Assembly: GCA_032622095.1 (NCBI GenBank)
Contig: CP136065.1
Span: 51,579,949-51,643,948 of the forward strand
Direction: 5' to 3'
Origin: Siphonodentalium dalli
Lineage: Eukaryota > Mollusca > Scaphopoda > Gadilida > Siphonodentaliidae
Length of the DNA stretch: 64,000 nt
Shown: piece by piece, positions 1 to 64,000 of the stretch
Layout of the letters: the number at the start of each line of letters is the position of its first letter
How positions within the stretch are numbered: position 1 is the stretch's first letter
Position numbers and translations under genes: made by a program
The notes under the pieces: generated by a model
Database searches by the model: none
What the model saw: the letters and a program-made list of their open reading frames with translations, nothing else
Told to the model about the DNA's origin: nothing

Positions 1-190
1 ATTTATATGGAAAAAAAGAGAGAGAGAAAAAACCGGATCCGGACGTGATATCTACCTTTAAATATGATCAATAATTACGAGATAATTAATTCGGATCCCG
101 ACATGGTGTGTTCCCTTAAATGCCATCATGATCACGTAAAATCAATCCAACCGCCGTGTCTATATGAAAAAAATAAGAAGTATGCTGATC
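1..190. repeat. Degenerate repeat around GGATCC/GATCCGG motifs
   Basis: Three diverged units of roughly 50-80 bases each start with a GGATCCGGAC or GATCCGGGCAC motif, followed by a CCTTTAAA motif. The array probably extends left of the window. No coding signal was seen. Confidence 0.35.
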
Positions 191-194
191 CGGG

Positions 195-345
195 CACGAT
201 ATATGTACCTTTAAACAGGGGGGGGGGTCTGCAAAAAAAATCCGTATTTAGGGTCGGGGTGGGTGGGTGGTCCAGAGGCGGAAAAAATGGTGCTTGTAAA
301 TTTTTTCCAAAATGGGTTTTTTTTCCAAACAATTTACAAGTACTG
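195..345 (+). repeat. G-run repeat family, copy 1
   Basis: TTTAAACAG plus a run of Gs, TCTG, an A-run, a GGGTGGGTGGG tract and a long T-rich stretch. The same order occurs inverted at 1690-1870 (C-run then CTGCTTTAAA), and a related copy lies at 8285-8430. The G tracts could form G-quadruplexes. It looks like a dispersed non-coding repeat; the short ORFs across it are chance. Confidence 0.5.
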
Positions 346-1689
346 ACCATGTAATGTTGTTTGTAAGCATGTTAGTACCCTGCTTGTTGGTATAGGGCTA
401 TATAGGCAGCTAAAGTGACTCTTTAGCCTCAGATTTAGCAACATTCTGGATTTCACAGTATCCCGGCCCACTTCACAGTGGAACACCGTATTAGCGTTCA
501 GGAAACTTATGATCAACGGAAGAAATATTTAGTAACAAAATTAATATATTACCCAGTTGTATTATCTGAATAAAAGTAATAAAACAAAAAAACTCTATCA
601 CAAATTGGATACTACATGGTGAATACTCAATGATGACTACTAGTAGATATCATTAACCTGATTGTTGCATAACATGAAATTGAAAAGGGTATCTCATAAA
701 TTTCTGATGTCTGAAATACTGTCTTGTTCTGGCATGTAATCAAATTCATTCATTCTGGTTATTTCTCATCTTGAATGATTGCAAGTAATGTTAATTTGCA
801 ACAATTATCCAAATAAAACTGAATTGGTTATGATGAATGACATTACTGTTTACTGCTCAGACAATCCCAAATGAAGGTGACGCTATTCTCATTGAATTAC
901 CGAACTTCATCTGGGAGCTTTACTGCTCAACAAGTCGAAACTAAAATACTAATTGTATACTGTTATCACTTACAAATAGATGAACTGAAATAATGTGATG
1001 CATTCAGATGCATTGAGAAATGACATTCAATTCTTCATTCTGGTCTATCACCATACCAAACCACATCAAAATTTTACAACCGACACTTAACTTATATTGC
1101 ACTGAATTTCATAAAGTCGATCAGGGCCCATAACTCTGGTAGGCATTGGTGGTCACAACCCGCGATATTATGCATATTCGCCCCCCCCCCCCATTTCTGG
1201 TCCGTCACCATGCCATAGGGCATCAAATATGACAACTGACTCTTGAGTTAAAATTCAAAATGTTTGTACGGACAGACGGCTCGAGACGTCAACTATATAC
1301 CCGCCGACTAATATCGGGCAGTATAATAACCATATATCTATGTGTATACCTAACCAAAAAACAATTCCCCTCCCCACCCCATCCCGTTGGATAAGACTAA
1401 AGAGTTCTTTGATCATGCACATATAATTGTGGAACCCCTGACCTGTTTACCACTATTTACACTGGCCAGTGTTCTCTGTCAGACACAACACACTCGAAAT
1501 ATTAGGGCTATAATGGGGTCTAGGGCAATTTGTGACATATAGTGTACCTATATACACAATGCTTAATTAATATTGTTGTTAGATACTGAAAACACCAGGA
1601 AACACGTGGAAATACAGTATATTTTTCGTTTTTCTGATCTGTGTTTACCAATTATTAAGGCAGTTAACACAGTTATTGAAGAACGGCTA
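346..1689. other. No recognisable feature
   Basis: AT-rich sequence without a credible ORF, RNA gene or repeat structure. A C-run lies near 1180-1192. Confidence 0.4.
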
Positions 1690-1870
1690 AAAAAAAAACT
1701 CTGAAATTTTGATAAAAACATGAGAAACGGGGGGTGGGTCCCCAAAATTTTGGAGGAAAACAATATTTTTTTTGCAAAAATGGGGTGGTGGGTCCCTCGA
1801 GGTCGGAAAAAACTTTTTGGGCCCTATATGTGCAATTTTTTTCCAGACCCCCCCCCCTGCTTTAAATACG
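1690..1870 (-). repeat. G-run repeat family, copy 2 (inverted)
   Basis: Contains a GGGGGGTGGGTCC tract, A/T runs and a terminal CCAGACCCCCCCCC run followed by CTGCTTTAAA, the reverse complement of the start of the copy at 195-345. Confidence 0.5.
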
Positions 1871-1974
1871 ATTAATCGGGTTGAATGAGCACGACATCCC
1901 TATATTGGTTTAATCTCACCTCCTAACCAGTTTCCGCGTGTCAGAAACGGCTTTTAAAGCGTTAAATGTGTGAT

Positions 1975-2075
1975 AAAACAAGCATGAAATTCATACCCGA
2001 ATCCGGGTCGAAATCCGGTAAAAAGACACCGAAATCCGGGATCCGGAATCCGGAATCCGGTAAAAAGACACACCC
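1975..2075. repeat. Short tandem repeat of AATCCGG
   Basis: Repeats of AATCCGG and GGTAAAAAGACAC, each seen at least twice. A small local tandem array with no coding potential. Confidence 0.55.
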
Positions 2076-2262
2076 CTATTAGTGTACTGCCATATGAACA
2101 TTAGAAAATGATGCAAAACTCTTGTTGGAAAGGTCACGTGGCTTTCTTTAAAATCAATCAGTTTCACCTGGTTATACAGATACGTGCACCCAATTAACTA
2201 AGTACTAAAATAGATCATTAATATCAGTTTGGGACCCATCACTAGCGGTTTTCAATTTTCTA

Positions 2263-2490
2263 ATTAACGCTGTCTATACTAAATACTCATTGGCGAGGAG
2301 TTCTCTCAGGAAATGTTCAGAACGTTTCCCACCAATGCATAGGAATCCTTCTGCGTCTGTTTTATCAGCTTGTTTTCTGTCTGTCGTCTGATCATATTTC
2401 CTGAACACCCTTCAAGATGAATAATAGACCATTCCAATGTATACTGTTATAACTGATTGGGAGATTCCATTCAGAAAGGAAAGTGTTAAA
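2263..2490 (+). mobile_element. R1 MITE copy (diverged)
   Basis: Shares with the other R1 copies: CTAAATACTCATTGGCGAG near the start, ATGTTCAGAA, GATGAATAATAGACCATTCC and a GGGAGATTCCATTCAG end. The consensus ends across copies read TTAACCCTTTATACT and its complement, indicating a TTAA-flanked, piggyBac-like non-autonomous DNA element. Confidence 0.6.
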
Positions 2491-2638
2491 TATACAATAA
2501 GCGTAATTGGAGAAAGGGAAAATTAAAATGGCACCGATATGGCTAGCTTGTGTGATGACAATTTGCTCACTACATTTTCCAGAAATGGAGCAATCTCTTC
2601 AAAGTTGTGAATTTGTTGAATGACCGGGACACTAATTT

Positions 2639-2890
2639 TTAACCCTTTATACTAAAGCATCATTGACGAGTAGTTATCCCATAGGACATGTTCAGAATAT
2701 AAGTTCAACAAACGATAGGTCGTTTGTTAAACTTATTATCTAAACATTTCCCTCAATAAATAGGGCCCCTTCTGCACTTTTATTTATCTGTCGTGTGCTT
2801 TTATTACATTAACATCCCTCCAAATGAATAATACATCATTCCAATGTACACATTTATAACTGAATGGAGAATCCATTCAGTATAGAAATG
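2639..2890 (+). mobile_element. R1 MITE copy with central palindrome
   Basis: Begins TTAACCCTTTATACTAAA and ends CCATTCAGTATAGAAA, so the ends are inverted repeats. The centre carries the palindrome AACAAACGATAGGTCGTTTG. No ORF; a non-autonomous TTAA element by structure. Confidence 0.7.
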
Positions 2891-2984
2891 ATTATTGTGT
2901 TCATACATAGGATCGTATTATTTTCTGGAATCGACGACGAACATATATTTTTATGGTAACGGATATCATGGAGCACCTATACAG

Positions 2985-3155
2985 ACCATTGTTGAAATTA
3001 TTATCTAAACATTTCCCTCAATAGATAGGGATACTTATGCACTATTATTTATCTTTCCACTGCTTTTGTCGCCTTAACATCCCTCCAAATTAATAATAGA
3101 CAAGTCCGATATACATGTTGTTTAACTGACTGGGATAATCCATTTAGTATATTGA
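2985..3155 (+). mobile_element. R1 MITE, truncated copy
   Basis: Starts within the element at ATTATCTAAACATTTCCCTC and runs to the GGGATAATCCATTTAGTAT end. The left half, including the palindrome, is missing. Confidence 0.6.
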
Positions 3156-4590
3156 TCATGGATTATCTCCCTTTGAAATTCAGTTCATATATAGTTCAAC
3201 AGATTTTCAGTTTAATGTATACACAGACCAGTGCCATTAAAACAGGGCGAATGTGTAATTTCTGCTTGTGTGAAAAAATTTCACCTCAATGCATTCTTAT
3301 GCCTCTATGTTGTTTGATGGACAACAAAGGAGAGTCGGATCGTCCATATTATAGTCAAATATTGTATCTCACGTGACTTTCTCGCATTCTGATTGGCTGC
3401 ACACTGCTATACAATTTTACGATAGTACCCCAGTAGGATTCCTACATGCCTATTATTATTTTTCTATTTATGACAAATGTCCGATCATAGTTATCCAATG
3501 TATTTAATAGTTTGTCCGTTTAGTTGGCAAGCGGGCAGTCCTAATTTTGTAATGCCAGTAGACGTTATTTATAACTTCCTTTCCGATTTATAAAAGTTCG
3601 CCAAAATGTCTTTGCTAATGACGTATTTATAGAAATAAATGCAAGAATCAAGAAGAGATGCTGTTAGATGTAACTACTAACAATAGTTATGCTCCCCTGC
3701 CATCGTCAAAAGAATGCCGTAAATTGTAAAATATGTGACCGATTTCCAAAATTCACGGTAAATAAAAAATGTGACAAAATCAGACACAGAAATTGTGAGA
3801 GAATTGACACCTGCGGCTCGTGGACTATTCCTCCTTGAGGACCACTATTTTGGCGTAGTCAACTCCAAGCCATTCATTATATATATATAATGTACTGTAG
3901 TTAATAGACCTGCCGAAATACAAATCCCTACAAATATTTCAAAACGAAAACTATACCCTTCAGTTTTTATTGACCAACGTTATAGAACATGGCAAATTTA
4001 CAAATATTCTGAGGCTCAACACCGACGTAGATATTGTTGCAATAGCATCCACAGAAACCTCATATGTGAGTACATACCAAGTGGAATTCCCATGTGCATA
4101 CAATTGGTACAGAAGTACTTCTAGTCTGTTTAATTCGGCGCAAGTCATTTTTCAAACTTAGACGATGGGGATTGATTATTTTGCATGTTCCTTGATGGTT
4201 CCTGCTATGAGATTTGAAAAGTATTGGGTGTTCACTGTCATTAATTTTCATACAATATCAATTCGTGTAGCAATTCCTCGTGTCAGTCAAGGGTTCATGA
4301 TTATTATATATACCACTAGCGGTTGTCATTGGAGACAGAATGAGTTAGGCCAATGATGATTCCATCGGCGTAGGTTTGTAGACAGACAAGCTTTTAAAAG
4401 TGTCTACGTTGCATTATCCAATCTATATTTCTGTGGTTTATTATAGCGTGCGTATACCATATATATATAAATATAATTGGTGAAATGCTCACTAATGCAG
4501 CTAGTATATATACTATCAACACTATATCAACTTATCTAAGCGTGTTACGACTGACACTCAATTTTAATGCTCAAAGCTGAGAAACTCTGT
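3156..4590. other. No recognisable feature
   Basis: AT-rich, with several short ORFs that overlap each other on both strands and match no family I know. They show no coding motif and are treated as chance. Confidence 0.4.
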
Positions 4591-4621
4591 TCGGGACCAA
4601 TATTTGAAATAGTGTGTCATT

Positions 4622-4700
4622 TGCAGAATGAGGTTCCCAAATGGTGAATTTAACGACGTTAGCGTCATTAAATTAACTCTCTGGGAACCTGGGTCTGTTT
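4622..4700. repeat. Small hairpin repeat, GCAGAATGAGGT type, copy 1
   Basis: GCAGAATGAGGTTCCCA on the left pairs with TGGGAACCTGGGTCTG on the right, with inner arms GTGAATTTA/TAAATTAAC. A second copy of the same family is at 5983-6079. Confidence 0.5.
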
Positions 4701-4974
4701 AACCTCAACCGCTATTGGACACATAGGCAGGGACGTGGCTAGAGGGTCTCCGTTGCGGGTGGGGGGTGCCAACATTGGGAAATTCCAACTTCACCCCCCC
4801 CACTTGAATCAGAATCAGACCAAACTTGCATAATTCCATTTGCACCCCCTCCTTGCACCTCAGTGCTCAGGCCTAATATCCTATATATTCATAAACCATG
4901 GTTCTATATTCCCGGTATGACAACATTCAGATATTTTAACCTGAACAATTGCATAAATCCTAACATCTAGTGGT

Positions 4975-5780
4975 CTAACTCCAGACAAATGCACAATGAT
5001 ACGGGCAAGAGACCAGGACACACCGGGCTGACCATGGTTGTTCGGGCCGGTTTGAGAACATTTTGAAAACTACATATACAAGAAAATAGCAAATCCTAGC
5101 ATCAAGACTGGCCTCAACTGAAGCTTTCCTAGTGTTGGAAATTTCAAACCTCTTCAAATTCACCAACTGATGATCATTTCAGTCCAAAAGTTTGACCAAA
5201 TGTAGTAAAATATTGTTTTTTAAAAACTAATTAGCAGTTTTGTATTGGCCACGGGGCAGGGACAATGACACACCGGGCCGACCATGGTTCGGCCCGGTGT
5301 GTGAAAATTTTGAAATCTGAACAAGAAAATCCTAGAATCTAGACTAGCAAGCCTTCACACCGTTGGAAATTTCAAACCTGACCACTTAGGTTGGAAAATT
5401 TCCAACTGATGACAATTCCAATGATAAAGTTGAACAAATGTATGACAATATTGTTTTCTTAAATTAACTAGCAGTTTTTGACTGGCCATGGGGAGGGACC
5501 AGGATACAAGCTTTCCAAGTGATGGAAATTTCCTAAGGTTGGAAAATTTCCAACTGATGACCATTTCAATCCAAAATTTTTACCAAAAATAGGAAAATAT
5601 GCAAATATTGGTCCAAAACCAATTAATACCCCCAATAAATTGTTTGCAAATCAAACCACAGGAACATTTTCAACCTATTGTTGGTGTGAAATTACCAACT
5701 AATGTTTTCACAGGTATGAAATTTCCAACTGTTGAAAAATTTGACCAAAGTTGGGGGGGGGGGGGTGAGACACCCCAAAC
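4975..5780 (+). repeat. Degenerate tandem repeat, ~240-bp period
   Basis: Units starting near 5011 and 5260 share the order ACACCGGGC(C/T)GACCATGGTT, GTTGGAAATTTC, CCAACTGATGA, ACCAAATGTA and TTGGCCA(C/T)GGGG. A third, shortened unit starts near 5497, and further diverged pieces run to a G-run at 5752-5765. A related single piece (GGTTGGAAAATTTC) is at 46440-46640, so the unit is also dispersed. Confidence 0.65.
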
Positions 5781-5982
5781 CCCCAACTGTCGCCACGTCT
5801 CTGCACCTAGGATCAGATTGAAGTCCCGCAGTTGAAGACTATGTTCACCCATTAGTCGCGTCGATTAATATGCATTTCATCTTCTGCAAATTAGTGGAGA
5901 TAGAATCTAAACAGAAGGAAAAAAGTAACTAAAACAATGCTAATTTGAGACTATAGATACTTCTCAGAAGAAGAGGCATAAG

Positions 5983-6079
5983 CAGAATGAGGTCCCCATA
6001 GTGTAAATTTGGTGATGCAAGTCCGCTGTGCGGTGTAGTATAACTAAATTCACCCTCTGGAAACCTCATTCTGCAATTG
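5983..6079. repeat. Small hairpin repeat, GCAGAATGAGGT type, copy 2
   Basis: GCAGAATGAGGTCCCCA is matched by GGAAACCTCATTCTGC at the other end, and GTGTAAATTTG by CTAAATTCAC inside. A palindromic MITE-like unit of about 97 bases. Confidence 0.6.
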
Positions 6080-8284
6080 CCAGACATACTATTTCAAGGC
6101 TTATTCAGGACGATATTAAAAATTACATTAATCTTTGTATCCGAATCTACGTTTGCTGGATGGTTGTCCCTACCATGAGTTTATCGTGGCCATCTTTTAC
6201 AATTGGCTCATTTCCAAGATATGGATTAGTACATCGCTTGTCGCGGTGCCAGCGGGAGTATACGTCACATATTTAGTTTTCGTGGCATTGAGCATAGCCA
6301 TCCACACGCATCGTTAAAAGCATTTCCTACACGTTGATTATGTTTAGCTATTGATAGATGTTTATTGTTATGATTGTGTTGATTTTCTGAAATCCGAACA
6401 ATTCAAGATAATATAATTAACATTTGATTGTTTGTGATAATTATCGCCATTCAACGAACGGCAATTGAATAGAGGGAGCCAACTGCTCGAAATCACAGAT
6501 TGTATGTGATAACTTATATAATCAAATATATGTGATCACTCATATAACCAAATATTTGTTAATGTTTGCCATTTTGATCTGTTGGCGCAAGCAATGTTTT
6601 ATTTTGCGTCTCACGTGTACATGAATATATTTACATAACCCATGTGTGTTACAATAAATCCTCTTCGGTGATTGACCAATTGGGTAATGCATGTTATATC
6701 ACAATAAAACACATTATAAAACAAACGGACGTCATCTATCTTGTTGACATACATGACTAAACTAAAAGCGGTCGATGGAATAAATGGGCGTGTTTTTTTA
6801 AGTGCGCGGCAACAGACTTATTGGTCGATAGTTCACGGGAAGAATATTGGTCTAACGCACAGTGCGACATGATATAATATCCACACGGCAGACATATTTC
6901 AGAAAACAAATTCAGCTGAGTCTATTGAAATTTATAAGGAAAAGGCTATATAGAGGATTTCTCTAATGAGTCGCAATTATATACGAAATTTATTAACCAA
7001 CTGCACTAAATTCGATTCGAGCCGTGCTTCAGATCCATTTTATCACATAATCACATTTTAGCCAGGAAAAACGATCTCGAAACGATCTCGTAAAGACACC
7101 TTCAAGAAAACATATGGTTCTATTTTAAATGTCGTTTCAAGTTGACAAAATTGTTCCACAGCCCTTATTATCCATGTTTATCTCACAGTCAACACCAAGT
7201 AACGCAAATCAAATTGAATATCATAAATTCATAATTATATTTTAATTAACCTAATAATAAAGTTCCGGCATTATCATCGATATCATTGCGCCGAGCTTTT
7301 ACGTCACCGAACGTGCCGTTAATACACGTGTGTCCTACTGAAATATGAGGCCTGATTTAGGGGCTAATTATGTGATAAACAAATTTCAGAGATGACTTTA
7401 GTTTTAGTGTTTTTGTATTGAGGGGTATCTCGCTGTGGCCCTTCATACATGCGCACAACAACATCTATATATCCTTAAAAAACACACTGAAACTACATTC
7501 GTACGAGTCTTCAAAACAGTTTAATCTCCCATGATTTTGTATTTTTTAAACTGAACACTACCCCCCACATAAAGGGAAATATATCAAGAATATCGCCCCT
7601 AAGTACATTTCGCCCACTTCCTCGACCCTAATACACTGACAGAGCTCTAACCTATCTAGGCAATTCTTTATGTGATGGGAAACGTATTATTTTCAATGGA
7701 GTTTATTTAGGTCGACGAGTCCACCGACAAAGATACTATAAATATGCACCCACGCGAGCGCCTCTTCGTGTTAACAGTTGATATATCATTCACTATACGG
7801 GAAAAGAACACCCATATCTTGACTCAAATTGGATGTTAATAACTACTTTCAGACAGAAACACATCGAATAAGATGCGTTTGATTAACATAGCGTCTGGTC
7901 CAATATATACAGAGAAATTAAAATTTCCTAATCGGAAACAGGGTCTCGTATATCGTTTGGTTCACTTGGCCTAAATTGGTTTCTGGCATGTTTGCTGCCG
8001 TTAATCACACGAACCTATGGGAATATGTACGTCCAATATGAACCTATTTGCAGGAGGATGTGTTTGACGTCTGACCTAATCATTGCAAATTTGTATTCTG
8101 ACCACAAATTGGAGTCATTTGAGAATATCCTCTTCGATTACCACTGTGAATTCGCCCGTCGACTTAGACTTACTGCTTCTATGTAGAACCAAGACAGGGA
8201 CATTAGTTTGGAAATGAGGTTTCGTGTCTCGGATTGTCTTAGTAACGGACGTGTTCTAATAAATGTCCATTCCGTCCAGATAAC
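6080..8284. other. No recognisable feature
   Basis: AT-rich sequence without a credible gene. A few imperfect local repeats occur near 6500-6560 (ATGTGATAACTTATATAA then ATGTGATCACTCATATAA). Confidence 0.4.
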
Positions 8285-8430
8285 CTTTTCAGTCGGGGGG
8301 GGGGGTCGGAAACTTGCTGGGACCCACCCACCCCCGCGTCCAAATTGTTTCCGTTTTCGGCAGTTTTTTCCGACCATTTTTGGACACCCACCCACACTAA
8401 AACATAGATTTGCGGGGGGAAGTTCACTGT
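8285..8430 (+). repeat. G-run repeat family, copy 3
   Basis: A G-run, then GACCCACCCACCCCCGCG, T-rich sequence and ACACCCACCCACAC. It resembles the repeats at 195-345 and 1690-1870 in composition and layout, but is more diverged. Confidence 0.45.
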
Positions 8431-8821
8431 AAACAGCTGTATATGAATTTCTTTGCATACTATTTGTCATGAATGTTAACATTGGGGTCATTCGGGTAAA
8501 AAAACATGGCTGCCAGCGGCCAGCTTGGATTTCAAAATTCAAAACATTAGCATGGGCTACAGGCTATACTGTTTGTCTGATCATCATGAAATTTGTCATT
8601 TATGTTAATATTGATATATAGATGGGAGCGAGTAATTTTGGGGTGATTCGGTAACCCACCAACCCCGGCATACGTGCCCGGAAAATACCCCCCCCCCCCC
8701 TGTTTCAGTTGGAACTAATTGGTCTGGCAATCGAATGTTTCCGATGAAATAACGATCTACAAACATACCCCATGCGATCTGACACCATAAAACTACAATT
8801 TGTACGTCGTCGATTCCACAC

Positions 8822-9065
8822 ATTAACCCATTCTATACTGAATTGGTGATCCCATTCATTTATAAAAGTATACATTGTAATGATCTATCATTCATTTAGA
8901 GGGATGTTAATGCGATAAAATCAGACGACAGATAAATAAAAGTGCAGGCATCCTAATTATTGAGGGAAATGTTTAGATAATAAGTTCAACAAACGACCTA
9001 TCGTTTGTTGAACTTATTATCTGAAATGTTCCTATGAGATAACTATATTCATCAACGACTCTTTA
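8822..9065 (-). mobile_element. R1 MITE copy, minus strand
   Basis: Starts TTAACCCATTCTATACTGAA, followed by the family's inner blocks in reverse: AGGGATGTTAATG, CAGACGACAGATAAATAAAA, ATTGAGGGAAATGTTTAGAT, and the palindrome with arms GTTCAACAAACGA/TCGTTTGTTGAAC. No coding capacity. Confidence 0.7.
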
Positions 9066-9479
9066 TGATAACAACGGTTAGTACGATGCTGTTATTTCCA
9101 TATATCGACTTACAAAAGAGGAAATGTTCATTTTTTGTCAGGCGAGCAAAAATTCCAAAGATCGTTTGCGACAAAGAACTTCGTTTTCCAAAACGTTGTA
9201 GATAATAAACAGCGTTATAGACAATAATCTTTTCTACTTGTCATATACGAATGATTGTGATCGAAAGTATATTTCAATGTTCTTTATCTTGGAAGCTGAA
9301 ACTTTTTCAGGATTTTTTTTACTAATTTGATGTCAAATCAAATCTTTAAACATGGCTAATTTTGGGGCCGTGCCTGTTTTGACATGTACATTCTATTTCT
9401 GTTATTGCAGCGATGAGACCATGTAGGCAAATGCCACTGCAGGTTTCTCGGGACATATATCAAATGAAGTCGATTATTA
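9066..9479. other. No recognisable feature
   Basis: AT-rich spacer between the R1 copy and the foldback element. No ORF or repeat seen. Confidence 0.4.
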
Positions 9480-9988
9480 TAACCCCTGGTCAAGTGGTCC
9501 TGCTAATATGCTGGTGGTCCTGCTGAATTGCTATGCTGCTGGTAGGGCAAACTGATGTCGTTACGAAAAAGTACCGTTATTTTTTCTAAATTTGTCATTT
9601 TCGCGGTGTTTGGCTAATCCGAGCGATTTGAGAAAAAAAAACAGTGTGCGTATGAAACATTCAACATATCATTTAAAAATATATATAATAATGCCTGTGC
9701 TGATGTTTCAAAAATGACGCGAATAACCATCTTGATTATAGCCGATTTTCAACATCTGATACAAACAGTATTAAAACTATATCGCAATAAATATGTTTTT
9801 GAATGTTTGATACGCATAATGGCTTTTCCTGGATATGTTCAGATTATCAACACACCGCGAAAAAGACAAGCTAAAAAATTCAAACGGTACTTTTTGTTAA
9901 CAGCATCAGTTTGCCCTAACAGCATCGTAGCAATTCAGCATGACCCAACCGAATCATAGCACATTAGCAGGACCACTTGTCCAGGGGT
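9480..9988. mobile_element. Foldback element, ~140-bp inverted arms
   Basis: The left arm begins CCCCTGGTCAAGTGGTCCTG and the right arm ends CAGGACCACTTGTCCAGGGG. Inner parts also pair: GGGCAAACTGATG with CATCAGTTTGCCC, AAAAAGTACCGT with ACGGTACTTTTT, and TTCGCGGTGT with ACACCGCGAA. Total length is about 510 bases. An exact target-site duplication was not found by eye. The 81-codon ORF at 9714-9959 is inside it and is not supported as a gene. Confidence 0.75.
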
Positions 9989-10068
9989 GATTACTCAGTA
10001 TGGCGATCTATCAGTTTTATTGCTATAGATGAAACGTTTGTCAGGCCAATAATCAAAATTAACCCTTT

Positions 10069-10316
10069 CAGTGCCCAGTCCGATTTTTGTATCAACCCAT
10101 ATACCTTGTGCCCAATGGTCGCCTAGCATATATAAGAGAATGCATTGGCCTAACAAATTTTCATCATTTGTTATTATTGTTTTACAATTTTTTACAATTT
10201 TAATAATTTTTTCTTATATTCTTTAACTCTTTCAGTGCCAGATTTGATCGGCCCTGGCACTCTACAGACTGTAAATTAGGGCCGATGAAATCGGCCCCTG
10301 GCACTGAAAGAGTTAA
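10069..10316. mobile_element. M1-type TTAA MITE, copy 1
   Basis: TTAACCCTTTCAGTGCC at the left and GGCACTGAAAGAGTTAA at the right give a terminal inverted repeat flanked by TTAA, the piggyBac target. The interior has the family core TATATAAGAGAATGCATTGG and a TTTTTTCTTATATTCTTTAA stretch shared with 19220-19260. Confidence 0.75.
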
Positions 10317-11299
10317 AACGTCGATGATACCATTCCAATGTAGCAAACACAATTCACCTCCTCTCATTATTAACGGTGCATGTACACTGAGTAAGTGTAG
10401 TGCATGGATGTATTTTAGATTAAGCAGATTTATTATATATTAAGTGCAAGACAAATTGCATTTTCAGTAACGAAGGTAGAACAATCACCAGCGAGTTGCC
10501 TGGCAGTATTCGATCAAAGTTGATCCAACAAAATATGGACTAATTCCAAAAAACAAATGTGTACGAACATCTCATCAGTGAAATAATTGAAGCCGGTTCA
10601 TGCAAAACAAAACATGTCGACAATATTATTCTTTGAACATGTCAAAAAAGTTAATCGCAGGAAACTAATCCTGATGATCCATCTATCTACAAAGTGCCGA
10701 TCTAAGAGTACGCCCATACATTCACAAGTTTGCACGGTATGGTTTGCAGGCAGTTCGTCGTAGAAAACGACATGGTGCCAGAATATGAACGGAAACATGC
10801 ATACAACATGCATCTGCATCACAGCTAACTACATGAGAAGTAATGCATATGCAGTTCCACCTGTGTGCTACCGCAATGTTCATGTAAATAGCATGCAATT
10901 ATTTTTCGAGAATCAATCATACAGGTATTTGAAGGCAACTGTCAGTAGCATGTGGAACTACATAACTTTTAATTTGCATGTCGTTAGCTACAAAATATAC
11001 AGGGAGGTAACCTGATTCGTGTATCCTTCTTGCAGCATTTATCATTTTTATCATTATTTCTTACATTCTATGACAATTTTAACATTTTTTTAATCATTGT
11101 TTTCATTTTTTCTTACATTCTTGTAATTTTACTTACATTCGATAACAATTTTTTAGCATTTTTTTCTTATATTCTTTAACAATTTTAACATTTATTTTTA
11201 TCCTTTTAATTATTTTTTCTTACTAATAATAGTGAAAAATACATGCTACCACCATCATGTCGAAAATACACAAAGTAACCCATCATTTTACGTTGAAGA
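10317..11299. other. AT-rich spacer
   Basis: No supported gene. 11030-11230 holds imperfect repeats of TTTTTTCTTACATTCT type, related to the T-rich interior of the M1 MITEs. Confidence 0.4.
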
Positions 11300-11491
11300 G
11301 ATCATATCATAATTGAGAACGCTCTTTATTATTTACCGCTTTTGGACGACGGACGCATGGATGCCCTTTGTGCGAGTGCGAGTCGATAATTGGAATTTTA
11401 AAATGTGTTAAACGTTCGTCATTTGAAAGTCGATATCGGGCCATCAAAATCTTATATTAATCCGCTCGTGGGTCCGATCTAATTATTTTCT
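11300..11491 (+). repeat. Left flank repeat of the 33/30-bp minisatellite
   Basis: Shares an ordered set of blocks with 15290-15480: GCTCTTTATTATTTACC, ATTGGAATTTT, GTCATTTGAAA, TCGATATCGGGCCATCAA and GGTCCGATCTAATTATTTT. The array starts immediately after the last block. It may be the original single sequence within which the array grew, or two copies of a dispersed repeat. Confidence 0.6.
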
Positions 11492-14400
11492 GATTAGCAG
11501 CCACACATAATATAATAATATCGTCATTAGCAGCCACACATAATATAATAATATCGTCATTATCAGTCACACATAATATAATAATATCGTTATTATCAGC
11601 CACACATAATATAATAACATCGTCATTAGCAGTCACACATAATATAATAATATCGCCATTAGCAGCCACATATAATATAATATCGGCATTAGCAGCCACA
11701 TATAATATAATAATATCGCCATTAGCAGCCACGTATAATATAATAATATCGCCATTAGCAGCCACATATAATATAATATCGCCATTATCAGCCACACATA
11801 ATATAATAACATCGCCATTAGCAGCCACATATAATATAATATCGTCATTAGCAGCCACACATAATATAATAATATCGCCATTAGCAGCCACACATAATAT
11901 AATAATATCGTTATTATCAGCCACACATAATATAATAATATCGTCATTAGCAGCCACACATAATATAATAATATCGCCATTAGCAGCCACACATAATATA
12001 ATAATATCGCCATTAGCAGCCACATATAATATAATATCGGCATTAGGAGCCACACATAATATAATAATATCGCCATTAGCAGCCACATATAATATAATAT
12101 CGGCATTAGGAGCCACACATAATATAATAATATCGCCATTAGCAGCCACACATAATATAATAATATCGCCATTAGCAGCCACAAATAATATAATAATATC
12201 GCCATTAGCAGCCACACATAATATAATATCGTTATTATCAGCCACACATAATATAATAATATCGTCATTAGCAGCCAGACATAATATAATAATATCGCCA
12301 TTAACAGCCACAGATACTATAATAATATCGCCATTAGCAGCCACACATAATATAATATCGTTATTATCAGCCACACATAATATAATAATATCGTCATTAG
12401 CAGCCAGACATAATATAATAATATCGCCATTAACAGCCACAGATACTATAATAATATCGCCATTAGCAGCCACACATAATATAATATCGTTATTATCAGC
12501 CACACATAATATAATAATATCGTCATTAGCAGCCACACATAATATAATAATATCGCCATTAGCAGCCACACATAATATAATAATATCGCCATTAGCAGCC
12601 ACATATAATATAATATCGGCATTAGGAGCCACACATAATATAATAATATTGCCATTAGCAGCCACATATAATATAATATCGGCATTAGGAGCCACACATA
12701 ATATAATAATATCGTCATTAGCAGCCAGACATAATATAATAATATCGCCATTAGCAGCCACAAATAATATAATAATATCGCCATTAGCAGCCACACATAA
12801 TATAATAACATAGTCATTAGCAGCCACACACAGTATATAATATCGTCATTAGCATCCAGACATAATATAATAATATCGTCATTAGCAGCCACATATACTA
12901 TAATAGTATCGCCATTAGCAGCCAGACATAATATAATAATATCGCCATTAACAGCCACAGATACTATAATAATATCGCCATTAGCAGCCACACATAATAT
13001 AATATCGCCATTAGCAGCCACACATAATATAATAATATCATCATTAGCAGCCAGACATAATATAATAATATCGCCATTAACATCCACACATAATATAATA
13101 ATATCGTCATTAGCAGCCACACATAATATAATAATATCGTCATTAGCAGCCACACATAATATAATATCGTCATTAGCAGCCACACATAATATAATAATAT
13201 CGCCATTAGCAGCCACACATAATATAATATCGTCATTAGCAGCAACACATAATATAATAATATCGCCATTAGCAGCCAGACATAATATAATAACATAGTC
13301 ATTAGCAGCCACACATAATATAATAATATCGTCATTAGCAGCCACACATAATATAATAACATAGTCATTAGCAGCCACACATAATATAATAATATCGTCA
13401 TTAGCAGCCACACATAATATAATATCGTCATTAGCAGCCAGACATAATATAATAACATAGTCATTAGCAGCCACACATAATATAATAATATCGTCATTAG
13501 CAGCCACACATAATATAATATCGTCATTAGCAGCCACACATAATATAATAATATCATCATTAGCAGCCAGACATAATATAATAATATCGCCATTAGCAGC
13601 CACACATAATATAATAATATCGTCATTAGCAGCCACACATAATATAATAACACCGCCATTAGCAGCCACACATAATATAATAATATCGCCATTAGCAGCC
13701 ACACATAATATAATAACATCGCCATTAGCAGCCACACATAATATAATATCGTCATTAGCAGCCACACATAATATAATATCGTCATTAGCAGCCACACATA
13801 ATATAATAATATCGTCATTAGCAGCCACACATAATATAATAATATCGCCATTAGCAGCCACACATAATATAATATCGTTATTATCAGCCACACATAATAT
13901 AATAATATCGTCATTAGCAGCCACACATAATATAATAACATCGCCATTAGCAGCCACACATAATATAATATCGTCATTAGCAGCCACACATAATATAATA
14001 TCGTCATTAGCAGCCACACATAATATAATAATATCGTCATTAACAGCCACACATAATATAATAATATCATCATTAGCAGCCACACATAATATAATAATAT
14101 CGTCATTATCAGTCACACATAATATAATAATATCATCATTAGCAGCCAGACATAATATAATAATATCGCCATTAGCAGCCACACATAATATAATAATATC
14201 GTCATTATCAGTCACACATAATATAATAATATCATCATTAGCAGCCAGACATAATATAATAATATCGCCATTAGCAGCCACACATAATATAATAATATCG
14301 CCATTAGCAGCCACACATAATATAATAATATCGCCATTAGCAGCCACACATAATATAATATCGCCATTAGCAGCCACACATAATATAATATCGTCATTAG

Positions 14401-14940
14401 CAGCCACACATAATATAATAATATCATCATTAACAGCCACACATAATATAATAATATCGCCATTAGCAGCCACACATAATATAATAATATCGCCATTAAC
14501 AGCCACACATACTATAATAATATCGCCATTAGCAGCCACACATACCATAATAATATCGTCATTAGCAGCCACACATAATATAATAATATCGCCATTAACA
14601 GCCACACATAATGTAATAATATCGCCATTAGCAGCCACACATAATATAATATCGTCATTAGGAGCCACACATAATATAATAATATCGTCATTATCAGCCA
14701 CACATAATATAATTATATCGTCATTATCAGTCACACATAATATAATAATATCGTTATTATCAGCCACACATAATATAATAATATCACCATTAGCAGCCAC
14801 ACATAATATAATAATATCACCATTAACAGCAACACATTATATAATAATATTGGCATTAGCAGCCACACATAATATAATAATATTGCCATAAGCAGCCACA
14901 CATAATATAATAATATCGTCATTAGCAACCAGACATAATA
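11492..14940. repeat. Minisatellite of mixed 33-bp and 30-bp units, ~108 copies
   Basis: The unit reads AGCAGCCACACATAATATAA then TAATATCGTCATT (33 bases); the short form drops one TAA or ATA triplet (30 bases). Variable sites include TCGTCATT/TCGCCATT/TCGTTATT and GCAGCC/GGAGCC. Both lengths are multiples of three, so minus-strand frames stay open for hundreds of codons (11457-12827 and 12446-14800) as 11- or 10-residue repeats around AANDDIIILCV. Higher-order structure is visible: a four-unit block near 12271 repeats at 12400, a 129-base step. The open frames follow from the period and are not evidence of a protein. Confidence 0.95.
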
Positions 14941-14954
14941 CGGCGAAACTGATC

Positions 14955-15125
14955 ACCAGGGATGTTCAATTACTAACCCAGGGTATTAATTACAATTACT
15001 TTAAAAAATATCAATTACAAGACAATTATACAATTACATCCAAATACAAAGTAATGAATTACAAGTACAATTACATGACAATGTAATTAATTACTTTTCA
15101 ATTACTTTAATGGTACTTTCACAAA
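14955..15125. repeat. AATTAC-rich simple repeat
   Basis: Imperfect repeats of AATTAC and its variants just beyond the minisatellite (for example CAATTACAAGACAATTATAC). Low-complexity sequence without coding potential. Confidence 0.55.
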
Positions 15126-15289
15126 TCTGGCCGCAGAGAACATACCATAACTTACTGCTTTATTATAAACATATGTGACTACATGGATACGACACGCATG
15201 CAAAACAAAAATCAAAATCAACCACGATATTTACCAGACAACCTGTGTTGGTGGAGTGAAAGTTGATCGTTGGTCACAAAAGTTACTAC

Positions 15290-15480
15290 GATCTTTATTA
15301 TCTACCTCTTTTTCAAGAGCGGCGGAATAACAGACGTTCTTTATAAGATACGATCATTGGAATTTTTACTAGGTTGACAACTTAAGTTTGTCAAATTTCC
15401 TCATTTGAAATTTCTGTTAGTCAATATCTGGCCATCAAGACATTATAATTATGGGTTCAGTGGTCCGATGTAATTATGTT
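15290..15480 (+). repeat. Right flank repeat of the 33/30-bp minisatellite
   Basis: Diverged direct copy of 11300-11491: CGATCTTTATTATCTACC, CATTGGAATTTTTAC, CTCATTTGAAATT, CAATATCTGGCCATCAAGAC and GGTCCGATGTAATTATGTT. It ends at the point corresponding to where the array begins on the left. Confidence 0.6.
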
Positions 15481-15826
15481 ATGGTATAGAAAACGTATAT
15501 GTCGGTACAGATAGTGTATATATAGTCCATTCGTTTGCACTAAAAATGACAAATAACGTTTTAGGTAATCTCTAAAAGTTTTTGTCTGAGTTTTCAGGCA
15601 TTCCTAAAATAACCATGGAATCTATCAATACCCTGATGTAATAAGGAAATATATGGTTTCCCTAAAAACAAATCAGTGAATATATAAATTCCATAAATTT
15701 AGAGATTCCCGGTATATATCATACATATATGACAACGTATTCGGCTGCTTTGATCACTTGGGCGCGTGGCCCAGAATAGGGTAATAATGTTATTTTAGGT
15801 AATAGGGTTACTTTATTGTTATGGTT

Positions 15827-15928
15827 GTGAACATACACGTTACTGACGCATTGCCTGGTGCAGTCTGGCGTAACCGAGTGAACATACACGTTACTAACGC
15901 ACTGCCTGGTGTAGTCTGGCGTAACCGA
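15827..15928 (+). repeat. Two tandem copies of a 51-bp unit
   Basis: GTGAACATACACGTTACTGA and the following bases up to GGCGTAACCGA occur twice in direct succession, at 15827 and 15878, with only a few mismatches. Confidence 0.85.
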
Positions 15929-16221
15929 TTATGGTTCACTGACAGTTGCTATAGTAGTTAATTCGCCAGACAATATGATATTTAAACATTCCCATCGATT
16001 TACGTCCAGATAATAGAATCAATTATATAGGAATCCGACGATATAGTGCCAATTACTGATGAGTAGTTAATCGAATCAGGATATGAATAACTCAATTAAA
16101 TCGCGCCATACCATAACCATTATACCCGAAGAAAAAGTCATGTAGCATTGTTATCAGTAAATTCCCATTATACTTCTTTCTGAATATTTTATATGAAGCA
16201 TATTTCCCTGCAATAGATGAT

Positions 16222-16234
16222 ATTACATTCTAAA
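16222..16234 (+). repeat. Left target-site duplication of ORF1-only LINE copy A
   Basis: ATTACATTCTAAA here matches ATTACATTATAAA at 19685-19697 with one mismatch, and both lie at the element's ends. Confidence 0.65.
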
Positions 16235-16839
16235 CCCCCGTCTGGGCCCGGGGTAGAATGGGCCTACCGCCCCACTGCGAGGGGTAAAAATCCCCTATTG
16301 TGGCACCCTGTTTGCCGTGGCGTGCATCCCATGAGGCGTGGTGTAGGAGTCCTGCATGTACCAACACGGCCGTATCACGCGAGGCATCGACCTGCGGATA
16401 CGACTTAGATCACGGTTCTCTTTGGTCCTCCATCTCGTCAAGACGGGTGGTTGAGTTGAGCCGGCTCAATCAATCGGCTAGTCACGCCTCTCCACAGTGT
16501 TTCAGATTCAATTTTTGTTATGTTGTCTGATGTTTGAAGTATTGTTTTCTGTTTTTTTTGTCACGTATGCTGTTTCTGTTCTCTCCTGTCTCTTTTGTGT
16601 TCGTCCTGATGATTTTGGAGTGTTGAATCCTGTATTGTTCATCTCTGTCTCACTGGAGAGGTACCGTCCGTCTCATTGGAGAGCCTGCTATAAACAATGG
16701 CTAAATGGGTCACCGCTTCAGCTATGACCGGTCTTGGCCCGACCAGAATTCGAAGAGTATTCCACGGCGGCTACTGGGCTAGTTGCCGAATTTTTGCTTT
16801 TCGTATGGCAACTAAAAAAAAAATGTGAAACGACCTTCT

Positions 16840-17505
16840 ATCTTTGTCATTGATAAAACGCTACAAAGCATTGCTGGACAATTGAAATCTGTTAAACCAA
16901 TCAGGACTGGGCCAACAAGTGGCTCTCTCTTGATTGAATGATCAAAGAATGTTCAATCTGATGCTCTGTTGCAGTTAGCAACTATTGCACAAACACTAGT
17001 GTTCGTTACTCATCACAAGACATTGAATAGTAGCAGAGCTGTGTTGTGTACCCGCGATATAGCTGATTGTTCTGAATCAGAAATATTGGCGGATTTGGCA
17101 CCACAGTGAGTTACAGAAGTCCGTAGATTTACAAAAACAGTTGATGGACTTCGAGTCCCTCCTAGTTATTTTCTGACCTTCAATCGGTACGAATATCCAC
17201 CGACATTGAAGGTTGGGCACACGAAGGTAGATGTAAGTACCTATGTTCCAAATCCAATACGATGTTTTAAATGCCAGGGCTATGTCCATGGCCAAGACCA
17301 TTGTAAAAGTAAAGAAACCATTTGTGCACGCTGTACTTTTTCTGGTCATGATTATAAGGATTGTACAAATCCTAAAAAAGGTTCGAACTGTCAAGGTTCA
17401 CATAATGCAATGGATCGTTCATGTCCCATGCGGGACTATGCATTCAAGATACAAAGATGTAAGGCTGAGAAACATTTATCGTATTTTGATGCTAAGAAAA
17501 TAGTT
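16840..17505 (+). pseudogene. Gag-like LINE ORF1 with CCHC zinc knuckles (broken)
   Basis: The reading frame gives a Gag-like nucleic-acid-binding protein of the jockey/CR1 ORF1 type: a front segment with FVIDKTLQSIAGQLKSVKPI, a middle segment with YVPNPIRCFKCQGY, then two perfect CX2CX4HX4C knuckles (from 17266 and 17320). A third knuckle has lost its first cysteine (GSNC; copy C keeps CSNC). Such proteins bind the element RNA. The frame has two stops: TGA in LLIE*SKN (private to this copy) and TGA in LAPQ*VTE (shared with copy B). It is then cut by the L1-like insertion; its last codons resume at 19042 (SGRPSITQI). Confidence 0.8.
17380..17505 (+). repeat. 126-bp target-site duplication, left copy
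   Basis: Identical over all 126 bases to 18916-19041. The sequence is ORF1 coding sequence of LINE copy A, so the duplication was made by insertion of the L1-like element between the two copies. Confidence 0.93.
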
Positions 17506-18915
17506 GTTTTTTTTTTTTTTTTAAATGTTTATTGAAGAAACAATCACATTGAGGAATGTCAAATACAGAATGTTCAATAGCATTGATAAGTGTATACAGA
17601 TATGGCATTCCTCGCGTTCACACATATCTCTTTCTTACTGCACGCACTCGCCTGGCTCACAGCATTCGCACACCAGTGGTATAAAGTTATACAATACATA
17701 AATATATGCATATGCTTAGTATATATATAGTAAATGTATTATAAATATGTCGGATGTTTCGGATGGACTCAACTCTCAACATAGAGGCTATCGTGGAGAT
17801 GGTGGTAGATAGTATATGTTTTAACTGACTGCGTGATAATCGATAGGAGTCTCAAATATTAAAGTAACTTTGTCGAAATTTTTATTAAGTCGCCTGTTTG
17901 TTTAAAGCTTTTTCTATAAGGAACCAGTTTTTCAAGAATTCTGAAAGTTTCGATTGACATCGTGCTGTATATTTTTCGCAATCGTATCTATATGCCAACT
18001 CTTTGAGGAAAACATTAACAGACAAAGTGATTGGTTTAAATTTAGACCGATATATATATTGTTTAATTAGGAGCCAGAGCAAGTTTGTAGTATAGTTTTT
18101 ACTAATGGGTGGTGTGCCAAGAATCATCGTCATATTTGTGGGATAAAGATTTATATAATTATTTTTACCCCAATTACAGATATCTCTAATAAATGCCTGC
18201 ACATGACAACAATCCCAAAAAATGTGGTTGATATCTTCCTTTTCACTTTTACACCTATCACATTTGCCATCTTGTCTTATATTAGAAATGTGTAGAAAGT
18301 TATTAGTTGATAATATTCTAGAATTTATTCGGAATTGTAGCCATTGTAGCTTGGTGTCAGGCGTCGTGAGAAAGGGTAGTTTATCATATGTAAATAATGT
18401 ACTTCCCATATCAGGAAACTGTGATTGCCATTTTGTGCGCGCTTTAGTCATAATTTGAGAATCGTTCAAAGTTTTGTAAAAATCTTGTCCTCCCCGCGAA
18501 TTTTTAAGCAAAGTGATGAAGTTAGTGGGTAGAGTGGGGTAAGAAACTCGAGTTATCTGTTGGCCAAGCTTTTTTGCTGTTGATTTTATTTGCTGCTGTA
18601 TAGTGTTTACAGTGATGAAGTCTGTGCGTATATTAAATGTCTTATGTATGGCTTCTTGTGAAAGAAAAGAACCTTTACTATCTAGCATATCATTTATATA
18701 CATAATCCCTTTTTCGCGCCAAGAAGTGAAGTTTATTACCTTTCCATATTGTTTTATATTTGAATTATTCCACAGCGTACATGTGGATATATTGCAATTG
18801 TTCACATTTTGTTGTAAAAATTTGACAAATGATAACAAAACGTCATGCCAGAATGGATTTGTGAATTTCTTTGCCTGTTTCTCTAAATAGCCATGCTCAT
18901 ATGTAAGGAACATGG
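17506..18915 (-). mobile_element. 5'-truncated L1/Tx1-like LINE inserted in LINE copy A
   Basis: Read on the minus strand: the tail of a LINE ORF2 (stop at 17885), a 3' UTR, an AATAAA signal about ten bases before the end, and a 16-base poly(A) at 17522-17507. It is bounded exactly by the two 126-bp target copies. The 5' end is truncated inside ORF2, as usual for target-primed reverse transcription. The perfect duplication implies a very recent insertion, much younger than its decayed host LINE. Confidence 0.92.
17885..18915 (-). pseudogene. C-terminal part of L1-like ORF2 (zf-RVT region)
   Basis: An open frame of about 343 codons without breaks. It has the post-RT region of L1/Tx1-type ORF2: WREKGIMYINDMLDSKG, KLQWLQFRINSRILSTN, then the zinc-binding motif CDRCKSEKEDINHIFWDC (CX2C...HX4-5C, the zf-RVT pattern), and a C-terminal tail ending KALNKQAT. 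The endonuclease and RT are absent because of 5' truncation. The first 22 residues of the long ORF (M at 18979) are read from the duplicated target and are not part of the element. It cannot encode a working retrotransposase. Confidence 0.85.
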
Positions 18916-19041
18916 GGTTCGAACTGTCAAGGTTCACATAATGCAATGGATCGTTCATGTCCCATGCGGGACTATGCATTCAAGATACAAAGATGTAAGG
19001 CTGAGAAACATTTATCGTATTTTGATGCTAAGAAAATAGTT
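18916..19041 (+). repeat. 126-bp target-site duplication, right copy
   Basis: Second identical copy of the ORF1 segment at 17380-17505; beyond it the ORF1 frame continues as SGRPSITQI. Confidence 0.93.
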
Positions 19042-19065
19042 AGTGGCAGACCATCAATTACTCAA

Positions 19066-19374
19066 ATCATGGATATCATTGGAACCGGCTCCTTGACCAC
19101 ATTGTGATAGTTACAGTTATGCCCTGTGTCAATGCATTCTCTTATATATGCGAGTCGACTATATGTCGCCTCGCATATATAAGAGAATGCATTGGCCTAA
19201 AAAATAATTTTTTTTAACACTTTTTACCATTTTTTCTTACATTCTTTAACAATTTTATAATTGTTAATGTGTTAAGCCAATGCATTCTCTTATATATGCG
19301 AGGCGACCTATGGTCGACTCGCATATATAAGAGAATGCATTGGCACAGGGCCCTTCTGTTGGGTAAAGGGTTAA
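19066..19374. mobile_element. M1-type TTAA MITE, copy 2 (5' truncated)
   Basis: From GGATATCATTGGAACCGGCT to TGTTGGGTAAAGGGTTAA it matches 35265-35489. The first ~95 bases of the full copy, including the left TIR, are missing at the junction with LINE copy A. It contains several copies of the core AATGCATTCTCTTATATATG in both orientations. Confidence 0.75.
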
Positions 19375-19684
19375 ATTAAATTATTTATTCCTGCTGATTA
19401 ATTGTATGCAGGTTTTATATTTTGGCTGTTCTCAAAGCAGCGTTGCTGTGTTTTCTGATATTCTGTTTTATGGGTTTGCACATTGGTCAGTTTCTTAATG
19501 GTTCTGACCACAATCGAGCAGTCTCTCTCTGATTTGGGTTTTTATTTGTATATATTTAGTTTCAGTTTAATCTAATTCACGGTTACGTATATACACAGTT
19601 GCTTCGCTTGATTCTGATTCAGTTTATCTCAGTCGTGATGTGGCCTAACGGCTAAAACGAGTAAAATCCTAGCTAAACAAACAA
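19375..19684 (+). repeat. 3' region of ORF1-only LINE copy A
   Basis: Matches the 3' ends of copies B (28530-28810) and C: TTTGCACATTGGTCAGTTTC, ACAGTTGCTTCGCTTGATTC, AGTCGTGATGTGGCCTAACG and GCTAAAACGAG. It shows that the element reaches its 3' end without any RT sequence. Confidence 0.7.
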
Positions 19685-19697
19685 ATTACATTATAAA

Positions 19698-20289
19698 ATA
19701 ATTGCGTGTATGTAAAATGAGTAGCATTTATATTAGTGTCGCGCTAATGTTTATATTGTATACTTTTTAGAAGAAGCAAGCTACTATGATTGTATTAACC
19801 TATCCAGTTTGGAGGGAGTTTTAAGACTGTATTCCATTTGTTTTATCCAGCCGGAAGTAGACAAGATGAGAGGGTACCGATGTGGTGGAAAACGGCATGA
19901 GAATCAGCCCTAGCCTTCAAAATGAAAATCGCTAAATAACCCATAATGTTAACTCTGACCTTCCTGGGCATATCTGCTGCGTCACATGAAGCAGTAAAAC
20001 ATAAAGGCAAGTGGATTGGATGATCTGGGAACATACAACGGCTGTTTGTGGGAGATTTGGTGAAAGAAAAACATGCATCAAACTCCTCGAAAATATGATT
20101 TTTGCTTATGACGGCAGCCATCTTGGATTTGGAGATCAGGTGACATTAAACAATTGGAATTATTTAGCACAACTCATCCCGATGTTGAAAATATACATGC
20201 CTTGCCTCTACTCAAAATATCCAAGGAACGAGTTTTTGAACAGTTGCCCACACACCATATACCGAGTAACAATGACAGAACCTTCAACC
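19698..20289. other. No recognisable feature
   Basis: Two overlapping short ORFs on opposite strands (19843-20121 and 20011-20319) share this stretch; neither matches a known family. Treated as non-coding. Confidence 0.35.
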
Positions 20290-20500
20290 TTTTATTCCCT
20301 AGATACCCATTGCAAGTAGTTCTCTTAGGAAATGTTCAGATACTAGTTTCAACAAACAATCATATGCCATTTCTTGTATTTATTATCTGAATATTTCCCA
20401 ATAATGAACAGGAATTCACCTGTACTTGTATTATACGTCTGTCGTCTGCTAATATTTTTCGAACATCCCTCCGATGAATAATAGAACATTCCAAAGTATA
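20290..20500 (+). mobile_element. R1 MITE copy (diverged)
   Basis: CAACCTTTTATTCCCTAGATACCCATTG, split here as CAACCTTTTATTCCCTAG and ATACCCATTG, then GGAAATGTTCAGATACTAG, GTCTGTCGTCTGC and CATCCCTCCGATGAATAATA. Closest to the copy at 23635, with which it shares the ATACTAGTTTCAACAAAC block. Confidence 0.6.
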
Positions 20501-20598
20501 TTTTTATTTAGCAACGAAAGGGTGAAGATACCTCAGGTAATTATGTTTTTGTAGGAGAAGTACATGTGGTCACGGCCATTTTATCGCGGATTACAAGA

Positions 20599-20810
20599 TT
20601 AACCCTTCCGTGACGGGAGCTTCCTGAAATTTTGTGAAAACCATGTGCCAATGCATTCTCTTATATATGAATGTTTCACATAGGGAGCCTCGCAAACATA
20701 AACTAATAATTTTTCGTAACAAGATTTACCTCGACCTTGTAAGCCAGTGCATTCTCGTATATAGGATATTTAGTGCTGCAGCAGCGCAGCTTCCACCATG
20801 AAAGGGTTAA
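20599..20810. mobile_element. M1-type TTAA MITE, copy 3
   Basis: Left end TTAACCCTTCCGTGACGGGA, right end CACCATGAAAGGGTTAA with an inner GCAGCTTCC/GGGAGCTTCC match. The core GCCAATGCATTCTCTTATAT is present. Flanked by TTAA on both sides. Confidence 0.75.
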
Positions 20811-21345
20811 GAGGAAACTAGACCTATACGATGCACCAAGTCTCTGAGTCCATGTGGCTCAACATAATCGCACTAGGAATATTAAAATGAGCGACCGAGA
20901 TCCATTCTAACGCATAACGAAATTCCGTCTCAGGAGATCCAAATTAAATTCCAAATGAATATTTCAGTGTTTGTCATATTATACTCTAGAATAAGTTCAT
21001 TGATGTGTGAATCTCAGACGTAAATTTGCGATATCTCACGAGCTAATAAGATTAAAAATCGAAGATTGCAAGTCATGATTATATTTGCTCCAAGAAACTC
21101 GATCAGCTGCGCCTAAACGCTTTCGGGGATAGGTCTTAGGTGCAAGAATCCTTGGCATACATCAGGCTTAATAACCCATACATTCTTGAACGATTGTATG
21201 CTTGCAGTATAAAATAAATCGGGATTGGGCTATCCTTAATTTAGCAGAGATGTTCGGAAAATTTAAGTATACGACACGCCATAAGCGGATTATCTGTCAA
21301 TTCATTCGTAATGGTGTTCGGATAGTACGTCCACAAACAGTGTAC
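20811..21345 (+). repeat. Duplicated segment, copy 1
   Basis: The run from GAGGAAACTAGACCTATACG to CCACAAACAGTGTACTTAC is repeated at 24537-24900. The first ~290 bases are nearly identical; the second copy then lacks internal stretches. Each copy follows an M1 MITE, so a larger unit including the MITE was duplicated. No ORF is conserved in it. Confidence 0.8.
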
Positions 21346-21699
21346 TTACTTTGTTACATGTAGCTGAACAACCCCTACAAACGGACGATTGTAGATGAGT
21401 TAACTACCCACCAAAGGCTATCTGGATACTACAGGTTAAATGGTATATTCGGTGCGTCTAACATTCTAAAGCTAAAATACAAGCGGCGAATTGCATAAAG
21501 CTTGGTATATTATATATACCTTTATTTCACTCGTATTCCAGAGAGCTTACATTTTCAGACAATAAACAAGAACACAATACAAAGGAATTTCATATTTACA
21601 AAAATATTTACATAGCCTGTCCGCGATACAACAATCCTGTTTGGTGATTGGTCAACTGCCAACTGGGTCACCCGATTTACATCCAGCGGTTATAAATTT

Positions 21700-22690
21700 T
21701 TATCGCATATTCCGAATGGGAAGAGTGATTCGGACCGGATTGTACCGCTTAGTATTTTTTTTTAGCCCCAGCCGTTACCGATGTAAAAAAAATCACATAT
21801 TTCCCCCTCCAAATTCTAACGGGCTAATGAAAGAGCGAGGTAATGCAGTAGCTGGTACGGTACGTCGGTATGCTGTATGTACGCAACCAACGCTCTATTC
21901 TAAAATCAACCTGCCCAACGGAGAATGCGCGTCGAGGTGTGTTGAGACTTTTGGAAAATTTCACGGAAAATCGTTAAGGGAACAATTTGGCAAAATTGAA
22001 ACATCGAGATAAAAATTTGTTGACGAGTGCATCTGATGGGTAGTGTCCACACGCAGGTTTATAGCGATTTTCGAATATTATGAGCGAATGGTTTACTCGT
22101 GACAGTGCTATATAACGTAAATACGTATATGTAAGTAGTGTATTACTAACTTATTTTTGCCCCAAATCCAAACGGGCCACGGAAGGAGCGAGTTTATTGC
22201 AGGAACACGTACTTCGGTAAACTGTGGGTACGTCACCAAAATTTGACCACTCTGCTATAAATGAAACCTGCCCGACAGAGATCTGGCGTCGGGTGGGTTC
22301 AGACTTGGCAAATTCCACCGAAAATCAAAAGGGCTTCAAAAATCAAACATTGAGATAAAAACGTTTCGACGAGTGGATGTGGTTGGTAGCTCTAATTCAA
22401 ACCCTCTAGTATTGACGTCAAATACACACGGGCTAATGAAGGAGAAAGGCTAATGAATGAGCAGGTACATCGGTATACCTTAGGTACGCACAAAGGTACA
22501 CCGCTCTACTATGAAAGTAACCTGCCCAAACGGAGAGCGCACATACGCCCCAGGTGGGTCAAGGCTTTTGGCAAATTCCACCGAAACTCGTAAAGGGAAA
22601 ACAATTGGAAACAAAGCGAATCTCGATTTTTTATATTTTGACCACTGCATGTGTTTGGTAGTATCTACGGAAACATTATTGCGATTTTCA
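21700..22690 (+). repeat. R5: three degenerate units of ~330 bp
   Basis: Units begin near 21770, 22150 and 22415. Each has in order a CAAATNCNAACGGGC block, GGAGCGAG, a GTACGTC/GGTAC block, CTCTACTATGAAA-like, AACCTGCCC, GGTGGGTTCAGACTT-like, GGCAAATTCCACCGAAA and GAGATAAAAA with CGACGAGTG. A fourth copy lies inverted at 55250-55500. The 123- and 62-codon ORFs here are not conserved between units. Confidence 0.7.
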
Positions 22691-23072
22691 AAGTGTTAGA
22701 GCGGCGAATAAGCACTCAGCTAGCGTTATCGATTGTGATAGAGTTATCTCTCTATAGGACGTAAACGACTCTTTGTAGCGATGATGTCCTGAAATACATA
22801 TATTATTAATTAACAAATTAAGCGGTCTTTTCTCCGTCAATAAAACAACTAAAAGATACTGATTCCGAAACTGAAAGAATTTTCCATAAAATGCGAAATA
22901 ACAGAGGTATGGTACATTAATACGCGTTATACCATCTTGATCTACATGTAGATTACGATATAATCAGACACGCCAAATTTCGTGACCGTTGAGCAGGATT
23001 TGGACGTCATGGCATGAGGAGGGATTGTAATTATCCCTAAAATGTATCTAATCGAAATGAACGATTGATTGG
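22691..23072. other. No recognisable feature
   Basis: AT-rich spacer without ORFs or clear repeats. Confidence 0.4.
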
Positions 23073-23152
23073 GGTAAACGGTGGCTCAGTTGGTTAGGAT
23101 AATGATGCATTAGACTGTCACTAACCATCCACGCTGGTTCGAACTTAAAACC
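23073..23152 (+). repeat. tRNA-like sequence, probable SINE head
   Basis: GGTGGCTCAGTTGGTTAGGA contains a perfect RNA polymerase III A box (TGGCTCAGTTGG). About 50 bases on, CTGGTTCGAACTT resembles a B box. I could not fold a clean cloverleaf with an anticodon, so a tRNA-derived SINE head or tRNA pseudogene is more likely than a working tRNA. No second copy was seen in the window. Confidence 0.5.
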
Positions 23153-23634
23153 TTGTACTATATATCTTATTTCGAAATGTCAATTCAAGTCTGCCATCAG
23201 ATCACGAAGCACCAGTATGCATCCACAATCTCACATGAAGAGGAACACACCTACGCAGAGCACACACATGGGATGCCGATACCATGGAAGTATATCTGAT
23301 TACATTGAATCATATATTTCATATTACGAGTCTTGTTCTGTGTTTTACAGTATATGGCCCAGGTGTCTTGAATATCGCAGGCCAGTGGCGTCGACCAAGG
23401 AAGTTGCTGGTGCAGACACATGTCCATTCCGAGCCTCTATTATAAACCGTATTTACATGGGTTACACATCAAAAGAAGATTGGCTATATACATTTGCCAA
23501 ATGAAAATATGTTTGCCAATTGTTTTTGCCTTTTGCAAGTGGCAGCGTGAACCCTGCACTGTATAACCAAATTATGGGTGTCCTAAATAGTCCGTTTAAA
23601 TTTGTAAATGTAGCGTATATTATAGTGAACCTTT

Positions 23635-23812
23635 AACATTTTATTCACTAAATACTCATTGGCAACTAGTTCCCTTAAGAAATGTTCAGATACTAGTTTC
23701 AACAAACGATCAAATGCCATTTCTTGTACATATTATCTGAATATTTCCCAATGATGAATAGGAATCCATCTGTACTCGTATTATACGTCTGTGGTCTGCT
23801 ACTATTTCCCGG
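23635..23812 (+). mobile_element. R1 MITE copy, 3' truncated by the R4 element
   Basis: CACTAAATACTCATTGGCAA, AATGTTCAGATACTAGTTTC, ACTCGTATTATACGTCTGTG and GTCTGCTACTATTT match the 20290 copy. It stops where the R4 sequence starts. Confidence 0.6.
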
Positions 23813-24328
23813 GCGGCATTCGTTGCAGAAATATTCATATTTGTTCAAATCGCGATCAACAGAAGGAATTTTAAAATATAAATAGTTTTGTTCATATGAC
23901 AAATATCATCAGCGCGTAAATAGTATATTGTCGTCAAGACGTACGATGGTGTACGTAAACAAGAACCTGCTCGCGTTACATAAGTTTTGCTTCTGTTTAC
24001 ATAACACAGCGCAATTCTATTGGTTAATCACACACAAATGATATAAACGCTCTTTATTATTTCTATATCAGGAAAACAGTAACAAATAACGCTCTTTATG
24101 TTTACCATATCTGGATCTAAACAAAAGCCAGGTTCTGTAACGTTTTTTGCATTTGTTTACATAACAAAGGCAAACCATTTGACAATAGCATACTGTTTAT
24201 GCCATATTTCTGATTGGTATAAGAACAAGGTATGTCTATAGTTTACTATTATTTCTGTTTATGTCGGTTTTTGACGGAGGTGAACATTTTAACAGCATAC
24301 CCACCGCCAACGCCGCCCGTATCTTTAA
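23813..24328 (+). mobile_element. R4 TTAA MITE, copy 1
   Basis: Matches the complement of 41750-42228 over about 480 bases: AATATTCATATTTGTTC, GGTTAATCACACACAAATG, AAACGCTCTTTATTA, ACGCTCTTTATGTTTACCAT and TTTGTTTACATAACAAAGGC. It ends CCGCCAACGCCGCCCGTATC then TTTAA, corresponding to the TIR at 41750. The final TTAA (24325-24328) is also the first TTAA of the next MITE. Confidence 0.7.
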
Positions 24329-24536
24329 ACCTTCAACGACTGGAGCTTTCTGAATTTTTGCGAAAACCATGTGCCAATACATTCTGTTATATATGAGAGT
24401 TACACATAGGGAGCCTCGCATATATAAAATAATAATTTGACCTAACAATATCTACCTTGACCAAGTAAGCCAGTGCATTCTCTTATATAGGATATTCAAT
24501 GCAGTAGCAGCGCAGCTCCCGCCATGAAAGAATTAA
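24325..24536. mobile_element. M1-type TTAA MITE, copy 4
   Basis: Same layout as 20599-20810: a diverged left end (TTAAACCTTCAACGACTGGA), core sequences GTGCCAATACATTCTGTTAT and GCCAGTGCATTCTCTTATAT, and a right end CGCCATGAAAGAATTAA. Confidence 0.7.
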
Positions 24537-24900
24537 GAGGAAACTATACCTATACGATGCACCAAGTCTCTGAGTGCATGTTTCTCAACATAATCGCACT
24601 AGGAATATTAAAATGAGCGACCGAGATCCATTCTAACGCATAACGAAATTCCGTCTCAGGAGATCCAAATTAAATTCCAAATGAGTATTTCAGTGTTTGT
24701 CATATTATACTCAAGAATAAATTCATTGATGTGTGAATCTCAGACGTAATTTTATCTCAAGAGCTAATCAGATTAAAAATCGAAGATTGCAAGTCATGAT
24801 TACATTTGCTCCAAGAAACACTTTCGGGGATATGTCTTAGGTATACGGAACCTTGGCATACATCGGGCTTAATAACGTCCACCAACAGTGTACTTAGGGT
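24537..24900 (+). repeat. Duplicated segment, copy 2 (with deletions)
   Basis: Copy of 20811-21345, nearly identical through GATTGCAAGTCATGATTA, then missing stretches before CCAACAGTGTACTTAG. Confidence 0.8.
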
Positions 24901-25310
24901 TCGTGAAGTTGGACCGAAGTTCGAAATTCGGCGGAGATTCGCGTGATGTTAGATTGAAGTTCGATGTTCGAAATTCGGTGGAGATTCAACCCCTAAATTT
25001 GTTTGCCTCAAATTCTTTGTTGTTATCCAATTCGTGCTCCGCTTCTCGAATTTTGGGTCAAAAGTGATACTGCTGGACATAGTAATACACAGGCGACATA
25101 TTACTTGTGCTGTTGTTCCATTGTGTGTATGTGTGTGCACGGTTGGCCATGGTCTGCTAGGTGTTATTGTTTTACAGGATCGTCATTTCTAGCCGCGTCG
25201 GCTAGATTGACATTGAGATAAGCTCTTTGTATTGTCAAGTCGATTTTTCTGTTGAGTTGTTATGTCCATACGCGACATCGGGGAACATGTACTTCACGAA
25301 CACTTGATTT
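24895..25310. repeat. Segment bounded by inverted GTTCGTGAAGT and containing a small tandem repeat
   Basis: GGTTCGTGAAGT at 24899 is matched inverted by ACTTCACGAAC at 25291. Inside the left end, GTTCGAAATTCGG(C/T)GGAGATTC occurs twice. It could be a terminal part of a mobile element; no family was recognised. Confidence 0.35.
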
Positions 25311-25433
25311 CGAACAGAGTTTTATTCATTAAACACAATTCAATATTAAATAAGCAAAGAGGCGTGAATGGGACAATTGGAAAGGAAATCAAGTGTACAC
25401 TTTTGCAATAAACTTATTCTGATTCTGAAGTTT

Positions 25434-25869
25434 TAGACAATGGACAGAAGTATTTATCTGTAAGGTGTGTGACCACTGAAACATTAACTAATACTGGCAA
25501 AACTACCAAGACCCGTTTAGTTGCCAGAGGATTCGAAGAGACTATGTTCCAAAGAAAGTCTTCGTTTGATGCTATCGATTATTTCCATTAAAAATTAGAA
25601 AATAAGTTCACTGGATTTTAAGGCTGCATTCCTTCAAGAAAGAGACTTCAAAATGGATGTCTTTCTCAAACCATCGAAGGAGTTGGTGATCCGGTCTTTG
25701 GAAACTGAAGACAGCAGTTTGTGGACTCGGCGATGATTATCTTGTGTATTATTTATCTGTTAAAGATAAACTCTTATCACTTGGGGTGAACTTGTGTAAA
25801 TATGACCCGGCACTGTTTAGTTGGTTGCACAACAATGAACATGGTGTAATTGCATGTCATGTGGATGAC
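25434..25869 (+). pseudogene. Copia (GalEa-like) reverse transcriptase, fragment 1
   Basis: Translated pieces in shifting frames match the Copia RT: KTRLVARGFEE, FKAAFLQERDFKMDVFLKPSKE, LGVNLCKYDPALFSWLHNNE, then GVIACHVDD, where HVDD corresponds to the catalytic YVDD box. The order and wording fit the GalEa-type Copia elements known from molluscs and crustaceans. The frame is broken by stops and indels. The pol continues after two inserted elements, at 26909 and 28811. Confidence 0.8.
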
Positions 25870-26908
25870 CAGTCTGGAGTAAACTACATACCCACATATA
25901 AAAAATAGTGGGTCTGACGAGCTTTCGTTCAGTTTTCATTTCCCAAACCCGGGATTCCTTGTAATTACCGCCAATCAAAACTTAGCTCCGAGAAATGTGT
26001 GCCCCAATAAAAAACTAGTAACATGTCACGTGCTCTCGGTGTGGAAATTCCGAAGGTGTGGCTAAATGTTGTTAAAATAGTATTCATGACGTCATGTTAT
26101 ACCGGAAGAGAAATTCACAAATCGACAAATAAAGTAGATTGTTGACGAGCGGTCGAAAGTTTAAAATCAAGAATCACCGGAATTTGGATTGCAGGCAACT
26201 GTAATTAGGGTACAACTGGCCAAACTTTGGAGCTAATAATACGAATGTGTACGGTCGGGGGGGGGGGGGGGGGGGGGTTGTTCGGTGGAGTTGGTGGTAG
26301 AATTGTGTTGCTCTTCGCTCGTTTTGGCTGCGGTGGTACTACTGCCGGTACTGGGGACCTGATACTGATAGATCGTTTTGTTATGTCATTTAACTTTTTT
26401 TTAGTTCTGTAGTTGTTTTAGCAGATAGTCCCGACATTCATGTATTTTTTATTCGTGGCCGTTGATTTGTGTTATTTTTTGACAACATGGGCGACAAATC
26501 GCCTGGCCAATCTAAAAAATAATTCGTTCCGAGTCCAAGCGATCCACATAAATTGACATTTTTTATAGTTTCAAGAAGATCTGTCTTAGTTATTGTACAT
26601 ATTATTTTGGATCCCGGAAGCTAGCTGTTTCCCTTTATTGTCAGTAAAACAACCGCCGAACGAAAAGTCACAAACCCTGCAACTATTAATTCTGATTCTT
26701 GTTAGAATCGGCTTCACATGGTTGAAGCGGCCATGACGGCACTGGCACGTGACCATGTTTACGCCTGTCAATCACAACTAATTTCAGATTTATATTTAGT
26801 GCGGTGTGACGTAATTTGGGGAAGCCCTCAACCGTTCAGAAATGAAAAGTTGATGGGAATGCAATAGACTCAGTATCAGTATGAATCTGAGTATGTTTAC
26901 ATAGACTG
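25870..26908. mobile_element. DNA transposon (non-autonomous, hAT- or MULE-like) inserted in Copia pol
   Basis: Starts CAGTCTGGAGTAAACTACAT and ends GTATGTTTACATAGACTG; these ends are imperfect inverted repeats of about 20 bases. GTGGATGAC flanks it on both sides (25861-25869 and 26909-26917), an 8-9 bp target duplication made from the Copia sequence. The interior of about 1 kb has no transposase. It holds a run of 21 Gs at 26257-26277. An 8-bp TSD and CAG ends would suggest hAT; a 9-bp TSD would fit a Mutator-like element. Confidence 0.75.
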
Positions 26909-27047
26909 GTGGATGACTACCCCGTGTTAGTTGGTTGCACAACAATGAAGAACATGGTGTAATTGCATGTCATGTGGGTGACTACCCCGTGTTAGTTGGT
27001 TGCACAACAATGAACAACATGGTGTAATTGCATGTCATGTGGATGAC
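26909..27047 (+). repeat. Tandem duplication of Copia RT sequence next to LINE copy B
   Basis: A unit of about 70 bases, GTGGATGACTACCCCGTGTT then AGTTGGTTGCACAACAATGA and GTGTAATTGCATGTCATGT, occurs twice. The TACCCCGTGT part equals the first ten bases of LINE copy B, which begins right after the second unit. Confidence 0.75.
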
Positions 27048-28810
27048 TACCCCGTGTGGGCCCGGGGTAGAGTATACCTTTCTGCCCAACTGCGAGGGGT
27101 AAGAATCCCCTAATGTGTCACCCTGTTTTCCGTGGGGTGCATACCATGAGGTGTGGAGCAGGAGTCATGGAGTACAAGGGCGGTCATATCACGTGATGCA
27201 TCGGCCTACGGATACGGCTTACACCATGGTCCTCTTTGGTCATACATCTCTTCAAGACGGGTGGTTCAGTTGACCCGACTTAATCAATCGGCTGGCCACG
27301 CCTCTCCACAATGTTTTAGTTACATTTCTGCCATCTGTTCTATTATTTTTCTGGTGTCTAGTTGTGTCTTCTGTTTTTCATGTATGTTGTTTCTTTGGTG
27401 TCATGTCTGTTAATTGTTGAAAGTCTTGTACTGTTCACGACTGTCTCACTGTGATGAGGTACCGGGAGGCTGGTGCATGCAGTGACTAAACGGGTCACGC
27501 TTCAGCTATGTACCAGTCTTAGGCCCGACCATAATTTGAAGGGTAGTCCGAGGCGGCTGCTGGGCTAGTTGTCCAGGTTAGGATTTGTATATGGCAATTC
27601 ATAACAAATAAAAACGTAAGATTGACAAAATCCACTGATGCTGAGGTCTAAATTTGAACAGTACCTGGTTCTTGGTTTTGATCCAAATGTCAAGAGACCT
27701 TCTGTATTTTTCATAATTTGACGGATAGTCTGAGGCGGGCTAGTTATCCATTTTTGGATTTTTATATGGCAACTCATGACAAATAAAAACGTAAGACTCA
27801 CCCCTCGCCAAGATCAACTGATGCTGAGGTCTATCCTCAGTACTCGGTTTTGATCCAAATGTCAAGAGATCTTCTGTATTTGTCATTGATAAAACGCTGC
27901 AAATCATAGCCGGACAATTAAAATCTGTCAAACCGATCAGGACTGGGCCACTACTGAGTGGCTTTATTCTGATCGAATGTTCAAGAAAAACTCATACTGA
28001 CGCTCTTCTGCAATTAACATCTATTGTACAAACACCAGTTGAATAGTAGCAGAGATGTGCCGAGAACTCGCGATATATAGCGGATTCTTCTGAGTCAGAG
28101 ATATTGGCTGAGTTAGCACCACAGTGAGTTACAGAAGTCGGTAGATTCACAACAACAATTGATGGACAAAAAGTTCCTTTGAATCGTTATCATTCAACAA
28201 AAAAATCATCAATTGCTTCGCAAAAAGATCGCCAAAGTAACTCAAACGTTTCAACTCTCAGAAAGAGAGGAACATCTTTGAGCTTTCAATATTTGACCAC
28301 ATGATCGATGAGAAGCGGTTAACTCCCAAGGACAACAAACAGTATTTGTGGATCGAGGCTGTCGGTTGGTGAAGGATGACATTCTGTCTCACCCACCCGA
28401 CCGTCAACGTGATGCATTGTTAAAGGTTCATGCGCGATTAATCAAATACTACAAATTCCTTATCAGTGCAATATCTGATTTGAAAAGCAACTTTACATAT
28501 TTCGACGTGGATTCTTGGTAATTTCGTGTTATTTATTTGCTGTTGATTATCTATTCTTATACTACTTTTATACATTTTATAGTATGTTTGCACACTAGTC
28601 AGTTCTTGAATCTTTATTCCTGACTCCAAGTGGAAACATTCTTCTTGTGTGCTTTTATTTATACATAGCTTATTGCATTGTTTTAATCTAATCCACTGTC
28701 TGATTTATCTACAGTTGCTTCGCTTCGATTGTTTTTTTATACCTGATTCTGTTCTTGGTCGTGATATATGACCTAGTAGCTAAAACGGCGTTAAACCCTC
28801 AATCAATGAA
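27048..28810 (+). mobile_element. ORF1-only (HAL1-like) LINE, copy B, 1.76 kb
   Basis: Begins TACCCCGTGTGGGCCCGGGG and ends GGCGTTAAACCCTCAATCAA TGAA. TCATGTGGATGAC at 27035-27047 is matched by TCATGTGGATAAC at 28811-28823 (one mismatch), both from the interrupted Copia RT, so these are the true ends. Between leader and 3' tail there is only a decayed ORF1 (about 27870-28520). Part of the leader is duplicated in tandem (from about 27544 and about 27725). No endonuclease or RT is present in a copy complete at both ends. Confidence 0.82.
27860..28521 (+). pseudogene. Gag-like LINE ORF1, copy B (decayed, zinc knuckles deleted)
   Basis: FVIDKTLQIIAGQLKSVKPI, LLQLTSIVQTPVE and SESEILAELAPQ*VTEVGRF align with copy A, including the same in-frame TGA. 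The zinc-knuckle part is deleted after DGQKVPLNRYHS. The C-terminal part, SHPPDRQRDALLKVHARLIK then YYKFLISA, is shared with copy C and with the fragment at 57571. Confidence 0.72.
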
Positions 28811-29703
28811 TCATGTGGATAACTTATTATGGTGTGGCTCCTACATCTTCAAAGGAAAGCTAGCTCCGTCTCAGGAAATAATTAGTCAGTAAAGAATCAT
28901 CAGATGTTTTGGGATTGAGTCTTAAACAAGACAGTATATATCTCACTCAAATGCAGTACATTTCCGATATTGCGTACATACACATACCAGTGGAAAGACA
29001 GATCCACGCCAGGTTCTGAAATGAAACAGCTGATATCACTTGTCGGACAATTAAATTGGACAACTAACCAAAGCCAAAGTCTTGTCTTATGATGCATGTG
29101 AATTAAGTGTACAACGGAAGAATGGTTCAAATCAGGATTTGCAGTCTGCCAACAAAACTATCAGAAAAATGAAATCCGAATCTGTACAAGTAAAATTTCG
29201 GAATGTCGGAAATATGTTGGCCTCGAAAATTGTGTGTATCACTAATGCTTCATTTCAATAATCTCCCAGACTGTGGCTCGCAAGGAGGTTATGTGATATT
29301 TCTTGTCAACAAAGACAGCGCTTCACCAATTGCTTGGAAGTCGACAAACATAACAAGAGTGGTGAATAGTACTCTAGCAGCAGAGATATTATCTTTCTTA
29401 GGAGGAGCGGATTACAGTTACATGTATCTCATCAGATGTGTGCTACGTGAATTATATAATGATGGCATCAACAAACAACCATTTCCAACCATCAGTCTGA
29501 CTGATAACACATCATTGATTCAGTCAACTCTTCATCACTTGTTGATAAAAGGCTGATAATTGACACAAGTATTCTCAGAGAGATGTCAAAGAAATTGCAA
29601 CATTAAGTGGATTAGCAAGGAATATCAACTCGCTGACTGCCATACAAAATTGAGTTCTCCAAGGATGAAACTTGAGCAGTCAATACTTACATTGTACCGC
29701 TGA
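28811..29703 (+). pseudogene. Copia (GalEa-like) RT end and RNase H, fragment 2
   Basis: Continues the Copia pol after the LINE: HVDNLLWCGS completes the catalytic box region (canonical HVDDFLWGG), then LSYDACELS and the RNase H domain at 29240-29700. ITNASFNNLPDCGSQGGYVI, WKSTNITRVVNSTLAAE and KWISKEYQLADCHTKLSS are typical Copia RNase H motifs. It ends with a stop at about 29703. Several stops and frameshifts precede the 117-codon open piece at 29203-29556, so it is inactive. Confidence 0.82.
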
Positions 29704-29920
29704 AAGGAACAAGTGTGTATATAGTGTAAATAATATTATTCAACAAAGAAAACGAAAACAGTGAGACTGTCAAGGTCTAATTCCTGATTTATGTCAAGGT
29801 GGTCCACTTTCTGGTTCTCATGTGCTAGCTTTGTATTCCGGGCTTGCATTGACTGGTCGGTGTGGAGTGGTGATATGGCAAAAAGGGTGACCCGCATTTA
29901 TCATCTTACAATACAGCTTG

Positions 29921-30052
29921 TGTTATGTAATCTGCTTAGAATCGCCTCATTTTGAGTCGATGGTGTGCAGAAAATGAGAGCGTTTTAGTCACATTTTCTA
30001 CTCATATTGAGGCGATTGTAAGCAGATCATGTGCGGAGAATAACACAAATAA
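29921..30052. repeat. Hairpin repeat
   Basis: Left arm TTGTGTTATGTAATCTGCTT AGAATCGCCTCA; right arm TGAGGCGATTGTAAGCAGAT followed by AATAACACAA. An imperfect palindrome of about 130 bases, MITE-like. Confidence 0.6.
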
Positions 30053-30419
30053 GCCAACTCACGACTTTTCAGGCGTTCGCTCCTTAATATTTGTTTTCAT
30101 TGTGGCCCGCGCCATAAAACGAAATAATGTATATGATCCATTATCTGCTTATTTTAGAATCAAATAATCACATTATGTACATATTTCACATTACAGGTCG
30201 TTTATGTGCGTATTTGCGCGAGGATGTTGGACTGGTGGTTTGACGTTCGAAGTGAATAGTGTTGGACCACTCAACGTATCGTAGGTGAGCTCTGCTAATT
30301 TATAGATAGCTACCTGGGACCGTATACTACTGGATGTGATTGGGGCAGTTCAGAAATAGGCTGGATAGCCAATATCATGACCAACCTATGGAAAACAACA
30401 GACATAAATCAAATTTCGT
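30053..30419. other. No recognisable feature
   Basis: AT-rich spacer with no credible ORF. Confidence 0.4.
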
Positions 30420-30545
30420 CCCATATGTAGGACGAGCCGTTGTTGTGATGCGGTGGTTTGCAGTGGACTTGCCATCCAGACCAACTAAATCCCAGACGCC
30501 GATAATAGTCACGTCAGCTGGTAATGATTAAGCTTAAGCGGACGC
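30420..30545 (+). repeat. ~110-bp direct repeat, copy 1
   Basis: AGGACGAGC, TGCGGTGGTTTGCAGTGGAC, TTGCCATCCAGAC, CAGACGCCGATAATAGTCAC and GTCAGCTGGTAATGA are repeated in order at 31185-31295 about 770 bases on. It could be a remnant terminal repeat or a dispersed repeat. Confidence 0.65.
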
Positions 30546-31184
30546 CGCTCGTGTGAGCCCACTAATTACAGGTGTGTGTGGGAGGAGACGTCACAACGCA
30601 ATTACGCGGAATATTCCAGACAGCCACCATTTGCAACTATCAAATTAACCCCCCTTTTTGCTCCAAAGTGGTAAATTTCAAGACACTACATCTAAGTACA
30701 TCTGGAGAATAATACAAGTCGTATATCACGCAGGTGTGGGCCTATTTTGATCCCCGAAACGGTACGGAATGTGACAAAAGCGATAATTGCTAGATATAAC
30801 TTGAGGCACCGAATGGCAACGGGAATTTAATATCGGCATATATGAATAATTCCATAATTTATATATATATTTAAACTGCATGGGTGATGTGTTCTATGGT
30901 AATTATTGTGCTCATTACTGGATGTTCGGAAATATATACTGTACAATCCCCCGCGGCCTACATATTCTAGTTTGTAACGTCCAGTGACTCGTCCAGTATA
31001 ATACCTTGGCCAAACGGGACTTCTGATGAAGGGTGTCCTCCACCAATAGTAATCATATAGTTGTCATCGCCCACTTTATTCTCCAACAGATCAGAGATCA
31101 AGCGGCTCGTTCCAGTCCCGATCACTTCGTCCCATATGTATTCTGTTCACGGTGTACTATAATACGATCAAAATTGTGCTAATA
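30546..31184. other. No recognisable feature
   Basis: Sequence between the two direct repeats. No coding motif found. Confidence 0.4.
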
Positions 31185-31295
31185 TAATAGGACGAGCATT
31201 TGTTGGGATGCGTCGGTTCACAGTGGACTTGTCATCCCAGTCCCAGACGACGATAATAGTCGTGTCAGCTTCTAATGAATAACCTTAATATAACG
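31185..31295 (+). repeat. ~110-bp direct repeat, copy 2
   Basis: Diverged copy of 30420-30545: ATGCGTCGGTTCACAGTGGA, TTGTCATCCCAG, ACGACGATAATAGTCGTGTC, AGCTTCTAATGAATAA. Confidence 0.65.
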
Positions 31296-32429
31296 GTCTG
31301 ACCCCGACGCGTTGAGTGCTTTTGATTGCAAACGGTCAGAATAACTTGTTAGATTTCCGTACAGACGATCTTGACTCGGAATGTGTCTGTCGAATAAACG
31401 AAATAATATCCGATTTGGAATTGTTATCTGGTAAAGATTGATTCCTCAAACTGTTTAGCCATTAATATACACTTGCTTTTCTTCTAAGCCCGCGCCCATG
31501 ACAAGTTTTTTAATCCCATTGCTATTAAACCCATCAAGATACAACGTGTGACAGTCATCCTCTTTAGAGCTATATAATCATCTGCCTGCTCCTCTAAAAT
31601 GCACATTTGGTTACATACCACACAGTGTTTCCATAGGTCCTCCTTATGTCAGGGTTAATGGACGAGCTACTGGACATTCGTAAACTAGATGGTCGAAGTC
31701 GTAGGTCAATACCATTTAATTGACGAATGTCCAGTGGGGAGTCCATAACCGATTTAAAACACAGATCTATAATATACAAAGGAGGAATTACATTTATACA
31801 GATGAACAATGCCGATAAATCTAGCAAAAAAATAGTCATTGGCTTACAACAAATCAACACCCCTTGACACGGCTTGTGTGATTGGATATTGAGCGTGGAC
31901 GTTACCGTGAACACAATAGCCACTGTTCTACGCGGTGCAACCTTGTTAGAAAATAAACGTCAATGTACGCAAGCATAGTAAAATATTTGTTTTGGGCTGA
32001 GCAGGGCGTAGTAAAAATGTGTATATATATAAGTAATATATACTGTGGACGGAATTGATTTTGTATTTTGGTCACGTATGCATACAAATATATGGTTGAC
32101 TCTTAACAATCCATTTTCTTATTGTCACGATATTGTTGTGTCCATAAAAAGAACAGTAACACCATTTCTGCTGACGTTGGGTTTCAATGTGACATATACC
32201 CCCTGGTATGCAAATTAGTAGATCGCCTCTCGACACACGCAATTGACACGTAATTACGTGGGGGGTTATTAGCACTGTACGTCATATGTTTAGTCTGGTC
32301 CAGGTCTCGGGAATAGAACATACAGGCCTCAGGTATGTCAAAGTAGTCAGGCTCAGCAAAGCGTGAATTTATCTCCGATGGTTCCAGCCATGCCCTATCT
32401 GATTTGGCAGCTTTAATTCGTAGGTGTGA
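31296..32429. other. No recognisable feature
   Basis: Several short minus-strand ORFs overlap without recognisable motifs. A small inverted repeat (GGACATTCGT ... ACGAATGTCC) lies at 31671-31733. Confidence 0.35.
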
Positions 32430-33430
32430 GGACAAAAAACTTTAAGAGTTTCGTGTACAGTGCCATTCCAAATCTCTTCAACAGTTCAGTCGTGGTTCAG
32501 ATAGTCAAGTTCAGTCTGCTTCATCTACTCATCCTTCAAACTCCAGGAGTAAGCAAATTCAGTCTACTTCATCCACGAAACCATCTGAGATGTCGACTCT
32601 CCTTCATGCGAGCATGGGTAGTCGGCTTGAGTCGTCATCTACTCAACCAGCGTTATCGTCCTCACATCAAACTGAGCATGCTAACATCATCTTTATTGAC
32701 AGCATCACATGTTTGCCGGAATTTAAAGCTGTCGATGCCATCGTTGTCTCAGGTTCGAGTGATCGAAATAAACGATGCATATTTCAGACAAAGTTAAAAT
32801 ATGTATATGGCAGGACGAATTTGTAGAATTGTCAGCATTACTTCATTCTGCTGCGTCTCAGACACAGCGGCTTGTTTTTCCAATACTGAAGGAAACGGAC
32901 AACTAGCCTAGGCCCCGATCAATAAAAGCAAATTACATATTGAGAAATGGACCAAACATTCACATGTTCGTGTCATTTATTGCAAGAAACATTCAAACCA
33001 AATAAACTGTCTTATGTAGTACATGCATTTGCAAAAGAGGGTAATTGGACACATTATGATGGATTGTTCATCTATCTACGAAAATTTGCAATCGGAGTTG
33101 GTAAGTACGCGGTAATGATCTATAGTTAGAAGCAATGGAAGCTTAAGGTCGGCTGTTCAGACACCAACCTTTTCATAATGCAAAGCCCTTTGTGCGCATT
33201 TTCGCACCCAATGTGCGTCTCCAAGAGGGGTTTCTGTAAAATATAACCGACATGGCGTCTGCTTCAACAACAATTGTCGGTATAGACACGAATGTTCCAT
33301 ATGCGACAGACAGCACCCAGCAACCCAGTGCCGCCAATCAGGACATGCATCTCAGGGTAAAAAAGCCCAGCGCCGGGTTCTCAAACACGTGAGCGCTAGT
33401 GCAGAAACCATCGGGTGGGAAACAAGCTAC
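32430..33430 (+). pseudogene. DIRS-like retroelement gag (frameshifted)
   Basis: In shifting frames: a Ser/Thr/Gln-rich stretch, FIDSITCLPEFKAVDAIVV, IWQDEFVELSALLHSAASQT, FVSFIARNIQTK and AFAKEGNWTHYDGLFIYLRK, then a cysteine/histidine motif CFNNNCRYRHECSICDRQHP followed by ATQC, at about 33259-33330. This order, ending in a C/H-rich zinc finger, resembles the gag-like ORF of DIRS/Ngaro tyrosine-recombinase elements in invertebrates. At least three frameshifts or stops make it inactive. The assignment rests partly on the RT/RNase H and recombinase remnants that follow. Confidence 0.65.
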
Positions 33431-33639
33431 CTGCCCGAATAAAGGTTGAAGTTCTAACATAATTACTTTTAGATGGGTTTTGACTAGGTTACAAGGGTGA
33501 TAAGTTTTCCATGAGTCTCCGACCCTTCCCTCAGAGCAAACATTCATAGTATCTGAGAAATTAAAGAAAGAAATAGGGCCAGCTAGAGTGCAGGATTAAT
33601 TCGATTCACCACCATTAGATCATTTCAGAGTGTACCTTC

Positions 33640-34240
33640 TGGCGTTAATTCCGAAGCAAAATAAGGGAGGGGAATCGAGATTAGTTCACCATCTGCCCTA
33701 TCCATCGGGAAAATCCATTAATGACGGTATTCGAGAGGAAAATTGAACGGTTAGCTATCACAAAATTTTTCAAGCAATTTCTATTCTCGTTTTTCATTGA
33801 CGAGAAATTTATGTCCAGCGATGTGTTAAAATTATACACTGACTCGTCTCAAACATTTAGTTTCGGGGAGTAGCGGTGAAAAGTTGGTTTTATGGAGAAT
33901 GGCCTCATAATTGGGAAAACATTCAATATAACTGTTTTAGAATTGTATCCCATTGTAGCGGCGGAAGGAACTTTCGGAGAGTTATGGCATTCCATATTAA
34001 TGTTTACCAGCAGTCTTCGAAGGACATGTTGATTGTGATACGTTGATTGTGATACTCCTCAGATAATTTATTTTATTGTCCCTTAAATTAACATTAATTT
34101 TCGGGCTCGGCACATCCCAGGCAAAATGAATAATGTAGCCGATGTCTGTCTCGATTACAGATAGACAAGTTCCGGCAGTTACACCCAGGTGCAGAATCGC
34201 GACCAACACAGATACCCTCTTCCCACCTGCCAAAAATCCT
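33640..34240 (+). pseudogene. DIRS-like RT start and RNase H remnants
   Basis: LIPKQNKGGESRLVHHLPYP then SGKSINDGI is the first RT block of DIRS-type elements. Most of the RT is missing: the sequence passes at about 33790-33830 to RNase H-like text, LYTDSSQTFSFGE, TFNITVLELYPIVAAEGTFG and finally ARHIPGKMNNVADVCL (the HIPG..N..AD block that ends such RNase H domains). Stops and frameshifts are present. The RT deletion makes it incapable of replication. Confidence 0.75.
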
Positions 34241-34249
34241 TCACGATGG

Positions 34250-34900
34250 TGTGACCAGCATGCTCCAGCATTTCGACCAAGTCGTCTCAGAAGACGTACT
34301 CACAAGCATTACATATGTTGAGGTTGTTTTCAAAAATGTACATGGAAGATCGAGAAAAATTGCCTATATCACCGAGTGATATGGGTCTCTTTATAGCGTT
34401 CATGAGTAATCAGGGTTATTCTCCGGCAACAATATCATGTTATGCATCAGCAGTCGGATTTTTAAACAAAGACCTACGGAAACTTTTGTCATTTCAAAGT
34501 TATTGATGGGTCTTATAAAGAGTCAATTAGATGACCGTCGTCTTCCAATAACTTTGCCAATATTACATAAGTTGATTCAGGCTTTAGATAGAACAGTGTC
34601 GGTATACTACTTTCGGTCATTGTATAAAGCCATGTTTTCATCGGCTTTCAATTGGTTTCTTCGGTGGGAGAAATTAGGACGAAATCCACAGAGGTTCACC
34701 CCATCTAATACAAAATTCAGATACAGCTTGGTTGTCAGATCGGATAAGAATTTCCTTTCGAACTTCGAAACATTGTCATTTTTGCCTAAGACAGTCTGCA
34801 ACTAGGTAATTTTCATGGTTGCCAGAGTTAATTTAGGAATTCCTATATTCAATGCTATAGGCTATAGCTTGGATGTCCTAGGACTTAGTCCGACCAGTTT
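34250..34900 (+). pseudogene. DIRS-like tyrosine recombinase, N-terminal part
   Basis: MGLFIAFMSNQGYSPATISC then YASAVGFLNK is the SAM-like core-binding segment typical of retroelement tyrosine recombinases. After a frameshift, SFVISKLLMGLIKSQLDDRR, LPITLPILHKLIQALD and FRSLYKAMFSSAFNWFLRWE continue into the start of the catalytic domain. The R...H-x-x-R...Y catalytic part is not visible, so the gene is truncated. Its position after RNase H supports DIRS rather than a Crypton. Confidence 0.75.
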
Positions 34901-35168
34901 CACATTTATAGTTACCAATGTTCATGTATAATACAGGTATCACGGTACTGCTACTACGTAATTTTCAATTGACCAATGCTTTGGTCAGTTTGTATATTTT
35001 TCAAAGAAGTAGTCCTTATGCGCAAGTTGTCTTTCTCGCAGAAAATTTGCATCGCATGGATATTCAGTATCATTCCCAGACAATTTGGGGGATTATTTGT
35101 GAAATTAAAGTTAGAGGCAGCTCACGGCACAATAGTTGTTGGATACAATTTTCAAACCGATGGTTTGA
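34901..35168. other. Probable further DIRS-like remnant, unresolved
   Basis: Two overlapping frames run through this stretch (for example LRNFQLTNALVSLYIFQRSS and LKLEAAHGTIVVGYNFQTDG). In position it would be the recombinase catalytic region, but I cannot identify the catalytic residues. Confidence 0.3.
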
Positions 35169-35489
35169 TTAACCCTTTACCCAACAAACCGGCCAAAACC
35201 GGCCAAATAAAGCTTCAACAGCCTAAAATATCTTCGGTCTGTCTCAATAGAACCATACAAATATGGATATCATTGGAACCGGCTCCTTGACCACATTGTG
35301 ATAGTTACAGTTAGCCCTGTGCCAATGCATTCTCTTATATATGCGAGTCGACCACATTTTTTAACAATTTTATAATTTTTAATGTGTTAAGCCAATGCAT
35401 TCTCTTATATATGCGAGGCGACCTATGGTCGACTCGCATATATAAGAGAATGCATTGGCACAGGGCCCTTCTGTTGGGTAAAGGGTTAA
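35169..35489. mobile_element. M1-type TTAA MITE, copy 5 (complete)
   Basis: TTAACCCTTTACCCAACA at the left and TGTTGGGTAAAGGGTTAA at the right form a perfect inverted repeat including the TTAA flanks. The interior holds ATGCATTCTCTTATATATGC twice forward and once reversed, making a long hairpin around 35388-35462. No ORF. It is the best full-length reference copy of this subfamily in the window. Confidence 0.88.
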
Positions 35490-36223
35490 TCATTTTGGAG
35501 ATCAAATGTCAAGTACATGCAGTTTGTCATTATCACAAAGCCATACAGTGCAGTTTACCCGTTTATGGATAAAAGCAGAGTGTGATTGTGCGGTTTATTG
35601 ACTTGTCCAATTTAACATAAATAGTACGCGGTCGAATTGTAATGAGGTGAACAAGGAAAGTATCAAATCATTTATGAGATCATTCATTTGATGTATTCAA
35701 TTATAGTATCCATTTTACGCTGCAAGATTTGCAGTATAGCTAAGGGAAGTGTAATAATGTGTGCAGTACATGAATGGACAGAAAATACCTTGCTGTATTT
35801 GCCAAAAATAATGGCCAACGTTTTGTGTAGGTATTGGTATTGTTTCATAGTGTTAGTGCTTTTTGTAAATATACATATTGTTATTTTTGCGGACTTGAGA
35901 CTAACTGCTGAAGAATATGGGTATTAATTTTCTCACATGTTCGATGAATATTCTGTTGCCATTTAGTTTAACATTGTTGTTGATCATTTGTTTGCCAAAA
36001 AGTTAGGTAATAGGGCTGCTATCCCTCGTGACTTAAGTTAGATAATGTCAGAAGGCAGGTTAATATTACTAAAGTGGTAAATGTGTAACAAGAGGCAGAC
36101 GGTCTGAATTATATTAAATCCTCTTGATTTTGAGGTATCAATGAAGGATGGAATGCATTGGGTTCAACTGTCAATTTTCTATGTTTGGTGGGGTGTTGCT
36201 GAGTCGCATATTTGGCGTTTTAA
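35490..36223. other. No recognisable feature
   Basis: AT-rich spacer. The 79-codon ORF at 35688-35927 has no recognisable motif. Confidence 0.35.
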
Positions 36224-36371
36224 CAGTTATGGTTGCATCTGATTCATATCATTTCACTATTTGGGCTATATTGTCAGCCCCGAACTTATAACAAAAGTTC
36301 ATTCACAATATCAGCTTTATTTAATCATTCGTAGGATATCAAATGTGGGGAAGATATCAAACCGCTGATCA
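36224..36371 (+). repeat. ~147-bp direct repeat, copy 1
   Basis: AGTTATGGTTGCATCTGATT through GATCAGG is repeated at 36672-36817, about 448 bases on, with a few substitutions and small indels. It is a local duplication. Confidence 0.85.
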
Positions 36372-36671
36372 GGATAGATTAATGCCAGTATATCTTTGGA
36401 TAAACTATTTTATGGCCCAGATAAGTTATAACATCATTGTAGTTACATCACCGTTCAAAATATCTAGTCATCATGGTAGATTATTGAAAAAGAATTTTAG
36501 TCATGGTTTTCTCATGCACACCAATAATTAGGCCTTTCCGGTGAACAATTTTTGAGCAGACGCTCACAAAATATATATTTGATTTAATTAGAAATCCCAC
36601 CCTCCCGCCCGATGTTGAGTTATTCTGTCATATTAGGTGTGCGTGTTATGTGTGTTAACCCCACCTAACAT

Positions 36672-36817
36672 AGTTATGGTTGTATCTGATTCATATCATT
36701 TCTCTATTTGGGCTATATTGTCAGCCCCGAACTTATAATAGTTCATTCACAATAACAGCTTTATGTAATCATTCGTAGGAGAAATGTGGAGAAGATACCA
36801 AACCATGATCAGGGGAC
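36672..36817 (+). repeat. ~147-bp direct repeat, copy 2
   Basis: Second copy of 36224-36371; shares CTATTTGGGCTATATTGTCA, GCCCCGAACTTATAA and TAATCATTCGTAGGA. Confidence 0.85.
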
Positions 36818-37338
36818 ATACAGGGTAGTTATCCGTAGCATACTTGTCGCCTCTCTTTGGTCCCATTGGACCGCATTGCACAGCGCTACAAACTCTCAGA
36901 CGACGTTTCATTTACGCCATTATTAACTGTCGATAAGAAACAAAGTGCGAATGGTCTGAACTCAATTGAATAGACAGATACTTCATCAATACCAGTAAGC
37001 AACCATAGTCACAAGAGTAAAAATAGCTTCAGTTCATAAAACTAGGTGATTATTTCATCAAGGTGGTAGAAAATAGTATATAGTCACCGGAGTACACCAC
37101 GAAAAACTCCCGAATAATCACCCATTCTGTTTCATTGGTCCTGTCAGAGAGCACATGCAGCCCATACTCAAACAAAAAATCAAATTCTGTAAAATATATA
37201 CAGCAATATGTTTCCAGATAATTTATCAACACGCCAATGTCAGCAAGTGACCGATTTTCGATGAATTGGGTGTGGCTGCTTACTTTAGTCGTGTCATGCT
37301 GGACACGGCACGAATATGTACAGTCAGAAGTCACGCAC

Positions 37339-37351
37339 AACATATTACACC
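37339..37351 (+). repeat. Left TSD of second L1-like LINE
   Basis: AACATATTACACC is repeated at 38740-38752, directly after the poly(A) of the LINE. Confidence 0.8.
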
Positions 37352-37355
37352 CCAG

Positions 37356-38060
37356 TTTAAAGATTGGATAGACAGATAAGTTTGATATATTAATGATATA
37401 CTTCATGGGCTTATAATGGCAATCCCGAGTCAATGGCGTAGGGAAATGAAAGAATCTAAAATGAAACTCTCAAATATTATTCAACAAGATATCCTTCAAA
37501 AAATAGTTCTTGAGAAATATCTCAATAAGTTTTTGTATTGGGAACTCATCAAAATCCTTGTTCCGAATAAACCATGTTCACAAATTGGGTGGACACATAG
37601 ACTGAACATAGAGCCGGAACATCTCAATTGGCAGAACATATATATGAGACCATTCCTAATTACAAAAGATTCAAAATTGCAAGCCTTTCAATTCCAAATT
37701 AATCATGGTATTTTGGTAACCAACACTTTTCTAGAGAAATGTAAAATAAAAGATTCTAGCATGTGCACATTCTGTAAAACTGCAAGAGAAACAATCGAAC
37801 ATGCTATTACTTCTTGCCCTAAAGTAGAATTTTTATGGAAAAAACTGTCTGAAATTCTAATGCAATATTGTAGTTTAGAAGTGGCTCTGAGGAAGCAGGA
37901 CATCATGTTTGGTTTAGACATAAAAGCAAGCTTTTATGCAATTAATAATGCTATATTGTTCATGAAAAGATATATTTACATCACCAGATGCAAAGAGGCA
38001 GAACTTAAATTGGACAGTGCTTTTAATTTCTTTATGTACCAATACCAATTTGATGTATAA
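37356..38060 (+). pseudogene. C-terminal part of L1-like ORF2 (zf-RVT region)
   Basis: FKDWIDR*V*YINDILHGL precedes the open part that starts at 37416; the two stops are inside the conserved block that reads WREKGIMYINDML in the element at 17885. Then come KLQAFQFQINHGILVTNTFL and the zinc motif CTFCKTARETIEHAITSC (CX2C...HX4C), typical of L1/Tx1 ORF2 C-termini. It ends YQYQFDV. The endonuclease and RT are missing. It is clearly a different family from the L1-like copy at 17885, as the identity outside these motifs is low. Confidence 0.82.
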
Positions 38061-38271
38061 CTATGTATAACAAAAATAAGTAAATAAGTGGGACAGTGTC
38101 CTAGCCCAATACAAACTCCTCTCTAATGGTTGACTCCACATACATTTACAAACATATTTATTTATCCAGAATTTTGCCCATGACATTAAAAAAAAAAATA
38201 CAACAAAATATATGTACATAAAAAGTCTCGCCTCTGCAGTCTCTTAAATACAAGTTAATAGTCAGCTAATA

Positions 38272-38460
38272 TTAACCCCTCCATCATTGGAGCTTCCTGA
38301 ATGTTTTGCGAAAACACTGAGCCAATGCGTTCCCTCATGTACACGGGTCTCCCATGCGGAGCCTCGCATATGTGAGGGAATGCATTGGCCTAGCAATTTT
38401 TACATTGACCTTGTAAACTGGTGCATTTTTTTTATATTTTATATAGTCGGAAGGGATTAA
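38272..38460. mobile_element. M1-type TTAA MITE, copy 6, in the LINE 3' UTR
   Basis: TTAACCCCTCCATCATTGGA at the left, GTCGGAAGGGATTAA at the right. Inner AGCCAATGCGTTCCCTCATG and TGAGGGAATGCATTGGCCTA pair as the family's palindromic core, here with CCCTCAT in place of TCTTATAT. Confidence 0.72.
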
Positions 38461-38752
38461 TATAAGAATTACATAGAACAAAATTTAGCTGTCTGAATTT
38501 ATGACACTGACTGAGCCAAATTAACAATAATATGAACATTGTGTCTCCTCACAATATGTAACTTATCTTGTGTTTCAGCTGCCCGCTCGAGTAGACGCGG
38601 AGAGCTATATGCATATGGGTTTCCGCGTCTCTTCGGCTGAGCTGCTGTGACTCAATTCAATTGTTGAAAAAATATATATTTATATACATTAATGTTTGAA
38701 ATGAATTGTAACAAAAAAGATGAATAAATTATTAAAAAAAACATATTACACC

Positions 38753-39104
38753 ACCCATATAATTTACATGCCTACATCTGGTATTCCATTATAGATCCGA
38801 CAGATGTTCAGGTTTTTCATCGCAGTTCAATGACAGTTATCACCCAAATATAGGCACTGTTTGCAGGATTTGGAAAACAACATGAGCTCAGCATTCGATG
38901 TATGGACAGTGTCATAGATGATTGACAGAGGAGAGGCGACGTACTGACATGCATTCGCCCAGATACACGGATGATTGATAGAGAGTAGTGGCGATGTACG
39001 GATATACATTTCCCCAGACAGATGGGCTAGGTTACCCCCATTGGGCGGATTACGTATCCGCGGTTATCGGGACGGGAACAACGTCAACATCACCTGATTA
39101 TTTA
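38753..39104. other. No recognisable feature
   Basis: GTCGGATATACATTTCCCC-type pieces repeat loosely (GGCGACGTACTGACATGCAT and GGCGATGTACGGATATACAT, about 60 bases apart), but no family was recognised. Confidence 0.35.
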
Positions 39105-39335
39105 TCCCTTTATTTACTAAATACTCATAGACGAGTAGTTCCCTTAGGGTAATAACGTTTGTTGAACTTATTACCTGAGCATTTCCCAGCAATGAATAAG
39201 AAACCTTGGCTCTTGCATTATCTGTCGTCTGCTTATATTTCTCGAACACCCCCAGATGAATAATAGACAATTCCATTGTATACTTTTATAAATGATGGGA
39301 TAGTCCATTAAGTAAGTAAAGGCTTAATCACAACG
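39105..39335 (+). mobile_element. R1 MITE copy
   Basis: TTATCCCTTTATTTACTAAA, ACTCATAGACGAGTAGTTCC, CGTTTGTTGAACTTATTACC, TCTGTCGTCTGCTTATATTT, AGATGAATAATAGACAATTC and GTCCATTAAGTAAG, ending near GGCTTAA. Diverged ends, same order as the other R1 copies. Confidence 0.65.
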
Positions 39336-40974
39336 GTCTCGACTGAACCACGCGGGACACATGCCAGCATTTGTTGATTGTGATGATTTCAAGAAACCAA
39401 AAGGTTGCATTTTAGCGGATTGTAAATATCCACCGGAACCAAATTAAGCTTGATTCATGGCAATATTTATGGTTATAAACAACTAATTCAATAGAGTTAT
39501 GCTTCCTGAAACTAGAATAAGATAACAAAAAAGAATGATTGGTGCATTATGTTGACAATATAAATACATAGATAAGTAATAGAATTAAGTTGATGTACAA
39601 AACAATGCATGATGCTTGAGACCTTGCTGAACATTGACTATTTGACCACAAGAGCAACTTAGTGGTTGGATGTTCTTTACAGCGGTGAATTTACTGCGTA
39701 GCTTCGATTGTCAAGGAAGTGGTGAAATTTGAATGGGAAAAAATATCAAAATCTATCTGTTTCATGATATGAATTTATCAGGTTTGAGACCCACTTCATG
39801 TTGCGTATGGGGATTTGGTGAAAATAGGTCAAGTTTCAGCACAGACAACCGTGTTAGTATTGTCGCTTAAAATAATTAGTTGTTTGTAACCTTATGTCAG
39901 TATAGCGTCATCCAGAATTACGTTTGTGTTCATTTAATTAGAATGTAACTCCTGTTTCCGGAATCGTCTCGACCCAGTATATGTCGCCTTGTCGCCGAAT
40001 CACGAGCATAGTCAATAACAAAACTTCCCCTGGGCGTCGCTTATAGATCTCATAATTCGACTTCTTGTTTATAATTTACAGGGCGAATGTTCGGGATCAA
40101 GGGGCTTACGTGACGGAAAGTGAAATTTCTCTCCGTGATTAGAACGCGCTCCGTGATTAGAACTTATCCGCAGGATACTCCAACAGGCGCGGAAACTGTG
40201 AGGGATAATTGGACCGCCCGGTGATATCAAGTGATTCAAGGCTGTGACTGATAATTGGACCGCCGGGTGAAATCAAGGGATTCAATGCTGCGAACTCATT
40301 CCGGTCAGCTGAGAATTTGTTCCTCCCACGCGAAACGTGCTGAAAGACTAAAGAGACTCAAGGCCTTCGAATTAGGTTCAAGAGAAATATCACAAATTTT
40401 ATAAATGTATGTGAAACAACTATATATCAACAAGTACCTATAACAGTAGCTTCATTTTGTTCTTATTTTCATGATTAATAACTCTCCAATAACGAGATTT
40501 CTTATATTGAAACAATTGTTATGTAAACATTACTGTTACAGTTGCATTACCGATAGCAAAGTCCAATATACCAATGTTTCATCAAAACTGACGGTAAACA
40601 TTGGCCCGCTACACCGCCATACACGTTTACTGTGACGTTGCAGTTCAGGAATCTGGGCTGTCTTTTTCGTCTTTAAGTTTCGAAATATCATCGGGTGAAA
40701 CATCCGCGAATCGCTTCGATTAGACACCGGCATCCATGATGTTTACTTTGAAGAATGCGGAAGTCGTCTGAGTCGTGACGATTTGGGGTTTTCGGTTTGA
40801 ATGTCACGGTCAAAATATGTCATAAAATTTAGTTCGGGTGCTTCCGTGAACATGTTCGGGCTCTTTCGGTCGGAGCGGTAAACATTGCAAAATATGGTGA
40901 CCGGCAAATTGTAAAATCATACCCTATGGGAAATTAACATAGGCTTTTAATATGAGGTATAATAATGGAAATTG
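39336..40974. other. No recognisable feature
   Basis: No coding motif. Short local repeats occur at 40125-40165 (CTCCGTGATTAGAAC twice) and 40200-40275 (GATAATTGGACCGCC twice). Confidence 0.4.
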
Positions 40975-41268
40975 GACGATTGACAACGACGATAACAACG
41001 GCGACGAAGCTGATGATGGATAATTATGACGATGGATGATGACGAAGATGTATAAAGACGGTGACAAAAATGTTGACGATGGTAACGATACGGATGATGA
41101 CGATGAAGATGTTGATGATGATGGTGTTGATGGTGACGATGATGATGATAATGCTGCTGATGAATAATGATGATGATGATGACGACGATGAGGATGCTGA
41201 TGATGATGTCGACGACGATGATGACGATGAGGCTGTTGATGGTTGTGATAATGACGATGATGATGTAA
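40975..41268. repeat. Imperfect GAT/GAC trinucleotide microsatellite
   Basis: About 290 bases of GATGAC, GATGAT and GACGAC triplets with substitutions. It creates Asp-rich, Ser-rich and His/Ile-rich open frames on both strands; these are by-products of the triplet repeat. Confidence 0.92.
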
Positions 41269-41749
41269 TTGAACCCATTGTATATATGTATATAACCATG
41301 TGCTGCATTAATTTGCAGCGTTGACAATTAAAGCATTAGATACAAAAGGTCAAAGTATTGACAACTATTCTGAAAATCAGATGTAAACGAAAATATTTGA
41401 TCAAAAGACGAAATGAGCGATGATTGTTGACATATCACTGTGACCTCTGACCGCTTTGTTTACCAAGTCTTCTTGAGTTATTCTAGTATTGCGCGTATTG
41501 ATCGACGACACGGCAGCGTCCATGATTGATTGAGGGTTTAACGTCGTTCTGGTCGCTAGGTCATACCACGAGCAAGAACAGAATCAGGTATCAAAAAAGC
41601 ATGTAGCGAAGCAACTGTGTAGATAAATCAGACAATGGATTAGACTAAAACATTGCAATGAGCTATGTACAAAAGCAAACAAGAGGAATGTTCCCACTTG
41701 GAACATAAACTCAAGAACTGACTAATATGCTATCATACTATAAAGCCTA

Positions 41750-42228
41750 TTAAAGGTGCGGTTGGCCTTGGCGGTGTGTATCCTGTGAAAATATTTCCAC
41801 CCGTCAAAAACCGCCACAAACAGAAAGAACATCAATATGTAGACCGACTTTGTCCGTATACAAATAAGAAATATCGCATCAACATTTGACCATTGTTATG
41901 TAAACAAAAGCATAAAAAGTTACGTTTCTGGTGTTTGTTTATATTATGATGGTAAACATAAAGAGCGTTCTTTGTTGGTGAATTATATGGAACTAATAAA
42001 GAGCGTTTATGCCATTTGTGTGTGATTAGCCAGTAGCATTGTGCTGTCTTCTGTAACACAATCAGGCTCTTGCATATTTAAAATATAGTAGGTCTTTATG
42101 ATAACATTTGTTTACGTGATGGTCATGGTATATATGAACGAAACTGTATGCGTTTTAATGTTTTTCTGTTTACGGTGATTAGAACAAATATGAATATTTT
42201 CAACAACTAAGGCCTCATGTGCCTTTAA
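41750..42228 (-). mobile_element. R4 TTAA MITE, copy 2, inside LINE copy C
   Basis: Left end TTAAAGGTGCGGTTGGCCTT, right end AAGGCCTCATGTGCCTTTAA: imperfect inverted repeats flanked by TTAA. The interior matches 23813-24328 in reverse. No transposase, so non-autonomous. Confidence 0.78.
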
Positions 42229-42700
42229 AGTATTTTAAAATCAGATTTTGCATTGATAAGGTATTTAAAATATGTTATGAATCGTGCATGTACCTTTACC
42301 AATTCGTCAAGCTGACGGTCGGTGGGTGAGACGGAATGGCACTCTTCACCCAATCCAAAAATACTGTTTTTGTCTTTAAGAGTTAAGTTTCTCATCAAGC
42401 AACTGACATAAACGATCCACTGAAGCATGTGAACCTTGACAGTTTGAACATTTCTTAATATATGTACAATCCTTATGATAGTGACCAGAAATAGAACATC
42501 GTGCATATATGGTTTCTTTACTTTTACAATGTTCCTGGTCGCACTGATTGAAGGTCAAACGATAACTATTCAAAAGAACTTTTAGTCCGTCAACTGTCTT
42601 TGTAAATCTACGGACTTATGTAACTCCCTGTGGTGCAACTCGGCCACTCAGAAGAATAAGATATATCACGAGTTCTTAACACAGCTCTGCTACTATTCAA
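42229..42700 (-). pseudogene. Gag-like LINE ORF1, copy C (CCHC knuckles)
   Basis: Pieces in shifting frames: APQGVT*VRRFTKTVDGLK, FNQCDQEHCKSKETIYARCS (knuckles degraded: some cysteines changed), DCTYIKKCSNCQGSHASVDR, and the C-terminal part HSVSPTDRQLDELVKVHARF followed by ITYFKYLINA. At the position of the TGA shared by copies A and B, this copy has GGG (Gly), so it descends from a version without that stop. Frameshifted and inactive. Confidence 0.72.
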
Positions 42701-42990
42701 TGTCTTGTGGGAATAATCAGCACTACCTTCGAATTATGGTCGGGCCAAAGACTGATACTTAGCTGAATCGGTGACCCGTTTAGCCATTGCATATAGCAGC
42801 CCCCACGTTGAGACAGGCATGAACAATACAAGATTCAAAGATAACAATCATGAAGACGAAATACAAAGAGACATGACACGAAAGAAACAACATACATGGA
42901 AAACAGAACACACAACTAGACACCAGAAACAAAATAAAACAGATGGCAGAAAAAACTTAATAATTGTAGAGTGGCGTGACTAGCCGATTC

Positions 42991-44271
42991 AGAAAAGTTT
43001 TCGATACTATGTGCTTCGCGCATATATAGCGATATATATTTTTTTTATTTATGAATTTTTATTTGAACAAAGACATATACATTATGATAATAGTATATTA
43101 CAGTTCATGGTTGGTAATAAAACAGTTTTTGTCTCGTTCTTTTTGTTTTGTTGAGACTGTAGTCCCTCATGTTGTTAGGTATATATATGCTAATTACATA
43201 ATGCAATATTACAATTGAGGGATTATTAATTAGTGTTAGCATCGAGCTACAATCTTAAAATTGGGTATATTTACGTAACGTGATTATGTACGGCGTGGAT
43301 TGGTGGTATATAATTAATTTTAATCACTATATGATTTAATAAGTAAGCACACTATTAGGTAAGTCACACAACACGACGCAGGTCTGGTCAGCCTTTGTGT
43401 TAAACACAGTTTTTACAATACTAAATACTATTTACGGAATAATTGTATATGTGCAATGTTATGTACCACATTTTCAGCTTCGTGCATATATTGTTTGGTT
43501 TTCTGCATGGGGAGTTGTCCAAGATTCTTGAAACGATCAATTCATTAAATGGGGACTTTTCATTTCAAATGAATAACCCGGCAAATGACTCGATGTCGAA
43601 CTACACTCTTACGTACTACAACTATTTAATACCGTAAAAATTGTAATCTGTCTAATGTTTACGTCAAGTTACGTTTTTGCAACACAATATCAAAGCTGAT
43701 TTGACAGTCACAATCGCCTGGATTATATGTAAAAAATATAATGTGACCGCTAATTCCGCGTGTTTTATATTCGTGGTACATGTACATGTCTGCACCTTTA
43801 TCTCTGCGTGCAACTATGTACAGTAACTACTTGCTTCCATCGTGTGTAGACGCATCGAACTTGCAACAAGCTAGTCGAACAACGTTGGAAATGGTCGCTA
43901 AATGTTCATTTAATCGACCAGTTGACTCGGTTGAGTGTAAATATAAGTAGTGGATGTTGGTCTGCCATTGTTATGTGTAGAATTTCAGACAAACTTGCAT
44001 CCATACTCTATGGAACTCAAACAAATCAACATCCATTTCTAAAATACTACCGGGCAAACTGAAGACTGTGCCATTCGGTATTTACACACAGGCTACGATT
44101 CGAATCCACGACGATCCGCTACATGGATAAATTGTCAGCCAATATGACACAGACATAGATCATGGCATGAATCATTACTCTGGGGTCTAACTACGCAAGT
44201 AGAGATTATATTCCACCAGTACAAACCCTGGTAACGTTTTGATTGTGCAGTGCAAGTAATATACTTCTTTG
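42991..44271. other. No supported gene; possible retroelement 3' end at ~43028
   Basis: A T-run followed by TTTATGAATTTTTATTTGAA at 43029-43061 resembles a minus-strand poly(A) tail with a polyadenylation signal, but no retroelement ORF lies upstream. The rest is AT-rich without motifs. Confidence 0.3.
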
Positions 44272-44759
44272 TTAAAGGTACTCAATCCGACCAGAGGGTC
44301 CCCATCTCAACAGATTCCAACAACAACAATCCGATCAGAGGGTCCTATATTACTATTTCTTTGGCTTTGGTGGTAACAAATATTTGATTCGAGTCGAGGA
44401 ACCCATCAAACAAAGCTCAGAGTTATTAGATATTGATTTTTGAAAATTCTTATGTTCTCGAGATGAGTACTAATAATTGCCGTCAATTTCGTTTCCTGCT
44501 CGAGATTTGTACACCAAAACTCTATTCAAACAGACAAGGATGGATAACTCTAAATTCAAGTGGTAATAATAACGCAATTTTGACTGAGATCTGGGCCAGA
44601 AAGTATTCCCGATAATGAAAAATAATATATTTCTAAAATCGATATCTAACAAATCTGAGCTTTGATGGGTGACTTTCTCGACTCGAATCATATATTTTTG
44701 ACCCCCGAAGCCATTGAAATAGTAATTGAGAGGAGTTTTATCGTATTGAGTACCTTTAA
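44272..44759. mobile_element. Foldback TTAA element, ~150-180-bp arms
   Basis: TTAAAGGTACTCAAT at the left and ATTGAGTACCTTTAA at the right are perfect inverted ends including TTAA. The arms continue to pair: ATTACTATTTC/GAAATAGTAAT, GATTCGAGTCGAG/CTCGACTCGAATC, CCCATCAAA.. with TTTGATGGG, GATATTGATTTT with AAAATCGATATC. The left arm has a small internal tandem repeat (CCGA(C/T)CAGAGGGTCC, twice). Non-coding. Confidence 0.82.
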
Positions 44760-46439
44760 ATAAATACATGTTCCTTAATAATGTACTTTACTGTAGGTGA
44801 AGATCCCAACTCGAAATGTCACGATTTAAGTGACTTTGTGAGCAATTAAGCTTTGCGTCGCTTACAATCATGGAATTTCTCCTGGGTAATTAATTCAATA
44901 TGTAACATCAGCTCACAGTAGTCACAAAAAACACACTCTCTCGAGCTGGGACCACCCATGATGTGAAGTAGATTATTGATGAACAGATATGAACAGAAAT
45001 ATATTCCCTGCCGTGTGTGTTCAATGTTATAAAGTTCTCAATCAGAACCGGTCAGAACATCAAAAGTTCCCAGGTTTTGTTCTGGTGGAATATGTTCTCA
45101 TCTCTACGGGCGTAGATTCATGGCATGACCTAAAATATATATTTTGTTATTTAATTTACGGAACTACTTCCTGCTACGGCGTGACGACCAGGGTGTCACT
45201 CCAACACAGTGGATACGCGTTACCAGTTTAATAATACAGAGTTGTGAATATTGCGTACATGCATACCAGTCGAAGGGCCACAGTATGTGCATGCCCCAAT
45301 ATAAGCCCAAATCGCTTGGTATCGCCGAAGGAGTCACGCTCACCTTAAATTTTCCGAAGAGTACACATAGTTTGAGAATGTGCTGAAGGGGGATACACAT
45401 GGTTTGCTATCACCGCTGACTCAGGTATACGTACGACAATTGTAACTGAAAGTCTGGCGCCCATCAGCAATTTCCGTAAATTGCGATACAGTGGGAATTT
45501 GCCAGACATTTATCCTTAAAATACCTGGTACGAATCAATCGTTCAATAACTTGTGGCATTTCGTTGCTCTAATAATCAATAAATAAATCAGAGACATATA
45601 TTATGTGACTCGTAAAGTTACCATTCAAAAGAAAGTGTGCAATATATAGCAGTGTATGTGGAATTTCATGAATATTTGCCAGACAATATTTGCTATCTGT
45701 GACATTCATGTAACCGTATGTACCCTAAAGGTCCCCGCAGATCTGAGTAATCGGGCTCGCGAGTTGACAAAATATCAAACATGTTTGGTGTGAGAGTCTG
45801 ATTGGTCAGAGGAAACGCGCCGCAGACAATCAACACTATTTCTCAGAGTAATAGTGCCAAGCTCGATTGCTCGTTTGATGGGGTCTTTATCGTTCAACTG
45901 CTTCAGATTCTATCTCTTTTGAAAGGGAAATGAAACAGATCTTTCTTGTCCTATCGATCATGCATAAGTTATTGTATAATGCTAGCCTACTAGACTGACA
46001 AATGAGAATGGAGACCTACTAACAGGAGGTGGGATATTTGCTTCACCTGGTTTGACACCGACCCCTAATGAAAGTTCCAGCCAGAGGGAATATGGATTCA
46101 TATGGGGTCGACAGACGCCATCTTGTGTTTTCTTGGAACTCTGCCAACTCATGCATAATATGCATACAGTGTATTTTGGCGCAACGAAAATGGATATCTG
46201 TCGGAAATCTTGTTCTACGACTTTAAAAACATAGTACCATGTAACAATAAAGAATTTTATATATTTGACGAATTTAAAGACGCATAAATTAACTTTCAAA
46301 CTCAATTTGAAACCAGTCTTCTGGGGGTGAGCCATTGACTGGGTCCGTATATGTTCTACGTCCATACATGGTGCGTCTCTGTGGCGCTACATAAGACAGT
46401 TAATAACCATGTGGCGGCACGTTTAGCTTACCCGAATCT
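44760..46439. other. No recognisable feature
   Basis: Several short ORFs on both strands without motifs. No repeat family was recognised. Confidence 0.4.
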
Positions 46440-46640
46440 AATAAACTTCTTACCGGAGGGATGGGATGTACACATTGAAATTGTTAATTTCTCAATCAGG
46501 TTGGAAAATTTCAAACTGACGGCCATGTCAGACCACAATTATGACCAAAAGTAGAAACACATGCTACATTTTCTCTAAAAACAACAAATTTCCCACTAAT
46601 TACTGGTTGCAAAATTTAAACAATGAGAACAAGTTTAACC
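46440..46640 (+). repeat. Dispersed piece of the ~240-bp repeat of 4975-5780
   Basis: CAGGTTGGAAAATTTCAAAC, CTGACGGCCATGTCAGACC, TATGACCAAAAGTAG and AACAAATTTCCCACTAATTA correspond in order to the TTGGAAAATTTCCAACTGAT, GACCATTTCA, ACCAAAAATAG blocks near 5530-5600. Confidence 0.45.
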
Positions 46641-47042
46641 TAATAATATCCTGCTTGCGCATTATTTTTGATTTGTAAATATTTGTATAAACGTTTTCTA
46701 GTTCCGTTTCTTGAAAGTGGTATGTAACAGAGCAATCGGCTTTGAACTCTTTGGGACTTCGTGTCTTAACGTGTTGTTTTCAAGATTATTAACATGAACG
46801 ACTTTATACGTACTTTAATTATGTTCGATTGACTTAATCGATAGACTGAGATATGGTTTAACATGATGGGGAGAAAAACGTGACCCATTTTAGCGATAAT
46901 TTACTTTACTTCAGTAAGTCTAGCGGACGCATATATAGTCTTTTTCTGATACATGTAAGTATTGCAATTATCGACTTCGATCTCCTGAACGTGAAATGTT
47001 TATATTAATAATTGTTTGGGCTTAATGTGGTGGTTGAAGATT
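46641..47042. other. No recognisable feature
   Basis: AT-rich spacer. Confidence 0.4.
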
Positions 47043-47552
47043 GGCTGCGGACACACGTATCACAGTAGCGATGGCATAGTAGGTGTGACAATTAATTATG
47101 GTGCAATTTTGGTGACAATTGGTCGTCACATTCCTGTGCCATAGCGAGACATGTCGCCCGCCGCACATTCACACAATGAGTCTTTTCCAAGCTTTATCAG
47201 CGTCGATATCGACATCTCAATGGTTTATCAAACCGAATGTCTTGTCGCTGTTGATCGTTACTCAACACGCAATGTTATATTTTTAATGCTAAACACAAGA
47301 CAATTCTGGACGATCGGTCGTGCAATTTTATGTATCGTAGAGAATACAATGTGGCTAAACGTAATGAGTAGAGATCAACCTTGGTGAAACTCAATGGGTT
47401 AATTGGTCAATCGACTCACTGTGCGAATATGCGGCGCGCGACACGATTCCCTATGGCATATAAATTATGTTGACCAATTGTCACCAAACTCTACCATAAT
47501 TAATTGTCACACCTACTATGCCATCGCTACTGTGGTACGTGTGTCCGCAGCC
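47043..47552. mobile_element. Foldback element, ~120-bp inverted arms
   Basis: GGCTGCGGACACACGTATCA at the left is matched by TGGTACGTGTGTCCGCAGCC at the right, with long further pairing (CAGTAGCGATGGCATAGTAG; GTGTGACAATTAATTATGGT; GGTGACAATTGGTC). The arms span about 47043-47163 and 47432-47552. No clear TSD was found. The short ORFs in it are not supported. Confidence 0.85.
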
Positions 47553-48134
47553 ATTATGTCTCGTTCTAAGCTCTTCCTTTGTGCCTCCGAAATAATCTTA
47601 AATGACCAAATTTCACCTACAGTTTTGTTGATTGTGCACTCGGTGAAACTACCAAACTGCAAGTCTCAAAGTTCACTCACTCCTCTCGCTACGATGGTCT
47701 GACGACTGCCTCCATGTACACACAATGTAATTAAATCTAACATTTTTGTTATCTAAGACTATAATCGTTTGCAATTCATTTTGATTTGATCTGGCCAATT
47801 TCCAACTGAATAAAGTGACTTCAGTTTCTCAGAATAAATTGTAACCAACAACAAAAATAAAACTTAGATTAAATTTTATATATATGAGCACGGGTGTGCC
47901 AAAGTTCACCTCCTTCACGCGTCTTATTCATTCTGTATCTATTACACACAAGCAGTCAATATTACTCTCTATTGACTAGACTGCTATCTTAAATTTGATT
48001 TGTCGATAGCTACACAAGATAGTATTGTGTGGTCAACATCGAACCCAAGATATATCTGGGAACCTCGATCCGGAATATATTGTCGCTTATATCACAACGA
48101 GGAAGTAAATTACTTTACTTGTTTTTTGAGATCC
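47553..48134. other. No recognisable feature
   Basis: AT-rich sequence, no supported gene. Confidence 0.4.
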
Positions 48135-48480
48135 TGCAAAATGTTGCTCTCTAAACGGAGACTTGCTGATTTCTCGAACGAGGATATAGCTGAGAAAAAA
48201 CAGCGTTTGGTGCCGGTCGCCACCGCGAAAGCCAACGATAAAGCGACGAGTGAGAATTTCTAAAGGAAAAGTGTGAGAGTGAGGACTTTCAAAATTTCTC
48301 ACCCGAGAAGTTGGACGAATTTCTCGGCAGTTTTATTTACGTGCGAGGACACGATCGGGTGAACTTTATGGTTGTTCCAGCTTGGAAAATATCAGACACA
48401 GCTAATTCGTGTCAGATGCGAATATCTGAAGCACAAATCAGTTTGGAAATAAAAAGATCCCGCCGGTGACTGGACATAAG
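48135..48480 (+). pseudogene. Crypton/DUF3504-like N-terminal remnant
   Basis: KRRLADFSNEDIAEKKQRLV then PVATAKANDKAT, followed after a frameshift by EKCESEDFQNFSPEKLDEFL and GSFIYVRG. The pattern F-S-(N/D)-E-D-I...T...A...F.....L...L is that of the N-terminal part of Crypton-type tyrosine recombinases and the related KCTD1/ZMYM/QRICH1 proteins. The later MGQALREALGMPSAAL (48533-48587) may be further debris. The catalytic domain is absent. Only a family resemblance by eye, so moderate confidence. Confidence 0.4.
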
Positions 48481-49641
48481 AGTGTGTCATTGCTTGCTAT
48501 TTTCAGCAAGTTTCGAATCAGGAGAAACTTCATATGGGACAAGCTTTGAGGGAAGCGCTAGGTATGCCATCAGCTGCTCTTGTTTGAGTAGATCAACAGT
48601 CTATTAGTAATAGAGAACCTGCAATCGCGCTTCAAGTGATCAAGTCAATGGACATTTACCGTTAGGAAATTTGTTTGATGACAACATACCGTCATAATTA
48701 GCCACCTTCAAATAGTCAAGCAATCTCGTACATAAATGGTCAAAAATTCAAGTGGCATTTCGATTGCTACACATAGTACTGTTCATCAAAAACGTCAATG
48801 TGTATTTGTCCAACTAAGAGGAATGATTTCAGTTGCAATATGAGTCAAGAGTGTGGTATCAGTATTTGTTAATACTTGTGACAATTCATTTCCCCCCCCC
48901 CCAATTATTTATGGTGAAATATGTTGTTGTGGTAAACATATCAAACAGTACATGAATTTGAGTTTATTTTTTATGTAGTTCAATATGAACAAATACTGAA
49001 ATATTAGGTTCAAATTTACTTATTCATTTAAATGGGGGAAAGAAAGGATTTGTTGATTTGTATCTACAGTTAATGTCAATAGATAACATCGTCACCCCGT
49101 GTCTCTCCACGTAGTACGGGTAGGTAAAAACAACTATCAACAATTGTTCGTTTGGTATCCGTACTAGTTGGTCATCTTCTCAACACAATACGAGGTTGAA
49201 TCTTTACTGTCGTACCGGTTTAATTTTCGTGCATGACATCAGTTACGTCATTCAAGCTATTTTGGTCGTTCCAGTGCATTTTGGTGAAATTTCCAGACTG
49301 AAGTAACGTAATTAACCGAATGTTATCAATAGATGTCTAATAAGAGTCGACACCGTATGGGAACTATCGACATTCAGAGATCTACGTATAATAGAGTTAT
49401 AGCTCCTATACAACAAACAATTTATCAATAGAATGCAGTAGATTCCAGACCAGGATCAGATATCATAGGAGCATCATATATACCAATAAATGAAATTTAT
49501 CGTTGCGCGTTCCGAGCCGTTAGTTCAGCTATGATGACACCTAACCCATTGCTCCTAGATAATTGAACAATCGCGATCGATTGTATGGTGATTTGGTCAT
49601 TTAAGCCAGAGGTTCATGATGTGAGCTGTGCTGGTGCAGCG
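48481..49641. other. No recognisable feature
   Basis: AT-rich, with a C-run at 48892-48902. No credible gene. Confidence 0.4.
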
Positions 49642-49829
49642 TTAAAGGGCATGTACCAGTGTATGCTCTTATATGTGTAAGAGACTACACTGGCTTACAA
49701 TGTCAAGGAAAAATATTGTTATGCCAACGAATTCTCTTATATATGCGAGGCTCCTATGTGAGACTCGCATTATAAGAGAATGATTTTCGCAAAATTTAAA
49801 AAACCTCCATGCAGTCATGGAAGGGTTAA
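49642..49829. mobile_element. M1-type TTAA MITE, copy 7
   Basis: TTAAAGGGCATGTACCAGTG at the left, AGTCATGGAAGGGTTAA at the right. The interior has CCAACGAATTCTCTTATATA and GCATTATAAGAGAATGATTT as the paired core. Diverged, but the same layout as copies 3 and 4. Confidence 0.65.
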
Positions 49830-50127
49830 ATGCATGTAGTGATTCTTTTTGATATTTGCATTTAATATTATACATATAAACGTGCAGAAACTGGCATGTT
49901 CTCCATGTACTTCGTTTCGAGTCGTAGGGTTATGGTTTTTAGACTTTTGACGATAAGCTGCAGAAAAATACATGTGCACAAAGGTGTGCGACTCGAGCTT
50001 GCTGTACAAGATTATGTACTTGTAATTTCTCAAATTATTGTAAAATTATTGCGATGGTAGCAGTATACTATATAGTGTACGACAGTTCATGCAGTGCTCA
50101 TCTGAAATATTTAACCAGAATCCATTG

Positions 50128-50613
50128 ACTATGACTATGATTATTTATTCATAACTCATTCATATGATATATACAATTATATACACAGTGTAATAGTATA
50201 ACATTCAATGAGCTATCGGGGACAGCATAACCAAGATGGTTGTCTACCTGCCGTCCCTGTTGAAAAGTAATATAACTATACATGTAATAATAATTTTAAT
50301 TTATCTAGGTTTTGTCTTGTTAACTTTAAACATTGGTATATAAATGTCTGTTTTTTTAAAATAATAGTATAATTCGTTTGTCGTTCACCGTTCATCGCTC
50401 AGTTTGTGATATGGTATGTAAAGTACAAGCATGTGGAATTTGGATATGTGGATGAGGCCAGCGGAGAACCATGATAATTGTTTAACCAATGGGTCGGATA
50501 AGGCATTCGAATAATACATTCATGTATTTCCTGCGATAGGGTGATGATGCACATGTATTATATATCCTTCTCTCTTGTTATACAATGTCAGTTATCGCTA
50601 TACGAATACTATA
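50128..50613 (-). other. 3' UTR of the intact LINE
   Basis: Downstream of the LINE stop codon on the minus strand. It ends near CATAGTCATAGTCAATGG at 50133-50116, with a short CATAGT repeat in place of a poly(A), as in many CR1-group LINEs. The exact end and TSD could not be fixed by eye. Confidence 0.5.
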
Positions 50614-53600
50614 CTACTTATTAACATCGTTGCAGTCAGAACAATTTTTGTATGTACATTTGGGATTCAGTTGATATGAAGATAGCCTATTTCGAGAGTA
50701 ATCATTTTTGAACATTGTTCGTGTTGGAAGACGTTTTAGTTTGTCGTCCAGGGAATTCCACATCTTCGGCAGATAGTGTTCTGGTAAGTTGTCCGAGAAG
50801 ACACTTTTCGGTGTCCCAGATTTGAGCATACCATCTTGTCGCGTGTCATTTTGGGAAGTTGTGAAGAAATTTTCAATTGAATTTGGTAACTGGTCGTGAA
50901 ACCAGTCATGCACAATGAGATTTGAATGCAGGGTATAGATATCATTAAATTTTAAAATGTCATTTGTTTTAAATAGCGGATCTGTGTGACTATTGTATTT
51001 TTTATTGTTTATTATGCGCATGGATTTTTTTTGCAGTTTGAATACTCTATCACTTTTATTCGAATTTCCCCATATATGTATAGCATACATCAAATGACTG
51101 TGAACTATTGCATAGTATAACGATTTGAGTGCTTCGCGTGGTAAGAAGTGTTTAACTTTATTCAGACTATAATTTGCACTGGCAATTCTAGCGCACACAT
51201 GATTTATGTGATGATGAAATTTCAAATTTTCATCCAATTTCACACCTAAATAAGTTAATGATTGTTCGTGTCTCGTGTTACCAACCTGTTTAATTTCGGT
51301 GTTGTTTATCCTAAGTGATAGATTATCGCCCCTATGCGAGTTGTTCATAGGATGAAAGAGAATATATTTACATTTTGAAGGATTTATTTGTATATAATTT
51401 GCACAACACCATTCGAAGAATTTTGCTATTTCTATATTCATATACGCTTTTAAGTCGTGTGTGTTATTACCATATGTATATAGGGTTGTATCGTCAGCAA
51501 ATGAAAGTAGCGAGAGGGTGGTTGCATCTTTCATGTCGTTAACATAAATTAGAAAAAGAAGAGGTCCTAAAATACACCCCTGGGGCACTCCACAACTAAC
51601 ATCTAAAGTTTCAGAGAGTGTATTTTTAAAGCATACACATTGTTGTCTATTAACTAAATAGCTACGAAACCAGTCGTTTGTAAGACCTATAATTCCATAG
51701 TGGGATAGTTTAGATAAGAGTATTTCATGATTTATAGAGTCAAATGCTTTCGAAAAATCAACGAATAATGCTAATGTTGAATCTCTAGATATTTGGTCAT
51801 TATTTTGTACAACTGAACTTAGGAGTTGAATTATTGGATGGTAGGTTGAGTGTTTGCTACGAAAACCATACTGGTGTTCGTACAATATATCATTGTCGTT
51901 AAGAAAGTCTCTGAGTCTGATGGCCATTATTTTTTCCATAATTTTGGAAAATATAGGAAGTATAATTATCGGTCGATAATTATTGAAATTAGAATTATCG
52001 CCCTTTTTAAAAACTGGAATAACTTTCGCCAGTTTCATGTCATCTGGAAATTTCCCCACTTTGAATGAACGATTAATTATGTGGACCAGTGGTTGTGCTA
52101 CTTCATTAATTGTTACTTTCGTAAGTTTGCTGGAAATATTATTTAAATCAAGAGTATGTTTTGGTTTTATTTTGAATGCTGTTAGGATTACTTCTTGCTC
52201 ATTTGTAGGGAGAAGTTTAAAAATATGTGGATAATGGCCCGTAAGATAATCTACATGTGAGTTTTCAGTATGAGGTATCGAGTTGACTATGTTGTGTCCA
52301 ACATTAACAAAGAATGAATTGAAATGGGATGCAATCTCTTTTGGGTCAGATATGCGTTCGCCGTTGCTGATGAATTCGTTTGGTGGTATGAATGATGATT
52401 TATTCTTGCCGATTATACTTCTAAGAATTTTCCAAGTGGCTTTCATGTTGCCCCTGTTTTCATTGAAAATATTCTTATAGTAAAGCGATTTACTCTTCCT
52501 GATGACTTTATTATATATATTGCAGAATGTTTTATATTTTGTTATGTTTAGATCGGTTGGATTTTTTAGTTTCGTTCTATATAGTTTGTTTTTTGTATGC
52601 GAAGACGTTAGGACCCCAGAAGTGATCCAAGGATTTTGTTTTATGAATCTTTTAGGGATGTGAGTATTAGTTACTGGGAAGGCTGTATGGAATGCATCAG
52701 TATACGTTGTAATAAATATGTTGTATGATTCGTTTGGACAATGGCAATTGTATACATCATCAAACGATGATGTGGTAAGAATTTGTTTGAAGAAGTTCAT
52801 ATTTTTTTGTGAATAAACTCGCCGATCACGCGTTGAGCTCATAAGTGGCGTCGGTGATTTAGTCCCATGCATGTAGAAACATGCCAAATGATCAGAAACA
52901 TCGGTAATTATTATACCAGATTCGTTATCATTCAAAACGTTATTTGAGAAAATGTTGTCTATTAGAGTAGCTGAGAATTCAGTTATTCTAGTAGGTCTGG
53001 TAATGGATGGTAAAAACCCTTCTGAGAACATTGTATCGACGAATTTTTCAGTTTTGTTATGTGTGGCGAACTTTAATATATCTATATTGAAATCACCGAA
53101 TAAATAGCATTTTTTGTGCTCGTTGTTTACAATACCTAATATGTTTTCAATCGACGATTGGAATACGTCTAAGTCAGCTAAGGGCGCGGTATTTGGTCTG
53201 TAGACACAACCGATGATGTAAGAATTATTTTTTTCGGGAAATATTTCCAGGAACAGAGATTCAAATTTGTGAGCATTAAAAATTGTGAGATCGTCTCTAA
53301 TTTTATATGGTAAATTGTCATTAACATAAACTGCCACGCCCCCTCTTCCGTCGTCGGTCTCTGTTCTCGTCTTATATAGGAGAGGGTGGTAACCTTCTAG
53401 AGAGAAATCTAGACCATTTGTGTGTATTTTGAATACTTCTGTTAGTCCTATTATATCGAATATGTTCTTTTCTTGTTGAAGTTCACAGAGAAAGTTATTT
53501 AATTTATCCCAGTTAGCACTTAAACTCCGACAATTGAGGTTTAGGATGTTTGGCCCTTTATTGTTAGCGTGTTCGTATTTGGTTTTAAATTCTGAAGGAG

Positions 53601-53757
53601 ACAGATATTGACAATTTTGATCATGAAGATCAAATGGTGAGACGGGAGATATTTCGTCTGGATCATTGGTATGTTTTAGAAGTTCCTCATATATTGTAGA
53701 AAAATCCATGGCAGGGTTCTCCTTGACCTCATCAATGCTTATTCTATGTGATGCCAT
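50614..53757 (-). CDS. LINE polyprotein: APE endonuclease and reverse transcriptase (intact)
   Basis: A single uninterrupted 1047-codon ORF for the retrotransposition protein of a non-LTR element. Residues ~70-305 form an APE-type endonuclease: LNLNCRSLS (Asn), IGLTEVF (catalytic Glu), GCVYRPN, LFGDFNID (221-226), LIDNIF (265-270) and VSDH (Asp-His, 288-290). Residues ~575-830 form the RT: VIPVFKKGD, NYRPI, FVDFSKAFD, GVPQGCILGP (723-732) and SFADDTTLY with the catalytic FADD at ~752-755. The C-terminus ends CTYKNCSDCNDVNK, cysteine-rich. Every key catalytic residue I know for both domains is present, so the protein could be active. The clade is CR1/Jockey-superfamily-like; the exact family is not resolved. 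The first ATG after the upstream stops was taken. No ORF1 was found upstream; the element may be 5' truncated or single-ORF. Confidence 0.92.
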   Translation of the reverse strand: MASHRISIDEVKENPAMDFSTIYEELLKHTNDPDEISPVSPFDLHDQNCQYLSPSEFKTKYEHANNKGPNILNLNCRSLSANWDKLNNFLCELQQEKNIFDIIGLTEVFKIHTNGLDFSLEGYHPLLYKTRTETDDGRGGVAVYVNDNLPYKIRDDLTIFNAHKFESLFLEIFPEKNNSYIIGCVYRPNTAPLADLDVFQSSIENILGIVNNEHKKCYLFGDFNIDILKFATHNKTEKFVDTMFSEGFLPSITRPTRITEFSATLIDNIFSNNVLNDNESGIIITDVSDHLACFYMHGTKSPTPLMSSTRDRRVYSQKNMNFFKQILTTSSFDDVYNCHCPNESYNIFITTYTDAFHTAFPVTNTHIPKRFIKQNPWITSGVLTSSHTKNKLYRTKLKNPTDLNITKYKTFCNIYNKVIRKSKSLYYKNIFNENRGNMKATWKILRSIIGKNKSSFIPPNEFISNGERISDPKEIASHFNSFFVNVGHNIVNSIPHTENSHVDYLTGHYPHIFKLLPTNEQEVILTAFKIKPKHTLDLNNISSKLTKVTINEVAQPLVHIINRSFKVGKFPDDMKLAKVIPVFKKGDNSNFNNYRPIIILPIFSKIMEKIMAIRLRDFLNDNDILYEHQYGFRSKHSTYHPIIQLLSSVVQNNDQISRDSTLALFVDFSKAFDSINHEILLSKLSHYGIIGLTNDWFRSYLVNRQQCVCFKNTLSETLDVSCGVPQGCILGPLLFLIYVNDMKDATTLSLLSFADDTTLYTYGNNTHDLKAYMNIEIAKFFEWCCANYIQINPSKCKYILFHPMNNSHRGDNLSLRINNTEIKQVGNTRHEQSLTYLGVKLDENLKFHHHINHVCARIASANYSLNKVKHFLPREALKSLYYAIVHSHLMYAIHIWGNSNKSDRVFKLQKKSMRIINNKKYNSHTDPLFKTNDILKFNDIYTLHSNLIVHDWFHDQLPNSIENFFTTSQNDTRQDGMLKSGTPKSVFSDNLPEHYLPKMWNSLDDKLKRLPTRTMFKNDYSRNRLSSYQLNPKCTYKNCSDCNDVNK

Positions 53758-54262
53758 TATTATAGCATGTCACAATGAAAACATAACTGAGCGATGAACT
53801 AAGTAAGTATACAAACAAATGAATAACAATTAAATAATGAACAAGACTATTCACATTATCATGTATGATGTGCATGTATACGTTGGCGTATGTCATGTTA
53901 ACCGCTGGCTAATTGTATTCTGTATTTACATTGAAGCCTATTAAGCATTGTGCTAACGTATGTGACATTTCATATCTTACAGTAATATGAGCCACACTGC
54001 TGAAGTTTATTTCTCAAACAATGCGCTATGTGGTGTATATGATGTTTTAATGTACATTTGAGAATGGAGGACTTAATGTCTGGGATTCTTTGTATTACGA
54101 AGACCTACATATATCATTACTCGACAAATCGATCTCCGAGAACTGATCATGATTCAGGAATACCTTCGCGTGTCAATCAAGATAATGCATGTCCCATAAG
54201 CAGAGTCACATTTCACTCCAGATTAGTCAAACGTACCCAGCAATTTCCGCTCACCCAACAAA
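53758..54262. other. Upstream of the intact LINE; 5' limit unresolved
   Basis: Some of this may be the LINE's 5' UTR and internal promoter, but I found no boundary, TSD or ORF1. Confidence 0.35.
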
Positions 54263-54505
54263 TTATTGGTTGAAGGTTTAACGTCATTTAGCCGCTATGC
54301 TATATCACGACCAAGAACATAATTAGGTAGTCAAAACAAAAAGATATCGTAGCGAAGCAACAGTTACTACGCAGATAAATCAGACAGTAGATTAGATTAA
54401 AAGAACTGATTAGTGTGAAAGTATACTACCAAACGCATAACAGTTAGTACGAGAATACATAATAAATAGCAAATAAATAACATAAATAAACTAGAGGTCA
54501 GATTC
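54263..54505 (-). mobile_element. ORF1-only LINE family, 3' end fragment (copy D)
   Basis: On the minus strand: TTATTTGCTATTTATTATGT, ACACTAATCAGTTCTT, AATCTACTGTCTGATTTATC, TGTTGCTTCGCTACGA, TCTTGGTCGTGATATAGC, GCGGCTAAATGACGTTAAAC. This is the same 3' region as in copies A, B and C. No ORF1 here, so it is a strongly 5'-truncated copy. Confidence 0.8.
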
Positions 54506-54714
54506 CATGGAATCAGATATACTTCCATGGTATCCCATCCCATCCCATGCGAGTGTTATGCTTATATGTGTGTTCCTCTTTATGCGAATGCATATTGGTG
54601 CCTTATGATCCGATGGTGCACTTGCATTGTCATTTCTAAATTTAATATATATTTTGGGACTTCTGTCTGTCTGTTTGTTTGTCTGTTAGCTATGACCGGG
54701 AAAACTGCTGGACG

Positions 54715-55030
54715 GATTTTGACAGAATTTGATAAATATGGATACTTTTATTCAGGGAGTGTTTTGGACGGGTCAAATCGTGACCCCGACCTGACCTTTG
54801 CCTTCAAAAAGGTCAATCCAAGGTCAAATCGGGAAAAACAGATTGATTCGCGGGTACTTTTGTCCGGGGAGTCTTTTGGATGGGTCAAATTGTGGCCCCG
54901 ACCTAACATTGACCTTCGAAATGGTCAGTTCAAGGTCAAATCGGGTAGAACGAACGGATTTCGACAAAATTTGATACATAGGGAAACTTTTGTCCGAGGA
55001 GTGTTTTGGACAGGTCAAATCGTGACAACA
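54715..55030 (+). repeat. Tandem repeat, ~111-127-bp units (2.5 copies)
   Basis: The block ACTTTTNTNCNGGGAGTNTT TTGGA(C/T)GGGTCAAAT plus GACC(C/T)(C/A)GACCT and CAAGGTCAAATCGGG occurs at about 54745, 54856 and 54983. The 179-codon ORF over it results from the repeat and has no recognised domain. Confidence 0.8.
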
Positions 55031-55249
55031 GGTTACTTTTATAGTAGAGCGGACATACCTCTATAGTATATCGGTCAGAATGTTTATACATTTGCCTTGC
55101 TTCTTGACAAGTTCGTTTGAATTTGCGTCATGAAGAGAGGGTTTGAATTTGAATAAATATCACCCGTTACAACGTTAAAGGCTACCATGGTTAAACCGTC
55201 CACTCTAAATCTTTAAAAAGCGTACTAATCTTGCGTTTAGATACTACTT

Positions 55250-55500
55250 ATGACATCCACTCGTCGAAAAGTTTTTATCTCAATATCTGATTTTCGGAGT
55301 AATTTTCCCCATTTGATCTTCGGTGGAATTTGCCAAATCTGAACCCACCCGACACAAACACTCCCTTGAGCAGGTTGCGTTTATAGTAGAGCGGTAAAAT
55401 TTTGTAGGCGTACCTACAGTATACCGGCTTACATGCTCCTGCGTGAAACTCGTTCCTACATTAGCCCGTTTAATCACCAGGTTTGGATTTGGCGGGAAGA
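55250..55500 (-). repeat. R5 repeat, inverted dispersed copy
   Basis: On the minus strand the blocks match the R5 units of 21700-22690: AAACGGGCTAATGTAGGAAC, GGTACGCCTACAAAATTTTA, CCGCTCTACTATAAACGCAA, GGTGGGTTCAGATTTGGCAA, ATTCCACCGAAGATCAA and GAGATAAAAACTTTTCGACG. Confidence 0.72.
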
Positions 55501-55660
55501 ATAGTTGCAATATTTCCGTACCCCGCAACGCAGAAAGTCCTGGGTAAAAACGTATATAGACGGAATATTCGAGTCAGGATTAATCGTCCAATTCGGAATA
55601 TGCAATAACAAATTTAGAGCTCTGTACTTATATCTCGATTTATTCATTCTGGTGTATAGT

Positions 55661-56153
55661 GGTAACTCCTCAGGGAAAGCGCGGACACAATTTTTTATAC
55701 CCGTGGGCAGTAGGGCATATCGAGGTGTGCATTTGGTCCAATTTTCGATGCTCTGCGCCTCATAACTTCCGAGATAATAAAATGACATAAAGGGAGATAA
55801 CCCCGCAGGGGAAACGCGGACAATATTCATTATACGACGACCGGTTAGAACTCATTGACACCAACATACGTACACAATTTTAGTTTGCTACGCCTCATAC
55901 TTTCAGAGAATAAAGAGTTGCAAAATGGTTAAGTATAATAATAATAATGAAAATAATCGTTTTTTTTTTCTCCGTCATTAAATGTTTGGCCGAAATCGCG
56001 ATATTACCATTTTGAGTGTTCCTTAAATGCATACATTCCCTGAAAATATCGCGTTCCTACTGCAATTAGTTTCTGAGTATTTCCAATTAAACGGAAAACT
56101 GCCTCAATAGACAAACAATATACTTCCTTGGTTACACCATGGAAGTATAATAA
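55661..56153 (+). repeat. ~500-bp direct repeat, copy 1
   Basis: From GGTAACTCCTCAGGGAAAGC to CACCATGGAAGTATAATAA. Repeated nearly identically at 57065-57571, offset about 1.4 kb. Differences are a 10-base deletion here and a short T-run change, plus a few substitutions. Confidence 0.9.
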
Positions 56154-57064
56154 TAGAGAAAATATTGAGATAAAAGAATCGCAGTTTAGGAACACAAAAT
56201 GTTAAGTTGTGTCACTATATGTTATCCTGGCTTGTGTATTTCATGTGAAGTGTACGGGAGTAACCCCACCCCTGCCTCGAAACTGGGTGACGGGATTAGC
56301 ACATCGTCAATCCCGGCTCAAAATGCGAACTTTGAGGGCCCGTAATTTCGTTATTTTCCAATGGATTTAAAAACTGTTTTCAGTTTTGTGATCTGCTGCT
56401 CTCAGAGATGGTATTATATATATTTCATCGGATTCAGAGACGAATAACATTTTCGAACTTGACAAAAATATGTGCCCAATTTTAAACTTTGACGGACCAA
56501 ATCTCGGACAATTTCCAACGGATTAACGATCTGTTTTCAGTTTCGTAATCAGCTTGTATGGTAGATGCTATATTCCAAGTTTCATCTGATTATGAGACCA
56601 AAAAAAAATTGGGACCACCCCCTCCCCAGACCCACAATACTGAACCGAACCTGGCAGATTTTGGCGCACCACTTGCGCTCTTTATTCCGGTCACCCCAGC
56701 GTGTGATACGGCTTTCAATGTCTGACAATTTCAGAGGAGTTGCGGTCGTTAGCAGATCAGCCCAAAAATGCGAATTTCCAGGACAAATAACTCTGGTGTT
56801 TCTAATCGGATTTCAAAATTTCGTTTTGCTGTATGATCAACTTCAATTTTAGAATGTGCATACCGTAATTTTCGTTAAGAAAAAAAAAATTCGAAACTTT
56901 TGCCCCCACCCCGTTGTAAAAATATAAAACCGACCCTGTCCAGTTTTCGTTTTCGCACTCATCTCAGAACTACCAAGAGGACTGCGAAAACCGAATTCAG
57001 TTATCTACAATGATACGAATGAACAGCTGAGTACAACGAATTTGAGGTTCGCCTACTTATGGGG
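56154..57064. repeat. Interval between the ~500-bp direct repeats, with weak internal tandem repeat
   Basis: Two diverged units near 56340-56460 and 56500-56620 share TTTCCAA(T/C)GGATT, CTGTTTTCAGTTT(T/C)GT, GATG/GGTA and TTTCATC(G/T)GATT. No ORF with retroelement motifs, so an LTR-retrotransposon interior is not supported. Confidence 0.45.
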
Positions 57065-57571
57065 GGTAAGTCCTCAGGGAAAGCGCGGACACAATTTTTG
57101 ATACCCGTGGGCAGTAGGGCATATCGAGGTGTGCATTTGGTCCAATTTTCGATGCTCTGCGCCTCATAACTTCCGAGATAATAAAATGACATTGTTTTAT
57201 ATAAAGGGAGATAACTCCGCAGGGGAAACGCGGACAATATTCATTATACGACGACCGGTTAGAACTCATTGACACCAACATACGTACAAAATTTTAGTTT
57301 GCTACTCCTCATACTTTCAGAGAATAAAGAGTTGCAAAATGGTTAAGTATAATAATAATAATGAAAATAATCGTTTTTTTCTATTTTCTCCGTCATTAAA
57401 TGTTTGGCCGAAATCGCGATATTACCATTTTGAGTGTTCCTTAAATGCCTACATTCCCTGAAAATATCGCGTTCCTACTGCAATTAGTTTCTGAGTATTT
57501 CCAATTAAACGGAAAACTGCCTCAATAGAAAAACAATATACTTCCTTGGTTACACCATGGAAGTATAATAA
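57065..57571 (+). repeat. ~500-bp direct repeat, copy 2
   Basis: Second copy of 55661-56153. It ends directly against the ORF1-only LINE fragment at 57571. Confidence 0.9.
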
Positions 57572-57757
57572 AAGGTATTTATACTATTTGATGAATCGCG
57601 CGTGAACCTTTATCAATGCGTCACGGTGGTGGTCGGGTGGGTGACGCAGAATGTCAACTTTTGCCCAACCGAGAGCTTCAACCCACAGCTAATGTTTGGT
57701 GTCTCTGAGAGTGAGTCGTTTCTCGTCAATCATCTTATCAAACTTTGCAAATTCAAA
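57571..57757 (-). mobile_element. ORF1-only LINE family fragment (copy E) abutting the satellite
   Basis: On the minus strand it matches the C-terminal part of ORF1 in copy B (28290-28460) and copy C (42253-42390): CACCCACCCGACCACCACCG, GCATTGATAAAGGTTCACGC, GCGATTCATCAAATAGTATA. The satellite begins where the match ends. Confidence 0.75.
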
Positions 57758-60700
57758 AACCGATATGTTTGTGAGAGTCTAACTACCGATCTGTTTGTGA
57801 GAGTCTAACTACCGACCTGTTTGTGAGAGTCTAACTACCGACCTGTTTGTGAGAGTCTAACTACCGATCTGTTTGTTAGAGTCTAACTACCGACCTGTTT
57901 GTGAGAGTCTAACTACCGATATGTTTGTGAGAGTCTAACTACCGATCTGTTTGTGAGAGTCTAACTACCGACCTGTTTGTGAGAGTCTAACTACCGATCT
58001 GTATGTGAGAGTCTAACTACCGATCTGTTTGTGAGAGTCTAACTACCGACCTGTTTGTGAGAGTCTAACTACCGACCTGTTTGTGAGAGTCTAACTACCG
58101 ATCTGTTTGTGAGAGTCTAACTACCGATCTGTTTGTGAGAGTCTAACTACCGATCTGTTTGTGAGAGTCTAACTACCGATCTGTTTGTGAGAGTCTAACT
58201 ACCGACCTGTTTGTGAGAGTCTAACTACCGATCTGTTTGTGAGAGTCTAACTACCGATCTGTTTGTGAGAGTCTAACTACCGACCTGTTTGTGAGAGTCT
58301 AACTACCGACCTGTTTGTGAGAGTCTAACTACCGATCTGTTTGTTAGAGTCTAACTACCGATCTGTTTGTTAGAGTCTAACTACCGATCTGTTTGTTAGA
58401 GTCTAACTACCGATCTGTTTGTTAGAGTCTAACTACCGATCTGTTTGTTAGAGTCTAACTACCGATCTGTTTGTGAGAGTCTAACTACCGATCTGTTTGG
58501 GAGAGTCTAACTACCGATCTGTTTGTGAGAGTCTAACTACCGACCTGTTTGTGAGAGTCTAACTACCGATCTGTTTGTGAGAGTCTAACTACCGATCTGT
58601 TTGTGAGAGTCTAACTACCGATCTGTTTGTGAGAGTCTAACTACCGACCTGTTTGTGAGAGTCTAACTACCGATCTGTTTGTGAGAGTCTAACTACCGAT
58701 CTGTTTGTGAGAGTCTAACTACCGACCTGTTTGTGAGAGTCTAACTACCGACCTGTTTGTGAGAGTCTAACTACCGATCTGTTTGTTAGAGTCTAACTAC
58801 CGATCTGTTTGTTAGAGTCTAACTACCGATCTGTTTGTTAGAGTCTAACTACCGATCTGTTTGTTAGAGTCTAACTACCGATCTGTTTGTTAGAGTCTAA
58901 CTACCGATCTGTTTGTGAGAGTCTAACTACCGATCTGTTTGTGAGAGTCTAACTACCGACCTGTTTGTGAGAGTCTAACTACCGATCTGTTTGTGAGAGT
59001 CTAACTACCGATCTGTTTGTTAGAGTCTAACTACCGATCTGTTTGTGAGAGTCTAACTACCGATCTGTTTGTTAGAGTCTAACTACCGATCTGTTTGTGA
59101 GAGTCTAACTACCGATCTGTTTGTGAGAGTCTAACTACCGATCTGTTTGTTAGAGTCTAACTACCGACCTGTTTGTGAGAGTCTAACTACCGATATGTTT
59201 GTGAGAGTCTAACTACCGATCTGTTTGTGAGAGTCTAACTACCGACCTGTTTGTGAGAGTCTAACTACCGATCTGTATGTGAGAGTCTAACTACCGATCT
59301 GTTTGTGAGAGTCTAACTACCGATCTGTTTGTGAGAGTCTAACTACCGACCTGTTTGTGAGAGTCTAACTACCGATCTGTTTGTGAGAGTCTAACTACCG
59401 ACCTGTTTGTGAGAGTCTAACTACCGATATGTTTGTGAGAGACTAACTACCGATCTGTTTGTGAGAGTCTAACTACCGATCTGTTTGTGAGAGTCTAACT
59501 ACCGATCTGTTTGTGAGAGTCTAACTACCGACCTGTTTGTGAGAGTCTAACTACCGATCTGTTTGTGAGAGTCTAACTACCGACCTGTTTGTGAGAGTCT
59601 AACTACCGATCTGTTTGTGAGAGTCTAACTACCGATCTGTTTGTGAGAGTCTAACTACCGACCTGTTTGTGAGAGTCTAACTACCGATCTGTATGTGAGA
59701 GTCTAACTACCGATCTGTTTGTGAGAGTCTAACTACCGACCTGTTTGTGAGAGTCTAACTACCGATCTGTTTGTGAGAGTCTAACTACCGACCTGTTTGT
59801 GAGAGTCTAACTACCGACCTGTTTGTGAGAGTCTAACTACCGATCTGTTTGTGAGAGTCTAACTACCGATCTGTTTGTGAGAGTCTAACTACCGATATGT
59901 TTGTGAGGGTCTAACTACCGATCTGTTTGTGAGAGTCTAACTACCGACCTGTTTGTGAGAGTCTAACTACCAATCTGTTTGTGAGAGTCTAACTACCGAT
60001 CTGTTTGTGAGAGTCTAACTACCGACCTGTTTGTGAGAGTCTAACTACCGATCTGTTTGTGAGAGTCTAACTACCGACCTGTTTGTGAGAGTCTAACTAC
60101 CGACCTGTTTGTGAGAGTCTAACTACCGATATGTGTGTGAGAGTCTAACTACCGATCTGTTTGTGAGAGTCTAACTACCGATCTGTTTGTTAGAGTCTAA
60201 CTACCGATCTGTTTGTGAGAGTCTAACTACCGATCTGTTTGTGAGAGTCTAACTACCAATCTGTTTGTGAGAGTCTAACTACCGATCTGTTTGTGAGAGT
60301 CTAACTACCGACCTGTTTGTGAGAGTCTAACTACCGATCTGTTTGTGAGAGTCTAACTACCGATCTGTTTGTGAGAGTCTAACTACCGATATGTGTGTGA
60401 GAGTCTAACTACCGATCTGTTTGTGAGAGTCTAACTACCGATCTGTTTGTTAGAGTCTAACTACCGATCTGTTTGTGAGAGTCTAACTACCGATCTGTTT
60501 GTGAGAGTCTAACTACCGATCTGTTTGTGAGAGTCTAACTACCGATCTGTTTGTGAGAGTCTAACTACCGATCTGTTTGTTAGAGTCTAACTACCGATCT
60601 GTTTGTGAGAGTCTAACTACCGATCTGTTTGTGAGAGTCTAACTACCGACCTGTTTGTGAGAGTCTAACTACCGATCTGTTTGTGAGAGTCTAACTACCG

Positions 60701-63700
60701 ATCTGTTTGTGAGAGTCTAACTACCGACCTGTTTGTGAGAGTCTAACTACCGACCTGTTTGTGAGAGTCTAACTACCGACCTGTTTGTGAGAGTCTAACT
60801 ACCGACCTGTTTGTTAGAGTCTAACTACCGACCTGTTTGTTAGAGTCTAACTACCGATCTGTTTGTTAGAGTCTAACTACCGATATGTTTGTGAGAGTCT
60901 AACTACCGATCTGTTTGTGAGAGTCTAACTACCGATCTGTTTGTGAGAGTCTAACTACCGATCTGTTTGTTAGAGTCTAACTACCGATCTGTTTGTGAGA
61001 GTCTAACTACCGATCTGTTTGTGAGAGTCTAACTACCGACCTGTTTGTGAGAGTCTAACTACCGACCTGTTTGTTAGAGTCTAACTACCGATCTGTTTGT
61101 TAGAGTCTAACTACCGATCTGTTTGTTAGAGTCTAACTACCGATATGTTTGTGAGAGTCTAACTACCGATCTGTTTGTGAGAGTCTAACTACCGATCTGT
61201 TTGTGAGAGTCTAACTACCGATCTGTTTGTTAGAGTCTAACTACCGATCTGTTTGTGAGAGTCTAACTACCGATATGTTTGTGAGAGTCTAACTACCGAT
61301 CTGTTTGTGAGAGTCTAACTACCGACCTGTTTGTTAGAGTCTAACTACCGATCTGTTTGTGAGAGTCTAACTACCGATCTGTTTGTGAGAGTCTAACTAC
61401 CGATCTGTTTGTGAGAGTCTAACTACCGATCTGTTTGTGAGAGTCTAACTACCGACCTGTTTGTGAGAGTCTAACTACCGATCTGTTTGTGAGAGTCTAA
61501 CTACCAATCTGTTTGTGAGAGTCTAACTACCGACCTGTTTGTGAGAGTCTAACTACCGATCTGTTTGTGAGAGTCTAACTACCAATCTGTTTGTGAGAGT
61601 CTAACTACCGATCTGTTTGTGAGAGTCTAACTACCGACCTGTTTGTGAGAGTCTAACTACCGACCTGTTTGTGAGAGTCTAACTACCGACCTGTTTGTGA
61701 GAGTCTAACTACCGACCTGTTTGTTAGAGTCTAACTACCGATCTGTTTGTTAGAGTCTAACTACCGATATGTTTGTGAGAGTCTAACTATCGACCTGTCT
61801 GTGAGAGTCTAACTACCGACCTGTTTGTGAGAGTCTAACTACCGATCTGTTTGTTAGAGTCTAACTACCGATCTGTTTGTGAGAGTCTAACTACCGATCT
61901 GTTTGTGAGAGTCTAACTACCGACCTGTTTGTGATAGTCTAACTACCGATCTGTTTGTGAGAGTCTAACTACCGACCTGTTTGTGAGAGTCTAACTACCG
62001 ATCTGTTTGTGAGAGTCTAACTACCGACCTGTTTGTGAGAGTCTAACTACCGATCTGTTTGTTAGAGTCTAACTACCGATCTGTTTGTGAGAGTCTAACT
62101 ACCGATCTGTTTGTGAGAGTCTAACTACCGATCTGTTTGTGAGAGTCTAACTACCGATCTGTTTGTGAGAGTCTAACTACCGATCTGTTTGTGAGAGTCT
62201 AACTACCGATCTGTTTGTGAGGGTCTAACTACCGATCTGTTTGTGAGAGTCTAACTACCGATCTGTTTGTTAGAGTCTAACTACCGATATGTTTGTGAGA
62301 GTCTAACTACCGACCTGTGTGTGAGAGTCTAACTACCGATCTGTTTGTGAGGGTCTAACTACCGATCTGTTTGTGAGAGTCTAACTACCGATCTGTTTGT
62401 TAGAGTCTAACTACCGATATGTTTGTGAGGGTCTAACTACCGATCTGTTTGTGAGAGTCTAACTACCGATCTGTTTGTGAGGGTCTAACTACCGATCTGT
62501 TTGTGAGAGTCTAACTACCGATCTGTTTGTTAGAGTCTAACTACCGATATGTTTGTGAGAGTCTAACTACCGACCTGTGTGTGAGAGTCTAACTACCGAT
62601 CTGTTTTTGAGGGTCTAACTACCGATCTGTCTGTGAGGGTCTAACTACCGACCTGTTTGTGAGAGTCTAACTACCGATCTGTTTGTTAGAGTCTAACTAC
62701 CGATATGTTTGTTAGAGTCTAACTACCGACCTGTTTGTGAGAGTCTAACTACCGACCTGTTTGTGAGAGTCTAACTACCGATCTGTTTGTGAGAGTCTAA
62801 CTACCGATCTGTTTGTGAGAGTCTAACTACCGATATGTCTGTGAGAGTCTAACTACCGATCTGTTTGTTAGAGTCTAACTACCGATATGTCTGTGAGAGT
62901 CTAACTACCGATCTGTTTGTTAGAGTCTAACTACCGATCTGTTTGTTAGAGTCTAACTACCGATCTGTTTGTGAGAGTCTAACTACCGACCTGTTTGTGA
63001 GAGTCTAACTACCGACCTGTTTGTGAGAGTCTAACTACCGACCTGTTTGTGAGAGTCTAACTACCGATATGTGTGTGAGAGTCTAACTACCGACCTGTTT
63101 GTGAGAGTCTAACTACCGATATGTGTGTGAGAGTCTAACTACCGATCTGTTTGTTAGAGTCTAACTACCGATCTGTTTGTGAGAGTCTAACTACCGATCT
63201 GTTTGTGAGAGTCTAACTACCGACCTGTTTGTGAGAGTCTAACTACCGACCTGTTTGTGAGAGTCTAACTACCGATATGTGTGTGAGAGTCTAACTACCG
63301 ATCTGTTTGTGAGAGTCTAACTACCGATCTGTTTGTTAGAGTCTAACTACCGATATGTTTGTGAGAGTCTAACTACCGACCTGTTTGTGAGAGTCTAACT
63401 ACCGATCTGTTTGTGAGAGTCTAACTACCGATCTGTTTGTTAGAGTCTAACTACCGATATGTTTGTGAGAGTCTAACTACCGACCTGTGTGTGAGAGTCT
63501 AACTACCGATCTGTTTTTGAGGGTCTAACTACCGATCTGTCTGTGAGGGTCTAACTACCGACCTGTTTGTGAGAGTCTAACTACCGATCTGTTTGTGAGA
63601 GTCTAACTACCGATCTGTTTGTGAGAGTCTAACTACCGATCTGTTTGTGAGAGTCTAACTATCGACCTGTTTGTGAGAGTCTAACTACCGACCTGTTTGT

Positions 63701-64000
63701 GAGAGTCTAACTACCGATCTGTTTGTGAGAGTCTAACTACCGATCTGTTTGTGAGAGTCTAACTACCGATCTGTTTGTGAGAGTCTAACTACCGATCTGT
63801 TTGTGAGAGTCTAACTATCGACCTGTTTGTGAGAGTCTAACTACCGACCTGTTTGTGAGAGTCTAACTACCGACCTGTTTGTGAGAGTCTAACTACCGAT
63901 CTGTTTGTGAGAGTCTAACTATCGACCTGTTTGTGAGAGTCTAACTACCGATCTGTTTGTTAGAGTCTAACTACCGATCTGTTTGTGAGAGTCTAACTAC
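57757..64000. repeat. 26-bp satellite array, ~240 copies, runs off the window
   Basis: The unit is GATCTGTTTGTGAGAGTCTA ACTACC. Most variation is at three sites: GAT/GAC before CTG, CTG/ATG, and TTTGTGAG/TTTGTTAG; minor variants are GAGGGTC and TGTGTG. Higher-order repetition is clear: a block of two GAC units followed by five TTAG units recurs at an offset of 442 bases (17 units; 58341 and 58783), a GATATGTGTGTG unit recurs at 260 (10 units; 60131 and 60391), and a GTTTTTGAGGG/GTCTGTGAGGG pair recurs at 910 (35 units; 62601 and 63511). The period is not a multiple of three, so it holds no long ORF. Confidence 0.97.

What the first reader, a model, noticed from the sequence alone, without database searches (positions are those of the whole stretch)
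16235..28810. An ORF1-only LINE family (HAL1-like) in an invertebrate
Copies A (16235-19684), B (27048-28810) and C (41522-42990) share a leader, a Gag-like zinc-knuckle ORF1 and a 3' tail (…CGTTAAACCC…), with no endonuclease or RT between ORF1 and tail. A and B have 13-bp target duplications at both ends, so they are complete insertions of about 1.6-1.76 kb, not chance deletions of larger copies. Half-LINEs of this kind are known for L1 in mammals (HAL1). Trans-mobilisation by an RT-bearing partner with the same tail is inferred.
Basis: partly seen in the sequence, partly recalled or inferred. Interest (0 to 1): 0.78.

Follow-up and report, generated by a model that had tools for sequence, protein, structure and literature searches.

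The report
Half-LINE borrowing its partner's tail
This animal genome holds a large family of jumping genes that keep only the first of the two usual LINE genes and end in a tail shared with a rarer, complete LINE, so they very probably move with borrowed machinery, as a mammalian family called HAL1 is thought to do.

Summary
A, B and C are damaged copies of a roughly 2.1-2.2 kb ORF1-only LINE family: leader, CCHC-type ORF1, 3' UTR ending in a stem-loop plus short repeats. tblastn with the partner ORF2 found no RT in L001-L061 or A/B/C. None of 140 scored ORF1 loci has a listed ORF2 within 8 kb; 9 of 10 close partner-type ORF1 loci do. Ten of 14 two-ended copies have target duplications above control. 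ORF1 evolved under purifying selection (dN/dS 0.50 against 0.98 and 1.08 in the wrong frames).

The predicted partner exists: a rare, young LINE with RT and RNase H, probably of the I superfamily. It has the same first 100 bp (87%) and the same 3' UTR (90%), but its ORF1 is only 43% identical. So this is no recent deletion product: an old half-LINE lineage carries the tail of a present-day partner, and its copies seem to have exchanged tails more than once (AU test).

Corrections: canonical length is about 2.1-2.2 kb, B lacks the zinc knuckles, C is 5'-truncated. Trans-mobilisation itself is inferred. Works like HAL1; not a member.

The parts
16235..19684 (+). half-LINE copy A (A-type tail), interrupted by two later insertions
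   Evidence: blastn to B, L005, L007, L060; TSD score 10 against null 95% of 8
16222..16234 (+). 5' target duplication of copy A
   Evidence: 12 of 13 match with 19685-19697
19685..19697 (+). 3' target duplication of copy A
16822..17505 (+). copy A ORF1 fragment with CCHC knuckles (residues 43-271 of the L060 frame, 84% identical)
   Evidence: tblastn
17506..18915 (-). later insertion inside copy A: poly-A-ended (poly-T on + strand), flanked by a 126-bp exact duplication (17380-17505 = 18916-19041); identity not tested
19121..19351 (.). fold-back repeat inside copy A, also present elsewhere in the window
19352..19684 (+). copy A 3' UTR and tail
   Evidence: blastn and UTR tree
27050..28810 (+). 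half-LINE copy B (B-type tail), internally deleted, no zinc knuckles
   Evidence: TSD score 11
27035..27048 (+). 5' target duplication of copy B
   Evidence: 13 of 14 match
28811..28824 (+). 3' target duplication of copy B
41522..42990 (-). half-LINE copy C: 5'-truncated, B-type tail, with an insertion at about 41756-42232
54262..54482 (-). 3' end of a fourth copy D (B-type tail)
   Evidence: blastn 76-82% to B
57563..57760 (-). ORF1 C-terminal piece, probably of the same copy D
   Evidence: tblastn 43% to the L060 ORF1 frame, E 2e-11; blastn 77% to B

Best explanation
The thing is a family of ORF1-only non-LTR retrotransposons (a 'half-LINE'). Its standard element is about 2.1-2.2 kb: a 5' leader beginning C(n)GTGTGGGCCCGGGG, one ORF for a three-knuckle CCHC protein, and a 3' UTR ending in a stem-loop followed by (AATC)n or similar repeats. 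SHOWN: in the copies sampled the family lacks EN-RT; most two-ended copies sit between target duplications; ORF1 evolved under purifying selection; a separate LINE in the same genome has an ORF1, an ORF2 with RT and RNase H, the same first 100 bp of leader and the same 3' UTR and tail; tails and ORF1s of half-LINE copies do not share one history. INFERRED: the partner's ORF2 protein recognises the shared 3' stem-loop of half-LINE RNA and copies it into the genome by target-primed reverse transcription; half-LINE ORF1 protein coats its own RNA; the half-LINE survives by taking up 3' ends of RT-bearing LINEs.
For: No RT in copies read: tblastn of the partner ORF2 (728 aa) against L001-L061 and window A/B/C, 0 hits at E<1e-3. 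ORF1-picked copies: 13 of 14 reach a tail within 2.8 kb; L052 does not. A listed ORF2 (65 rows) within 8 kb downstream: 0 of 140 half-LINE ORF1 loci, 9 of 10 partner-type ORF1 loci that hold a piece at 83% or more. TSDs: 10 of 14 two-ended copies score >=9 against 4 of 182 mismatched flanks; L060 has an exact 14-bp TSD. Partner: RNase H (PF00075, E 9.9e-9), RVT_1 (E 1.3e-35); the query copy and three more are 99-100% identical over 728 aa without stops; two copies 99.8% identical over 1971 bp with a shared 5' end. The partner's tail belongs to it: the 5'-truncated ORF2 copy and its tail are flanked by ACATTCCAATTT on both sides, with no duplication at the UTR junction. Shared ends: leader 87% over 101 bp; 3' UTR 90.1% to L005-type half-LINEs (within-type 90.9%), while ORF1 is 48% at nucleotide level and 43% in protein. 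Tail types are not clades on the ORF1 tree: AU p 6e-60 (A, 7 rows) and 7e-84 (B, 16 rows). dN/dS 0.50 in frame, 0.98 and 1.08 out of frame (833 and 830 pairs of 42 copies). The 3' end folds as a stem-loop, z -3.3.
Against: No transposition was observed; trans-mobilisation is inferred from shared ends. No ORF1 copy that I read is intact from an in-frame ATG to its natural stop: the ATG is out of frame in L060, L004 and L007 by a small indel, and two of the youngest copies show dN/dS of 0.57 and 0.85 against L060 (L005, L004). Two ORF1 loci of intermediate likeness to the partner (C3:199809547, 58%; C4:233409406, 52%) have no listed ORF2 nearby, so counting them partner-type ORF1 is followed by ORF2 at 9 of 12. 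The ORF2 search scored 61 of 33640 first-look candidates, so distant ORF2s could be missed in the join. L005-type tails are not rejected as a clade on the ORF1 tree (p 0.46), so tail exchange rests on A and B types and on the partner contrast. The partner's EN region was not read, only inferred from the 1270-codon frame. No partner for A- or B-type tails was found.
Confidence: 0.85

Rival explanations
1. Ordinary LINE: the ORF1-only copies are chance internal deletions of a full-length LINE.
For: A, B and C each have their own internal deletions; the partner shares both ends.
Against: 0 of 140 half-LINE ORF1 loci against 9 of 10 close partner-type ORF1 loci are followed by a listed ORF2; no hit to the partner ORF2 in L001-L061; partner and half-LINE ORF1 are only 43% identical.
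Confidence: 0.04
2. Half-LINE as above, but mobilised mainly by RTs other than this partner; the shared 3' UTR is a relic of common ancestry under constraint.
For: The genome holds very many RT loci (38731 first-look candidates for RVT_1); A- and B-type tails have no known partner here.
Against: The 3' UTR of the partner is as close to L005-type half-LINEs as these are to each other (90%), while B-type half-LINE UTRs, with closer ORF1s, are at 69%. None of 15 RT loci (some of one family) and none of 9 other RNase H loci (about five families) whose 3' side I read shows this tail; in some the stretch read may stop short of the tail or is interrupted (L121, L126).
Confidence: 0.1
3. The partner's half-LINE-like 3' UTR is a separate half-LINE tail inserted downstream of an unrelated ORF2.
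For: Half-LINE homology starts about 270 bp after the ORF2 stop.
Against: One 12-bp duplication flanks ORF2 fragment plus tail together, none at the UTR junction (the flanks are tandem repeats and 3 of 62 control windows scored higher, 1 the same, so the match alone is not decisive); full-length partner copies also share the first 100 bp of leader.
Confidence: 0.05
4. Tail exchange is an artefact of chimeric rows (nested insertions, recombination between old copies).
For: Several rows carry insertions (L014, L020, L022), alignments came from BLAST segments, and tail types were named by eye.
Against: A-type tails occur in two well supported and distant ORF1 clades (window A/L049/L051, and L054/L055, the latter pair 99/95), and the AU tests are strong.
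Confidence: 0.2

Closest known systems
HAL1 (half-L1) of mammals
   Same: Encodes ORF1p only, non-autonomous derivative of a LINE (PMC5753468, passages read); half-LINE-1 insertions noted in PMC4859970 (passages).
   Different: HAL1 ORF1 is of the L1 type with a poly-A tail (recalled); here ORF1 is a CCHC protein, the tail is a stem-loop with (AATC)n, and the ORF1 is far diverged from the partner's. HAL1s arose several times from L1; here one old lineage seems to change tails.
HeT-A with TAHRE/TART (Drosophila telomeres)
   Same: One ORF1-type protein, no RT, depends on another element (PMC4700185, passages read).
   Different: HeT-A is telomere-specific; this family has scored ORF1 loci on all nine contigs and target duplications.
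Stringent LINE/SINE pairs with a shared 3' stem-loop
   Same: ORF2 of stringent LINEs binds the cognate 3' stem-loop (PMC4176376, abstract read); SINE tails are said to be exchanged between LINEs (PMC8010984, passages read).
   Different: SINEs carry no ORF and have Pol III promoters (recalled in part); this element encodes a selected ORF1, and no tRNA or Rfam match was found in the copies tested.
I/Nimb-type LINEs (Nimbus of snails)
   Same: The partner has RT plus RNase H and a CCHC ORF1, as in this group (group traits recalled); Nimbus is reported in gastropods (PMC11203168, passages).
   Different: Clade not tested by a tree.

Membership tests
HAL1 | ORF1 only, no ORF2 | tested here: met
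   (sampled and scored loci)
HAL1 | derived from L1, with L1-type ORF1 | tested here: not met
   ORF1 is homologous to the CCHC ORF1 of the partner; the Pfam scan at E<=1 listed only CFAP410_C below its cut-off, no L1 ORF1 family (L1 architecture recalled)
HAL1 | poly-A 3' end | tested here: not met
   tails are (AATC)n, TCAATC or ACAAACAA repeats after a stem-loop
half-LINE (generic, LINE derivative with ORF1 only) | RT-bearing relative with the same ends in the same genome | tested here: met
half-LINE (generic, LINE derivative with ORF1 only) | mobilised in trans by that relative | not testable with these tools
   needs a cell assay
HeT-A type | insertion only at chromosome ends | tested here: not met
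   dispersed places with target duplications
SINE | Pol III promoter from tRNA, 5S or 7SL RNA | tested here: inconclusive
   no Rfam match on copy B at E<=1; no tRNA in B, L060, L129; degenerate A/B boxes were not sought
I superfamily (partner) | RT followed by RNase H in ORF2 | tested here: met
   RVT_1 and RNase_H 9.9e-9 in the same 1007-codon frame
I superfamily (partner) | apurinic-type endonuclease at the ORF2 N-terminus | not tested
   the 5' 277 codons of ORF2 were not fetched
I superfamily (partner) | placement in an RT tree | not tested
   no reference RT set at hand

The most novel reading that the evidence does not exclude
An old half-LINE lineage, separate from any present-day full LINE, keeps its own ORF1 under selection and persists by repeatedly exchanging its 3' end for that of whichever RT-bearing LINE is active, so that the 3' stem-loop acts as a plug-in module. 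The same roughly 42-nt stem-loop is so effective a template that it also occurs alone as a class of ultrashort insertions with a fixed 5' end and target duplications.
Probability: 0.45. Interest if true: 0.75.

Novelty: new variant of a known kind. Interest (0 to 1): 0.62.

Why it matters
Why a LINE parasite would keep ORF1 while giving up ORF2 is an open question; HAL1 and HeT-A are the usual cases. Here both halves of the pair sit in one genome, with young partner copies, three tail types and 140 scored half-LINE ORF1 loci. One can therefore ask directly whether ORF1 acts in cis, which 3' ends a given ORF2 accepts, and how often parasites switch partners. The ultrashort stem-loop insertions give a natural read-out of the minimal template.

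Tried and rejected
RT families: PF00078 search in the genome, 150 hits listed; 3' sides of 15 of them read, none with this tail. 0 of 35 RT and 0 of 35 RNase H hits on C1, C2 and C3 below 55.57 Mb have the exact tail 20-mer within 8 kb. The partner came only from reading 901 bp after each of 10 RNase H loci, of 141 listed. Rfam on copy B and tRNA scans of B, L060 and L129 were empty. Pfam on ORF1 gave nothing over a cut-off. A stricter count of ultrashort against long tails by a longer pattern failed. Covariation of the stem-loop was not counted: the segments I extracted looked too uniform by eye. Papers: the listings shown for (10 to 15 titles each, fewer in 72 and 73, often of many more papers) held no ORF1-only family of I-type LINEs, made for the ultrashort insertions, listed no title on such. 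That is absence in those listings only. Organism not identified.

Limits and dropped rows: 40 of the 60 exact-tail sites have only about 270 bp upstream, so RT further upstream is not excluded there. Repeat counts from the genome search are lower bounds; the hits scored are the best ones. One search used 140 of 149 ORF1 rows and 34 of 65 ORF2 rows and left out two intermediate ORF1 loci; redid it with all rows. Searches counted two copies twice (L001 = window B, L002 = L005); redid dN/dS without them (0.50 instead of 0.49). In one search L016 was dropped because its 5' end was not found. One search used 32 of the 44 ORF1 rows, those with a tail type named by eye and enough codons. In one search the null kept duplicated loci, which raises its 99% level to 17; that set of 27 includes L113 (a different, SINE-like end) and leaves out L112 (duplicate of L111). 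Two RT-like fragments on the opposite strand lie in the flanks of L007 and L012 by eye, outside the half-LINE copies.
Full report
WHAT IS IN THE WINDOW. A (16235-19684), B (27050-28810) and C (41522-42990, minus strand) are related at 69-84% in DNA over stretches above 100 bp. A is interrupted by a 1.4-kb insertion with a 126-bp exact duplication and by a fold-back repeat; B lacks the zinc-knuckle part of ORF1; C lacks the first 250 bp or so of the leader and holds a 480-bp insertion. A fourth, broken copy D lies at 54262-54482 and 57563-57760, minus strand. The target duplications of A (12 of 13) and B (13 of 14) stand above a mismatched-flank control.

THE FAMILY IN THE GENOME. The window lies on contig C5 of a 2.23-Gb, 9-contig assembly. 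The leader of B gave 41 matches with 40 candidates scored of 2206, its tail 40 of 1379, the ORF1 protein 149 matches with 141 scored of 6488; these are lower bounds. I read 10 leader-picked copies with about 7.8 kb downstream, 10 tail-picked copies with about 5.7 kb upstream, 20 sites of the exact tail 20-mer with 1.4 kb upstream, 14 ORF1-picked copies and 40 further tail sites with about 270 bp upstream; the 60 tail sites are from the first 100 listed of 394. Among the 10 leader-picked copies 5 reach a full tail, 2 look like a near-identical pair with a short internal remnant, and 3 show no tail in 8 kb. Of the 14 ORF1-picked copies 13 reach a tail within 2.8 kb; L052 does not. L059, where ORF1 and tail are 9.4 kb apart, holds a long insertion. 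The partner ORF2 has no tblastn hit in L001-L061 or A/B/C. The five best copies are 2.07-2.21 kb (L005, L007, L008, L023, L060). Ten of 14 two-ended copies have a TSD score of 9 or more against 4 of 182 mismatched flank pairs; L008, L009, L020 and L023 fall below that mark, and L016 could not be tested; L060 has TTTAGTGCTGAAAC on both sides.

ORF1. The protein has knuckles CX2CX4HX4C, CX2CX4HX4C and CX2CX3HX6C (read from the translation; the grouping with I/Jockey-type ORF1 is recalled). Frames of up to 453-462 codons without a stop in the match are open, but in L060, L004 and L007 the ATG is out of frame by a small indel, so I have not read an intact ORF1. Over 833 pairs of 42 distinct copies the median dN/dS is 0.50 in frame against 0.98 and 1.08 in the two wrong frames on the same letters; among nine stop-free rows 0.395 (36 pairs). 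Decay after insertion pushes these values up, so selection in the active lineage was probably stronger. For the closest pairs the picture is mixed: 10 pairs with dS under 0.15 have median 0.46, yet L004 against L060 is at 0.85.

THE PARTNER. Of 10 RNase H loci whose downstream DNA I read, one (C5:176344270, frame 1007 codons) runs into the half-LINE 3' UTR and ends with the half-LINE stem-loop and (AATC)n. RT is present (RVT_1 1.3e-35). The query copy and three more are 99-100% identical over 728 residues without stops; more pieces follow at 81-98%, then distant relatives. Upstream of ORF2 in two full-length copies lie an ORF1 of about 474 residues and a leader whose first 101 bp are 87% identical to the half-LINE leader; the two copies are 99.8% identical over 1971 bp and part company at the shared 5' end. 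That the tail belongs to the ORF2 copy rests on ACATTCCAATTT on both sides of the whole unit and none at the UTR junction; the flanks are tandem repeats, and of 62 control windows 3 scored higher and 1 the same. With all 149 ORF1 and 65 ORF2 rows joined by place, 0 of 140 half-LINE ORF1 loci have an ORF2 within 8 kb downstream; of partner-type ORF1 loci 9 of 10 do (those with a piece at 83% or more), or 9 of 12 if two loci at 52% and 58% are counted.

ONE ENDING, TWO HISTORIES. Partner and half-LINE ORF1 are 43% identical over 285 residues, about 48% at nucleotide level for L005-type copies. Over the last 215 bp the partner is 90.1% identical to L005-type half-LINEs (9 rows), which is what these are to each other (90.9%, 36 pairs), but 75% to A-type and 69% to B-type; on the UTR tree it stands among the L005-type rows (group support 84/93, not starred). 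On the ORF1 tree of 32 half-LINE rows the tail types are mixed: at least 6 changes where 2 would do; holding A-type (7 rows) or B-type (16 rows) together is rejected (p 6e-60 and 7e-84), L005-type (9 rows) is not (p 0.46). I read this as repeated exchange of 3' ends, most simply by template switching or recombination. Constraint alone does not explain it, because the ORF1-closer B-type has the more distant UTR.

HOW IT PROBABLY WORKS. The last ~40 nt fold into a two-part stem-loop (CGUCGU...ACGACG enclosing UGGC...GCUA; -11.9 kcal/mol, z -3.3; the B-type form folds alike, z -2.2); the A-type segments have the same arms by eye. In stringent LINEs the ORF2 protein binds such a loop of its own RNA (PMC4176376, abstract). 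The half-LINE RNA would be taken by the partner ORF2 through this loop, with the terminal repeats helping priming; its own ORF1 protein may coat its RNA. The first half of this is inferred from shared sequence, the second from selection on ORF1.

ULTRASHORT INSERTIONS. Of the 60 exact-tail sites 31 match half-LINEs over no more than 34 nt before the 20-mer. By eye 27 of these are L005/partner-type (about 21 after removing duplicated loci), two are internally deleted B-type half-LINEs (L078, L098), one is a short A-type end (L038) and one is SINE-like (L113). In 21 of the 27 homology begins 20-25 nt before the 20-mer, that is about 2 nt outside the stem. Many have clean duplications, such as TCAATGGGCAGTTGC in L082, ATCACCACACAAGG in L091 and CCTTACTCAATTT in L105: 16 of 27 tested rows (12 distinct loci) score 9 or more, null 95% 8. 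A free 3' end of the cDNA that folds back on itself once the stem is copied, or a processed stem-loop RNA, would both give this fixed 5' end; I cannot tell which. The 34-mer covering the loop has 113 exact sites in the genome, control 0; of the 100 listed, 11 have a scored half-LINE ORF1 or leader within 5 kb upstream and none the partner ORF2.

COMPARISON AND NOVELTY. It works like HAL1 (ORF1p only, PMC5753468, passages) and like HeT-A (PMC4700185, passages), and fails defining features of both: no L1-type ORF1 or poly-A, and not telomeric. SINE tails are said to be exchanged (PMC8010984, passages). The listings I saw held no ORF1-only family in an I-type LINE nor a tail-exchanging half-LINE; that covers only the titles shown from the held open-access library for those words. 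I file it as a new variant of a known kind.

Noticed in passing
L082, L091, L092, L105, L106, L039/L101, L036 group and others (60 exact-tail sites): About 42-nt insertions consisting only of the 3' stem-loop plus (AATC)n, mostly with the same 5' end and many with 10-17 bp target duplications; 27 of 31 short sites carry the L005/partner-type tail, one (L038) is a short A-type end.
   Followed up: partly
window 17380-19041: Insertion in copy A flanked by an exact 126-bp duplication, unusually long for a target duplication; the insert ends in poly-A on the minus strand.
   Followed up: no
L010 and L011 (C8 and C3): 8-kb stretches on two contigs that look near-identical by their ORFs and flanks (not aligned), each with a half-LINE remnant of leader plus part of the tail.
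   Followed up: no
C3:28.78-28.81 Mb and C3:32.21-32.27 Mb: Tail 20-mers in clusters, many about 3.0 kb apart: the half-LINE end seems to be part of a large tandem repeat.
   Followed up: no
L113 (C2:128248819-128249179): A different element with the same terminal 20-mer: CTCCACCAATCAAACTGGCGG...GATATGGCTGAAATGCTGCTAAAACGACGTTAAACC; looks like a SINE-type 3' end (recalled resemblance to mollusc repeats).
   Followed up: no
L006, minus-strand ORFs at 2773-4768: Leader remnant next to ORFs that look like a protein-primed DNA polymerase of a Maverick/Polinton-like element (motifs recalled, not tested).
   Followed up: no
C3:199809547 and C4:233409406: ORF1 loci of intermediate likeness to the partner (58% and 52%) with stops and no listed ORF2 nearby; possibly a third lineage.
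   Followed up: no
window from 57603 on: Long 26-bp tandem array (235 registered copies).
   Followed up: no
window 51052-52713 (minus): Fragment of a distant LINE reverse transcriptase (24% to the partner ORF2, E 2.5e-27).
   Followed up: no
window 19121-19351, also 35258-35489 and elsewhere, and L126: Fold-back repeat (CCAATGCATTCTCTTATATATGCGAG...) present many times, by eye also inside an RNase H LINE (L126).
   Followed up: no
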